The position numbers and the translations under genes were made by a program. The notes beneath the pieces are model-generated. The model was given only the letters and a program-made list of their open reading frames with translations. It made no database searches and was not told the DNA's origin. Source: Hemileia vastatrix (lineage: Eukaryota; Basidiomycota; Pucciniomycetes; Pucciniales; Zaghouaniaceae). Taken from it: DNA of 64,000 nucleotides. Where the stretch lies: the NCBI GenBank assembly GCA_030280995.1, contig JASXTE010000011.1, positions 553,501 through 617,500 of the forward strand, given 5' to 3'. Below are positions 1 through 64,000 of the stretch, piece after piece; position 1 is the stretch's first letter, and each line of letters begins with the position of its first letter.

Positions 1-417
1 CCAAAATACTTAGAAAAATAAACTGCAACTACTAAAACCTTGAAAACACATAATTAGGCTATAACAACATTGGTACATGAAACATAGAGAAAATTAGCTC
101 ATTCTAATGGTACTAAGCACTTAACCTTAAGACTTAAGGTAAACCCATAAAAAGAAAAAAACAAAATTAAACAGCCATCTTTCAAAATGAAAAATAAGAA
201 AAATCCCTTAAATACTTAGAATATGAAAAATGTCAACAGGACATAAAATATAGAGAAAAACAGGGGCTATCTAATGGTAATACCCACATCCCCAGTGTCC
301 CAATATTCTCCAAATAATTCCAGAAAAACACCCAATTATTAAACAATGCCATTTAAGACATATCAAAACAATACCAAACAGACCAAAAAAGGGCTCTGTA
401 AATGTTGGAAGACAACA
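1..417 (-). repeat. LTR fragment, family 1 (gypsy), cut by window edge
   Basis: Read on the minus strand from 417, this matches the first ~420 bases of the LTRs at 12543, 31497 and 33775: an opening TGT..GTCTTCC, then GTCTGTTTGG, then the shared AAGTCTTA and GCTTAGTACCATTA blocks. The remainder lies outside the window. It abuts the decayed transposon arm at 418 without a gap, so the LTR probably inserted into that transposon. It is the oldest-looking of the family 1 copies, with many substitutions. An LTR remnant is the only reading I find. Confidence 0.75.
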
Positions 418-782
418 CCGCCAAAGCTTCAGTCAAGAAAAAATGGGATTGAAAATCAAAGCCTCCTTCAGCCCAGCTTCTTCCGACCAACAACAAAGCT
501 GAATCAGGGCAAAGTAAGCAACCAATGAATGACCCAGATGTTGAATCTTTTCCCGATAATATTTTTAAGTCATTTATTGACCTTCTTTACTATGATACTT
601 TGTCTTCAGTTGAAAAGGTTCTCATTAATTTTGAGACTCAGGTTTATCTTTGTTAATTAGCTACAGTTATTGAGCTTTATTGTTGTGAAAGTCAAACTGC
701 ACTGACTTCTGATCAGTCAAAGTTTTTGAAAAAAAATAACTTATATACATTATCAGTTGTGCCTCTGTTAAATATTTCTTAA
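418..782 (+). pseudogene. Remnant of gene Y C-terminus (relic transposon)
   Basis: Translation of the frame beginning GCC AAA GCT gives AKASVKKKWD, then after a stop a Pro/Gln/Lys stretch, then ESFPDNIFKSFIDLLYYDT and, after another stop, LATVIELYCCESQTAL and KFLKKN. The C-terminal exon of gene Y in the large element reads AKAAIKKKFD, ESFPGDLPKAFLDETYYNN, LATVIEFYCCKSQATL and KLLKKN in the same order. Function is unknown. At least two in-frame stops make it a pseudogene. The similarity is clear by eye over about 100 residues, which excludes chance. Confidence 0.75.
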
Positions 783-1761
783 TTTTTTGTCACTGGAATT
801 TTTTCACTTTGAATATAGCATGGTAAAAGTATATCCACCAAAGTTAACTTGATGTTAGTATACCATCTCCTATGTATATCTAAGGTTATGAAACTGCATG
901 ATAAAGTTAGCTTGCAAATGTATTTAAAAGTGTAGTGAAATATTATATACAAGTTTCAATGTAATCAGATTTGGGAAAATGAATCAATTTTTACAGTTTT
1001 CTCATATATGTTTTGTGGAAACACTCTTGCTGACTGAGAAGATTTGAAATATATATATATTTATATATTATGACATGAAAACATTTTTAGCATTTTCAGT
1101 TTCCAGATGATTTTTTAGGCCCTTTATATAAGTAAATACATTGTTGTAGTTGGTAAACTTTAAAATTTAATGAGCAGGAAAGATTCTTAAATTTTTAAGA
1201 AATATTTTTTTTTGAAATTTATAATCAATATCACTCATTGACATGCACAAATATCAACAAATGAAGTGTGTACAATTGCTGATATTTTAAAATCAATGCT
1301 TCAATAATCTTTGCATTAACACTCATTATGTTTGATAAAGCTCAACTGCACAATAAGAAAATTTAAAATAATTTGATTATTCTCTAAGTTAAATGTTTTC
1401 ATGTCAATTTTTCTTAATTCCCTAAGTAGATAATGGTTCCTTCAAACCTGAATAACTCAAAAATAATGATAATATTGTGAAGTTATGTCTTGTTTTCAAA
1501 AATTCTAAGTTCAAATATCTCTGTAAAATATATTAGGCTTTGACTTGGAAAAGTTTTATACTAAATACTCTATATAAGTTATTATTATATAAGGATCTTA
1601 CACATTAAAGATAAATTGGTCATTAACTCACCACCATATTTTTAAATTAAAATAATTGGATTCATATAGATAATTTTTAAAAACTATGGTGGGAGGGATT
1701 CCATCAAAGGATACTCTGCATGTCCATTCAAGGTACCTGAAAACCCTCTTGTCTACAAGTG
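418..1761 (-). mobile_element. Relic arm of a CACTA-like DNA transposon related to the 17-kb element
   Basis: Two signals tie this to the left arm of the element at 36149. First, plus-strand codons at 418-780 resemble the end of gene Y. Second, about 1.0 kb further on, the minus strand read inward from 1761 begins CACTTGTAGACAAG and continues GGTTTTCAGGTACC, like the sub-terminal ACTTGCAGTCAAGT..TTTTTCAGGTATC of the large element. Gene end and terminus are spaced about the same in both. Outside 1761 the sequence returns to gypsy gag, so this is an insertion. The other arm is lost at the LTR edge at 417. Bases 783-1680 are AT-rich with no other recognisable content. Confidence 0.7.
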
Positions 1762-3271
1762 CTAATTATTTCCCCCTGGTGATCATTGGTCCTACTCACT
1801 CCCTTCATTGGAGTGGGACCACTAAAACTTGGTCTGGGTTAAGATTCCAAAGGTGCATCCTCCTTAGAATTCAAATCTTCATCCACAGGCATAGGCTCAC
1901 CATTTAAATCTAATGTACCAAAACTAGGAGGTCCTATTCAATTCATCCTCTTGTGCATCCTATAAATTTCATCTTTAGAATAAATTTTACTCTCCACCTT
2001 CTCTGGATTATCCCTTAGTAGGCTCTGAATGCTACTTGTTGCTTTAGTATCAGCTTCCCTTCTAGCAGCATCCACATTATATTCTCCAGCCATACAGCTA
2101 CCATCTACTCTTTCAACCAAAAATAACTTAAATCATGCAAAATAAGTTGAAAATTTGGCCCAACCAAACTCCTTCTCTTTACCCATATTAATTTTTCCAC
2201 CATCATTAACACCAATAATTTTACCTTTACCATAATTTTCATCATTGTCACCAGGTAAGTCTTTAAGTCTGGCCCACTTCTCACCTATCATATTTCTCCT
2301 AACCAAATTCAAGGGAGCCTGACCTTCACTAGGATCAATGAAACATCCATCAGGAAACTTGTAGAAATTTTCATAAAATTTGACTCTACAAGAATTCAAA
2401 TCCCTATCCAAGTAAAAAAAATCACCAACTCTGTGTCCCCTTCACTTACAATAAAAATGCACCCTGTCTATACCATATCAACCTCTAAATTGATTCCCAC
2501 AATTACCATTTCCATAACCATTTTTATTAAATCAATTATTGTTTCTATTTAACCCTAGTTGCTCCTGTCATAACCCACAAATAGATAAGAAGAAAAAGGG
2601 GCCTTTTTGAACTTCTATGTCTCTTGAACAAAAAATTTTAGCTGCCTTTTTAAGTCAGCCAAATGATCCACCATAAAAATATCCACATTAAACTCAGCTT
2701 TAGAAACTGGCTGTCCCATTTGAGCCTTCTTAGACTCATGAGCTTTTACCATTATTACATTATTTTCATCCAGTACTTAACTAATCTTATTGATGTAGTC
2801 CACCAAAGAAGAAACACCACCTTTTGACTGTCAGACACTAAAAATCTTGTTCAGCTCCACCATAGATTACCTAAAACCTCATCTTTCCACTATCTCTTTT
2901 GACAACTTAGTCCAATTCCACTTTTTATTACCATCAATAGCAATGACATCCTTTTTCACATTTCTTTCCACAATAAAAATCTTGTTTTCTTCACCATTTT
3001 CACATGATAAGCCCCATCAACAGCAGCAGCAGCTTCATACCTGCTTAAAATCCATTTTTATAACTCCCCATTAAAATTTGGACCATACCAAGTTTGCATC
3101 CTTACTGATTCCATTAAAGAAACACCAGAAAGAAGACATGACAAATTAAAATATTTAACTTTTTAAAAAAAGTGCTCTGATAAGGAAGCCTCTTTCAGGC
3201 TAAGAGGGTTCAAGTTTTAATTGAGTTCATCTAAATGCTAGAAAATTAGAGCCCATGTTGGGTGCCACCAA
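1762..3271 (-). pseudogene. Decayed gypsy gag region (element C)
   Basis: The minus strand holds, in order from the PBS, a leader, scattered pieces of gag and the linker to the protease. Recognisable peptides include FYKFPDGCFIDPSEGQAP and LVRRNM (2133-2411), GEYNVDAARREADTKA (1938-2120) and, near 1900, NGEPMP followed by PRPSFSGP. The gag of the element at 57.6 kb has YKFPDKLFIKPSNGQA, LVRRNM, GKYDVDAARRAAATKA, SEPIP and TRPSFSAP in the same order. Frameshifts and stops are common. The relic DNA transposon interrupts it at 1761, so protease and pol are missing on this side. Confidence 0.75.
3251..3267 (-). other. tRNA primer-binding site, element C
   Basis: The minus strand reads TGGCACCCAACATGGGC four bases after the LTR end (..TTTACA at 3272). 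The same site follows the LTRs at 34832 (TGGCGCCCAACGTGGGG) and about 57630 (TGTGCCCAACATGAGG). Position and the leading TGG, complementary to tRNA CCA, identify a PBS; I do not assign the tRNA. Confidence 0.7.
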
Positions 3272-3810
3272 TGTAAAAACAATTTTACAGTCACCTTACT
3301 GTAAGTAGAATCCAAAGGACTTGGATAAACAGAAGAAAACCCTGTCCATTTAAGTAAATAGAGAGTTCACAATTAACTATGCTTGAGCTTCTACTTAATG
3401 ATATAAATTCCTATTTTTCTAGATTTTAAATCAATTTTTATGTGGTATATGTGTTTTTTAAGTTAGGATAAAGAAATAAAACAATAAAGTTTTAGTGAGA
3501 AAATTGATTTAAATGATAGCCTTTATATGTTTTTATGAAGTTTATATTTTTGTGAAAAGATGTTAAATTTGAGTCCCAGTATTTTAGACCTATCTAATGA
3601 CACACTATAATTATATATTTTTATGTCATTGTGTAATATTTTCAGGTGTTATATAAAAATTATATAATTATAAGGGTATTAAAATTTATGAAATGATATG
3701 TTGAAATGATGGTGCTTCATTGTTATTATGAACTATTATTGTCCAATAATTATATGATGATCCCCCTAATTTTGATTCTACACCCTTATATATGCATATT
3801 TGAGTCACGT
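3272..3810 (-). repeat. LTR 3' part of element C, truncated
   Basis: The minus strand ends in GGTGACTGTAAAATTG..TTTACA just before the PBS. It carries the block that also ends the LTRs at 20354, 29434 and 57624: GGATAAAC.. / TTGGATTCTACTTACAG / GTGACTGTAA. The copy stops at 3810, where a second LTR end of the same family starts, so only the 3' half is present. Confidence 0.65.
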
Positions 3811-4480
3811 TGTAGAAAGACTCTTACAGTTGACTTGCTTTAAGCAGAATCCAAGGGAGTTGGATAAACCTAAGAACACTTTGTCCCTTTAAGTAAAATA
3901 AGAGCTCACAATTAGCTATGCTATAACCTCTTCTTGTTAACAAATGACCAATAAACTATTTTCTATTAAAATTGTTGAGATTTTGAATCAGTGGTTATAA
4001 TAATGAGGTTGAAAAACACAACAGTGAAGGTGTATTTAGAAATGTTATATAAATGATTAAAAAATATGTTTATATGAAGAATTTTATTTTTATATTATTT
4101 AGTTTTTAAAATCAAGTCCCTAGTGATGAAGCCTTTATAATGGTACCCTATAAGATAATATTTATGATTATGAGTGAATTTAATATATTGTTATGTAAAA
4201 GTGTTATTTTTATATGGGTATTACAATTTTATAATTTTTTATGAAATAATAAAAGATTTTTATTTATTTTTTTTGTTGTTGTTAGTTGTTTAGTTACCAA
4301 GTTGTTATATGTTCTCTAATTTTGAGTCTAAAAGCTATATATGCATAGTATTTCATGTCCCCTACTTTCCATAACCAGAGAATTCTGGAGCTTGTCTGAA
4401 GCTTGTTCTGAAATCACCAGAGTTTCTATGGAGCTTGTCTGGAGATTTCCAGAGCTTGTACAGACTACTGGTGTCAGGCT
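3811..4480 (-). repeat. Second LTR fragment of the same family
   Basis: The minus strand ends CAACTGTAAGAGTCTTTCTACA at 3811. Upstream lie the same internal landmarks as in the first fragment (CCCTAGTGATG near 4117, TATATATGCATA near 4333) and, at 4376-4475, a run of TCTGGAGCTTGTCTG-like repeats also present near 6480 and, more GC-rich, at 19690-19775. The 5' end of the LTR is not clear; I stop at the end of the repeat run. Confidence 0.55.
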
Positions 4481-5935
4481 AAGGTCAAGTACAAGGACGT
4501 GAACTAGCTTGAATAGTCAGTTGTCTAGAAGATTTTAATGGTCCTATATGAATACTGTAGTTCTAATCCACTAAGTTGTAAAATATAATCAAATATAAAG
4601 GTCTCAGTAATATAATTCTCACTATTCTTATATATGGCTTACAATCTTTATAGTTGGTAGAAAAATAGATTATATAAATTCAGATACTATTCAAAAGTCC
4701 TATAAAAGTACTAATTGATATGTATTGTAATTGGTTTGGTTATATTGGTTAAATTGTAATGATAAAGAATGAAGAAATACAACCCAAAAACCTCCTCCTT
4801 TTATACACACTGAGTTCCCCAATGATTCCCTTGATGTACCACCCAATACACAGTTAATAACGCCTCTAAACAACTAATAGACATTCCCATCAACATTCCC
4901 AGTAACCCTTGACATAATTAGAAGAGTAACAACCGCAAAAATCCTGAAATAATAAGGGAAATCCATCAAAATTAAAGAAAAAGACAAAAAGAGAGTATAT
5001 GCGTGTAAAACAATAATATTAAAGACTAAAGGAGACTTTTTAAGGTTAATAATAGCTTAATAATAAGGGGGATTGACTGTAGAAATAATGGGGCTAATCC
5101 TGACATTATACTACGTGAAATTCCCATTCAAAAATAACCAAAATTGACTGAGAAACCACCCAAAAACTTAAAAAAGAGCGTGAGATGTGGGGTAACTACA
5201 TGCAGTTCTTGGCAGGCTCTTGCACGGGTAAATCCTTGACTAAAATTAGGCGAATTTAAGCGTGGTGATGAAATAAAGTGCCAAGAGTGAGGTTATTAAT
5301 GAAATTAGTGCATATAAACAAGGTCAATGCATTATTAATTAAGCTAGGACACTAAATAAGCGCCTGTCGCCTATTTTAGTGTGTTTCCCCACAGTGGGCG
5401 TAGAATGTGGGGTAATTATAGTGTGAAAAATCTAACTTTGCTAAAAATAAAGCTATTCACACGGGAAAAAAGCAGGCAGTATGTGGCCAGTACACAGAAG
5501 CCATTTCTGGCATAAAAAACACCAAATTTGAAAAGTGTTATTTTTATGCATTTAAATAGCCAAATCAATAGTTCTAAATGAGCCCAATTGATCTGTCAAA
5601 GCGCAATTTTGATATTCTCAATTTTATAGTGCATATAGTCATCTTTTAAGTGAAATAAAGCGCATTTCTTGTTTTTTGCATAAAACAATGAATATAACAG
5701 CTTTAAGTGTACTTAAAAATTATGTAGCCTTATACTTAAGGTTCTTAAGATTACCCTAACATATTCCAACTTAATATTAAGTACATAAGACCTATAAAAG
5801 ATGGATATATGCGTGTATATAAGGTGTTATAATGGCATTTTTTGTGTATTATCATAATTTTACTTATGTATACTATTTGTGTACTCTTATTTATTATTCC
5901 CATGTATAGTTCATGTGTTTAACATAACTTATAAT
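4481..5935. other. AT-rich stretch, no gene recognised
   Basis: I find no open frame over about 60 codons, and nothing resembling a protein domain or structural RNA. It contains a few GC-richer patches (for example GCGCCTGTCGCCTATT near 5361 and CCCCACAGTGGGCG near 5388). It lies between LTR fragments, so old LTR or leader sequence is likely, but I cannot align it to any other copy in the window. Confidence 0.4.
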
Positions 5936-6567
5936 TACTTTTTACTCAGTCCTGGAGATATACAGGCTGACAACTGGACTCAATTAGAGCCTTTAAAATA
6001 TCAATAAATAATCCAGAAAAATTAAAGATGATAGAGCTACTTCTCCTTTATATCCCATTATAATTTTTTGTAGCCTACACAGACCTATTCACTTAGTAAA
6101 AAATTATCAAAGTTGAGCAAATTATAAAAAATTAAAAATAACCAAAAATACTTTATAAAATTATTAAAAATAGTAGAAAAATAGTAAAAATTCCACAAAG
6201 ATTGCCTAAGGTCCTTGAGACTCCTAAATTTAACTTGCATGCAATATAAAACCTATACTTGCATTTCCTGTCCTAAAATTATTTGTTAAATCTTGACCCA
6301 TAATATTAACCCTTTTTAACCACTTTTAATACTCAATTTCTTTTAAAGTAACCATTTAAAATTAGATTGGTCTTTCCAATCTCAGTAATAATTCTCCAGA
6401 ACTCTTTATAATACACTTGAATGCCCTACTAAGCTTTATACTACAACAAAGTGCCTCTTTTTCCACTCCAAAGTCCATACAGAGTTTGTCTGGAGTATCC
6501 TGAAGCTTGTACAGTGTTTTTCCACATTTTAGTGAAGTTTGTATGGACTTCTTGCAAAAATTTTAAA
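5936..6567 (-). repeat. LTR fragments (minus orientation) flanking the copia insertion
   Basis: Bases 6060-6300 (GTAGCCTACACAGACC, AATAGTAAAAATTCCAC, TCCTTGAGACTCC) match the reverse complement of 19440-19600 in the solo LTR and are matched again at 11730-11910. Bases 6470-6515 repeat the AGAGTTTGTCTGGAGTATCC motif. Two overlapping LTR copies of the same family seem to be stacked here; the second continues after the copia element at 11655. Confidence 0.5.
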
Positions 6568-6572
6568 CTTAA

Positions 6573-6992
6573 TGTAAGAACAACTAGTTAACTCACTGTG
6601 TTTTTCTTTCTATTTTTATCCTTTTTATAATTATAAGAGTAGTTATTGACTCAACCTCCATAGAGATCACATCACGTCTTATTTTTCTCACGTTTTTCTA
6701 TGTTGTTCTTATTTTATGCTATTCATTCATCCCTGTCCTCATTGAGCGAGACACTAACTTAAATACTGGGTCTTGTCATTTCTTTTTGCCCGTCTTTTAT
6801 CTCGCTCAATATTATTTCATTATTTTTATCTTTAGGTAACAGCGGCAAAGACCACTTAATAGGGCAGATTGTTTATTGACGTCTGTTTTATTTTTATATC
6901 TAAAAGGTAACAGCGGCAAAGACCACTTAATAGGGCAGATCGTTTATTGACGTCTGTTTTATTTTTATATCTAAAAGATTCGAGTTGTTTTA
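6573..6992 (+). repeat. Copia 5' LTR
   Basis: It starts TGTAAGAACAACTAG and ends GAGTTGTTTTA. It contains a GAGCGAGACACTAACTT block and, near its 3' end, two head-to-tail copies of a ~69-bp unit starting GGTAACAGCGGCAAAG. The 3' end is TA rather than the usual CA; the boundary is fixed by the PBS on one side and, in the 3' LTR, by the target duplication. Confidence 0.93.
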
Positions 6993-7006
6993 GGTTATGG
7001 GCCCAG
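6993..7006 (+). other. Copia-type primer-binding site
   Basis: GGTTATGGGCCCAG follows the LTR directly. From memory, the Drosophila copia element has the same PBS and is primed by an initiator-Met tRNA fragment that pairs through the anticodon arm rather than the tRNA 3' end. There is no TGG start, which fits an internal-tRNA primer. Confidence 0.8.
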
Positions 7007-7017
7007 TGTCCTTGTGA

Positions 7018-10000
7018 ATGTCATCAAACGATATATTTACAATCCCATCTCCAGCTTCAACGAACAAATCTGATTACTCGTCAACAAGTTTTAATACTGC
7101 CCGTCCTTCATCACCATCGAAAATGGACTCAAATAATGATTCCTCTGGCGATACCCTCAGAAATATTCCTGTACTGAGTGTCGGAAATTTCCATGAATGG
7201 AGGATAAGAATGAGAGCCCTGCTCACTTATCAGGATCTCAAAAACCTTGTATTTGGTCTTGAACAACCGCCGCCGGAAGACGCTGCCCAAAGTCTTAAGT
7301 TAGATTTTCAAAAGAGAGCCAACAAGGCAACAAACATTCTCATTTCAAAACTTGACGCCGCCAATATTGCTGCTTTTGTGACTGATGATGATATGGACAA
7401 GCCTTGGCAAATCTGGACAAAGCTGAGCAACCAATATGCTGCAGCCGATGCGTCAAACCGTGCCTCGATATTTGCCCGATATCACGATGTCAAATGCCAA
7501 GAAGGCAATCTTATGAGCTTCGTGAATGATCTACGAACCAGAATTAATGAGCTGGGGTCTGTTGGTGTCTCAGTTGAAAGTGAAAATGAAGCACATCGAT
7601 TATTGAGACAATTGCCAGAATGTTACTCAACCCATAAGGCATTGATTCTACATGCTTGTGAAGTGACTCAAACCCATCTTTCCGTTTCTAATCTACTCTC
7701 ACGATTGGCCCGTCTTTCTTCTGAAATTGAATCAGAGAATTCCACATCATCTCATTCCGCCTTGATAAATAAAACAAAATCTAATCAAAAACCAAAGTGG
7801 GAATTTTGTCGAGACGGAAAACATAATCCGAAAGCGAAACATTCTGAAGAGGATTGTTTTCAATTGCATCCGGAAAAACGTAAAAATCGAGTAACTGCTA
7901 ATAGTTCCAAAGCTAGCGAAGAAGTACATGCAAGTATCAGCTGTGGACCTGCAAAAATTTTCAAAGCAAATATTTCAAATACTTCTTCGAAAATGCTCAT
8001 TTTTGACAGCGGAGCAACTGTTCATATGATCAAGAAACGGTCAAATTTTAAAACATACTCTCGCTTCCGTCGTCCAATCAAGCTTGGTAATGGCACCATA
8101 ATTTATAGCTCGGGAAAGGGTTCGGTGAACCTTGTCACACCGAGGGAAGTCATAACTTTGACTGACTGCTTGCATGTTCCTGAAATCAGCCAAAACCTTA
8201 TTGGAATCGGCCCGTTTATCTCACATGGTTGTGATCAACACATGAATTCTAATGGAGAATTAACAATCACAAGGTCGAACGAAATTATTCTTGATGGCAA
8301 ATGGGATGACTCTGAAGGACTTGTAGTGTTGAATGCCAATTTTGGTGAGCACCATGTTCCCGTTTTCAAATCTCTTTACGCTTCAAACTCAAAAATGCTT
8401 TGGCACTTCAGATTAGGACATTCGAATTCCCAATATCTTGATAAAATTCAGTCTAAAATAGGGTTTAAATTATGCGATGATTTTAATTTCTGTGAGCCCT
8501 GTGTGAATGCCAAGCACCATCATAGTCCATTTTTAGGAACTGTCCCAAGAGGAACTCGCTTTCTAGAATTCTTACATTGTGATTTAAGTGGCAAAATTAC
8601 TCCTGCAACTTACGGAGGAGCCAATTATTATTTCAAAATTACAGATTCTTATTCATCTTATCGCTTTGTATTCCTTTTATCTAATAAATCTGATACTTTC
8701 AAAGCATTTTTGCAATTTAAAACTCAAATAGAGAATTTATCAAATCTTAAAATTGGCAATTTCGTGTGTGATGGTGGAAGCGAATTCATAAATAAAGATT
8801 TCAAAGATTTAAGTGTCAAAGATGGCTTTAAAATGATTGTTACTTCTCCTTATACGCCACAGCAAAATCCTATTGCGGAACGTGGCAACAGAATTACCAC
8901 CGAAATGGCTAAATCTTTACTTTTTCATGCAAAAATGCCGATTGAGTTCTGGGGCGAAGCAGTCAACACTGCAGTCTATCTTGAGAACAGATTACCATCG
9001 GCTTCATTGAGTTTTGATACACCATTTAAAGTGAGGTTTGGCAAGGATGCAAAATACGATCATCTTAAAGTTTTTGGATGTGCTGCTTATGCACTCATTG
9101 ACAAGTCAAAAAGAGGAGGAAAATTTTATACGAATTCAATAAAATGCTGTTTTCTGGGCTATGCTGAAGATGTGACATCATATCGATTGCTTCGACTTGA
9201 TAATAAAAAGATAATATACTCACATAATGTAATTTTTGATGAAACGTCTTTTCCTATTCAGGACTTATCGTCAGAAACACAATTGTCAGAAATCTTTACT
9301 GAAGATGTTGTCGCAATTACATCTGATTTCTCTGAAAATATACCTTTAACTCCCTCTGATAATCATTCGTCAAATCACATACCTTCGACTGAATCTGAAG
9401 ATCCCCCCATTGAAAAACCAAAATCCATTAATAGATTTTGGGATTATCAATTAACTCCCAACATTGCTTCTAACGATATTAGCTCTTCAATTGACTCATC
9501 CAACATTATTGAAGGTGGTCGGAAAAGAATACCAAGGAAGCTGAATTCAGACTTTGAAATCAAAAACTACTTATCAATTACAAACGTTATTAGTGCACAT
9601 GCAACACATGATGATGTACCCGACATTCAATTATCAGATCCACTTACTTATTTTGAAGCAATTAATCGATGTGATGGTGATTTTTGGCTCGATGCCATTA
9701 GTCAAGAGTTGAAAATGATAGAAAATCAAAGTGTCTGGAATATTGTTGAACAACCAGAAAATGTTCCTACGATAGGGTCCATATGGGTTTTTAAGATTAA
9801 AAGAGATGCAGATGGTCACATTCAAAAATATAAAGCTCGACTTTGTGCACGAGGCTGTTCACAAAAAGCTGGAATAAATTATTTTGAGACTTTTGCTCCA
9901 ACTGGACGACTCACCACATTACGAGTTCTCATCAGTTTTGCAACACGAGAAGATTGGGATTTCATTCAGATGGATGTCAAAGGTGCTTTTCTCTATGGAA

Positions 10001-11244
10001 AACCTGACGAAGACGTTTATATGAAAATTCCTCTAGGCATGAAAAGGCCTCCCAATCTTAAAAATCCAGTTTTATTGTTAAAGCGTTCACTTTATGGTTT
10101 AAAGCAGGCCTCTAGGTGTTGGTACACAGAGTTAATTAATTTCTTCTATTCCCTTAATTTTTATCCCTCAGCTGCGGATCCTTGTCTCTTCATACATGAA
10201 AGTACTACTCATCCTTGTTACGTCCATGTGCATGTTGATGACCTTTCCATTTTTGGTAAGGATATTGATTGGTTCAAAGTTGCCATTCAATCAAAGTTTG
10301 ATATGGAAGATCTTGGAGATGCAAAATTTATTTTGGGAATGAGGGTTACGAGAAATAGAAATACCGGTACCTTATCTCTTTGTCAAGATCAGGAGATTAA
10401 GGATTTACTCACTTCTTATGACATGTCAAATTGCAAGCCATCTAGTACTCCAATGACAATGAACACTCAACTGGTACCAGCAACTGAAGACGAAATAAAA
10501 CAATTCTCTCAACTCAACATCAATTATCGACGAGCAGTGGGTCGATTAAATTACATCACTCAGGCAACTAGACCAGATATTGCCTTCATAAACAGTCAAC
10601 TAGCACAATACTTAAATGCTCCTGGTATTAAACATTGGTTGGCATTCAAAAGGGTCCTTCGCTATCTGCGAGGTAGTATCAATCTATCACTTACTTTTCA
10701 TTCAGATGATCCTTTTATCAATGAGGGTCACTACAGTTATTCACTTCCTACTGGTTTTGCTGATGCCGATTGGGCAGGTTGTCAAGTTACTCGACGCTCA
10801 ACTACTGGATATGTTTTTATTATCAATGGTACTGCTATCAGTTGGCGCTGCAAGAAACAACCTACAGTTGCCCTTAGCACTACTGAAGCTGAATCTAAAG
10901 CTACAGTTGATGCAGCGCAAGAGGCAATTTGGATGCAGACTCTCTTTAATGACCTTGGATTTGACTGTAAATCTTCCTCAAAATTATTTTCCGATAATCA
11001 AGGTTGTATTTCTTTGTGCAAAAATCCCATGTTTCACGCTAGAACTAAGCATGTTGAAATCCAATTTCATTGGATTAGAGAGCAAATAATGTCTGGAAAA
11101 ATTGACCTACAATATACGCCATCAACTGATATGATTGCTGATGTCTTTACTAAGGCTCTTAGCAAGGAAAAATTCAGAAAATTTGTAGACAAAATTGGTT
11201 TGAACGGTATGATTGATAGCAAGGAGGGGTGTAAGAACAACTAG
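7018..11244 (+). CDS. Ty1/copia Gag-Pol polyprotein, 1408 aa
   Basis: This single frame encodes all functions needed for copying and integrating the element. Residues ~45-240 are a copia gag/UBN2-type domain. A Cys/His cluster (FC..GKHNPKAKHSEEDC) lies near 263. The protease has FDSGATVHM near 330. A GAG-pre-integrase HHCC segment (WHFRLGH .. CEPC) lies near 460-500. The integrase shows HCDLSG, VCDGGSEF and a Glu in NPIAERGN, the expected D,D,E set. Reverse transcriptase runs ~900-1130 (AFLYGKPDEDVYM, SLYGLKQASR, catalytic HVDD). RNase H starts near 1245 (DADWAG, STTEAES, FSDNQG) and ends with ADVFTKAL. The start ATG lies 12 bases past the PBS. The stop codon falls inside the 3' LTR. Length and order are typical of a one-frame copia; no damage is visible. 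Confidence 0.95.
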   Translation: MSSNDIFTIPSPASTNKSDYSSTSFNTARPSSPSKMDSNNDSSGDTLRNIPVLSVGNFHEWRIRMRALLTYQDLKNLVFGLEQPPPEDAAQSLKLDFQKRANKATNILISKLDAANIAAFVTDDDMDKPWQIWTKLSNQYAAADASNRASIFARYHDVKCQEGNLMSFVNDLRTRINELGSVGVSVESENEAHRLLRQLPECYSTHKALILHACEVTQTHLSVSNLLSRLARLSSEIESENSTSSHSALINKTKSNQKPKWEFCRDGKHNPKAKHSEEDCFQLHPEKRKNRVTANSSKASEEVHASISCGPAKIFKANISNTSSKMLIFDSGATVHMIKKRSNFKTYSRFRRPIKLGNGTIIYSSGKGSVNLVTPREVITLTDCLHVPEISQNLIGIGPFISHGCDQHMNSNGELTITRSNEIILDGKWDDSEGLVVLNANFGEHHVPVFKSLYASNSKMLWHFRLGHSNSQYLDKIQSKIGFKLCDDFNFCEPCVNAKHHHSPFLGTVPRGTRFLEFLHCDLSGKITPATYGGANYYFKITDSYSSYRFVFLLSNKSDTFKAFLQFKTQIENLSNLKIGNFVCDGGSEFINKDFKDLSVKDGFKMIVTSPYTPQQNPIAERGNRITTEMAKSLLFHAKMPIEFWGEAVNTAVYLENRLPSASLSFDTPFKVRFGKDAKYDHLKVFGCAAYALIDKSKRGGKFYTNSIKCCFLGYAEDVTSYRLLRLDNKKIIYSHNVIFDETSFPIQDLSSETQLSEIFTEDVVAITSDFSENIPLTPSDNHSSNHIPSTESEDPPIEKPKSINRFWDYQLTPNIASNDISSSIDSSNIIEGGRKRIPRKLNSDFEIKNYLSITNVISAHATHDDVPDIQLSDPLTYFEAINRCDGDFWLDAISQELKMIENQSVWNIVEQPENVPTIGSIWVFKIKRDADGHIQKYKARLCARGCSQKAGINYFETFAPTGRLTTLRVLISFATREDWDFIQMDVKGAFLYGKPDEDVYMKIPLGMKRPPNLKNPVLLLKRSLYGLKQASRCWYTELINFFYSLNFYPSAADPCLFIHESTTHPCYVHVHVDDLSIFGKDIDWFKVAIQSKFDMEDLGDAKFILGMRVTRNRNTGTLSLCQDQEIKDLLTSYDMSNCKPSSTPMTMNTQLVPATEDEIKQFSQLNINYRRAVGRLNYITQATRPDIAFINSQLAQYLNAPGIKHWLAFKRVLRYLRGSINLSLTFHSDDPFINEGHYSYSLPTGFADADWAGCQVTRRSTTGYVFIINGTAISWRCKKQPTVALSTTEAESKATVDAAQEAIWMQTLFNDLGFDCKSSSKLFSDNQGCISLCKNPMFHARTKHVEIQFHWIREQIMSGKIDLQYTPSTDMIADVFTKALSKEKFRKFVDKIGLNGMIDSKEGCKNN
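11220..11229 (+). other. Polypurine tract before copia 3' LTR
   Basis: The sequence CAAGGAGGGG ends exactly at the first base of the LTR (TGTAAG). This is the expected plus-strand primer site for reverse transcription. It overlaps the coding frame. Confidence 0.75.
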
Positions 11245-11649
11245 TTAACTCACTGTGTTTTTCTTTCTATTTTTATCCGTTTTATAATTATAAGAGTAGT
11301 TATTGACTCAACCTCCATAGAGATCACATCACGTCTTATTTTTCTCACGTTTTTCTATGTTGTTCTTATTTTATGCTATTCATTCATCCCTGTCCTCATT
11401 GAGCGAGACACTAACTTAAATACTGGGTCTTGTCATTTCTTTTTGCCCGTCTTTTATCTCGCTCAATATTATTTCATTATTTTTATCTTTAGGTAACAGC
11501 GGCAAAGACCACTTAATAGGGCAGATCGTTTATTGACGTCTGTTTTATTTTTATATCTAAAAGGTAACAGCGGCAAAGACCACTTAATAGGGCAGATCGT
11601 TTATTGACGTCTGTTTTATTTTTATATCTAAAAGATTCGAGTTGTTTTA
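11230..11649 (+). repeat. Copia 3' LTR
   Basis: It is 420 bp, the same length as the 5' copy, with both 69-bp repeat units present. The reading frame ends 15 bases inside it (TAG at 11242). Confidence 0.93.
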
Positions 11650-11654
11650 CTTAA

Positions 11655-12060
11655 AACCTCAATAAAAGTATAAAAAAGCAACAGATGATAGGTATACACC
11701 TGGAGAGTACCTCATTAAAGTTTGGTAGCTTGTGCAACCCTATTCATTGAGCTAAAAATTATAAAGTTAAGTAAAATAAAAAAATCAAAAATATTCAAAA
11801 ATACTTTATAAAATATTTAAAAATAAAAGAGAAATACTAAAAATTCCACATAAATTTAAAAGGTTCTTGAGACTCCTTAATTTAATTTTCATAAATTATT
11901 ACGCCTATAATAACATTTCTTGACTGGTAAATAAATATTTTATCATGACTTAATTATTAGACTAATTTTTGCTATAAAACCAACCAATTTCTTTATGATC
12001 AAATTATTTTAAATGATAAATGACCTTCTAATCCCTGTAATGAGTGTCACATGATAAATT
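11655..12060 (-). repeat. LTR fragment continuing past the copia insertion
   Basis: The block AAAATACTTTATAAAAT..TAAAAATTCCACA..GGTTCTTGAGACTCC resembles 6120-6230 and, reversed, the solo LTR at 19440-19600. The CTTAA target lies within this LTR, so copia landed in an older gypsy LTR. The far end is not defined. Confidence 0.5.
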
Positions 12061-12542
12061 TAATGTAATTTTAATTTCTGTACTAAACTTCAGACTGCCA
12101 CACAGGTGATTTTTCTTGTCGTCCTGGTATTTTGTCTTCTGGTGCTTTGTGAGTAAGGAGATATTGAACACTGGTTGCACTTTTCTCGTTGAAATTGGTA
12201 GTTCCCATTAATATTCTGAGTCAGATATTCTGCACTTGATCTAAACAGGCCAACCTTCTTGTGATCCAGCTTGTAAATTGGGTGTCATGTAGAAAGAGAT
12301 TGTGAGCTTAGTAAATCCAATTCACATATCTGTAGCACCAAATTATGATACTTTCATTAATCATTATAGCTCTTAATTCATTTCTGGGATAGCTTAAGCG
12401 CTGCTTCTAATTTCTGTTCTATACTCAGTACTCTCTGAATTTATTCTTAAGTTTCTGTAACTTGCAATTTTGATGGGGTACAAAATGAGAATCTTGGGTG
12501 GTATCCATAGTTAGCTTAGAAAGGTGAAGTTCCAGTTTACAC
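12061..12542. other. No gene recognised
   Basis: Open frames are short and match nothing else in the window. The stretch lies between an LTR fragment and a family 1 LTR and is probably remnant retroelement sequence. Confidence 0.35.
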
Positions 12543-13495
12543 TGTGGTCTTCCAACATTGGCAGAGGACTTTTTTGGTCTGTTTGGCACTGTTTTGGTAT
12601 GTCTTAATTGACATTGGTTAAATAATTAAGTGTTTTTTCTGGTTTTATTCAGTGAATATTTGGACTATTGGTATGCGAGTACTACCATTGGATAGCACCA
12701 GTTTTTCTCTATATTTAATGCCTTGCTGGCATTTTTCATATTCTAAGTTTTAAGGGGTCATTTGCTCACTTTTCATTTCTAAAAGATAGCCATTTAATTT
12801 TGTTTTTCATGTTTTACAGGCTAAAATTAAGTCTTAGGTTTAAGTGCTTAGTAACATTAAGTAGAGCTTATTTGGCTCTATATTTTATTTCAAATGTTGT
12901 TATAGCTTAATTTTGTGTTTTAAGGGTTTTATTACGTGTGGTGGATTTTTTAAGTATTTTGAGCTTTATTAGATGTTTTTGGTGATTTTCTGGCTTCAGG
13001 GAGGTCTGGCTGCTTCTAGATGGGATTCCTGCCTTGGCTATAGAAGGCTGGGGAGCGCTTCAAGAAGGTTTTTATTCAATTTGGCTGCCAAAAGCATCAA
13101 ATTTGTAGCTGTGCATGGATTTTTAGATGGTGGTCTGTGTGCACATACTGAATAAGACATTTTTGGACAACTTTATTATCATTCAACCATTAAGAGGTGA
13201 TATCATTTTTTCTCACTCAGTTTTTGCTGTTTTTTGGAAACAATAGGCTGTGTTTGTTGCAAGGTTAGTTCTTCATTTAACTCAACTTTGGAAACTGGTT
13301 TCTAAGTATTATTGCTGTTTTCCGTGCAACAAGTGCACAGTCTTTTGTTTTTCTGGTGTGGATCTTTCTGCATTTCAGGTTTCAAGTTCTCTGGTTCTCA
13401 GTGGTCTGCTATTGGCTACTGTCTTTACTTGTTAAGCATTCAAGAAGTGTGTTGGAAGGTTTATAGTAACAGTCTCTAATTTTCTGTAGTGTATA
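12543..13495 (+). repeat. Family 1 LTR
   Basis: It starts TGTGGTCTTCCAACATT. It shares its full length with the copies at 31497 and 33775, including AGTCTTAGGTT, GGAGGTCTGGCTGCTTC, GGTGGTCTGTGTG, CACTCAGTTTTTGCTG and GTCAAGAAGTGTGTTGGAAGG-like blocks. It is followed by integrase sequence, not by a PBS and gag, so this LTR is out of place (solo or rearranged). The 3' end is approximate. Confidence 0.75.
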
Positions 13496-13499
13496 AATA

Positions 13500-14350
13500 A
13501 AGAGGGAAGGTATAAGTACTTGATTGTTTCCAGGAATGATCTGTCTTTTTAGTTTGAGGCAGTGCTTCTGGATTATTTGAATGAAAAAAACGTTGCAGAA
13601 TTTCTAAAGAAGGAATGAGTTTTTAGGTATGGGTTGATGAAGTTGGTGACTGTTGATGGTGGGCCTGAGTTTTTAGCTGAATTTAAAGATGCTGTGGCAA
13701 GTATTGGTTCTAAAGTTAGAGTGGCTAAACCTTATTGTCGTGAAGCAGAAGGCATGGTTGAAAGAGGCCATCAAGTTATCAAGAAGGCTTTGATGAAGAT
13801 TTGTGGAGATAGTGCTGAAAAGTGGATGCATTATTTTCCCTTGGCATTATTTGCTGATAGGGTCACTGTGAAAAGGACAACTGGCTATTCCCCTTATTAA
13901 TTAATGATTGGGAAGAAAGCTGTTCAACCAGTGGATTTGGAAACTGTCTCTTATCTTGGAATGGATTAGGATGATGTGTGCTCAACTGAATATTTTCTCT
14001 GTGCCAGGATGCAACAGTTGAAATGTAGAGAGGAATGTCATGATAAGGAATACTCTACAATGATAAAGATAAGAAATCAGATGGTCAGATACTGGGACAA
14101 GAAGTTGGCTGATAGACTCAGGAATCCCTTGAAACCAGGTTGTTTGGTTTTGGTATATAATAGAAGTTTGGAGAGTCAGTGAAGAAAATATTTGCTGACA
14201 GATGGAATGAACCTTAAAGAGTCAGATATCAAGTTTCTGGAGGCTCTTATGTTTTTGAGGAGTTATATGGCGCAGTCTTAAAGATGAGAGTGGCTTCTGA
14301 CCAGGTGAAGAGATTTTACCAAAGATTCACTAGAAGGGGAGAAGATTGAC
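13500..14350 (+). pseudogene. Gypsy integrase fragment
   Basis: A broken frame reads VTVDGGPEFLAEFKDAV and EAEGMVERGHQVIKKAL, then LALFADRVTVKRTTGYSPY. The integrase at 63.6 kb has MVEGGPEFGTEF and EAEGMVERGHQVIKDAL in matching positions. These are the second catalytic Asp and the catalytic Glu region of a gypsy integrase; here the Asp is intact. A C-terminal piece follows at 13976-14182 (NQMVRYWDKKLADRL, PLKPGCLVLVYNRS). The N-terminal part is missing and at least two stops interrupt it. It belongs with family 1 or D type gypsy elements. Confidence 0.85.
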
Positions 14351-14429
14351 TCCCTAATGAGGATAAACTTTGGACCATTCTTTAAATTTTGTATTTTGGT
14401 GATGCTGTGCATCTGTTTTGTTGGAATTT

Positions 14430-14890
14430 TTTTTAAAAGGTACCCATGGGCAAGGCTTCTAGATTTTATCCTGGAAAGTGTAGGGGTTAGTGATGGGCTG
14501 GATGCTGTGTAGAACAGTTACCTTAGACTGTCTGTTTTCAACCCATTCTCTTAATCTGGCTGAACCCTAGTATTGGTTTCTCTTCACAGGTTTAAGTCCT
14601 CTATGACTAAAAACTGGAAATTCTTTTGGTCTTCAAGTGCGGGACTCTTCACTCTTATTGGTTTTGGTTTATTTTTTTGGATGTTGTGTTTTTTTTAGAA
14701 GGTACCCAGTGGGGGCTTCTAGATTATATTTTTGAAAGTGTGGGGGTAACTGATGAGCTGGATGCTATGTAGACCAGTTACCCTGAAATGTCTGTTTCAA
14801 GTATTTTATTTGTCCTAGTTGAATCCTAGTTGTGTTTTTGTTATTCAGTTTTCAAGTCAACTATGACATTAAACTGGCTTACAGGCTTGG
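14430..14890 (+). repeat. Tandem duplication (~260-bp unit) downstream of integrase
   Basis: Bases from ~14436 (AAAGGTACCCATGGGCAAGG .. TTCTAGATTTTATCCTGGAA .. GAGTGTAGG-like) are repeated from ~14697 (AGAAGGTACCCAGTGGGGG .. TTCTAGATTATATTTTTGAA). Both units continue through GATGGGCTGGATGCTGTGTAG / GATGAGCTGGATGCTATGTAG and end near CAAGTCxxCTATGAC. The copies have clearly diverged. No coding potential is visible. Confidence 0.65.
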
Positions 14891-15562
14891 ACTGGCTTCT
14901 TTGATCTAATTTGATTAGTAGTGGATCACTGGTGTTCTCCCATCTTTTTTACTTATTGGAGGGAGCCCACCCAGTGATCATTTCCTTCAACTCAACTTCC
15001 TATGGAGCCCAACTTTTTATTTTTCTTTTCCTTAATTTTTGTGTCTTTTTTTTTCTAGATAGTTCTTTTAGATTATTTTTTTCTCTTTTCTTTTAATTTT
15101 TATGGGGGTTATTAGGATATAATAGCAGGAAAATCACAAATTATTTAATATGGTGTCACCACATCAGGGTCACCTGGATGTGGGCGAGCATTGGTTTGGA
15201 AAGGCTCATCAATTGGCCAGGTAATAGTATTTTATTTTTTTATCTCTATCTCATTTTTTATTTTTTTCTTTGATTTCTATTTATTTCATTTCTTTATTGA
15301 AATTATTTTTCTTAATTTTTTTTTTATCTCAACTCATTTTGAAATTTTCTAAAGGTGTATCCACATCAAGGTGAACTTGGATGTGGGTAAGATATCAGGG
15401 GAAAAGCTCATCAATTGGCTTGGGGAAACCATTTGTAAATATTATATATCTCATATTAATATTGTTATTCATTTCATTTTAATTTCTCAGCTCTCATATT
15501 TTTTGGGTAGATTTGTTAATTATTTTCAAGTTTTTTAAAGTATGTTAGTAGTTCAATAAAAA
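14891..15562. other. T-rich non-coding stretch with a short repeat
   Basis: A segment at ~15151-15222 (GGTGTCACCACATCAGGG .. CTTGGATGTGGG-like .. GGAAAGGCTCATCAATTGGC) recurs at ~15354-15421 with small differences. The rest is T-rich and without a recognisable gene. Confidence 0.5.
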
Positions 15563-16220
15563 TTAAATAAAAATAAAAATAAAAATAAAAATAAAAATAA
15601 AAATAAAAATAAAAATAAAAATAAAAATAAAAATAAAAATAAAAATAAAAATAAAAATAAAAATAAAAATAAAAATAAAAATAAAAATAAAAATAAAAAT
15701 AAAAATAAAAATAAAAATAAAAATAAAAATAAAAATAAAAATAAAAATAAAAATAAAAATAAAAATAAAAATAAAAATAAAAATAAAAATAAAAATAAAA
15801 ATAAAAATAAAAATAAAAATAAAAATAAAAATAAAAATAAAAATAAAAATAAAAATAAAAATAAAAATAAAAATAAAAATAAAAATAAAAATATAAATAT
15901 AAATATAAATAAAAATAAAAAAAAAATAAAAATAAAAAATAAAATAAAATTAAAAATAAAAATAAAAATAAAAATAAAAATAAAAATAAAAATAAAAATA
16001 AAAATAAAAATAAAAATAAAAATAAAAATAAAAATAAAAATAAAAATAAAAATAAAAATAAAAATAAAAATAAAAACAAAAATAAAAATAAAAATAAAAA
16101 TAAAAATAAAAATAAAAATAAAAATAAAAATAAAAATAAAAATAAAAATAAAAATAAAAATAAAAATAAAAAAAAAAATAAAAATAAAAATAAAAATAAA
16201 AATAAAAATAAAAATAAAAT
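15563..16220 (+). repeat. (AAAAT)n pentanucleotide array, left part
   Basis: About 650 bp of nearly pure AAAAT repeats. There is one irregular patch near 15890-15950 and one near 16168, plus a single A-to-C change near 16077. The long artificial frame on the minus strand (alternating Phe-Leu or Phe-Tyr) is only this repeat translated. Together with 26730-27713 it probably formed one array before the gypsy element inserted. Confidence 0.97.
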
Positions 16221-16234
16221 ATAAAAAAGATAAA

Positions 16235-17508
16235 TATTGGTCGGTTATCTAGAAGAAGGAGAAGATGAGAGAAAGAACACAGAAGAAGAGGAGGAAATAT
16301 AAGGAGAAGATAATAAAAGATAAAGAAATAAAAAAATAATTATTCTGAGAGTGAGAGACAATGAAATTTCTTTGGACTTGGTACAGTAGTGACAGGTATT
16401 AAATTATAATATATTTATTTAAGTAAGATTTATTTTCAATGCATGGCAAACACTAATATTATTATTAGACTTATTGAAACCTTTCAAGTAATTTATATAT
16501 TTTAACTTAGATTTATAAGCTAATAAAAATAAAATAAATGTATAACTTTTAAAATTGTAAGTAAGTAGAGTGTATAATAAGTGATGGGTTAAAGGGGATT
16601 ACCCAAGGCCCTTTTATAGACCAAGGGACCTCTGAAGCGCCACAAATCAGTAAATACAAAATAGTAATAAGCTCAAACAATAATATAAAAGAGTAGAAAT
16701 GAAACATGGATATTAAGAGAAAAATATGAAACAATTAACTAAAACCCATGAGTAATTAACCATTTTCCCACCATGACTTCCCAAAACACTTAATTAAAAT
16801 AATTATTAACCAAGTAAGTCTGAAACTTGAGAACAATGAGTAAAAAAATCCAAAACAGACATTATAGTGACATGTAAAGGTTTTAAGTATAGCAAATAAA
16901 ATTATTTTCACGCCAAAGATTCATATATTAAATTCAATCCAGTTTAAAGCAATTTTGATTAATTGTTTTAACTATGTAATTAATTCAATAATTTGTTTAA
17001 ATGAAACAATTAATTAATTTAATGATATTTGTAATTTAAAGTGGAGATTTTAATACTATGTTATTAAATAAGTGTTATTATTAATTTAATAATTTTTTCT
17101 GACACAATTAAGGGTCAAAAGATGCGCCCAATATTATTGTTTAATAATAAATGAAGTTTTATTTAATATATAAATTTAAATAATTAATCTAATTACATTA
17201 TATGTCAATTTTACATATATAATTAAAATATATGTTTGTAATTAATTAATTATTAACTTTTAATTATTAAATACATAAAAATGCGCAATTATTTGTAGAA
17301 TATAAAATATACTATGCTTAATTTAAATGTATAAAAATTTATATAATAATAAAACTAATATAACACTTATTTTTAACAAGATACTTATATAATTTTATTA
17401 TGCAATAAAATATTAGTTTATATAGATAAAATAAAATTCTTACGCCCTCTTTCAGGTCCAATAAATTAACATATTATTTACTGGGCTCCTGGTATAGCCT
17501 GGATGACA
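16235..17508 (-). repeat. 3' LTR of the chromovirus
   Basis: It matches 25476-26729 over its whole length: TCTAGAAGAAGGAGAAG, GTACAGTAGTGACAGG, CCCAAGGCCCTTTTA, ACGCCCTCTTTCAGGTCC, CCTGGTATAGCCTGG. It has ~35 bases (near 16665-16700) that are missing from the other copy, and scattered substitutions. The minus-strand 5' edge is fixed by TGTCATCC at 17508. Confidence 0.88.
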
Positions 17509-17529
17509 CTCCCTCACTCTAGAAAAAAC

Positions 17530-18700
17530 AATAAAAAAATGATAAGATTTTTTCTTTTTGTACTTTTTTAACAGAGTAGGAAGATTTGCAATCTCCTTGC
17601 CAGGTATCCATGCATCATGTTCAGATTATTTGCTCTTTATCTCAATAAATATTCAGTACCTCTTTCAGAAGTGATAATTCTATCATTGAGAATTTTATCA
17701 ATTTCTGCAGTTTCTGTGACTTCCTGAGGGTTTTTCTTAGGTCTTCCCCTTCTTTTGGAAAATAAGTAACTGTTGGAAGTATATGGCTTAAGGAAAGAAA
17801 TGGGAAAAACAGGATGTTTTCTATCATATGGAGAATACAATACAACTTCTACTGCATTATCTCCAACCATTCTTTTAACAACAAATGGTCCTAGAAAAGG
17901 ATCTTTTTATTTGTTGTTTCTCGTAAATTGAAATGGACAGTAGATATCAACACTTCATCACCCTTGTTAAATGTGTATTGTTTATGGGCTTTATCCCATC
18001 TTTTCTTTTCATATTCAAATGATTTATCAATACACCTTTGAGCATGTTTTCTGCATAGCTGTTGCATTTGCATAATTGATTTTACACCAGGGTGTAGTTC
18101 CAACTTAGGTAATTTATTATTGAGAATCTGAGCAGGAGTGTTTGAGAAATTACCTGAGCAAAGCTCAAAAGGCTTTTTCTCAGTGACAGAATGAACAGTG
18201 TTATTATATGCAAATTCAAGACCAGGAAATAGAGTGAACCAATCATGAGTAAATCTGTCATTGTCTTTATATTCTAATCCAAAGGCACAATACCTTCTAA
18301 TCATATCTTCCAGAGTTTGAATCATTCTCTCAGATAGACCATCAGTCTGAGGATGGTGAGCTGTAGACAACTTTAACTCACAGCCACAAATATCCATCAA
18401 AGAGGTCCAAAACTCAGAAGTAAATTTTGGATCTCTATCAGAGATAATGGCTTTTGGAAAACCAATAATATTAAACATGTAAGACCACCATAAGAAAGCT
18501 AATTCTTTTGTGGATACATCTTTGTGGGTTGGAATAAATTTGCACATTTTTGTGAATCTATCTACTATTACCCAACAAGAGTTATAGCTGTATTTACCTG
18601 CAACAGGAAGACCTGTGACAAAATCCATGTTAATTATTTGCCAAGGAGCATCAGGTGCTTCAATATGTTTTAATAAACCTGCTCTTTTACCTGTCAACAT
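17530..18700 (-). pseudogene. Chromovirus integrase with C-terminal chromodomain
   Basis: The integrase inserts the cDNA copy into the host genome. Minus-strand peptides in order: MDFVTGLPVAG (first catalytic Asp), VDRFTKM, IISDRDPKFTSEFW (second Asp), HHPQTDGLSERMIQTLED (catalytic Glu), LEFAYNNTVHS, then the C-terminal VLISTVHFN. After a frame break come VVLYSPYDRKHPVFPISFL, a basic RRGRPKKN stretch, and EIDKILNDRI..TEYLLR, followed in another frame by AWIPGKEIANLPTLL. That last part has the shape of a chromodomain. The D,D,E triad is intact, but stops near 17890 and 17637 break the protein. Confidence 0.85.
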
Positions 18701-19232
18701 TTTAGATTTTTGGCAGGAATCTCAAGATTCAACATATAATTTTGTATCTTCAGACATATTAGCCCACCAAGCAGTGTTTTTTAATTCTAATCAATGTTTT
18801 TTCAAGATCAAAATGACCAGCTAATATGTCATCATGACAAAGTTTGAGGATAGTTTCTTTCATAGAAGGATGAATTACAATTACATTAGTAAGATTTCTT
18901 CTATGATATATATAACCATATTCAATAGAAAACTTTCCTTTAATTAAAGCATTTTGATATTTCTCAGGAAGAGTTTTAATCAATTCTTGAATTGAAGCAT
19001 TCTTAGGATCATTTAAGATAGTAAATAATTTATTTAAATCAGAATCCTTATAATATGAATCCAATATTAATTGAAATAACTCTTTTTCCATATCAACTAT
19101 AAATATACCATGGATATGATTAGTATCATCTTCAGGTACATAAGCAGGATTGGAATCATTATTTGGAAGAGGCAATCTGGATAGCATATCAACATTGGAG
19201 TGAACACTTCCAGCTCTATGGATAATTGTCAT
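18701..19232 (-). pseudogene. Chromovirus RNase H end and integrase zinc-binding region
   Basis: The frame reads MTIIHRAGSVHSNVDMLSRL, the usual end of gypsy RNase H, then an acidic linker. The HHCC region of integrase follows (GYIYHRRN, HDDILAGHFDLEKTL, KKHCLVG) and is broken by a stop before its second Cys pair, where TKLYVES and CQKSKMLTGK continue. The upstream part of RNase H lies beyond the solo LTR at 20355. Confidence 0.8.
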
Positions 19233-19236
19233 CTGT

Positions 19237-20354
19237 TGTGGTGGCCTAAAGTTTAGTACGGCACCTAAATACGTAAATGGAGTTATTACGACGTAAAGAT
19301 TGATGATGTTAATATTTTAAAAAGGGATTTATTTAATTTATTTGAGTTTTAAATATGAAGAAATTGGTCAAAAGCAAATGCCTATGTGAAAAAAAATTAT
19401 TTTACGGAGAAAACTTTTTTTATGGTCTGAAAAGTTTATAAGTATCAAGTCGAGTCACTCAAGAGCCTTGGGAAATTTTCCCAGAATTTTTACTATTTTT
19501 CTTATATTTTTAAATGAAATTTAAAGATTTATAGAAGTATTTTTGTTTTTAGAAATTACTTAACTTTGATGACTTTACACGGGCTGATTAGAGCTGCGCA
19601 GACTACAAAAATTAGTTGGGAATGTAAAAAGGAGGTGGCTCTATCATGTGAAATTTTTCAAGATTTTTTTATTATAGTTTTAAGGTTCTAACTGAGTCCG
19701 GAGGTCTGGACGGACTCCAGACCAGCTCCGTACGAGCTCTAGACGGGCTCCAGATGGGCTCCGGCTGAGTGCTGGAGAAGTATCTTAGGCACGTGACTAG
19801 GTATATTTAAGAGCCTTTCAGACTCGAAATCATACATGATATAAGACATCATACAGCTTAATCTTTAACCACCACGGTCTCATTTTTTTATTACTCAACA
19901 AATTAAATAAATTGTAATACCCTTGTAACTTTATATTTTATATATAACATTTTAGAAATACTACTCAGCAATTTAAATCACACTTCATACAGGGTATCTT
20001 TAGAAAGGTCTTCATCACTGGGACTTGATTATTGCTGTCTCATAAAAATTCAAAATTATTATAAAAACATAAAAGTCAATCTTTTCAGATCTTTCACTGG
20101 TACACCTTAATTGCTGTAATCAGTATTTCCTTCTCAACAGCCACTCTTATTTAAATCTCAATAAGCGTTAAATATTTCAGGGTTTCATAATATTATATTA
20201 CATCAGATCTAAATAGACTGGGTAGCTTAGCAATTTAGAACACCTACTTTGTTATTTTTGTTGGAAGGACGGGGTTTTTAGCTAAATCCACACATCTCCT
20301 TTGGATTCTGCTTACAGCAAGGCGACTGTAAGAGTTTATCATACCATACCATCC
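19237..20354 (+). repeat. Solo LTR nested in the chromovirus, TSD TCTGT
   Basis: TCTGT occurs immediately before 19237 and again at 20355-20359, and the chromovirus frame resumes on both sides, so this is an insertion of one LTR without internal sequence. It starts TGTGGTGGCC. Landmarks: CTCAAGAGCCTTGGG near 19460, a GGAG/GGCTCC-rich cluster at 19690-19775, GATCTTTCACTGGTACACC near 20090, and CTTTGGATTCTGCTTACAGCAAGGCGACTGTAAGAG near 20300 (given here in pieces of a block shared with 29434 and 57624). The end ..CCATCC is unusual; CA ends a few bases earlier at ..TACCA. Confidence 0.8.
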
Positions 20355-20399
20355 TCTGTATTCTTGAACAGCAAGTTGCCATGTGAACATATGTCTATT

Positions 20400-22649
20400 A
20401 GGTGTTTTTAGGTTTTAGAGGGACTTCACAGCACTACAGTAAGTTACCAATTAAAACTTTTGGTCATATAGATAGTAATGAAGCTTCTCAAGAGCCCAAA
20501 CAACTGCTAAGCACTCTAATTGAGTGGAACCATATTTCAATTCACTATTTCTCAAGGTTCTTGAAATATAACAAATTACAACTTCTGAGGATTTATCATT
20601 AATAATTTGTTTCTGGTGAAGGGCAGCACCCAGACCAAAAAAGCTAACATCTGTATACAGGACAAATGGTTTGTTAAAATCTGGAAGAGCTAAAATAGGG
20701 GCTGTCATTAAGCAAAATTTTAATGTATCAAAAGCTTTTTGACAGTCAATATTCCAGATGAATGCAACATCTTTCCTAATTAGTTTGTTAAGAGGCAAGG
20801 CTATGACCTGATAATCTTTAATATATTGTCTATAATAGCCACACATACCCAAAAAACATTGAATTTCTCTTAAAGAAGTTGGTGCCTTCACATTTTGAAT
20901 TGCAGGAACTTTGTTGTGGTATACACAAATTTGTGGGCCTGACACAACATGGCCAAGGACTTTCAAAGATTGAAAACCAAATTTACACTTTTTCAAGGAC
21001 AAGGTCATATTGATTTAATCCATTTTTTGGAAAAACCTATTTAAATGAACCATATGTTCATCAAAAGTTTTAGAAAAAACTATGATATCATCAATATACA
21101 CCATGAGCTATTCCTCAATTATTTCCTGATGGAAAGTGTTATCCATGACTTTTTAAAAAACTGATGGGGCATTATTAGGGCCAAATGGCATTCTAACATA
21201 CTTATATATTCCAAAATGAGTAGCAATAAGTAAAAAATTTTGAGAATTTTTCTCCACAGGAACTTAATGATACCCTTTATTACCATCCAGACAACTAATA
21301 AATTTTTCACCTTGCAAGGTAGCATGTATTGAATTAATTCTGGGTAAAGGATAAATATCATCAACAGTATAAGTGTTTAATGCTCTGTAATCTCCACATA
21401 ATCTAGACTTATCTTTTTCATAAGAAATTAAAACTGGGGAGATGACACAATATTTGGGGGTGACATCCACTTTCTCAATTATATTCACTTTTAATAATGT
21501 GGCAATATTATCTTCAATATCCTTCCTTTTTATTGGAGAGGAAGGATATGGTATTTTCTTAAGACTTGGAGGAATATCACTCAAGTTACAGGATAAGTTA
21601 ATTTTTATTTCTTCCTGAACACTTCCTAAGACATGGGAGCCATGAGAAAAAGCCATAGGGAAAGTGGTAATTGAGGCAATAATAGAATCCTTTTGTTCAC
21701 TAGTTAACTGATCACCAAAAGAAGCAGTATTTATTTCATTTAATAAATCATTAATTTCAATTGTTTTTCTGCCTTTACACTGGATCAGTGAGTAACAACA
21801 CTGTAACAGATGCCCAGAAGGTTTTCTATGGGAAGAAATTTTAAATATTCTTTTGCCATTCAATCCCAAGGTGAAGAAATTATTTGCTGGGTCCAATTTT
21901 ACACCAAAAATAGTCAAAATATTATTACCCATAATAAAACAATTGCTTAAATTATCATTTTTCATGACAACAAATTCACAAATAGCTCTGGTAAAACCAC
22001 CATTATATTTGAAGAATACAGAGGTTTTGTATTTTCCAATTGTAATTAAGGTAGATCCATACCCTCTCCATTTTTCAGAAGTTATAGGTAATAATTTACT
22101 CAAATAATCCTTATCTACTAAAGCTAAAGCTCTTTCAGACACTACACTTCCTCCAGCACCAGAATCAAGAACTACATCAACATTTTTACCATTAATGATA
22201 ACATGTGCTTTCAAAGGGTATATGGCTATAGAATTTTTAGTAATATATTTAATTATTTCAGCATTTTCCACTGAAGATAAATCCAATACACATTCTTCAG
22301 ATATATTATCTAAATAATGGACATCCTGTTCCAACATTAAAACATCTTTAACAGAGTCATTGTCATAGGAGATATTACTTTCACAGTCACTAGAAGAATT
22401 ATTGACATCAATTCCAGCCTCATCAATGTCTTCATTTTGTTCAACAATATGAATCTTCTTGTCACAAACATGACCCTTCTGCCACGGTTTGTTACATTTA
22501 TAACAAGTATTTTTTGCATATTTTTTAGGTGCAACTAGGGCAGAGGGTTTACCAGATTTTTCTGGGGGCTTTGTAGAGGGTTTATTTTGATCATGATAAG
22601 ATTTACCAAGGTAATTATTTGGTTCATATCTATGGTTAAGTAGTACCAC
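20400..22649 (-). pseudogene. Chromovirus protease, reverse transcriptase and RNase H
   Basis: From the 5' side: a zinc-knuckle variant CYKCNKPWQKGHVC (near 22500), and the protease motif VVLDSGAGGSVVSE (near 22160). Reverse transcriptase follows: LKKIPYPSSPIKRKDIED, DKSRLCGDYRALNTYTVDD, YPLPRI, then after a stop at ~21264 the core, with MVYIDDIIVFSK at 21071-21109 carrying the catalytic Asp pair. The RT thumb and RNase H come next (FGFQSLKVLGHVVS, FLGMCGYYRQYI, VLYTDVSFFGLGAAL, AVVWALEKLHYYLY). More stops occur near 21118, 21005 and 20451. Domain order and spacing are those of Ty3/gypsy. The catalytic motifs survive but the frame does not. Confidence 0.88.
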
Positions 22650-23398
22650 ATTACAGATATTAATGAAAGAAGAATTTTCCCTTACATGCTCAGTTCTAGC
22701 TACAATTTAATCTCTAAGAGAATTTGGTAATTTATACAAGATTTTATCTCTCCAAATATCATAATCCATCTTTGGATCAATTTCTCTCAGGATTTTTGTT
22801 ACTTTCATAAGGAAAACAATGGGTTTTTCAACAGAGGAGGATACATATCTAGTATTCTCATACAGTCTTTGCTGAGCCAACCTGAATTTTGAACCACCAA
22901 ACTGATTCTCAATCAAGGATTTCCAATCATTCCATGTATAATGATTAATATCTAAAAGAACAGATTCATACCACATCAAGGCTACATTGGAAAATAAAGA
23001 AATTAGATTAGAAACAATTTTCTCATCAGGTAGTTTATAAGATCTCTTAAAATTATCAATTCTTTGGATTAAGTGTTGCCAATCAGAAGAAGAATCACCA
23101 TCAAAGGTAGGATATTGGTCCAATTTTGGCCAATTTTTCTGACTACTGGGATGGTCCATTTTTGGTTTGAATTATTCATCATTAATAATTCCTGAATTTT
23201 AGAAAGGTGTTCAAAAATTTCATTATTTACAGAAAAAGCTGGTACATGACCATCAAAAGATTTTTTGCTAGTAGCAAAAGATTTTACAGACTCATTGTCA
23301 TTTTGTTTAATGGCTGAAATATGAGGAAGAAAGGAGGAACTCTGTTCAGGTTTTTTTTTTTTTATGCGGCTTATAGGCAGCATTCTCATTTGTACCAT
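22650..23398 (-). pseudogene. Chromovirus gag capsid region
   Basis: A retrotransposon-gag domain reads FDGDSSSDWQHLIQRID, MWYESVLLD, WKSLIENQFG and WRDKILYKLPNSLRD at 22707-23159. That is the pattern of the gypsy capsid domain. A stop at 22707 separates it from the zinc knuckle that follows in the same frame. Upstream (23160-23398), in another frame, is a Ser/Asn-rich piece ending INEIFEHLSKIQELL-like. At least one frameshift lies in the overlap at 23069-23159. Confidence 0.75.
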
Positions 23399-23410
23399 AA
23401 TTATTGATGG

Positions 23411-24028
23411 TTAAGGTTGAAAATTTTTCTGCAGGTCAGACACATAGTTTCTTATCCTTGGAATTTCAGACATCTGGTCATTTAATTTTGCAAGAGATAA
23501 AACATTTCTGTCCTCAGAAACTGTGTGTTTGGCACTCAGTGCATGGAAATCATTTTTTAGCTTTTTAAACTCCTTTTGTAGAGATTTAATTTCACTTTTT
23601 AATGAATAACTTTCCACAATAAGGAATTGCAATTCACTTAAGGTTTTATGAAGATTGATATTCATATCTGAGATAGATCTATGGTCACTCATTATTTGTT
23701 TTTGTTGGCTAAGAACAATATTCAAGGTTTCTTTGATTTTAAAATAAGCTGTATCTTGTACAGAAGAACTTACTTTACAATGCAAGTGCAAATTATTTAA
23801 TCTATCACTCTCATGGATTTACACATCTCTTAAATGTTTGTCTTTTACAACATTAAAATTAAGGGTATCTTTCAATATTTTTTCAGAAGTTTTCTCAATT
23901 AAAGTATAGACTTCAGGGGAAACAGCATCATTCTTAATTTCAAGAGAAGGATTAATTAAAGAAGTAGAATTCAAATGTAAAGGTTCATCAAATGATAATT
24001 TGCTAATTACATCATTGGGGCTACTCAT
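23411..24028 (-). pseudogene. Coiled-coil part of chromovirus Gag
   Basis: Two frames separated by a stop near 23819. The first (23819-24028) is acidic/polar. The second (23411-23791) has heptad-like Leu/Ile spacing (SELQFLIVESYSLKSEIKSL, KEFKKLKNDFHALSAKH) and should form a coiled coil. Such a segment before the capsid domain would support Gag assembly. No enzyme motif is present. Confidence 0.6.
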
Positions 24029-24064
24029 TAAAGGAAGTTGTTATTTTAAGGGTTTAACTGTTCT

Positions 24065-24730
24065 TTAACCAGAATCCACAATATTACCTGAAGAAGCTTT
24101 GTTATTATACATACCAACATGTTTATCAAACAAATTACTCACCATGGTAAGGGAGGAAACTTCCCATGTGCCTTCTTTCTTCTGCCTCCTTGATAAGGAT
24201 GGGGCTGAGCAGATGGATGGTAGGTTGGTGTCCTGGATGGGCCAGGGTGTTGAGCTTGTGGTTGCTAAACATTCTGTTGGTAATGGCTCATCAAGGAATC
24301 CCATTTCTACTGTTCCACTTGCAAAGTGCTTTGATTTTGTGTGAATGAGCTGGGTACCTGATTGGGATGAGGTTGAGGCTGAAGCTGAGAGGCTAGGAAA
24401 TGAGAAGTTTGAGCCTGTTTGGGATTTAATAGTTCCTGCATCTGCTGCCAGAGTGTGTCTACCCTTTCCTTGTACTTCATGCTTTCTGCTTTCAGCTCTT
24501 TGATGTGACTGGACAGATTTTTTACTTGTTGGGTTAGAGGTATCTTTTTTATTTTTATACCTTTGAGTTAATTTTCCTGATTTATTAGAGGTTTTACTTC
24601 TTTCAGAGGTGTTTGGTGAGGGGGGTTTTCCATTTCTCCTACCATTTCCACGTCCTGAAGGTTTTTTGTCAGCTGAATAATTTTTGTAAGTTAATATAGA
24701 AAAACCTACAGATTCAGTGTCATTATCCAC
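24065..24730 (-). CDS. N-terminal Gag-like ORF, basic and Ser-rich, 221 aa
   Basis: This is the first open frame after the leader, beginning MDNDTESVGFS. It is rich in Ser, Thr, Lys and Gly (GRGNGRRNGKPPSPN, KSVQSHQRAESRK) with no recognisable domain, as expected of a disordered, nucleic-acid-binding Gag N-terminus. It stops at 24065, 37 bases before the next frame. In an intact element it may have been joined to the following gag frames. The assignment rests on position, not on a motif. Confidence 0.5.
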   Translation of the reverse strand: MDNDTESVGFSILTYKNYSADKKPSGRGNGRRNGKPPSPNTSERSKTSNKSGKLTQRYKNKKDTSNPTSKKSVQSHQRAESRKHEVQGKGRHTLAADAGTIKSQTGSNFSFPSLSASASTSSQSGTQLIHTKSKHFASGTVEMGFLDEPLPTECLATTSSTPWPIQDTNLPSICSAPSLSRRQKKEGTWEVSSLTMVSNLFDKHVGMYNNKASSGNIVDSG

Positions 24731-25475
24731 TTCAATCTAATCCCTATGTAAGTTATCCATGCTGTTAGCCAAACTACTGGACATATAAACTGTTAAAATA
24801 GAATCAAAATTATTTAATGATTCAAATTATTATTTAAAAATAAAATTTATTGTATTTCTTAAAAACAAAAACAAATTTTTTTTTAATTTTAATTAAAAAA
24901 TCATTTAATTAACAAAAATGTAATACAAATAAATTTAATTACAATTATTTATTAAGAATTAACAGTAATTAAAATTGGACCAAACAATAAAGGTTTAATA
25001 AGTCAGCCAAAATAATTAATACAAAAAATTAATATAATGGTAAAATTGGGAATAAGTACTGAGTACTATTATGGTCAACCAATATACAAAAAATAATAAT
25101 AAAATTAATTTAATAATTTATTAAATACTAATTGTCTTCTAGGACTAAGAGTTTTAATCTATTGTGGTCAACTAGGAAAAAAAATTAAAAAATAATGAAC
25201 ACTTACACTCAGTGAATCAGAAACTAAGCCACAAACACTTTTATTGCAGTAAAAATAAAATAATATGAGTGAGAGGTGCAAAGGTTAACTTACTATAGTG
25301 ATCGTAAAATCACTTCAAAATACTATATGATTTGATTTAATATAAACCTAAATGATCAAACCCAAGCTTGAAACATGGTCATGGCAAAAGTTTACTTTTT
25401 TGGCTGGGTGTTTCATGCGCAATGTTGCTTGTTGCAAGTCCGTAGTCGTCATCATCGTTTGGAAAGGTGCCCAAT
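24731..25475 (-). other. Chromovirus 5' leader
   Basis: The ~745 bp between the 5' LTR and the first gag frame is very AT-rich. Next to the LTR the minus strand reads ATTGGGCACCTTTCCAAACG, the position where a PBS should be, but I cannot recognise the tRNA. There is no convincing ORF. Confidence 0.5.
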
Positions 25476-26729
25476 TATTGGCCGGTTGTCTAGAAGAAGG
25501 AGAAGAAGAGAGAAAGAACAAAGAAGAAGAGGAGGAAATATAGTGAGAAGATAAGAAAAGATAATGAAAAAAAAATCAATAAATAATAATTATTCTGAGA
25601 CAGAGAGACAATGAAATTCCTTTAGACTTGGTACAGTAGTGACAGGTATTAAATTATAATATATTTGTATAAGTAATATTTATTTTCAATGGGCGTCAAA
25701 CAGTAATATTATTATCAGACTTATTGCAACCTTTCAAGTAATTTATTTATTTTAACTTAGATTTATCATGCTAATAAAAATAAAATAAATGTATAACTTT
25801 TAAAATTGTAAGTAAGTAGAGTGTATAATAAGTGATGGGTTAAAGGGGACTACCCAAGGCCCTTTTACAGACCAAGGGACCTCTGAAGCGCCACAAATCA
25901 GTAAATATAAAATAGTAAAAATAAAGCATGGATATTAAGAGAAAAATATGAAACAATTAACTAAAACCCGTGAGTAATTAACTGTTTTCTCACCATGATT
26001 TCCCAAAACACTTAATTAAAATACTTAGTAACCAAGTAAGTCTGAAAAATGAGAACAATGCGTAAAATAATCCAAAACAGACATTATAGTGACATGTCAA
26101 GGTCTTAAGTAAAGAAAATAAAATTATTTTCGTGCCAAAGATTAATATAATAAATTCAATCCAGTTTAAAGAAATTTTAATTAATTGTTTTAACTATGTA
26201 ATTAATTCAATAATTACTTTAAATGAAACATATAATTAATTTAATGATATTTTTAATTTAAAAAGGGGATTTTAATACTATGTTATTAAATAAGTGTTAT
26301 AATTTATTTAATAATTTTTCCTGACACAATAAAGGGTCAAAAGAAGCGCCCAATATTATTGTTTAATAATATATGAAGTTTTATTTAATATATAAATTTG
26401 AATAATTAATTTAATTACATTGGATGTCAATTTTACATATATAAATATAATATATGTTTGTAATTAATTAATTATTAATTTTAATTATTAAATACATAAA
26501 AATGCGCCATTATTTGTAGAATATAAAATATATTATGCTTAATTTAAATGTATAAAAATTTATATAACAAAAAAATTAATATAACACTTATTTTTATTAA
26601 GATACTTATATAATTTTATTATGCAATAAAATATTAATTTATATACATAAAATACGATTCATACGCCCTCTTTCAGGTCCAATATATTAACATATCATTT
26701 ACTAAGCTCCTGGTATAGCCTGGCTGACA
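25476..26729 (-). repeat. 5' LTR of the chromovirus
   Basis: It is 1254 bp against 1274 bp for the left copy, and starts TGTCAGCC on the minus strand. Differences from the other copy are scattered over its length, so the insertion is not recent. Confidence 0.88.
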
Positions 26730-27713
26730 ATAAAAATAAAAATAAAAATAAAAATAAAAATAAAAATAAAAATAAAAATAAAAATAAAAATAAAAATAAA
26801 AATAAAAATAAAAATAAAAATAAAAATAAAAATAAAAATAAAAATAAAAATAAAAATAAAAATAAAAATAAAAATAAAAATAAAAATAAAAATAAAAATA
26901 AAAATAAAAATAAAAATAAAAATAAAAATAAAAATAAAAATAAAAATAAAAATAAAAATAAAAATAAAAATAAAAATAAAAATAAAAATAAAAATAAAAA
27001 TAAAAATAAAAATAAAAATAAAAATAAAAATAAAAATAAAAATAAAAATAAAAATAAAAATAAAAATAAAAATAAAAATAAAAATAAAAATAAAAATAAA
27101 AATAAAAATAAAAATAAAAATAAAAATAAAAATAAAAATAAAAATAAAAATAAAAATAAAAATAAAAATAAAAATAAAAATAAAAATAAAAATAAAAATA
27201 AAAATAAAAATAAAAATAAAAATAAAAATAAAAATAAAAATAAAAATAAAAATAAAAATAAAAATAAAAATAAAAATAAAAATAAAAATAAAAATAAAAA
27301 TAAAAATAAAAATAAAAATAAAAATAAAAATAAAAATAAAAATAAAAATAAAAATAAAAATAAAAATAAAAATAAAAATAAAAATAAAAATAAAAATAAA
27401 AATAAAAATAAAAATAAAAATAAAAATAAAAATAAAAATAAAAATAAAAATAAAAATAAAAATAAAAATAAAAATAAAAATAAAAATAAAAATAAAAATA
27501 AAAATAAAAATAAAAATAAAAATAAAAATAAAAATAAAAATAAAAATAAAAATAAAAATAAAAATAAAAATAAAAATAAAAATAAAAATAAAAATAAAAA
27601 TAAAAATAAAAATAAAAATAAAAATAAAAATAAAAATAAAAATAAAAATAAAAATAAAAATAAAAATAAAAATTAAAAATAAAAATAAAAATAAAAATAA
27701 AAATAAAAATAAA
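26730..27713 (+). repeat. (AAAAT)n pentanucleotide array, right part
   Basis: About 980 bp, pure AAAAT until near 27670. It is purer and longer than the left part. It begins at the LTR boundary with no intervening sequence. Confidence 0.97.
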
Positions 27714-28089
27714 TCAATAAAAATATAAATAATAAAATAGTAAAAATAAAAAATAAAAAGTAAAAAAAATAAAATAAAAATAAAAACAAATAAAAAAAGA
27801 ATAAGAAGAAAAAATAAAACTAAAATAAATTAAAATCAAATTAAAATTAAAAATTAAAATTAAAATTAAAATAATTTTAAAATAAAATAATAACAAAAAT
27901 AAAAATATAAAAAATCTTTTATATATATCTGCTAATTATTATTGTTCTCCCTATTTAGTGAATTATTAATTTCTTTTTTTTGTTTAATGTTGGGAAGAAG
28001 AAGCCTCTGGCAGGTGGTCTCGAATATGGTTGTGTTTTTGTTTTTTATTAGGATTGGAGGAAGAACTGTGTTATTTGTGGTGTATGCGG
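27714..28089. other. Degenerate A-rich repeat tail, then short unique sequence
   Basis: Up to ~27905 the sequence is a broken-down AAAAT/AATTAAA repeat. The remainder to 28089 is T-rich with no gene. The frame on the minus strand in this stretch is repeat translation, not protein. Confidence 0.7.
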
Positions 28090-29434
28090 TGTGGCATTCC
28101 AAATCTGGGTAGGCTACTTAGGTGAAAATTTGATTGGACCTTTGTTGGAAGAAAATCATGGTATTAGCAGGTGTTTATTTGGTTGAAGGGTGTTAACTGG
28201 ATTTTTTTTTTTTGGGTGGATATATGGTGATTTTTGGAGGATTTATGGTGATTTTTTGTAGGATTTATGGTGTTTTGGAATGGATATATGTTGGTATTCC
28301 TATTTTTATTTTATGGTTTCATGGATTGGGTATTGGTTTTACTGGATTTTCTAGGGCTCTCTTGGTATTTTTGGTGGATGCAGTGTGCTCATGGAGTAGC
28401 CATTTTTTTCCGGTGCGCTCCAGTGCGCTCCGGTTTTCTCCGGTGATATTCCGGTGCAAAAGCGAAGTCACTGTGGCAAAGTTGGTCATTGTGGCAAAGT
28501 TTGGTCATTGGTGCAAAAAGTCTGGGCACTGTGGCAAAGTTTGGTCACTGCAGAAAAGTCTGGGCACTGTGGCAAAGTTTGGTCACTGTAGAAATGTCTG
28601 ATCACCAGTTCAAAGTTTGGTCACTGCAGAAAAGTCTGGGAACTGTGGAAAAGTTTGGTCAATGTATAAAAGTCTGATCACCAGTTCAAAGTTTGGTCAC
28701 TGTGCAAAGTTTGGTCACTGTGCTAAAAGTTTGGCTATTGGGGAAAAATTTGGTTAGAAAGTTCTTATGCTTACTAGATCAATGGTTTATTGTAGATCAT
28801 ATGCATGTAGGGCATTGTTGGAAAGGTCTGGAGGAGGGAATCATAGTCTTCTACATGTTTTATGTCTTTTAGTTTCGATAATAAGGGTCTTTTTTGATAA
28901 TTAACAATATTTTAATATAATATCAACATATAGGGTACCATTGGATAGCTCTCATCCTTGGGGACTCAAATTTATTTCTTTTCTTATAAGATTTATAAAA
29001 TAAAAATATAATAAAGAACACTCTTTAATTTTGGTGGGAAACTGGGTAAATCTGGGGCAGACCTTTAATAAGGCACCTTTGAACAGATCATCCCAAGGGT
29101 AGGTTCTGGGGTACTTTACTGTACTTTTCAGTCTCTGGGGCAAGTGTTGTGGCTTGTTCTAAGTATTTTCTGTGACTGGTATCAGTGAAATCTGGTATTA
29201 GGAATTTGTTTTGGGGGTGTAATCATTTATTGCACTTATCTTTTCTATATTATAGGTTTCCAACACTTTCAAAGTCTTTCTCTCATATTCTCAACTTATC
29301 CAACTCTTCAAGCAGATCTTCAAGCTTAGTTAATTGAATCTTACATTTACTTAGAGGGAAAGTGATTTCTTTTTGTTTTTCCAACTCCCTTGGATTCTGC
29401 CTGCAGCAAGGTGACTGTAGGAGTCTACTCTACA
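28090..29434 (+). repeat. Family 2 LTR with internal minisatellite
   Basis: It starts TGTGGCATTCCAAATCTGGG, like 56474 (TGTGGCATTCCACATCTGGG), and ends TTGGATTCTGCCTGCAG..GGTGACTGTAGGAGTCTACTCTACA. No PBS follows. In between lie a GTGCGCTCCAGTGCGCTCC patch and a minisatellite. It could be a solo LTR or the start of a decayed element; I found no matching 5-bp duplication. Confidence 0.75.
28450..28745 (+). repeat. AAAGTTTGGTCACTGTG minisatellite in LTR
   Basis: About fifteen head-to-tail units of 16-20 bp, mostly variants of CAAAGTTTGGTCACTGTGG and AAAAGTCTGGGCACTGTGG. The sister LTR carries a related but differently arranged set at 56700-56995. The short frames here are only translations of the repeat. 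Confidence 0.9.
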
Positions 29435-31130
29435 GAGGCTGGAAAGAGTATATAGGTTGTAATGGTCAAGAATCAGATGAGAAGGTAATTTTTGGGAAGA
29501 AGTAGAAGAAGAGGGGATAGTGTTGGAAGGTGTGCTTGATAGTTCTAGACATCTTCCAGTGGTAATCAAGGAGCTGATTCTACAGATTCTTTTCAAATTC
29601 ATTCAACAGATCATGAAGAGCAAAAGCCTAAAGCATGTTAGAGCATATCATGCTTAGGTGTTGTTTCATGTCAGCATAATCAAGCATTAATGTATTTTCT
29701 AGAGGTTGGCCAATCCCTATTTCAGTTTCAGAAGGCAAAGTTCCAACTAAGAAGAAGAATTGGATCAGTAATTTTTCTCTGTTAAAGAAATTGAAATTAT
29801 TAATTTGGTACATACAGATTGATAGCTCATCAAATTTGTAAGGGGCCAGGATACAGGCTGTTGAAGAATTCTGAATGAATGTTGTAGGAGGATCAACCAG
29901 ATGGAGGTATGGATTGTCATTATCATTGTCTAAATGGTGTTGGGAAGATGGACTAGTTGAAGAATGTTCCTGTGGCCTGGTTGGAGCAGCAGGGCGGCTG
30001 TTTTTGTTGTTGATATTGTTGCTTGACCCAGTTTGGTTAGATATTTGTGGAGGAGTTCCAGGTTGGTTGTAGGATGTACCAGGAGATGGTGACATTGAAG
30101 CTGATTGGGATCATCTGGATGAAGATCAGGAAGAACTGGAAATTTCAGAGGAGTAATTGGCTGGCAAAGGAGAGGTGTAGTTAACTCTTCATGATTGAGA
30201 GGGAGATTTTTGTTTGTGTGAAATGTTGGGTGCTCTGGTGCCTTCTTGAGGTCCTCTGGAAGGTCTTCTAGAAGTTTTATAATTTGTATTTTTTGATGAA
30301 GAAATTGTTGTGTGCATTTCTCTGGGAGCACTAGGAGGTTGTTGTGTGGAGTTATTGTTGTTTACTGGTGGAATTTGGCTGTTTTCTTGCTGAATTTGGA
30401 TGTTTTGAGCCTGATTTCCACTTCCTAGCGAGGCAGAAGGGCCGCCTGGACATGGTCTAGCATCCTGGGAGCATATTTTGAAGCTTTTTTAGCTGGATTT
30501 TCTGAGATAAAGGCCGCTTCTTGTGATGATAAAGGAGGTCTTTTCAAGAGAGTTCTGGGGACAGAGTGACATGATCTTATGCATGGAGCTGAAGATAGAG
30601 AAGAGGAAGCGGGACCTAGTTGTGGGGATCATGTAGGAGACCTAGAGGTTTATTTGTGTGAAGTTTAAGGTGGTGGTATAAGATAGTTGGGGTTTTGATC
30701 TCTGGTTCTGTCTTTATGATTTAGGTTTTGAGTCCCCCAAGACTATATAATGAGGATTTTTGAGTCGCTTAAGACTATAAAATGAGGGCTGTTAGTCCCC
30801 CAAGACTTTAAACTGAGGAGTTATTTATTTTATTTCTATGTCAAGAATTTCAGGAAAGAAGAAATTACAGAAGAGAATCAAGAGATGAAAAAAAGTGTTC
30901 AGCATTAATCTTGAATTGGTGGATGAGGTATCTTCTTTTTTCAATTTTCTGTGTATCTTTGGCAGGAATGGATTGTAAGTAGTTCAGAATGAGATGTTTT
31001 TTTTTGAGAAGAGTGTTTTTGGAATTTGTTCTTGATGGTGGGTAATTGATTGGGTGGTGGTGTTTCAATGGTTCCCACATTGTCATCATCACTGTCTGGA
31101 TAGAAATGAACTGGAAATTCATAAGATTAA
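29351..31130 (-). pseudogene. Decayed minus-strand coding-like sequence, unidentified
   Basis: Several short minus-strand frames succeed one another: a Gln/His/Leu-rich one (29930-30331), a Ser/Thr/Asn/Pro-rich one that becomes globular-looking (29628-30095, KFDELSICMYQINNFNFF, LPSETEIGIGQPLENTLML), one at 29351-29602 and one at 30865-31122 (KHLILNYLQSIPAKDTQKIE). I recognise no domain. Composition suggests a former protein with a disordered N-terminal part, but the plus strand between a family 2 LTR and a family 1 LTR could equally be decayed gypsy internal sequence. Treat as a weak call. Confidence 0.3.
30725..30825 (+). repeat. Three copies of a ~37-bp unit, GAGTCCCCCAAGACTATAAA
   Basis: GAGTCCCCCAAGACTATATA, GAGTCGCTTAAGACTATAAA and TAGTCCCCCAAGACTTTAAA follow each other, each with ATGAGG or CTGAGG after it. 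They resemble the CCCCCATGAGGCTAAACTGG units in gypsy linkers at 55.6 kb and 62.7 kb. Confidence 0.7.
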
Positions 31131-31496
31131 ATTTCAGTATGGAGAAGTATTGGTTTTACCATCAGAAGTACAAGGTATTGAATAGCTAGTGGTTGTAGCG
31201 GTTTTGGAACTCTTTTCAGAAGGGTGTAACTTGTTGATTAGTCTGGGTATCAAGATGGAAGGCCTAGATATTTTGGTTTTGCTGGAAGATGGACCAGATC
31301 TGGAGCAATATTTCTTTCTGGAATAGCAGGCATCACAAGGAGTTCTGTATGGATATCTTGGTGGCGATATGGTGCAGATGAGGTTATGGTAAATACATTA
31401 TTGAAAGGGACCCATATCAGAGATGGGTATTGAAAAATGTGTGAAAATTATGGTTTTTGTGAAGGAGAATGTGGACATTCTTAATTGGAGGGAGGA
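31131..31496. other. Sequence before a family 1 LTR, with possible polypurine tract
   Basis: There is no clear ORF. The last ten bases, GGAGGGAGGA (31487-31496), abut the TGTGG start of the LTR and would serve as a polypurine tract. If so, this LTR is a 3' LTR and 29.4-31.5 kb is its remnant internal region. Confidence 0.4.
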
Positions 31497-32490
31497 TGTG
31501 GTCTTCCAAAATTCGCAGAGGCCTTTGTTGGTCTGTTTGGCTCTGTTTTGATATGTTTTAATTGACATTGGTTGAATTATTGGGTGTTTTTCAGGTTTTA
31601 TACAGTGAATATTGGTACTATTGGTGTGCAGGTAGTATCATTGGATAGCACTGGTTTTTTTCTATATTTTATGTTTTGTTGACATTTTTTGTATTCTAAG
31701 TTTTAAGGGTTCATTTCTCACTTTTAATTTCTAAAAGATAGCTGTTTAATTTTGTTATTCATGTTCTACAGGCTAACCTTAAGTCTTAGGTTCAAGTGCG
31801 TAGTACCATTAAATAAAGCTAATTTGTCTCTATATTTTATGCCTCAACGTTTTCATAGCTTAATTTTGTCTTTTAAGGGTTTTAGTGGTTGTGGTGTATT
31901 TTTCAAAGTATTTTGGGCTTTAATGGAGGTTTTTGGTGGTTTTCTGGCTTCAGGGAGGTCTGGCTGCTTCTAGGTGGGACACCTGCCTTGGTTATAGAAG
32001 GCTGGGAAGCGCTTCAAGAAGGTTTTTATTCAATTTGGCTTCCTAAAGCATAAAATTTGTTGCTGTGCATAGATTTTTAGATGGTGGTCTGTGTGCACAT
32101 ACTGAATAAGACAGTTTTGGGCAAATTTAATTATCATTCAACAATTAAGAGGTGATATCATTTTTTCTCATTCAGTTTTTGCTGTTTTTTGGCCATAATA
32201 GGCTGTGTTTGTTGCAAGGTTAGTTCTTCATTTAACTCAACTTTGGAAAATGCTTTCTCTGGTGTAGCTCTGCAACCTGCATCAAGTTTTAATGCTTTTT
32301 TCTGTGAAACAAGTGCAAAGTGTTTTGTTTTTCTGGTGTGGATCTTTATGCATTTCAGGTTTCAGGTTCTCTGGTTCTGAGTGGTCTGCTATTGACTACT
32401 GTGATGACTTGTTAAGAATTCAAGAAGTGTGTTGGAAGGGTTATGCAGGTATTTATGGGCTCCTGGGGACAGTCGCTAGTAGAGGGAGGA
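31497..32490 (+). repeat. Family 1 LTR, 3' end interrupted
   Basis: It is collinear with 12543-13495 and 33775-34831, up to AGAAGTGTGTTGGAAGGG near 32440. After that it diverges and stops where another TGTGG start begins at 32491. Confidence 0.75.
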
Positions 32491-33774
32491 TGTGGTATGT
32501 GCCTCTCAGGTAGCATAATTTTAGACCAATCAGCGTGCATAGTTTAGGAAGAACAATGGAAGTTAGCGCTGTAGGAATTGCTAAAATATAATATGTATTT
32601 TTGTGTTTCAGAGAACAAAGGAAATGGAAGCGCAGAAAAGGAATAAGGGTCTGTGCGCTTGGATTTTTCAGCGAAATGTGCCGCACAATTGGGAATTGTG
32701 TGTTATTGATTTAGGACCATAAAGCGCTAAACAATATGGATTTGGACTTTCCAATAACTATGTGTTATGCATTAAGAAAAGAGTTATGGCTTAAGCACGG
32801 CTCAAGTGCATAGTATACTGTACCGTGGCTAGTTGGGTAACTTACTGAAACAGGTAATAAGGGAGGCTAACTAGTTAAGTGAATTGTAAGGACTATGAAC
32901 TTAGTATTAAAGAAAGGAGAGTGGGGACTCAATCAAAAAACTACCCAAGAGTCAAGGCGACTAGGATCAGCATTAGAATGGGTCAAAACTGAAAATAGCG
33001 CTGAATCAAAAAACAAAGGCATAGTCAAAAGCGCATATGTGGAGTATGAGTGAAACAAATTAAATACTAGTGTTAGTAATCATAGGGTATGTTTTAGGCG
33101 CCGTAGTTTTTACAAGCAGTGTACATAGTTTAATAAGATATTAGTTATTGTTTTACTAATATGGTGCTAGAGCCAGCGCTGAAGATCCACTAGGGAACTG
33201 TGTCTTGAGTACTGGAAAAATATAAAAAGGAGGAGTATTTGATAAAGATAGGGAGTCTTTTTAAAATATAGAGAGATATATATAACTAAAATAGAATAGT
33301 GAATTAGAGATATTTTTCTGAGTCTTTTATCATTCGCGCGTCTGTGTGTGTTTTCATATAGCATAGTGAAAGAGCACAACATAGAGAGAATATATAGATT
33401 TAGTAGGATTAACTATTATTAGAGTTATTTTATTGCTATAATAAGGCATATTCAAAGAGAGCCCTTCAAGAGGAAGTAGCTGTTGATATTAGCGCTTATT
33501 AAGAATAGAAATATCTAGATAGTAATACTTGTTATCCTGATCTCTAAAACTCATCTCTCATCTTATAAACTTTCTAATCAAATATTAGTGTTACACATTA
33601 TTGCGCTGTCTTTAAAAATAAGAGTGGCAGGCGCTTCTTTTTAGAAATTGAAGAGGAGAACCAACCCATCTCGCATTTTGTCTACTTCTTAGTGCTTTAG
33701 AACTGTCTACAACGTGCTTTTCAGAAAGTTAAATCTTTTGTGGTCAAGAATTTTTCCAAGTATTTATGATCTGT
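32491..33774 (+). repeat. Possible LTR of a fourth family
   Basis: This 1.28-kb block separates two family 1 LTRs, starts TGTGGTATGTGCC and is preceded by AGAGGGAGGA. It is AT-rich, yet AGCGC/GCGCT-type words recur often (for example near 32562, 32642, 32726, 33000, 33030, 33175, 33493, 33605 and 33630). No ORF of note. I found no second copy here, so LTR identity is an inference from its size, start and setting. Confidence 0.4.
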
Positions 33775-34831
33775 TGTGGTCTTCCAAAATTGTAAGAGGC
33801 CTTTGCTGGTCTTTTTGGTGCTGTTTTTGTATGTCTTAATTTACATTGGTTGAAGAATTAGGTGTTATTTTGGTTTTCATTCAGTGAATCTTAAGATTAT
33901 GTGTATGTGGGTACTACCATTGGATAGCCCCATATTTTCTCTATATTTTTTTCTTGATGATATTTTTCTTATTCCAAGTTTAAAGGGGTTATTTACCCAC
34001 TTTTCAATTCTAAAAGATAGCTTTTTAATTTTGTTTTTTGTGCTTTATGGGCTAAACTTAAGTCTTAGAGTTAAAGGCTTAGTACCATTAAGTAGAGCTA
34101 ATTTGGCTATATATTATATGTCACAATGTTTTCATAGCTTAATTTTATGTTTAAAGGGTTTTAGTAGTTGTGGTGGATTTTTCTAAGTATTTTGGGCTTT
34201 ATTAGATGTTTTTGGTGGTTTTCTGGCTTCTGGGAGGTCCTCGCACTTCAGTTATAGAAGGGTGGGGAGCCTTTATAGAGGGTTTTTATTTAATTTGGTT
34301 GTCAAAAGCACCAAATTAGTTTGCTGTGCTTGGATTTTTAGATGGTGGTCTGTGTGTACATACTGAATAAGACAGTTTGAGGAAACCTTAATTATCATAA
34401 AACCATCTGGTAATTATATCATTGTTTCTCACTCAGGTTTCACTGTTTTTTGCCACAATTGGCTGTGTTTGTTGAAAGTTCAGTTCTTCATTTAACTCAA
34501 CTTTGGCAACTGGTTTCTCTTGTGTAGCTTTTCAACCTGCATCATGTATTGTTGCTGTTTTTTGTGCAACAAGTGCACAGTGTTTTGTTTTTCTGGTGTG
34601 GATCTTTCTGCATTTCAGGTTTCTTTGGTCTGTTGTCAATCTAGGCAAATTTCTTGACTTTTTAAGCAGTCAAGAAGTGTGTTGGAAGGGGTATTGTAAC
34701 AGTTTCTAATTTGCAGTAGCAAATAAATCTCACCTTGTATTTCTCAAGGGGAAAGGGTTTTTCCTCTCCAGTTATACTCCAATTCCCTTGGTCAAGGCCC
34801 ACAACTAGTATTATAGGATTGTCTAAATTTC
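33775..34831 (+). repeat. 5' LTR of gypsy element A (family 1)
   Basis: It starts TGTGGTCTTCCAAAATTG and runs to the PBS at 34832. It shares all landmarks with the other two family 1 LTRs and extends past them through CAAATAAATCTCACC, CTCAAGGGGAAAGGG and CAATTCCCTTGGTCAAGGCC. The exact 3' terminal base is uncertain by several nucleotides. Confidence 0.8.
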
Positions 34832-34848
34832 TGGCGCCCAACGTGGGG
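34832..34848 (+). other. Primer-binding site, gypsy element A
   Basis: TGGCGCCCAACGTGGGG follows the LTR. TGG complements the tRNA CCA end; the implied tRNA 3' end is ..GTTGGGC, discriminator G, CCA. It is the best-preserved PBS of this type in the window. Confidence 0.85.
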
Positions 34849-34898
34849 TGAGGATCTGTTAGCTTTTTGGACTTTCTGTTACTTTTGGACTCTCTTCT

Positions 34899-36148
34899 GT
34901 GGTTGGATATTGGTTTTCTGGAATATATTGGGCCAAGGCCTCTGGACCCTCTTTCTCTAATGGTGGTAGTGACACTGTTGGTGCTGCTGACAATAGTAAT
35001 CCTCCTTTTTCTGTTAGGCCTTTTATCAGGATCAAGTCCTGGAAGGCGCCTATGTTTATGGGGGAGGATGTGAAGTTTTTTATGGAGCTGTTTGAGGCTT
35101 CTGGGAATGTGTATGGTGCTTCTCACCTGTAAATGATAAAGCAAGTCATTTTCTACATTGCTTAAAGGGCTCTTGTGAAGGAGGTTGCTGCAATGGAGAG
35201 TTTTTAGGAGGAAAGATTGGAAAAATTTGTCCCTGCAGAAGACAGACAGGTGGGGAGCCAGGTACTCAATGGTGGATCTCAATATTATTGCAACTGAATG
35301 AAAATTATATGGAGGGTTGGACAGCCTCCATACTTATACAAAGTTTCTGGCTTAGTTGGGGGCCAGTGGTGGATTATTTGGTGGATGTGCAGGAGTTGGA
35401 GAGTATTTACTCTGAAAGGGATATTTTCTGGTCTTCTCTGGCCAGGAATGTCAGAATTGATGTGCTGAAGGAGTTGGAAAGGAAGGATAAGATGAAGATT
35501 TTTCATTATGGGAATCAAAAGTTTCCTGCTTTCTCTGTGGTGAAGGAGTTTGTGGAGGGTCATCTGAAACTGTTGGCAGTTGATTTTTGCCAAGAAGCTA
35601 GCACCAAGTATGTTAGAAAGGTCTGTGAACCTTTTGCTGAAGATGTGTAGGATTCCAGGAAGAAGGAATAAGGAAAGTGTGAGAAAGGGAAAGACTCCTG
35701 AGAAGCCTAAAGAGTTTGATCCATTAGTGGAGAAGTTGGATGATCTGACAAAACAGCTACATATTTTTTTCAGGAGGCTCAGAAGGCCAATAATGCTCCT
35801 TCTCAGCCCAGAGATTTTGAAAGGAGGGTTTGAAGGAGTGACCCTTGGGTCTGCTCTTAATTCAGCAGGAAGGGCCACAAGTCTAATGATTGATGGGCAC
35901 TGAATCAGCATGTGTCTGAAGGGAAGGTGGAATTTGATGGAAACGTTTTTAAGTTCGCAGATGGCTCTTTTGTGAAGTCTAATGATGTTCATGCTCTAGT
36001 GGACTTGTTGAGGAGGATGCATAATGTCTACTCAAGGAGGCCAAGGTTTGAAGAGCTGCATAATAAGGCTTCTTCTTCTGATAAAGTTGGAGATGATTGC
36101 AAGGGAAAGAGAAAGGAGGCTAATAAAGTCTCATTTACATCTTCCTTT
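34899..36148 (+). pseudogene. Gypsy A gag, first part (interrupted by the 17-kb transposon)
   Basis: Collinear with gag at 57786-59100. Here KAPMFMGEDVKFFMELFEA and GASHL match PKFNGEEVKWFISSYEAAS and GASHV; RNVRIDVLKELERKDKM matches RDIRMDVLKDLSRKDLM; GHLKLLAVDFCQEAS matches AHLKLMPLDMYQES; VFKFADGSFVKS and GKRKEANKVSFTSSF match VYKFPDKLFIKP and GKEKEVSKATFSTSF. It ends abruptly after TSSF at the TTT target site. Several stops and frameshifts are present. The zinc knuckle is not recognisable in this copy. Confidence 0.85.
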
Positions 36149-36187
36149 CACCAGGTCAAAAGTTAGATGACTTGCAGTCAAGTGGTT
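36149..36187 (+). repeat. Left terminal inverted repeat
   Basis: It starts CACCAGGTCAAAAGTT and continues ACTTGCAGTCAAGTGGTT after five variable bases. It matches the right end inverted at 36 of 39 positions by my count. A smaller inverted repeat, ACTTG..CAAGT, lies inside it. Confidence 0.9.
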
Positions 36188-37203
36188 TTTCAGGTATCTT
36201 AAAGTAACATCAGAAGTAACCTTTGAAGTAACTTCAGTGCTTAAATAACTTACAAGCCAGACCAAAACTCTCAGTGCCTCTGTACCAAAAAGAATATTAG
36301 TGAAAGTATATTGGACTGCTTATTGTTAAAACTTTCTATCTTATTTGATCTTGAGTGACTTCTGGAAATTGTGCCTCAGTGCTCTATTAGCTTTTTTTCT
36401 TGGTAAGAAGTCCTCCATTTTAGCTATGCTTACACCATTTATTAAAGGCCGATTAAATAACTTTTCATAATTTTCTTTCTGTAGGTTGGCATCATAGAAT
36501 TTACCAGGACAAAATTCAATGGAGGCACATAGAAAAGTCCCATACCCTGTTATTTTTAAGCATAGGTAATTATGATTCAGTCATGAAAATTTATCCTACA
36601 GGGACTATTATAATCTTCTTAATATTACTGTATTTCAAAGATGAATAATGGCCAACAATGTCAATTTTTTAGAATGATTTAGTGACTTTTTGACGGTAGA
36701 AGAGGTATTATATAAATTTGAAAATAGACTTATACTTATAAAGTTTTTAAAAACAAATATATACAATAAAAAGAACATACTCAGATTATACTCAAACCTG
36801 TTATTTATAAAATTGCATCATAGTTTCAGGGATATAGTTCACCATGTTCAAAAAAAAACTTATATGATTTGTTCAAGTGAGGTTTCACCTATATCAATAA
36901 ACAAAAGGAGTTGTAAAAAAATATTACACTGCAGTTAGAGTTATAAAAAGGTGAAAAAATAAAATATTTTCACTAATCATCAATAGTCAATCAAACCCCT
37001 TCTAATACTCATTCTAATTTTAGTTTGGTTTTTAAATATTTTTTAGCTTATAGGAAACTTTATAAACTTAGGGAAAGTAAATTAAGAGTATGTAAAAGGA
37101 ATTACATGTATCCTCCAAGCTATGATGAAAAATAAGGTTAATATTTAGAAAGTTTTTTTACCAAATATAGTATAGCTTCAATAAGTTTGAACAAGTAATG
37201 CAT
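36188..37203. other. Left sub-terminal region
   Basis: AT-rich and non-coding. Near the end of the element, GTAAC words recur (AAAGTAACATCAGAAGTAAC, then TGAAGTAACTTC) at 36201-36235. Sub-terminal repeats are where CACTA transposases bind in plants, so they are candidates; three copies is a thin basis. Confidence 0.45.
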
Positions 37204-39382
37204 TCAATTTTTTTTTAACAATTTAAGTTGTTCTGCATTCAAAGTAGCTTGACTTTTGCAACAGTAAAATTCTATAACAGTTGCTAAATCTTCCAAATTG
37301 ACTTTAGTCTCAGTATCAACAAGGGACTGCTCTACCACAGAAAAATTATTGTAGTATGTTTCATCTAAAAAGGCTTTTGGAAGATCCCCAGGAAAAGATT
37401 CTTCACCAATATCATCCATAGGGAAACTTCTGGGACCTGCAACAGGTTGACCACCTTCCGTTCCTGGGTGTTGAGGGACCTTCAATTTTCGATCAAACTT
37501 TTTTTTGATAGCTGCCTTGGCTGTTTGAGATTTAGAATTTGCAAGTGATTTGAACATTGACCCCCTGTCAAGTCCATTTAAACATCAAACCAAACCTGCA
37601 CTTCTCCAAGGAATTGGAAGTTTTAATCTACTCCCATCTTGGCCTTCCTCAGTATCAGAGTGAATACAGATATCTTTGAATAATCCAGCCATATCAGGGA
37701 CCAAAAAAGATGAAGACATGTTTATTTGTCCATCACACAAATATAAAAATTTTATATTTAGTCTCAAAAAAATTTGAAAAGCTATAAAATGAACATGCTT
37801 ACATCTCTTCTTCTTTTAGACATTTGAACCTTCATTTTTTCAACTTCACCTTTTCAATCTTTTGAGTTTCAGATGATTTATCTTTTGACATATCAGCAAA
37901 TTTTTTAGACTGCCCAGAGATCCACCTCTCTAGGATGCTAAAAACTGCTTCATCTGTAACAGACTCATCTGAAACTGAAAAGTTTATCAAACCCTTCCCA
38001 TGATAGCAGGCCTTCCATCCAAGAACAATGTCATTAATTATGATAGAGTTCCACTCTCCATCCATACTAGATCCCCAAAGATAGAGAAAACAGCTTATAC
38101 CAGTTTGGGCCAATTGTGCTTCAGCTTGACGTTTCCACTGTGTATTAATCATCTGGCCAGGAGGTAAAGCATAGTCAGTAGTTGGGACAAATTTTGGATT
38201 TTTGAAGGTTGAAACCAGTTTTTGGGTTTTGGCTTTAATGACTAACTGTCGCTGAGCTGGGGTTAATTTTGTACGTGGCTTATCCTGAATTGCTTTAATC
38301 ATCCTCTCCCTCTCAGTTTGGGAAGTGCGCCATTGATTGACTATCTCATTGGAAGGAGGATCAGGAATTTTATGAGTAGCTGGGTCAATTCCTAGGAGGA
38401 GTCTAGCAAAAGAAATAATGGAGCGACCCAATGGAGTGGAGGCAGAAGGAATAGGTGATTTAGAAGCCAAATTGGCAGTTTTCTTTTTAGTAGCATTTTC
38501 AGTTTTTCTCTTCTTGGAGGTGTGTTCATGATGCTTGTGAAATTTGATATATGACTTAGGATCCAAGCCAGCTGTACCTGAAATGGGCCACATAGAGATT
38601 AGAAATTATATACAAAAATAATGAATCTTTCAAACATACCACACTCTGCAGAATCATCATCATTAGCAAAAAATTCTGAAAATTCTCTATCATCAGGAGG
38701 TTGTGCTGTTTCTGAAAAAGATAAAATGTGATTATCTGTCCTTGTTCCATATGAAAAAACCAATCATTTAAAAATACTAACCTGTTACCAAAAAAAAAAG
38801 ATTTAATAAGTTATAAGTTTATATTATTTGCAATAAAAAAATCAAACATTAATTTTATTTACCATTTGGATTTTCACCAGTTTCCCCACCACTGGGACCA
38901 GGTGGATTGGATGGTACATTGGGAGGATTTGGTGGGGGTGGAGGTGGTGGAGGTGGAGGAGGTGGAGGTGGTAGACCTGGTGTTGGTGGTGGTGGGCCTT
39001 GTGGACCTGGTGGTGGTAAAAGTGATTGATGATATGGGGATGGAGGAGGAGGAGGAGGAGGAGGAGGAGGAGGTTGAGGGGTAAATGAGAATTGTGGTAG
39101 TTGTATAGGTGGTGGTGGATATGGGGAAGCAGTATGTGATGGGCCAGGGGAGTCTTGGGTAAAAGGGATAGAATCAGATCTAGTACTAGGTGAACCAATA
39201 TACGGATCAAAATAGTAGCGTAATTGATAATCATGTTCAGAAGGATTTGGGTGTTGAAAAAGGCTTCTTTGATGACTGTGTTGGTGCCACAGGAGTTCTC
39301 TAATTACAGATTCAGATGATTGAGAGTGTGGTGACTCAGGGTCTTCCTGAGGATCAGTCATAACAACTTTTTTTCTTGTCAA
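37204..39382 (-). pseudogene. Gene Y: multi-exon unknown protein with poly-Pro N-terminus and SDTEE/WRS C-terminus
   Basis: Unrecognised. Exon 1 (39382 or 39361 to 38863) is disordered, with runs of 8-14 prolines. GT-AG introns at 38712-38862 and 38578-38639 join in frame (..ENPN/ETAQPPDD.. and ..SAEC/GTAGLDPK). The third exon encodes a Lys-rich linker and a globular part with IISFARLLLG, IPDPPSNEI and LERWISGQSKKF. A stop at ~37832 and a frame change precede the last part, HSDTEEGQDG..IPWRS..AKAAIKKKFD..FPMDDIGEESFPGD..LATVIEFYCCKSQ (37204-37767), which has a stop near 37570. A diverged relative lies at 48.4-49.5 kb and a relic at 418. It could be a regulatory or DNA-binding accessory of the transposon. 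Confidence 0.6.
38930..39105 (-). repeat. Triplet-rich tract encoding poly-proline
   Basis: The plus strand has GGT/GGA/GGG repeats (GGTGGAGGTGGAGGAGG-type), giving runs of Pro on the minus strand, 8-14 residues at a time. It is part of gene Y exon 1. Slippage could vary its length between copies. Confidence 0.85.
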
Positions 39383-39969
39383 TATTTGAAAATTAGAAAT
39401 ATAAAAATAAAATTGACATACCTTCCCTAATAGATTCCATCTTAAATGTATTGGCTTGTTATAAAATTAAATTAAATTTGAACCAAAGACTGTAAATGGT
39501 GGATGTTTTAAATAAGATTTAAGGAAGGTGTAAAAATTCCAACATTTTATTTAGAGCAAAAATATTTTTCATGCATTATGCATTGTAAGTTTGGCTTCAC
39601 CAAAATGATCCAAAAAATTTATGAACAGAAATGTGAGAAAAGAGAAAGACAAAATTACTGTTATCATTTGTGAGCTATCAAATCCAATAATCAACATACA
39701 AAAAAATAAGTTTCATATACATTAAAACACTTCATAATTACATTTCATATTATTAAATTTTGGAAAACTTCATTGCAACACCATCATATGTAAAAATAAT
39801 CAAAAGAAAATTCATTAAATATCAACAAGTGAATAACAAAGTGATAAATGTTAAAAAAAATTTAAAAAAAGTGTATTTTATGCAGCCAACTGAATCTCAT
39901 ATTTTTGAACTATGGTTTCAACAACACAATTAACATAAATGAATTTCAAGAAAAAATCAATAAATCTAA
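39383..39969. other. Intergenic between genes X and Y
   Basis: 590 bp, AT-rich. No ORF or repeat recognised. It must hold the promoter of gene Y and the 3' end of gene X. Confidence 0.5.
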
Positions 39970-42553
39970 TTACAAAGTAAGTTGTGGTTGTCTAGATCTT
40001 TTAGCAGATGTTCTTATCCATGGTATTTCCCCTTCACTTGTATCAATAGTCAATTTCTCTATAAAGTCATGTAAAATAGAGTTGGAGACCTGCTCCAGAG
40101 AAAGAGAAACAGGAATGTAAAATTGTTTTTGACATAGTGAGTTAACTATGGTATCAACAATGAGAGCATGGGTCCTGGGCCATGCAACATCATGCTGATG
40201 TGAACTACTTCCAATCAACAGGTTAGTTAGCTCAATCAACTCCCCACAAGTGGATTGAGTTTTCCTTCTAGCATCATTTGAGCTCAGGAAGAGTCCCCTA
40301 ACACCAGCAGCAAAAAAGTAAGCAAGGTGGTAAAAAATTAACTTTGACCTTGAGGTAGCAAGAATAGGTCCTGCTCCTGCCCTAGCTGAGCTCTCTTGCA
40401 CTGATGAGCCTGATGCTACTCTATCTTGCAGGAAATCATCACAATTTGAATATCCTTTTAAGAGTGCAAGACATTGAACCATGTGAAGAATCTTGTTGTA
40501 TAGATTAGCCAGATGCTTGACAGAAATAGTGAGAGATGATTCATCAGAAGCTGAGCCGATTTTTGCAACATCAACTTTTCGCTTGTACATCATCTTCTCA
40601 ATGTCCTGGATAATATTAAAAACACTTTCTTCATTTGCATTTTAATTGGAAACATCTCTTATGGATGAGTCAAGTGTATTTCCTGATAGATGGATTGATT
40701 CCATGATTAAGCTGGCCCAATCACGCTTACTTGATTTGGATGGAAGTGCAAGAGAAGAAAGGTTGATGAATAAACTAGTAACATTAGCAGACCTCTGCTT
40801 CAAAATCTTCATTTCAAAAACATCCTTTCTGTTCCAAAGTTCAAAGATAGATGGTTGGAGGAACGAAGGGGCTATGGAACTTGTAAGCCAGATAAAAAAA
40901 AATAAAAGTGAAAAATAAGAGAAAATATTTACCAAGTGTAGTGACCTCACTGAGCCACTCTCCAACAGTAGAAGATGATGACTTGAATTTAAGGTTAATG
41001 TTTCTTAAATCCATCGGCGACTGAGCTTTAAGAGCAGAATGTTGATTGAGGATTTCATAGGAGCGGAATTCCAAGTTTCTCCAGGACTCATCGGGTAATC
41101 TTGTTTCATATATTTTACAAATTTCAGTGATTTTGTCTCTGAATTCTGGAAAGATAAACTGGTAGGATCTCTCAAAGGGGGGAATGTAGTTTTCACTTTC
41201 TTTGCTAGAAGTTGAGGCTGATTCAGGGAGAGGGGGAGCTGGAGAGGGTCCTAACTGAGTCTGTGAAGCTGAGGTGGGTGTGAGGGCGGGGGCAGGCTGT
41301 GAAGGTGGGATAGAAGTAGGACCAGTGGCTAAAGGTGGAGAAGCAGCTGGGACAGAAGTAGTGACAGAAGTAGTGACAGAGGGGAGAGGTCTAGTGGTAA
41401 CAGCTGGGGTATTGGATTTAGAGAGTAGAACGGTGGTATCTTTGGCACTTGGAGACTGGGTTGATTTTGGTGGTGAAGGTCTGGAAGCAACATTTATAGG
41501 AGCTGAGGTTGATGAAGTTGGGGCTGGTAAAGTGGGATGAGGGGATGCAGTTGTAAGGGTGGAAACTACAGGTTGAGAAAGAGCAGGAGCAGCAGAGATA
41601 GGGATGAGAGGAGCAGTTGGAGAAGCAGTATTAGGGATGGCTTTATCAGACACAATTTTGAATGTTGAAGGAGCTGAAGATTGGGTGGCAGGGTTGGTGG
41701 TTGTCATGGTGAGTGATTTTTTTGTAAGTTTCTTCTTCTTTGAAGCAGGGTTGAAGGTGTCATCCTCAGAATCAGTAGGTATATTATAGTTAGGGGTTGC
41801 TGCAGCTGATTTTCTTTTTGGACGCCTAGAGGGTTGATCATCAGTGGTGAGGTCAATGATAACCATTTTTTCCTCTGGAGGAAGCTGAGACCCAGAAGAA
41901 ACAGCTGAAAGAAAAAATTACTACTAAATACTTATAATGAAAACAGTGAAAAAAACTGACCATTTTTCAGCTCTTAGACAAGATCCAAAAGATCCTGCAC
42001 CTTCTTCATAGCTGAATCCGCAAGTAAAGTTTCATTTAAGAGTGATTCAACACCAGTTTGAAATTTGGTGTACTGCAAGATAAACTCCTCAGTAGAAATT
42101 TTATACACCTCATTTTTAAATACACAGCTTGAAGAAGATGGTTTTCTTTCTTGGGCTTCTTGAGCAAGAGGTATGTCATCCATGAAAAAACAATCAGCCT
42201 CTGTAGAAAGAACAATGTTACTAGCTCTGACCTGATGTGTCAGATTCACTGTTCACTGCATCACCGGACTCCACAGTGTTGGAGGGTTGTTGAGGGGCAA
42301 CAGTTAAAGTTTCTACATCAATGAAAACAATGTATAAAATGAAATTTTAATAAAAGTTTTAACTAATATATATAAAAAATTACTCAACAGATGTCACATT
42401 CACCTGAGGATCCACATCTTGAGCTGACAACAGGGAATGGTATGAATCATTAGAACTGGATTTTTGTTGAGGCAGCTCTACATCTGGACAGGAGGGTGAG
42501 CTGGGAGGTGCCTGACTGGGGGTTGAGGCTGAGGATTGAGCTTGTTGAGACAT
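39970..42553 (-). pseudogene. Gene X: multi-exon unknown protein
   Basis: No domain recognised. The likely start is MSQQAQSSAS at 42553, with a donor at 42403. An exon around 41974-42249 has an acidic helical part (FILQYTKFQTGVESLL, ADSAMKKVQDLLDLV). The main exon (about 41900-40933) holds VIIDLTTDDQPSRRPKRKS, a long Pro/Ser/Thr/Ala-rich tail, then a folded part (PPFERSYQFIFPEFRDKI, LPDESWRNLEFRSYEILNQ). An intron at 40872-40932 joins TTL/APSFLQ in frame. The last exon (KDVFEMKILKQRSANV, MMYKRKVDVAKIG, SKLIFYHLAYFFAAGVRG, IPWIRTSAKRSRQP) has one in-frame TAA near 40643. VIIDLTTDD resembles a SUMO-interacting motif followed by a basic nuclear signal; that is inference. Exon boundaries at the 5' end are uncertain. 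Confidence 0.55.
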
Positions 42554-42834
42554 CTGTGTTCTGCGTTGATAGTTTTTGAAAAGAGGTGGTTAAGAGTAGA
42601 GAAGTTTGTGGATTTGACAGGTAGACTTCTCAGCTTATATTAAGAAATTCTATGCAAAATATGGTTGCATAGGTTTAGGCATGACTAAGGAAGGTTGCAT
42701 TATATTTGTGCAACTAATGTAAAAAAGTAAAGCATAACTCATACTATAATGCGCCAAATACAAATAAATTAAAAATATTGCATCTTTTTGCAATGTTATG
42801 AGACTATATACATAACTTTTAGCACCATGTATAG
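42554..42834. promoter_or_regulatory. Upstream region of gene X, next to palindrome field
   Basis: There is no ORF. It separates the proposed gene X start from the first palindrome half-site at 42835. A role in leftward transcription is inferred from position only; I see no convincing TATA/Inr pattern. Confidence 0.3.
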
Positions 42835-44261
42835 CATGTCGCCTCATGTATGCAATATCTCTACATGTATAATTTTATATTTTACTTACAAATTGCATAT
42901 ATGAGGCAACATGTCGCCTCATATATGCAAAATTGATCAAAATGTATTAAATTGAATACATGAGGCAACATGTCGCCTGATGTATGCAAAATAGTAAGCA
43001 GGGTTATTAATAGCTGCTAAAAAAACTTGAACTTTTCATACATGAGGAGACATCTCGCCTCATATATGCATGCTTGTAATTGATCAATATTATATATTTA
43101 TTACCTTGTATTCCACATGCCTCATATATGCATGCTTGTAATTGATAAATATTATATATTTATTACCTTGTATTCCACATGCATACATGAGGCAACATGT
43201 CGCCTCATGTATGCATGTGTGTTAGCCCATTTTAGTATACAAAATAACTATGTAATATATACAATTAAACATGTATGCAATATCTCTACCTCGCCTCATG
43301 TATGCAATATCTCTACATGTATAATTTTATATTTTACTTACAAGTTGCATATATGAGGCGACATGTCGCCTCATGTATGCAAAATTGATCAAAATGTATT
43401 AAATTGAATACATGAGGCAACATGTCGCTTCATGTATGCAAAATAGTAAGCAGGGTTATTAATAGACGCTACAAAAACATGTACTTTGCATACATGAGGC
43501 AACATGTTTCATCATGTATTCAATTTAATACATTTTGATCAATTTTGCATATATGAGGTGACATGTCGCCTCATGTATGCAACTTGTAAGTTAGATTTTA
43601 AATTACAAATTTAGAGATATTGCATACATGAGGCGACATGTCGCCTCATGTATGCAACTTGTAATTTAAATTTTTAATTATATATGTATGCAGTTAAGTT
43701 AAGGCATCGCCAGGCTACTAATACAGTTCAAAGGCAAGGATAGTGTTTTATTGCATACATAAGGCGACATGTCGCCTCATGTATGAAATACTCACATATT
43801 AATTGTATATATTAAATAGTCATTTTATATATTTACATGGGCTAACACACATGCATACATGAGGCAACATGTCACCTCATGTATGCATGTGGAATACAAG
43901 GTAATAAATATATAATATTGTTCAATTACAAGCATGCATATATGAGGCGACATGTCGCCTCATATATGCATGCAGGGCCTCTGCTAGGGCCAAAAAATAT
44001 AGGTAAAAATGACCAAATTAATACTATTACACATGCATGCATACATGAGGCGACATGTCGCCTCATGTATGCATGTTTCAACAAACAAATGTATAAGTGC
44101 TGTTATGTTTCTTCTATATAGGAGAGCCCATAATGCATACATGAGGCAACATGTCACCTCATGTATGCAATTTCAAACTTAGCTTGCTTCTTAGTTTTAA
44201 AGTAGCCCTGCAATATTTGACTTACATGCATACATGAGGCGACATGTCCCCTCATGTATGC
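42835..44261. repeat. Field of ~15 palindromes of 34 bp (plus half-sites)
   Basis: The unit is GCATACATGAGGCGACA followed by its own reverse complement. Full-length copies start at 42895, 42954, 43036, 43181, 43347, 43406, 43488, 43547, 43622, 43753, 43853, 43936, 44039, 44135 and 44228; half-copies lie at 42835, ~43116 and 43291. Copies at 43622 and 44039 are perfect; the one at 43936 extends to a perfect 42-bp palindrome (43932-43973). Spacing is irregular, 50-130 bp. Part of the field is a ~170-bp block present twice, ~454 bp apart (42840 and 43294). The field sits between divergent genes X and SNF2 inside the transposon. Candidates: protein-binding sites, a cruciform-forming bidirectional control region, or a swarm of very small palindromic elements. 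Confidence 0.95.
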
Positions 44262-45701
44262 AATATTGGTGCCCCAAAAAAAGAAAAGACACAACAGCAT
44301 GTATACATATTATTTCTATGTATTAAATGTATAATTTTTTTTTAAATTTTTAATTCTCATTTTGATGATGGTGTATGAAAAAAAAAACTATGTTTCTCAA
44401 ATGCTGATTGAAAAGAGAAATGCATGAGGGAAAATGTGCTACCCTGTATGTATGCTTCTTATTTCATCTCCACTAGCCTTTTGCTTGATTAATATTTAGT
44501 TTCAATTATTGTGATTACATAATGCATTGTCCTTGCCATCTGCGTGTTTTTACTGTATATATATATAGTTATTATTTCTTGAATATGTGATTGGTTATAT
44601 CAACAGAAGTTGCTTTTTGAAAAATCTCAAAAGATTTATTAATAAGAAAATTTTTAAGTAAAACATGATAGTCCATTTTAATAAAGAAATTTTTCATAAT
44701 ATTTAACTTAAAAGAAGTGAGTGACATTTTGAAATTCTTGATTAGGGCTTAGCACCTGCCTTCAAGGGGCTGGGTGGTGCACCCCTGGACACTAGTGTAC
44801 CCCCCCTCCAGTTGTGCAAGTGTTGTGTTAATATTATAAGTTTAATTTTTATTTTTCTCATATGTATGTACTGGATGATAAATATATTGAATTAAAATGT
44901 AGTTTCAATTTTTGGAATGTTTTTGTGAAAAATAAAGGGGAGGATTATATATTTTATATTTTATATAAATAGTTCATTATATTAATGAAAATAAATGATC
45001 ATGTGAACTTTCCAGAACCTTTTTGACTTTATTAAGTGTAACCCGTGGTTTGTATTTACAAGATCCCACTAGTTAAATTATAAGCTCTGTACAATATCAG
45101 ATTTTCCATACTCATTGGCTGTGATCTACAGATAATTTAACCAAGTGAAGTGAACAGTGTAAGAACAGAAGTTTTGTAAATGAAGTCATATTTCTAATAT
45201 TCATGATCCTGCCTTCTCATTGCCATTCTGTGTAATGGAAACATAAAAATTAATGGATGTAGTTCTGTGTACATAGAAACTTTTATTCAGTCCAAAAATT
45301 GTTTTCTCCACTTGAAAAGGTGGAACATTCAATATATTCTTGTTTTTTTAGTTTCCAAATATATGCTTTTATTTGGGAGATAAACTAAATTCATAAATCC
45401 TACAAGTGCTGTTTAGATTATTGATGAATTAAAAAATATTTAATTTTAAAAATCTCTTATGACTTATGTGTACCTCCTGAGATTTAAATCTATGTAAAAA
45501 GTTTAACACAGTTAATATCACTTGCTGATCTTTTTTGTCATATTTTATCTGGACCTACAGAGTTTGGCACAACTTTAATCAACATGGATAAATTTAGTTT
45601 TTATTTAGATCATGTGACTGCTTGGCAATGAAATTTTTGTATCTTGCGTAAATACCCACTTCTTCCTGAATTATCTTCTTTTCTCTCAAAGTTTATTTCT
45701 A
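44262..45701. other. Region upstream of the SNF2 frame
   Basis: 1.4 kb, AT-rich, no frame recognised. One GC-rich spot at 44768-44815 contains GGTGGTGCACCCC and ACACTAGTGT. An undetected 5' exon of the SNF2 gene may lie here, because the first recognised exon lacks an ATG. Confidence 0.4.
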
Positions 45702-47948
45702 TTTAAGATAGAATCATCTTCTTCTACCTCTCCTGTCTGCATTGGCTTGCTTCAACCTCAAATATCTGACTCTTTTAGCTTCCCAGGTTTGGTGGAGGAA
45801 CCTGTATCACTTTATCTCTCTCATAAAAAACATACTATAAGGGTCAGGGCACAATCACCTCATATAAACATTGGTAAACTGTGCCCTACTCATTCTCAAA
45901 TCCTATATGACCTACTTGGCCAACCATGTTATCAAACTTTAGTTGCTCCTGTTGGGGGTTGGCTTCCTGGGCAGGATTCACCCCCTTTATGGGTTGAAGC
46001 TACATTGCTACCCCAAATGGGTGCTGACTGTCCCTTAAAAATTAATATTTTGATTTTCTGTATTTCTACTTTCTTAGTCACCATCCCCCATGCACTTGCA
46101 TCCATCTCCAACATAATTATTCTTCCACCTGGCTATAACCCATCAATTCACTTGTACTGTCCCATACAAGATTTATTCAATCAAAGCAATCAACTACCAT
46201 CTATCTCCACTGATTCCTTACTTCCCTCTGCACCTTATCATCCTATACACGAAATCAATGTTCAAAATTTAAATACAACACTACTACCCCACCAAAAGAA
46301 TGCGCTTTCTTTTATTCTCTCTCAAGAATCCCGCACCCAAACTTACCTTTGGCGACAGACAGGGGAGAGTAGCTGGGAAGATTATTTGAGACAAGAACTC
46401 CTCCAAAATCCTCCTTCCAAATCAATTTTGCTAGCAGATGAAATGGGTCTAGGAAAGACAGTTACCACTATTGCATTAATTTTCAACACCTTAGACAAAG
46501 CTTCTCAATTTTCCCACCTTGTTGAAGCACAGTCAAGCACTCCAAGAATAAAGGCAACCTTAATAATTGTCCCTAGAAGCTTTTTTCAGCAATGGAAAGA
46601 TGAAATCATCCGGCATGTATCAGCTGATATCAATCTCAAAATAACTATCTACCATGGCAGAGGACGACACGAAACTTTCAACAGCTGGCCTGATTCACAT
46701 GTAGTTCTGACTAGCTACAATCTGGTGATAATTGACTTGGAGGATATCAACAAAAGCAAGGGTTTATATCATGTTTGCTGGTTTCGTGTTATTCTAGATG
46801 AAGCTCAGTAAGTTGAAAATTTTCCTACTCTTAGTTTTTCACTTCTAAGTCCAATATTTTTTGGAAGCCACATTTGTGAATCAAGAAACAAGGCCTCAAC
46901 AGCAGTCCTTGGCTTGAATACCTCTCGATGGCTGTGCATTACTGGAACACCAATTCAAAATAGATTTCAAGATTTGTATGCCATCTTCAGGTTCCTTTGA
47001 CTTGCACCATTCACTACTCCTGCTGGGTGGAATCAGCATGTGGCACAGCATGCAAAAGAAGGAAATTACACAAAGGTAAAAAATGTTATCCAGGATATCT
47101 TGGGTGATGTAATGATCAGAAAATCCCGACAATCGGTTGGCCTAGACACAATTTATGATCAGCTCACTCCCTCTATACATGAAAATACAATATTTATCAA
47201 GCTTACTGAGGACCTTGCTTGTCTTTACTCTGAAAGGCATTCAAAAGCTTTTCAATCTCTTGGAATTTGCAGTAGTGACAATCTCCTTTCAAAAGATCAA
47301 TCAACTTTAGCAAAATTGACCAGTTTGCGCAGATTTTGTACTCATCCCAAAATGCCATATGACTCAGAGATCAAATCTGTTGAGCATATGAATTGGAGGG
47401 ATAGTCCAAAATTGGTTCACCTTATTAAAACATTTCACAACTTAATTTCACAGGATTAAAATGTGAAGTGCATTATTTTTATCAGAGTGGACTACTACCC
47501 TGAAGTTGTAGGTTTTTTGGAAATTAATACTGGATCCCTAAATCCATTTCATTGCTGTAAAAACTGATATCTTTTCAAAAAAAATAGGATTTCATTTGCA
47601 CTTGATGATTATGAAATACGTCAAATTCTATTTGATGGCACAACCAATTAAAGTACACACAAGAATGTTCTCAAGTCATTTTCACTTATCAAGACTGGTG
47701 TACTCCTGATGAATCTCAAGGCAGGTGGAGAAGGATTGAATCTCACTATGGCATCTCATGTGTTCTTAATGGTAAGTATTTATAATTTTATCAAGAACCT
47801 TTATTTATAAGATTTTTTTCTTTAGGAGCCAACTTGGAACCCAGCTTCTGAGAAGCAGGCAATTGGTCGTGTTAATCGCATTGGCCAAGAAAAAGAAGTT
47901 TATGTATACAAGTATATTGTTGAATCTACTATTGAGGAAAATATTTAA
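45702..47948 (+). pseudogene. SNF2-family (RAD5/HLTF-like) ATPase carried by the transposon
   Basis: SNF2 ATPases are DNA-dependent translocases that remodel chromatin or help repair. Motifs in order: LLPHQKNALSFIL (Q-like), ADEMGLGKT (I, ~46436), LIIVPRSFFQQWKDEI (Ia), VILDEA plus H after splicing (II), ITGTPIQNRFQDLYA (III), then RRFCTHP, KCIIF, LLMNLKAGGEGLNLT (V) and QAIGRVNRIGQEKEVYVYKY (VI). Introns at 46808-46867 and 47772-47825 have GT-AG borders and restore the frame. An in-frame TGA near 46999 (FRFL*LAPF), and stops and shifts at 47459-47650, disable it. There is no ATG at the 5' end; an earlier exon is possible. I see no RING finger between motifs III and IV. Confidence 0.88.
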
Positions 47949-48440
47949 TGTGTCAGCACCATTTCTTTCACATTCATTTAAAAATTCTCTCTTATTAATT
48001 ATTGTTGATCTAGGTAAAAACCATTAAGTTAGATGTTGCTAAGTATGTTTCATTAACTCTACCATCTCATCACCATCAAACTAAAATTTATTTTTTTTAT
48101 TAGTCTTGCCCTTCCTGAATGAAACATTAAATTTTAAACTTTCTTTTTTTTATTATTTTCCATAAGAAAATTTTGAAGTCTTCAGTGTACTTGACCACTA
48201 TCAATTAAGTAGCTTAGCCATGTATTTTTTTTTATAAATTTTCTACTGTGTCACAAATACAAAGGAAATTTTTATATGTTATATTCCTTTGTTAATTTTA
48301 CACAAAGGGGCATATTTTTAAAATAATATATATGGAGGTGATTATACCCTTACATTTTAATAATCTAGAAAGATTTCACATTTATAGATTATAGAAAAAA
48401 TACCTTTAAAAATTCTTTCAACATGTAAGGCTTTCATTCT
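47949..48440. other. Intergenic between SNF2 and the Y-like gene
   Basis: AT-rich, no gene. The short minus-strand frame at 48357-48593 overlaps the next gene and is probably a shadow. Confidence 0.5.
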
Positions 48441-49520
48441 TTTTTTAAAAGTGATTTGTTCACCTCTTGTATTAGCTTCTACTTTAATTCCTACCACAGG
48501 CTTCAAGAGCACACGTGCTTTTAACAAAATTCTTTCCCAAATTGGTGTTCCAAGTTCTAAGGCTTCTTCCACCATTTCAGTTATTGACTTCATGAAACTT
48601 GTCTTGGGAAAATGTCAAAAGCTGGACAATTTCCCACCTCCACCAACCACTGCTGAATTATCATCTCTTTCAAATGAACTAGTTACTACTAATTTATCTC
48701 TACCACCTGAAAATATGTACACCCTTGAAGAAATTTCTTTATCACCATCTGGACGCCAAAAAACTATTCCCCTGGTTTTTTACCATACTTGCCATCAAGA
48801 TGCCATTAATGTTGGGGTTCCCCGCTTATGCCTCTCATTGAACATGGAGCACAGAGATTGGAATCAAAGAATCATTCAACACTTTACAAAGCACTATTGC
48901 TATGCCCATAAGTACCAGGCATTTGATCAGTATCACATAGATTATTCTGAAGAAATAATAAAGTTTGTACCTCTAATTCTGCAACAATGGATTCAAGGAA
49001 AAATTTCAACCAGTAAATCTTTAGATGTTTCTAAGCTAAATAGAAGAAGAATGATGGATACTAGGCGGAAAGTGAGCAAGAATTTATTTTTTTGTAAATT
49101 TCTATTAATAATTGTCTTCTCAGTTGCATGCTTCTCGTAGGAAAACAGCTGTAGCTTGTCTTGATTCCAAACATCTCTTTTTGTTTGATAATCCTTGCTT
49201 CCACTCTGACACTGAAGAAGATCAAGAAGGAAATCTTTGGAAAAGGAAACCATCTTGGCGCTCTGAGGAAATGTCAAATTTTTACTCACAAGTTGATCAA
49301 ATTACTCTTAACTTGATAAGAGGATCTAAAAATCATGGACATATTTCTAAAAATATTGTATCTCTTAGAAAAGACTCAAGTATTGCTTCACATACACTTG
49401 TGTGTCCTAGTAATCTTCCCACCAATTGTTACAACATTGATAATCTCAGCCTTTCTCAGTTTTTACTTATATGCCATAATCCTTCTTTTACAATCCCTTC
49501 TCTCTCCCATCTGCTTTAGT
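48441..49520 (+). pseudogene. Y-like gene: diverged relative of gene Y in the same transposon
   Basis: Exon 1 (about 48451-49076) contains STISVIDFMKLVLGKCQKLD, NFPPPPTTAEL, FYHTCHQDAINVGVPRLCLS, then FVPLILQQWIQGKISTS and a Lys/Arg-rich KLNRRRMMDTRRK. A GTGAGC donor at ~49072 and an acceptor near 49122 lead to LHASRRKTAV..CFHSDTEEDQEGNLWKRK and PSWRSEEM. Gene Y has IISFARLLLG, IPDPPSNEI, ILERWISGQSKKF, HSDTEEGQDG and PIPWRSAGL in the same order. No known domain. It ends with a stop at 49517. The beginning is unclear and it may join an upstream exon. The recurrent S-D-T-E-E .. W-R-S signature seems to be the conserved core. Confidence 0.6.
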
Positions 49521-49797
49521 GTTTCACCTGTAAATTTTGTTTAGAATTTTCCTCCTGGTGAAGTTGTATTGAATAGCCATTTTGAATAGTAAAATTATTT
49601 TAGAATTTGAATACATTATTTTCTCCTTTTTATGCCATCTTGTCCAAATACCGCCACTTAAAAATTGTTTTCTTAATTTTTTAACATACTCTCTGCTGAA
49701 CATGCCTACTAGATATGTTGTTTGCACTTTCTCTGAGCTTGGTTGAAATAAAAAATCTTTCACCAATAGTGAAAGTGAGATAGTTCAGGGGCTTTCA
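49521..49797. other. Intergenic before the transposase
   Basis: About 280 bp, AT-rich; presumably contains the promoter of the transposase. No clear signal. Confidence 0.4.
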
Positions 49798-52700
49798 ATG
49801 TCTACAACTGCATATTACAAGCATCAAGATAAAATTCAGCTTTTTAGGAAACAAAGTCAATTGATCAATCAATCCACAGCTCCTGAGCACCAACCTCTGG
49901 CCAAAAGTAGCTCTCACCAAGAATCTTCTTCTTCTTTTTTTCCTGTGGCAAGCTCTTCAAATGAAGTATTCTTACCCACTACTGAGGAGGTAAGCACCTA
50001 AAGTTTACTTAAATTTATAATTATTTTAATTTCTTGCTTTTTTTTAACATATTTATCTCATCAGTTTGGCCAAAAACACTCATTAAGTCTTGATGCTGAA
50101 GATGCTGAGTCAATCACCTCAATTGTCAAAAAATTGAAAAGTTTTAAAAATTCTTCTTCTTCTTTTTTAAATTTATTACGAATTGAAACCTCCTCCTTTG
50201 CTCCTCCTGCTCTTGCACATCTATCACCATTGATTTTCTTTATACTTATTGATCTGGCACATGGCCTTCTGGTTCAAAACTTATCACATAGGCAAATTAA
50301 AATACGGATTCAAGCTGAATTTTTCAAGATCAATTTAATATCTAAAACTTATAAAGATGCCAAAAAACTCCTGCATGAGTCTAAAAAGCTTCCTCATAGC
50401 ATTTACACTGTTCTCAACTGACTCAACCTACATGCGCCGCTTACAACTATTCTATGTTGTCCAAATCTCTTTCATCAACCTTTCAAAACAGCTAACAAAT
50501 ACAACTTTGAACATGCCCATTGTAGTCAAATATGCTCAATGCCATACCTCGTAAAAAGAATGTTGTGTTGAAATGCAATCATCCATTGTTTCAGCAAAAA
50601 GATAATCAAACATTGGATTTTTTTCCAGTCCAATTGTTTACAACTCAATCTCTTATATCTTGACTAGCCCGCCTTCTTCTTCTTCCAGGGTTTGAGGACA
50701 ATCTGGATTACTCATTAAGGAGGCCACATAATACACAAGGAAAAATGTGCGATGTTTGGGATGTTTCAGTCTGGAAGGAATTTAAAGATATAAAAGGAGA
50801 TTATTTTACAAATAAAAGTGGTAATCATGTTTTCAGCCTGTATATTGATTGGTTTAATCCTTTTGGGAATAAAATTGGTGGTCATAGTCAGGTGTCATTT
50901 GGATCTATTATTTATATTTGTCTAACTCTTCCACCACATTTACGATATAAAAAGCAACATGTTTTCTTGGCAAGAATCACACCTGGGCCACATGAACCTA
51001 GTTTGGACCAGTGTAATCATGTTATTTCACCTCTTTTAGAAGAACTTCAAAAGCTGTGGAAAGGATTCTTTTTTTCAAAGACATTTCGTTATCCTGAAGG
51101 AAGACCAATACATGCTGCAATATTTCCTTTAATTGGTGACCTACCAGCTATCCAGAAGCTCTCTGGTTTTTCCAGCTATAGCTCAAGTAATCCATGCTCA
51201 TTTTGCTTTATTTCTAAAGAAGATTTGAAATCTGGTAAACTTCCTGCTGAGTTCCTATCACGCACTGATTCGAACCACCGAACTCAAGCTATTAAATGGA
51301 AAAATTCTTCCAGTGCCCAAGCAAGAAGGAAGATCTTTGATAACAAAGGTGTTCAATATTCATCTCTTCTTGAACTTCCATATTGGAAACCAGTCTCTTT
51401 TGTTGGAATAGAACTTATGCACTGCTTACTTCTTGGTATTGCCAAAGACTTCAGTAAAAATTAACTTCTTATTACAGCAGCTGGTGATTACATTCAAAAA
51501 GAAAAGAAAAAATCTTCAAAAAAAGGCTTTCAGGATGACCATTCATTCTCTTCAAAATCCAGTCACCATTCATTTTCCAGATCCTCCTCTAATCCATCTT
51601 TATTTAAGATATTAACAAAAAAAAGATTTCAAAACTACCATCATTCCCCTCAAATTTTACTTCTCATGATTCAAGTAAAAGTAGAAAGACAAAAAGTACA
51701 GTTTGTGTAGTGATACCGCCATTGAGAAAAAACCTCAAAAGAAAACTATCTTATGATTAAATTGGTCAGGAGAAGGCACGAAATGCTCTAAAAATGGCTG
51801 GGCCATCAAGAAGTACTAATCCACAGGGTGTTGAATTCAGCTCAGAGAAAGAAGAATCAAGCTCTGATGTAGATAGTTCAAGTAAGTTATACTGAATTAC
51901 TTTTAATTAAACATTTTCCTAATAAATATTTTCTTTAGAGTCCACATTTCAGGAATTTTCTGCCTGTTTTAGACCTAAAATCAATTTGGGATCAGCTGCA
52001 GCACCAAATGATTTAACTTCTGATTTAAATCTAAGGCCTAGCAAATTGATGATTGTTCAAAATTTTATTTGGCATACACTCATTCCCTCATGGTTAACCC
52101 GTGTTACACACCATGTAGGGGAGACTGGAACAAATCTCAAGGCAGCTGAATGGCTTTTATTAAACAAAATTTATTATGTGGTTGCTTTGTTCCCAGTTTG
52201 GAATACAGAAAATTCTGAATCTCGAGAGAAGAAGTTGATAAAGTGTCTTTCCCTGTTGGTATCTATTATCAACCTTTTAACTTCCGTTGAATTAAATGAA
52301 GAACAAATTGTATCTCTTCAGGATCATCTAAAAGAGTATATGAAATGTCTTAAAGAATTTTGGCCACATATTGACATCAAACCTAATGTCCACTTAGCCC
52401 AACATTCTCCTGAAGTTCTGCGACGATTTGGGCCAGCACCATCATCAGCAGCTTGGGCTCATGAGCGTATAAATGTAATGTTGGGATCTATCTCACACAA
52501 TAATAAAAAAAGTATGTGCTCCTATAATCTTTTTGTTCCTCATAATTATTTACTTTAATATTTTTTATTTTAGATGAAATGGACAAAACATTTATGAAAA
52601 TGTTTATCTTGACTGGGCAGCTTTAATCTCTTCTTGAGAGGAATGACAATCGATTTGAAAACAAAATGAAAGATGTTTTTGATATAGAAAAAAAAAACTT

Positions 52701-53228
52701 CGAAATCAACTGTTAAACTACTCCATGAAGAATATGTTTTATGGCTGAATTATTTAAACAAGATTGATGGTAAAAAGTGTTTTTCAAATATTTTGGAAAA
52801 AGATAAATTGACTGGTGCTTTAGAATTTCTTTCATCTAAAATTACTGATCTCCAATACTTTAACCTTGGTGGTAAATACTTCTCACTATACTCAAAACAT
52901 CAAGGGAATGGGAATATTGAGATCAAATTATCAATAGGAAACAAGGTTGGAGTGGTGTTAAGAATGTGGGAGTCAAAGAAGTTCCCAGATCAAACCTTTA
53001 TTCTAGTTGGATTGTATGATGCTTTTGAAAAAAAAAATAGAAAATCCTTTCTCCAAAGCAGGATTTAAAACATTTTGGTGCTACAATAGATTGTCTAAAA
53101 ATGTTATTATTACTCATAAAGATATTATTGGACATGCTTCAAGAACTCTCAATCCTAGTGGCTTTGGTGGTGTTTTATCTGATACTGTCTGTATAATGTC
53201 ATTAAGTAGTATAGCTGGCGCCTATTAA
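49798..53228 (+). pseudogene. TNP2-family (CACTA) transposase
   Basis: Start MSTTAYYKHQDKIQLF. The intron at 49990-50064 joins LPTTEE to FGQKHSLSL. Landmarks of fungal TNP2 proteins follow: WLARLLLLPGFED (last part of the N-terminal region), VSLYIDWFNPFGNK-type (here FSLYIDWFNPFGNKIGG), LPPHLRYKKQHVFLARITPG, FPLIGDLPAIQKLSGF, a Cys-x-x-Cys (NPCSFCF), LPYWKPV and ELMHCLLLGI. A second intron at 51882-51938 and a third at 52512-52573 flank the C-terminal part (LNLRPSKLMIVQNFIW, NVHLAQHSPEVLRRFGP, AWAHERINVMLGSI). The Asp residues of IDWFNP and LIGDL are where TNP2 enzymes keep catalytic acids. Stops and shifts near 50420, 50640, 51464 and 52623 mean the copy is inactive. Confidence 0.88.
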
Positions 53229-53438
53229 TCATCATTGTAATATCCATTATGAATTCGATATATGCCTTTTAGACACCAAAGTTTGATCTATTGCCTGTTG
53301 GAAATTATGCAAACAGCACTATATGAAGAATTCAAATTGGTCCTAATGATTCAGCTATGAGCTATGTGTCATGATGAAAAATTGTCCCACCAAAGTTCCA
53401 ACACAGGTTTGACTCAGGTTAGACCACAGGTACTAAAC
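53229..53438. other. Right sub-terminal region
   Basis: Non-coding, with CAGGTTTGACTCAGGTTAGACC at 53404 as two imperfect CAGGTT.GAC copies, similar to the CAGGTCAAA start of the terminal repeat. Candidate transposase sites. Confidence 0.4.
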
Positions 53439-53477
53439 AACCACTTGACTGCAAGTTGTCAAACTTTTGACCTGGTG
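53439..53477 (-). repeat. Right terminal inverted repeat
   Basis: The plus strand ends AACTTTTGACCTGGTG. Inverted, it matches 36149-36187 with three mismatches, all in the five bases after CACCAGGTCAAAAGTT. Confidence 0.9.
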
Positions 53478-54870
53478 TTTGATGGTTTTGAGTTGTATTC
53501 TTGTTGTGGAAAGTCAAGTGCAAAATGCTTAGCTGGTGTTTATGATGTGTAAGCAGGAAAAGTGGGAAGTCCTAAGAGCAGTTTTCAGGCTCAACAAAAG
53601 CCTAAGGCTTCAAAGGTGGATCCTAAGCTGAGTGCAGCTAGGAAGAGGTACAGCAAAGAGGAGCTGTACAAGATGCAGAAGGGTATGGTGATATGGGACC
53701 CCCTAGTTTTGGCGCATTGGATATGAATGGTGAGCCAATGCAAATGGAGGTGGATTCTGACTCTGAGGAGGATGTCCCTTTGGCTTAATTTCCAAAGCCT
53801 GTTGGAGTCAGAGGTTCTGGTGAGGGATCTGGTTTGATTCCTGTTAATGATATATCTGTTGGTGGTTCTGGTCCTCAAGAATCCTCTAGGATCAAGGTAG
53901 TGAAGCAAAGAGCTTGTTTGAGAGGCCAGTCGTTTCTTTCCAAGTTAATGTTATGGACTCTGTCCTGGAAAGGATGAATCAGTGTAAGGTTTCCATTAAT
54001 TATAAGGAGTTGTATGCTATAAGTCCTGGGTTGGATGATAGGCAGAAGAATTGTTGACAAGAAGAAGGGTTTCTGCGGGGAGGTAGAATATATTTTTGAT
54101 TCTTCTGAAAAATTTAGTAAGGGGTTGGAAACTCATTTTTATGCACCTCTAGGTTATGTAAATGTCACTCTGAATTTCAGGGAGGCTAGGGCTTTGGTGG
54201 ATTCAGGTTCTCAGATTAGCCTGATTTCTTTGTTTGAGGCAACTCATCTGGGTCTTCCAACCAAAACAGGTATTGGTGGAAATTTGAGAGGCATTGTTGG
54301 CCATGTAGCTTAATTTGTTGGAGAATCTGAGTTTGTGAAGCTAGATGTTGTTGGAACCTCAGGGAAGGTTCATTTTTTGGCTGCCAGGGGAACTTTAAAA
54401 GCTGTTTTGGGTGGGCCATTTTTGATGGATTTTCTAGGACAAATTGGCTATCAATTTGATTTGAGAATTGGTTTAGAGTTGACAAGTGAAAATGAAAGGA
54501 GACTTAAAAAGAGGTTATCATCTCCTAGAGAGGATGGTTGGGAGACCAGGCCTGGTTTGTCTTCAATGTGCCAGCGCATGGACTGTTGAAGGAGAAGAAG
54601 TGAAGTAGGTTCTGCCTCTAGTTTTTTGGAGTGTGTCTCAGGCTCTAGTGAGAGTCTGATTTTTTTAGAGTGATGAGTGCTGATCACGCTAGTGCTACAA
54701 CCTCTCCACAAGATGAATAAATCTCAGGTTGTAGTAGGTCAGCTCCGTTGGAGATATACCAAGTGTATTATCAACTTTCTCTTTTTAATGTTTCTCTTCT
54801 CTGCAAGTGTTCTTCAAGTTTTTTATCAAGTATCTGTTCTCTCTCAAAATTCTCAAATATTTTTAATTTA
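53478..54870 (+). pseudogene. Gypsy A: end of gag and protease (right of the transposon)
   Basis: Gag resumes with ..CLAGVYDV, then RYSKEELYKMQKGM, matching GKYDV and FSKEKIYKMQKGM of the 58-59 kb element. The protease part (54035-54590) reads VEYIFDSSEKFSKGLETHF, ALVDSGSQISLISLFEATHL, GGNLRGIVGHVA and LSGPFLMDF-like LGGPFLMDFLGQIGY. The catalytic Asp in VDSGS is intact here. Stops at ~53770 and ~54312 interrupt it. Both sides of the transposon therefore belong to one gypsy copy. Confidence 0.85.
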
Positions 54871-56473
54871 AGCTCAAATAAGAAGATTGGTTATATATTT
54901 TTATTGAAATATATGCGGAAAAGCTGTGGAGTGGTGAGACTGGGGTCTTTAATTAAGTCATACCAATTGTGAATGGCTAGGGTTTCTTCTACACTTTTCA
55001 AAAACATTTACTTGGCCACATCTGTGAGAATTGGGAAAAACCTTGGTTATTACTGTAGGATGGAAGAAAACTCAAGAAAATAAAATAAAAATTTCAAGAT
55101 AACTGAATAAAATTAAGAAAAAAATCTTAAGATAATCAAGAAAAAAGACAAGAATTATTTTTGTGATGATCATTAAAATCAAATTTTGGGCCTCAAGTAT
55201 GAGGTTAAACTGCACAACATTTTGAAGAAAGATGATCAGAAAGGTCAAATTTTGGGCTTCCAGCATGAGGATAAATAAACCAATTTTAAAAGTTGTTATT
55301 CAGAAGATGAATCATGATTTTAAGATTTAGAAGATGGAAGTGAGGATGAAGATGTGGCTTTGTGGAATAGTTTTGGAGTGGTGATGTTGGGGAATAAAAT
55401 TAAGTCCTCCCAATTGTGCACTGCTAGGTTTTCTTCTACACGTTTAAAAGACATTACCTTGGCCAGGTCTGTGAGTATTGGGGAAACCCCTGTTTTTTTT
55501 TATGGATAGAAGAAAACTCAAGAAAAGAAAAAAATTCAAGATAACTCAAGATAATCAAAAAAAATCTGAACATAATGAAGAAAAAGATCTGAATTATTTT
55601 TGTGAAGATCAGCAAGGTTTTTTCTTCTCCCCCATGAGGCTAATCTGCAAAGCTTTTTCTCCTCCCCCATGAGGCTAAACTGGAAGGTTATTTCTCTTCC
55701 TCTGTGAGGCTAAACTGGAAAATTGTTCTCTCCTCAACCAAGAGGTTAAACTGGCTGTTTCTGATCTTGATTCTGGTGATTGTAAGTTTTTTTATGATGA
55801 TGGGGCTTTTGTTTGGGATGGCTCAAAAATTTGAAAATGGTGTTTTGGTGAATGAACTGGATTCTCTTAAGATTCAGTGGAAGAAAAAGAATGTACCAAA
55901 ATTTAGAGATTTACCATGCAAATTTTGAGGGGGACTTGCTAGCAAGTCCTCAACTTGAAGTCAGATGGAAATCAGATGGAACTCAGAATGAAGTAATACT
56001 GAACTTTTACTTGAAGTATCACACAAATAATAATGGATCTATATTGAAAACATAGTGAAAGTGTGAGGATAACTGAATGGAAACCAGAAAAAATTATTCC
56101 ATGAGTCTACTCAATGCAGAGTATTTTTGGAAGCAACTTATTTAAATAATAATATATTAATTTAATTGATCAATAAAAATCAATTGAAAATATCACAATT
56201 TAAAATACAATAATTTTATTAAAAACTTTCAGATAACATATAAAAAAAATCAGTGACTTTTTCTATTACCTACAACTGTTTTTACAGAATTCAAATTTAT
56301 GTTTCAGCTAATATTTTTGGCAGTGAACACTGTTCTTCACCCAAAGAACAGAGATCATCTTCCTATTTTCACACTCTGTTTGCACCAATCCCCATCCCTT
56401 TCAATTCTTTCAAAACATGCTTGTCTTCCCTCCACACCCCTTTCGCTACTCTCCAAGCCCCATTGTATGCTGT
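54871..56473 (+). pseudogene. Gypsy A linker remnant with duplications, then unassigned sequence
   Basis: Bases ~54920-55080 and ~55368-55525 are two copies of one segment (GGAGTGGTGA..GGGG.., TCTTCTACAC.TTT, TTGGCCA.TCTGTGAGNATTGG, GAAGAAAACTCAAGAAAA). Bases 55620-55760 carry four units of a CATGAGGCTAAACTGGAA-type repeat that also occurs in the linker at 62.7 kb. No RT sequence follows, so the element is truncated. From 56050 to 56473 I see nothing recognisable. Confidence 0.55.
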
Positions 56474-57624
56474 TGTGGCATTCCACATCTGGGTATGCCA
56501 CTAAGGTTTATTTTTGAAGATTAGTAGCAATTTTCTGGATTATAAGGCTGGATAATTGGAATTTTGGAACTGTTTTACTTAATTTAGTGACTTATAGTAT
56601 TATTGGGGGATATGGTGTGCTCATGGAATGGCCACTGAGCTCCAGTGCTCTGGTGCACTCTGGTGCACTCCGGTTTGCTCCAGTGATTTTCCGATGCAAA
56701 AGCAAAGTGTACTGGAAAAATTCTGTCATTGTGTAAAAGTTTGGTCATGGTGGCAAAATTATCTCACTGTGGAAGATTTAGCTCACTCTGGCAAAATTAG
56801 CTCATTATGGGGAAAAGAGCTCATTGTGGCGAAATTTGCTCACAATGGAAAAGTCTGGTCACTGGGTTAAAGTTTGGTCACTGTGCCAAAGTTTGGTCAC
56901 TGTGCCAAAGTTTGGTCACAGTACCAAAGTTTGGACACTGTACCAAAGTTTGGTGACTGTGGAAAAATTTGGCTATTGTGGCAAAATTTGGTTAGAATTT
57001 ATTATTATTCTTATTAGATTAATAGTTTACTGTAGATCCTATGCATGTAGGGTATTGTTGGAAAGGTCAGGAGTAGGAGAATCAGATAGAAAGGGGTGAA
57101 GCTAAGTCTTCTACATGTTTTTGTCTCTTTAGTTTTAATTATAAGGGTCTTTTTGAAAAATTAACAACCATTATTAATATTTTTAGAACCAACAAAATTA
57201 AATAAAATTATAATACTCTTATAACATTTATATTTTTCATAACACTTTTGAAATACAACACAACAATTATATTTTCATCACATATAGGGTATCATTGGAA
57301 AGTTCTCCATCTCAGGGACTTGTTTTTATTGTTTACTCATTTAAAATAAAATCTTTATAAAAACATATAAGTCTATCTTTTAAGATCTTTCACTAGTACA
57401 CCTTAATTGTTCTCATCAGTATTCCTTTCTCAACTGCTGCTGTTTCTAAATCTCGATAAGCGTTTATAAATCAGAGTTTCATATATTTTAATCAATTCAA
57501 GTAGACTAGAGAGCTTAGTTATTTTAACAACCCTTATTTTACTTAGAAGGACAGGGTTTTCTTTGATTTATCCAACTCTTTTAAATTATCCTTACAGCAA
57601 GGCAACTGTAAGAGTCTACCTACA
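56474..57624 (+). repeat. 5' LTR of gypsy element D (family 2)
   Basis: It starts TGTGGCATTCCACATCTGGG and ends GCAACTGTAAGAGTCTACCTACA, five bases before the PBS. Its 3' half (GATCTTTCACTAGTACACC, GATAAGCG, GACAGGGTTTT..TTTATCCAACTC) is shared with the solo LTR at 19237, although the 5' halves differ. Confidence 0.85.
56700..56995 (+). repeat. Minisatellite in the element D LTR
   Basis: About fifteen units of 17-20 bp. The second half is regular (CCAAAGTTTGGTCACTGTG, CCAAAGTTTGGACACTGTA), while the first half has GAAAATTAGCTCATTGTGG-like variants that the 28.4 kb LTR lacks. The unit is shared with that LTR. Confidence 0.88.
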
Positions 57625-57628
57625 TATT

Positions 57629-57645
57629 TTGTGCCCAACATGAGG
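57629..57645 (+). other. Primer-binding site, element D
   Basis: TTGTGCCCAACATGAGG, two or three substitutions away from the better site at 34832. A drifted PBS. Confidence 0.65.
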
Positions 57646-57678
57646 TTTAAAATCTCTAGCTTTTTCTAGGACTTTCTT

Positions 57679-57742
57679 AGCCTGAAAGAGGCTTATTCTT
57701 CGGAACTCTTATTGATTTTTTTATCCTAGCCTGAAAGAGGCT
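57679..57742 (+). repeat. Two copies of a short hairpin AGCCTGAAAGAGGCTT in the leader
   Basis: Each copy can form a 5-bp stem (AGCCT/AGGCT) with a GAAAG loop. One copy is also in the leader of element C on the minus strand (3182-3197). Location just after the PBS suits an RNA packaging or dimerisation element, which is inference. Confidence 0.6.
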
Positions 57743-57785
57743 TGTTTATTTTAAATGGTTTAAATGCTTTTCTTATTTTATTGGG

Positions 57786-59205
57786 ATGTCTTTTGCTGCT
57801 GCTTCTAGTTCTTCTCTTCCTTATACTCTTTCTTTCAGGATCATTACTTGCAATGGCCCAAAGTTTAATGGGGAGGAAGTTAAATGGTTTATTAGCAGCT
57901 ATGAAGCTGCTTCTGCTTTTGATGGTGCTTCTCATGTGGACATGGTGAAGCAGATTAGGTTTTTTATTGCTGATAGGGAGGTGAAAGAAGAGATCATTGC
58001 TATTCAGGCTTTTAAGGAGGAGGATTGGGTGAAGTTGTCAAAGGCTATGGCTGATAGATGGGGTTTTAGATTTACTATGTTGGACCTTAATAAAATTGTT
58101 GGTGATTGGCAGGCAAAGGGTGGAGCTTCTTCTATGGCTGATTTTAAAAAGTTATGCATTCAATTGGATGAAGTGGTTGAATATCTGATTCTGGTGGAAA
58201 AATTAGTTTATGAAAACCAGGTCAAGGATCTTTTCTACTCAGCCTGTAGTAGGGATATTAGAATGGATGTCTTGAAGGATCTTTCAAGAAAAGATTTAAT
58301 GAAGGAGCTACCTAATGGCAAACAAAAATATCCTACTTTAGAGGTCATCAAAGAAAAAATTCAAGCCCATCTTAAATTAATGCCATTGGACATGTATCAA
58401 GAGTCTTGAAATCAGTATGTCAGCAAGGTTAGTGAAGTTTTGGCTGAAAATAATGATATCAGGGTCAAAGCTCAAAAAGGCAAGAAGGCTTAAATGGGTC
58501 TGCTGGTGACAAATATTGAGGGTACTGTTGACAACAAGATGGTCGATTACTTGGCCGATTTAATTAAACAATTAAAAATATATTTCCAAGAGACTCAGAA
58601 GGCTAATAAGACCCCAATTGCTTCTTCATTAACTTCAACATCTTATCAATCTAGAGGATATGAACGTTCAAATTATAATGGTAATGACAATGGAAACTGC
58701 TTCTCAAGCAATAATAGGAATGGGAATGGTAATTGTGGTAGTGGATTTAGATGTGGCTATGATGAGCCAAAGGTGTGCTCCTATTGTAATAGTAGGGGGC
58801 ACAGAGCTGGAGTATGTTTTACTCTTGATAAAGACTTTGATGCTGGGAGGGTGTTATTTGTTGGTAAAGTTTATAAATTTCCTGATAAATTGTTCATCAA
58901 GCCCAGCAATGGACAAGCAACTTCTGATTTGGTTAGAAGGAATATGGCTGCTGAAAGAAGAGCCCAGTTTGAAGAATTGAAGGATGATGATGATAATTCC
59001 AAGGGTGTCAAAAATGATGATGGTAAAAGCGGTGGTAAAGCTGATAAAGGTAAAGAGAAAGAGGTCAGTAAGGCCACATTTTCAACTTCTTTTGGTGTTT
59101 TGAAGCTGGCAAGGGTTTCTAGAGTGGAGGGTAACCTTATGTCTGGCAAATATGATGTTGATGCTGCTAGAAGAGCAGCTGCTACTAAAGCTAAAAGTAG
59201 TATTT
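57786..59205 (+). pseudogene. Gypsy D Gag
   Basis: Frame 1 (57786-58409) starts MSFAAASSSS and holds the capsid-like region (PKFNGEEVKWFISSYEAA, RDIRMDVLKDLSRKDLM, AHLKLMPLDMYQES). A TGA at 58407 and a TAA near 58491 separate it from frame 2 (58494-59207), which is in the same reading frame and holds an Asn/Gly-rich linker, a CCHC zinc knuckle (CSYCNSRGHRAGVC) and an acidic/basic tail ending DVDAARRAAATKAKSSI. The zinc knuckle binds the element RNA. Only a few stops break it, so this is the best-preserved gag of the gypsy group here. Confidence 0.85.
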
Positions 59206-60202
59206 AGAGCCAACTAAAGGCTAAACCTGGAAAGGCAATTAACAAATCCAGACCTTTCTCTAAGGAAAAAATTTATAAAATGCAGAAGGGGATGGCTGAT
59301 ATGGGGCCACCTGGTTATGGAAAGTTTGATTTAAATAGTGAGCCTATTCCAGAAGATGATTTTCATTCTGAGGAGGACGTACCTTTGGCGTCACTAACTA
59401 GACCAAGTTTTAGCGCTCCCATCTCAATGGAGGGAGTAAGAAGGACTAGAAATGGATCAGGACTAGAGGAAGAAGCTGGTGATGGATCTAGGGTTATCAG
59501 TAGTGAAGATGTTATTATGGGGGTAAAGATGGCAATGTGGGTCCTCAAGAGGTGCCCAGGGTCAAGGTAATTAAATCTAAAGTCCAGTACAAACAGCCAG
59601 TAGTATCTGGTCAAGAGAATGAAATGAGAAATGTTTTGAATAGGATGAATCAACTTCAGATTACCTTATCTTTAGGAGATCTTTTTTTGATTATTCCAGA
59701 ACTTTCAGAGAAGTAAAAGAAGCATCTGACAAGGCAACAGGTTTCCGCTGGAGAGGTGGAATATATTTGTAAAAATGCTGAAAGGTTTGGGGAGGATTTC
59801 GAAACACATTTTTCTGCTCCCCTGGGTTACCTGTTAGTGACTCATAATGGTAAAGAAGTGAAGGCACTTGTTTATTCAGGGTCTCAAATTAATTTAGTTT
59901 CTTTAGAGCAAGCAACAATTATAGGCTTGCCAATTAAAACTGGTACTGGGGGAAACTTCAGAGGTATTGGAGGACATGCAACAGAGCTGATGGGTACAGC
60001 TGAGCATGTTAAGTTAGGTATTGGTGGATATATTGGTAATTTTCACTTTTATGTGGCCAGAGGGGCAGTTAAAACTTTTCTTAGTGGTCCTTTTTTGATG
60101 GATTTCGAGGCCAGGATCACTTATCAAGCTGGCATGGGTATTAGTTTGGAGATTACTGGAAAGGATATGAGAAGGCTACATATGTGGCTGGCACCTACTT
60201 GA
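59206..60202 (+). pseudogene. Gypsy D Gag-protease linker and aspartic protease
   Basis: KIYKMQKGM, NSEPIPEDDFHSEEDVPLAS and TRPSFSAP (59280-59570) form the linker. The protease frame (59756-60202) reads VEYICKNAERFGEDFETHF, ALVYSGSQINLVSLEQAT, GGNFRGIGGHATELMG, FLSGPFLMDFEARITY. Compared with VDSGSQ at 54.2 kb, the catalytic Asp is Tyr here, so this protease could not work. A retroviral-type protease would otherwise process the polyprotein. Confidence 0.85.
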
Positions 60203-61020
60203 GATGAAGGTTGGGAGACACGACCAGGGATTGCTACTCTGTGTCAGTGTTGTACTTGCATCAAGAAGCAATGTATTAAACTGACATCTTTTGGTGAATT
60301 ATGTTTAGAGGGGAATTTTGGAAACCCTCATTTTTTGGGATAGCAGGGGCTGATCAGCCTAATGTTGCAATCTCTCCCCAGGATGAGATCCTTGATTGCA
60401 ATAGGTCAGCTAAATTGGAGATAATTCAAGTGGATTCTCAATTATTTTCTGTTAATAATACATTAAATTGTTATTATGTCTTCAAATTTTTGGTTTGTCT
60501 CACTTCTCTGTCAAGCTTTTCAATCACATTTATGAATGGATCAACAGGGGAGATAGGAAACATTATGTTTATTGAAAATTTGAATGGTTTATTTTCTGAC
60601 CTCAAGAAAGAGGGTAAATTGAAATTATTTCATCAAAATTTTATAAAAAATCTTATTATAATTAAAACACAAAAAAATAATTTTTTTGATAATTTGATTC
60701 TGGTCCTCCAGCAAAAGGATAAACTGCCAACTTTTTTTACTGGTTATTTTATGATGGATAAGGGAATTAAAGGTGTTGGAAAAATTGTTGATAAACTAGA
60801 TAAGGGAAAAGAGAAAAGGGTTAAATTTAAAAATTAAATTAATTTTTTTTCTACTTATATTGATTTTGATTCTGACAATGAAGTGAACTCCTTTGATGAA
60901 ATTTTCAATGGAAATAAAAAAATAAATATTTTGCCTCAAGTTTATGTAGATGTGGAGGAAGAAAAATATAAGAAGGTAGCAAATAAAATCTGACCAATTA
61001 ATGATCAGCTACCCGCTGAA
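60203..61020 (+). pseudogene. Gypsy D protease-RT linker
   Basis: A Cys-rich piece (LCQCCTCIKKQC, near 60239) is followed by a 178-codon frame (60301-60837) with no recognised domain, ending in Lys-rich KIVDKLDKGKEKRVKF. The sequence QQKDKLP near 60712 resembles the repeat unit seen at 55.6 and 62.7 kb. Fast-evolving linker by position. Confidence 0.5.
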
Positions 61021-62414
61021 TCAAATCCACCTTTGAGAAGACCAAAGCTATCAAGAAATCCTTGTGAATGTCCCTTGGTGAAGAATACACCAAACTTTTC
61101 TGAAACTTCAAGAATCAATTTTGATACATTAGGTGTTGTTAATTTTGGACCTGATGGTTGGTTGTCTGGAGAAGAGAAGAAGTTGTTGTTGGATGTGATT
61201 TTTAAGTGAGAGAAGGCCATTGCTTTTGTAGAAGAGGAGAGGGGTGTGTTGAGGCATTCCTACGGGGATCCTTACAAGATTCCTATAGTATGTCATGAGC
61301 TGTGGCAGCAAAAACCAATCCAAATTCCAGCTGCATTAAAAGAAGCTTATATCGAATTTGTCAGAGAACAGATTTACACTGGACTGTATAAGCAGTCATA
61401 ATTAATTTATTCTATTCCAGTATTTTTATCAAGAAACCAAATGGAAAACTAAGATTTGTTCATGATCTCAGGGAATTAAATAGTGTTACAATAAAGGATG
61501 CTGGTATACCACCTAGTTCTGAGGAATTTTTGGAAGAATTTTTTGGGAGAGTGTGTTATGGTTTAGGAGATATTATGGGGGGATATGATGAGAGAGAGTT
61601 GCATCCAGACTCTAAGCCTCTCATTACTTTTGATACACTGCTAGGACAATTACAATTGATAAGATTACCTCAAGCAGTAACAAAATCAGTGGCTGTTTAT
61701 CAAGCTCAGATGACTTCTATTCTTCTTGATGAAATTCCTCAATATGCTGGAATCTTTATTGACAATGGAGGAATTGAAGGACCTTCAACAGATTACAATA
61801 TTGAAGTGTTGTAGGAGAACCCAGGAATACAAAAATTCATCTGGGAGTACGCAGTCACTTTAGAGAGGAGCTTGTTTAGAATTGAAGAAGCTTTTTTATC
61901 TATTTCAGGTTCAAAATTTTCATTTTGTGTGCCAGCTTTAGAGATTTTAGGTCATGTGGTATGTAGAGAGGGTAGGATTATGTCCAAGAAGAAAGTGAAT
62001 AAAATTCAGTCCTGGCCTAGACCCAAGAATAAAACCAAAGTTAGGGGGTTTTTAGGTGTATGTATTTATGTTTGAATGTTTATCAAGGACTTTTCTTCAT
62101 TGGCAGCTCCTTTGAGAATGTTGACGAGAAAGGATGCAGACTGGTAGTGGGATGAAGAGTGTGAAAGGGTGTTTGAGAGATTGAAGAAGGTTGTGGGGAA
62201 GTATTTAGTGCTGCACAAGTTAGATTATGGAAAAGATGCTAGTAAAATTTATTTAGCAGTTGACTCAAGTCAGGTTGCTTCTGGGGCAGTTTTTTCTCAG
62301 ATGGTTAAAGCTGGTTACATTAGGCCAGTTAGGTATAAATATGTGGTATTCACCAAAGTCATATCAAGATATTCTCAGCCAAAATTGGAACTTTTTGGTG
62401 TGGCAAAAATTTAA
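61021..62414 (+). pseudogene. Gypsy D reverse transcriptase and RNase H
   Basis: RT copies the RNA into DNA. Seen in several frames: IFVEEERGVLRHSYG-like lead (near 61225), IPVFIKKPNGKLRFVHDLRE-type (split by a frame break near 61430), then VCYGLGDIMGGYDERELH, RLPQAVTKSVAVYQAQM and AGIFIDNGGIEGPSTDYN. The usual catalytic pair reads Asp-Asn (FIDN) rather than Asp-Asp. Thumb and RNase H follow: LEILGHVVCREGRIMS, KVRGFLGVCIYV, then DASKIYLAVDSSQVASGAVF. Stops at ~61200, 61390, 61812, 62073 and 62412 interrupt it. Confidence 0.83.
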
Positions 62415-63050
62415 AGAAACCTCAAAATTTTTTGTGGGGCCAACATTTTGAATTGCAAGTGGATGCAAAATCTTTAATTCAAATGATTAATTCCCCAAGC
62501 TTACCAAATGCACCTATGACTAGAGGTAGCATTCATTCGACATTTTTTGTTTGACTTAGTTCATAAGCCTGGAAAAAATTCTTCTATGCCAGATGGTTTG
62601 TCAAGAAAACCACTCACTGAAGATGATTCAGACTCAGAAGAGTTAAATGAAGATATACCTATGATTAAAGCCAGCACTAAAGGAGCTGAAGTGTTTCCAT
62701 ACCTCTCCCATGAGGTTAAACTGGCAGGACTACTGTGTGTAGATAATTATGGTGATGACCTCCACCAAGAGGATAAACTGGAAAATTATTTTTATGAGGA
62801 TAAAATTGATGAAATTGGTGTAGATAAATTTGGTAAAAAAGTGGTAGAAGAAGTTGTTGTGTATATAGATGAAGATGGAGTGGTAGCTTTGGATACTAGT
62901 AGGTTAAGGAAGGGTGTATATGTTAGAGAATTAGAGAATTTGGTTAAAAAGAGGATGGACAAATCTATGTGTATAAAGGGTGAAGAAGAGATAGAGGTTT
63001 TTTGGAATTCGGTTTCTAAGAGGTCAAAAGGTTTAGAAGAAGAATATTGA
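62415..63050 (+). pseudogene. Gypsy D RNase H end and acidic linker
   Basis: DLVHKPGKNSSMPDGLSRKP (62553) is the standard end of gypsy RNase H. A highly acidic stretch follows (TEDDSDSEELNEDIP), then SHEVKLAGLLCVDNYGDDLHQEDKLENYFYEDK, written here only to mark the two repeat-unit translations HEVKLAG and QEDKLEN. The rest is Lys/Glu-rich. No enzyme motif. Confidence 0.7.
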
Positions 63051-64000
63051 CATAGTTAAATCAAGAATCAAATTTGTGGTAAGCGTCTATTGGCTCATTC
63101 ATGTGCAGGTGATATTGGTGATAGAGAGGTGCCCATAGATATTATATTAATCAATTTTCAAGATGATGTATGGGGCCAGACTGGTTTTTATTTGTTGTTG
63201 GTCAAATATTTATTGACTTTAGAAAGGCCAGATGATTGTGAAGATGATGAATGGGTGGCTATAAAAAGGAAGTCATCTACTTTTTACTTATCTGGTCAAC
63301 AATTAATGAAAAGGAGGTATCCAAATCCTCAAGTAGTTTTAACTCAAAAGAAAGGGCAAAAATTAGTTCTAAAGTCACTTCATGAAGATCTTGGGCATAG
63401 AGGAGTTGTAGAAACGTTCTGAAGAATTTCTGATCAATTTTGGTGGCCAGTAATGAGAATGACTGTTAAACAGTGGGTTAAGTCATGCAAAGAATGTCAA
63501 AGAAGAAGTTATTTAAAGCTGAAAGAACCTGGACATGCTACTGGCAAAAATACTCTCTTTGGAAGGGTTAGCTTGGATGCTGTTCATATTAGGGAGGGAT
63601 GGTATAAATATTAAATTGTAGCCAGAGATGATTTATCTGGTTGGGTAGAAGCAGTGCCTCTTATTAAATTGACTGCCAAAAATGTGGTAGAATATATTTT
63701 GAAAAATTGGGTGTATCAATATGGAGTTGTGAAATTTGTAATGGTAGAAGGAGGTCCTGAGTTTGGGACAGAGTTTAGAGAAGCTATATCAAAATTTGGG
63801 TCAAAGGTTAGGATAGCAACCCCTTTTTATCCTGAAGCTGAAGGTATGGTTGAAAGAGGGCATCAAGTAATTAAGGATGCTTTAGTCAAAATGTGTGGGT
63901 CAAGTGCTGAAAGTGGAGGCATTATTTACCTTTAGTTTTATTTGCTGATCAAATTACTGCCAAAAGGAAAACTGGATTCTCACCCTATGAACTTATTTTC
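63051..64000 (+). pseudogene. Gypsy D integrase, running off the window
   Basis: The HHCC part is LHEDLGHRGVVETF, WWPVMR and SCKECQRRS (63380-63510), with a stop at ~63421. The catalytic core follows: VSLDAVHIREGW (first Asp), a stop near 63614, GWVEAVPL, MVEGGPEFGTEFREA and EAEGMVERGHQVIKDAL. The second catalytic Asp, present as VDGGPEF at 13.66 kb, is Glu here. The frame shifts near 63910 and continues past 64000. Confidence 0.83.

What the first reader, a model, noticed from the sequence alone, without database searches (positions are those of the whole stretch)
42835..44261. Field of ~15 palindromes of 34 bp at the centre of the transposon, between divergent gene sets
GCATACATGAGGCGACA plus its reverse complement occurs about fifteen times in 1.4 kb, with some half-sites, irregular spacing and unrelated AT-rich spacers. 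Two copies are perfect and one extends to 42 bp. Plant CACTA elements place transposase sites at their ends; a central array is different. Possible roles: operator array controlling both gene sets, cruciform landing site for the SNF2 or X/Y proteins, small-RNA precursor, or a proliferating mini-palindrome.
Basis: partly seen in the sequence, partly recalled or inferred. Interest (0 to 1): 0.92.

Follow-up and report, generated by a model that had tools for sequence, protein, structure and literature searches.

The report
Palindrome array inside a fungal transposon
A large jumping gene, apparently in a rust fungus, carries fifteen near-identical mirror-image DNA sites between its two outward-facing gene sets, most likely docking sites with which the element controls its own genes, away from the ends where plant relatives keep theirs.

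Summary
The array is real. Fifteen palindromes with sharp 36-bp edges (TGCATACATGAGGCGACA|TGTCGCCTCATGTATGCA) and three half or truncated sites lie at 42837-44261; the rest of the window has none. I found the element's ends: 39-bp terminal inverted repeats (36/39 identical) at 36149 and 53477, starting CAC, flanked by TTT on both sides. It is a 17.3-kb CACTA/EnSpm element with SNF2 and tnp2 genes on one side. It is probably not plant: transposase, GC content and CpG loss point to a rust fungus.

The spacers are mostly not unrelated: 12 of 15 resemble another spacer, in either orientation. The unit is absent from the element's ends. Arms do not covary, which speaks against a selected hairpin.

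Best reading: a protein-binding control array (TNPA/VANC-like) between divergent genes, separated from the transposition ends. Against it: in copied modules palindromes diverge about as much as spacers (more in 3 of 5 comparisons, less in 2), no DNA-binding domain was recognised, and no second copy could be examined. New variant of a known kind.

The parts
36149..36187 (+). left terminal inverted repeat (CACCAGGTCAAAAGTTAGATGACTTGCAGTCAAGTGGTT), preceded by TSD TTT at 36146-36148
   Evidence: 36/39 identical to the inverted right end
53439..53477 (-). right terminal inverted repeat, followed by TSD TTT at 53478-53480
42837..44261 (.). palindrome array: 15 palindromes plus 3 half or truncated sites
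42837..42853 (-). half-site (right arm only)
42895..42928 (.). palindrome 1
   Evidence: 3 differences from consensus
42954..42987 (.). palindrome 2
   Evidence: 3 differences
43036..43069 (.). palindrome 3
   Evidence: 4 differences
43119..43131 (-). truncated half-site in a 62-bp tandem duplication (43057-43182)
43181..43214 (.). palindrome 4
   Evidence: 1 difference
43289..43305 (-). half-site (right arm only)
43347..43380 (.). palindrome 5
   Evidence: 1 difference
43406..43439 (.). palindrome 6
   Evidence: 3 differences
43488..43521 (.). palindrome 7, right arm decayed
   Evidence: 5 differences
43547..43580 (.). palindrome 8
   Evidence: 2 differences
43622..43655 (.). palindrome 9, equals consensus, perfect over 38 bp
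43753..43786 (.). palindrome 10
   Evidence: 2 differences
43853..43886 (.). palindrome 11
   Evidence: 2 differences, both in CpG
43936..43969 (.). palindrome 12, perfectly self-complementary over 42 bp
   Evidence: 2 differences from consensus, one in each arm
44039..44072 (.). palindrome 13, equals consensus, perfect over 40 bp
44135..44168 (.). palindrome 14
   Evidence: 2 differences, both in CpG
44228..44261 (.). palindrome 15
   Evidence: 1 difference
43291..43636 (.). inverted duplication inside the array (arms 43291-43445 and 43482-43636, 90% complementary) able to form a long RNA hairpin
   Evidence: I2; -216.7 kcal/mol against a mean of -72.9 in 100 shuffles
39970..42553 (-). left gene Y (predicted exons 42404-42553, 42001-42231, 40951-41884, 40654-40871, about 39970-40605); predicted start codon 284 bp from the array; no known domain
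   Evidence: no Pfam family at E<=10; exon borders are predictions of my own script
37204..39440 (-). left gene X (approximate): proline-rich N-terminus, then a part related to a frame in the right gene set
   Evidence: P0011, 98% identical over 58% of the query, from a public read set
45618..48050 (+). SNF2-family ATPase gene (RAD5 is the best solved-structure match)
   Evidence: SNF2-rel_dom E=5.6e-46, Helicase_C E=9.1e-07; both ends approximate
48388..49519 (+). coding stretch related to left gene X
   Evidence: BLASTP of two chosen pairs: E=1e-08 over 31 aa and E=0.002 over 83 aa, each for a single comparison
50664..52558 (+). tnp2-type transposase gene (Transposase_21 at about 50.7-51.2 kb; further exons predicted downstream)
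   Evidence: E=3.2e-16; homologues; extent predicted

Best explanation
The array is the shared control region of a 17.3-kb fungal CACTA/EnSpm element. Each 36-bp palindrome is a binding site for a dimer of a sequence-specific protein, most likely one that the element itself encodes (candidates: left genes Y and X and the X-like protein on the right). Lying upstream of both outward-facing gene sets, the sites let the protein switch both sets together and/or keep them open against CpG-methylation silencing, as TNPA does for maize Spm and VANC for Arabidopsis VANDAL. Unlike TNPA sites they are not at the ends, so regulation and end recognition appear to be separated. The array grew by copying modules of palindrome plus spacer; because the site is symmetric, modules were copied in either orientation. 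Shown: sites, position, element ends, related spacers, CpG pattern. Inferred: protein binding, the protein's identity, the regulatory effect, the copying mechanism.
For: Position between divergent genes, starting 284 bp from the predicted left start codon. Sharp 36-bp edges: T/A flanking 15 of 15, mixed composition beyond. The three spacers at 43970-44227 resemble no other, yet the four palindromes beside them differ from the consensus by 0-2 bases. 8 of 17 arm positions are invariant in 32 arms (30 palindrome arms and 2 half-sites; the truncated site was left out). Palindromes keep 17 of 30 CpG slots, while spacers have CpG o/e 0.16 (2 CpG in 866 bp, half-sites excluded) and the element 0.19. 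Arms do not covary (25 mismatches against a permuted mean of 27.3, P=0.23), as expected if half-sites are read as sequence rather than as a hairpin. No copy at the termini (best 8 mismatches). Precedent: soybean Tgmt* has 2+12 palindromes of subterminal repeats, proposed to be bound by an element-encoded protein; VANDAL motif arrays accumulated by tandem repeat formation in non-coding regions.
Against: In copied modules palindromes are not better kept than spacers: 13/102 against 6/130, 3/34 against 8/103, 3/33 against 1/49 (palindromes worse), 7/68 against 8/72 and 7/68 against 9/72 (slightly better); the rows share segments. So no current constraint is visible there. 10 of 13 lost CpGs are CA or TG, so the sites have not been protected from deamination throughout. 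No DNA-binding domain was recognised in the left genes, and single-sequence models of one frame each of Y and X were unusable (pLDDT 37 and 40). No helical phasing of sites (P=0.52). The array ends 1.36 kb from the SNF2 open frame. No other copy of the element was seen.
Confidence: 0.45

Rival explanations
1. By-product of palindrome-driven recombination: a chance palindrome recombined with its copies, multiplied with its flanks in both orientations, and persists without function in non-coding DNA.
For: Related spacers in both orientations; copied palindromes are no better conserved than spacers; three truncated or half sites.
Against: Spacers 43970-44227 resemble no other, yet palindromes 12-15 beside them have 0-2 differences; drift after duplication should have blurred both alike.
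Confidence: 0.22
2. Small-RNA source: a transcript through the array folds into long hairpins that are diced, feeding host silencing of the element or acting as a decoy.
For: 43291-43636 folds at -216.7 kcal/mol against -72.9 in 100 shuffles, z=-26.7; further inverted arms of 150-159 bp.
Against: Only the secondary duplications give long arms; the 36-bp unit alone is short. No arm covariation. No Rfam match at gathering scores. No transcript or small-RNA data were available.
Confidence: 0.12
3. Structural site: palindromes extrude as cruciforms or exclude nucleosomes, opening the promoter or recruiting the SNF2 protein by shape.
For: Of 5 units folded (of 15), the two consensus copies form 16-bp DNA hairpins at -18.7 kcal/mol and two others reach -13.8 and -13.0.
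Against: The fifth unit folded (43487-43522) has lost stability, -4.6 kcal/mol, and arm changes are not compensated. Shape alone would not require invariant bases.
Confidence: 0.08
4. Transposition site: the transposase or an accessory protein uses the central array as an enhancer that loops to the ends.
For: In plant CACTA elements such arrays are cis-determinants of transposition.
Against: The unit is absent from both ends.
Confidence: 0.08
5. A tiny mobile palindrome inserted repeatedly.
For: Sharp edges and unrelated spacers on the right side.
Against: I see no consistent target duplication in the flanks printed; no copy in the other 62.6 kb of the window at 3 mismatches or fewer.
Confidence: 0.05

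Closest known systems
Subterminal palindromic repeats of CACTA elements bound by TNPA-type proteins (maize Spm/En TNPA; soybean Tgmt*, PMC2613891, passages seen)
   Same: Many copies of an element-specific motif, arranged as palindromes, in non-coding DNA of a CACTA element with a tnp2 gene
   Different: Here 1.4 kb of them lie between divergent gene sets and none near the ends; the palindrome is 36 bp and loop-free
VANC target motif arrays of Arabidopsis VANDAL elements (PMC5735166 and PMC10398659, passages seen)
   Same: Motifs multiplied by duplication in non-coding DNA of the element; a plausible link to anti-silencing
   Different: VANC motifs are 8-9 bp, and the word palindrome does not occur in the main text of PMC5735166; different transposon superfamily (recalled); no VANC relative was looked for or identified here
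Rust-fungus EnSpm elements (Kojima 2025, PMC12730594, passages seen)
   Same: CAC..GTG termini, 3-bp target duplications, Plavaka-like transposase
   Different: The three families described there encode a TET/JBP dioxygenase (related ones exist in other species); here none was found in the frames scanned, and an SNF2 gene is present. The passages seen mention neither SNF2 nor such an array

Membership tests
CACTA/EnSpm superfamily | termini 5'-CAC..GTG-3' | tested here: met
   CACCAGG...; CACCA rather than CACTA; rust EnSpm use CAC..GTG
CACTA/EnSpm superfamily | 3-bp target-site duplication | tested here: met
   TTT on both sides; a homopolymer, so weak taken alone
CACTA/EnSpm superfamily | tnp2-type transposase | tested here: met
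   Transposase_21, E=3.2e-16
[quoted passage not shown]
   reported for the group; not checked on these exons
CACTA/EnSpm superfamily | subterminal repeat arrays (plant members) | tested here: not met
   in the terminal 1.1-1.2 kb only 2-3-copy families, one of them 15 bp resembling the TIR start at 80-87% (36147, 36500, 36838); array unit absent
Plavaka | termini TGT..ACA or CATCA..TGATG | tested here: not met
   CACCA termini against the definition
TNPA-type binding array | multiple palindromic copies of one motif in non-coding DNA of the element | tested here: met
TNPA-type binding array | location near the element's termini | tested here: not met
   array 39-47% along the element
TNPA-type binding array | bound by an element-encoded protein | not testable with these tools
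   needs a binding assay
VANDAL/VANC anti-silencing arrays | motif array grown by duplication in non-coding DNA | tested here: met
VANDAL/VANC anti-silencing arrays | element encodes a VANC-family protein | not tested
   no Pfam match in Y or in the larger part of X; no VANC sequence or profile was compared
VANDAL/VANC anti-silencing arrays | loss of methylation at the array | not testable with these tools
   CpG retention is only indirect

The most novel reading that the evidence does not exclude
The palindromes are the target of a fungal, transposon-encoded anti-silencing system, an equivalent of VANC evolved separately, in which an element-encoded dimer binds the array and recruits the element's own SNF2 remodeller to keep a bidirectional promoter open, wholly separated from the transposition ends.
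Probability: 0.15. Interest if true: 0.82.

Novelty: new variant of a known kind. Interest (0 to 1): 0.5.

Why it matters
If the array is a regulatory target, this element has taken apart two jobs that plant CACTA elements do with one set of sites, end recognition and self-regulation, which would let them be studied separately. It also pairs a motif array with a transposon-borne SNF2 ATPase in what looks like a genome that silences transposons by CpG methylation, a possible further counter-silencing route beside TET/JBP capture in rusts and VANC in Arabidopsis. The shuffling of spacers in both orientations is a clear small example of how a symmetric site may let an array grow and invert.

Tried and rejected
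Selected hairpin: arm covariation tested and not seen. Helical phasing: none. Known RNA: no Rfam match at gathering scores in the element. Dispersed copies: none in the rest of the window at 3 mismatches or fewer and no exact match in viral contigs. Plant-type CACTA end: 4 matches with 2 mismatches, no more than chance. Relatives of the transposase with context: viral contigs twice and prokaryote genome contigs once; 7, 4 and 9 stretches matched a pattern, none encoded a relative. Protein searches: SNF2 3 hits of 2000 candidates, tnp2 7 of 651, X 1 of 3933. Structures of one frame each of X and Y: confidence too low, so no fold search was made. Plavaka membership: rejected on termini. TET/JBP gene: none among Pfam matches at E<=0.01 in the three + frames of 44600-54599 and the three - frames of 32800-42799; other frames were not scanned this way. 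Papers: eight searches; I recognised no paper on a central palindrome array in a CACTA element among the rows listed (some listings were capped, the library is open-access only, and one search returned nothing). I saw passages of six papers by 'find' (PMC12730594; PMC5735166; PMC12810828; PMC8063080; PMC10398659; PMC2613891) and one outline (PMC12730594). Statements on maize Spm rest and on recall.

Full report
WHAT IS THERE. The half-site GCATACATGAGGCGACA occurs 31 times with at most 3 mismatches, all at 42837-44261, against a mean of 0.00 in 100 dinucleotide-preserving shuffles. These make 15 palindromes with 0-5 differences from the 34-bp consensus and two right-arm half-sites (42837, 43289); a truncated arm lies at 43119. 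Read outward, the base just outside the arm is T in 30 of 30 arms, the next is A or T in 30 of 30, and beyond that composition is mixed. The unit is therefore 36 bp. Three copies are perfectly self-complementary, over 38, 42 and 40 bp. All 14 loop-free palindromes of the window with 15-bp arms and at most 2 mismatches are in the array. Seven half-site matches with 5 mismatches lie outside the array, about what I would expect by chance for so short a word (my estimate, not a tool result).

THE ELEMENT. A seed search for inverted repeats on either side gave one outstanding pair, with outer ends at 36149 and 53477: 36 of 40 bases, 36 of 39 as a gap-free alignment, starting CACCAGGTCAAAAGTT. Both ends are flanked by TTT, a 3-bp duplication. 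The element is 17,329 bp long with its midpoint near 44.8 kb; the array lies 39-47% along it. On the right, in + orientation, are an SNF2 ATPase (SNF2-rel_dom E=5.6e-46, Helicase_C E=9.1e-07) and a tnp2 transposase (E=1.1e-14 in the frame scan; 3.2e-16 for the single frame). The SNF2 part is closest to RAD5 among solved structures. On the left, in - orientation, my exon script suggests two genes, Y and X. No Pfam family was found in the - frames at E<=0.01, nor in Y and the larger part of X at E<=10. Two pairs of frames that I picked by eye show X related to a stretch on the right (48388-49519): E=1e-08 over 31 aa and 0.002 over 83 aa, each for a single comparison. A relative of X, 98% identical over 58% of the query, exists in a public read set (P0011).

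THE HOST. The transposase search gave 7 hits among 651 candidates; the only one with an organism name is from the myrtle rust Austropuccinia psidii (38% identity). Kojima 2025 (PMC12730594, passages) describes rust EnSpm elements with CAC..GTG termini, 3-bp duplications and similarity to Plavaka transposases, which matches. The window has 33.2% GC and CpG o/e 0.22, with a copia element that looks young (99% identical repeats) at 0.76; the A. psidii paper (PMC8063080, passages) reports 33.8% GC and CpG loss increasing with element age. I take the host to be a rust fungus; the species is not established.

HOW THE ARRAY GREW. Twelve of 15 spacers within the array are related to at least one other (z>6 against shuffles), in 13 pairings of which four have z of 6.2-7.1; spacer 43656-43752 rests on such weak ones only. 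I aligned 12 of the 13 pairings (leaving out the weak inverted one of spacers 42837-42894 and 43215-43346): 4 of 12 match from palindrome edge to palindrome edge in both spacers, and 3 more cover the whole of one spacer. The 25-bp spacer occurs three times without a change, twice forward and once inverted; a 48-bp spacer occurs twice forward (43/48); a 49-bp spacer occurs forward and inverted (48/49), with a further forward copy in a 62-bp tandem repeat. I infer exchange or template switching at palindromes, which a symmetric site allows in either orientation. The three spacers at 43970-44227 match no other, yet palindromes 12-15 beside them differ from the consensus by 2, 0, 2 and 1 bases.

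SELECTION OR NOT. For: near-identity across unrelated spacers; 8 of 17 arm positions invariant in 32 arms, the truncated site left out; CpG kept at 17 of 30 slots while spacers have 2 CpG in 866 bp, o/e 0.16. Against: in copied modules palindromes are not better kept than spacers. Palindrome and spacer differences are 13/102 and 6/130, 3/34 and 8/103, 3/33 and 1/49, 7/68 and 8/72, 7/68 and 9/72: palindromes worse in three, slightly better in two; the rows share segments and are not independent. Nine of the 13 differences in the first row fall in the pair 43036/43488. Ten of 13 lost CpGs became CA or TG; CpG bases differ at 14 of 60 against 17 of 450 at other positions. So the array has been exposed to methylation-type decay, and duplicated sites look relaxed while those beside unique spacers look kept. 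Recent spread of the latter would look the same; only other copies can decide.

MECHANISM. Arms within a palindrome are no more alike than arms drawn from different palindromes (25 mismatches against a permuted mean of 27.3, P=0.23), so pairing itself is not visibly maintained, although power is limited with 15 units. That favours half-sites read as sequence by a dimeric protein over a hairpin or cruciform. The array begins 284 bp from the predicted left start codon and ends 1.36 kb before the SNF2 open frame. In soybean Tgmt* the subterminal repeats form 2+12 palindromes, and an element-encoded binding protein is proposed to recognise them (PMC2613891, passages). Here the terminal 600 bp hold no match better than 8 mismatches; the terminal 1.1-1.2 kb hold only 2-3-copy families, one of them resembling the TIR start. 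In VANDAL elements, non-coding motif arrays grown by tandem repeat formation are bound by the anti-silencing VANC proteins (PMC5735166 and PMC10398659, passages). I therefore read the array as a self-regulation or anti-silencing target, at 0.45. The protein and the effect are not shown.

RIVALS AND LIMITS. The strongest rival is functionless growth by recombination (0.22). The hairpin-RNA rival is kept because 43291-43636 folds at -216.7 kcal/mol against -72.9 in shuffles. The decisive test, other copies, was blocked: the search of the window's own genome did not answer in eight tries. Scans of viral and prokaryote collections found no relative, which says little about eukaryote genomes.

Noticed in passing
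45618-48050: An SNF2-family ATPase gene lies inside a CACTA/EnSpm element's terminal repeats; motifs DEMGLGKT and RVNRIGQ are readable. I recognised no paper on such an element in the listings.
   Followed up: partly
37602-38577 (-) and 48388-49519 (+): Left gene X and a right-hand stretch are related (CIHSDTEEGQDG...PWRS against CFHSDTEEDQEG...SWRS), so each gene set seems to hold one copy of the same family.
   Followed up: partly
41866 (-), start of a frame in gene Y: MVIIDLTTDD resembles a SUMO-interacting motif (recalled, not tested), followed by a basic stretch.
   Followed up: no
6573-11640: Copia retrotransposon that looks young: 99% identical repeats around an open 1408-aa polyprotein frame, with a 71-bp tandem repeat in each; CpG o/e 0.76 against 0.22 for the window.
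   Followed up: partly
28467-28754 and 56713-56992: 19-bp tandem arrays in two LTR-like stretches in the same orientation, about 28 kb apart.
   Followed up: no
36147, 36500, 36838: The first bases of the left TIR recur twice further in at 80-87% identity over 15 bp, about 345 bp apart; may be chance.
   Followed up: no
15555-16228 and 26729-27911: Long (AATAAA)n arrays of 0.7 and 1.2 kb.
   Followed up: no
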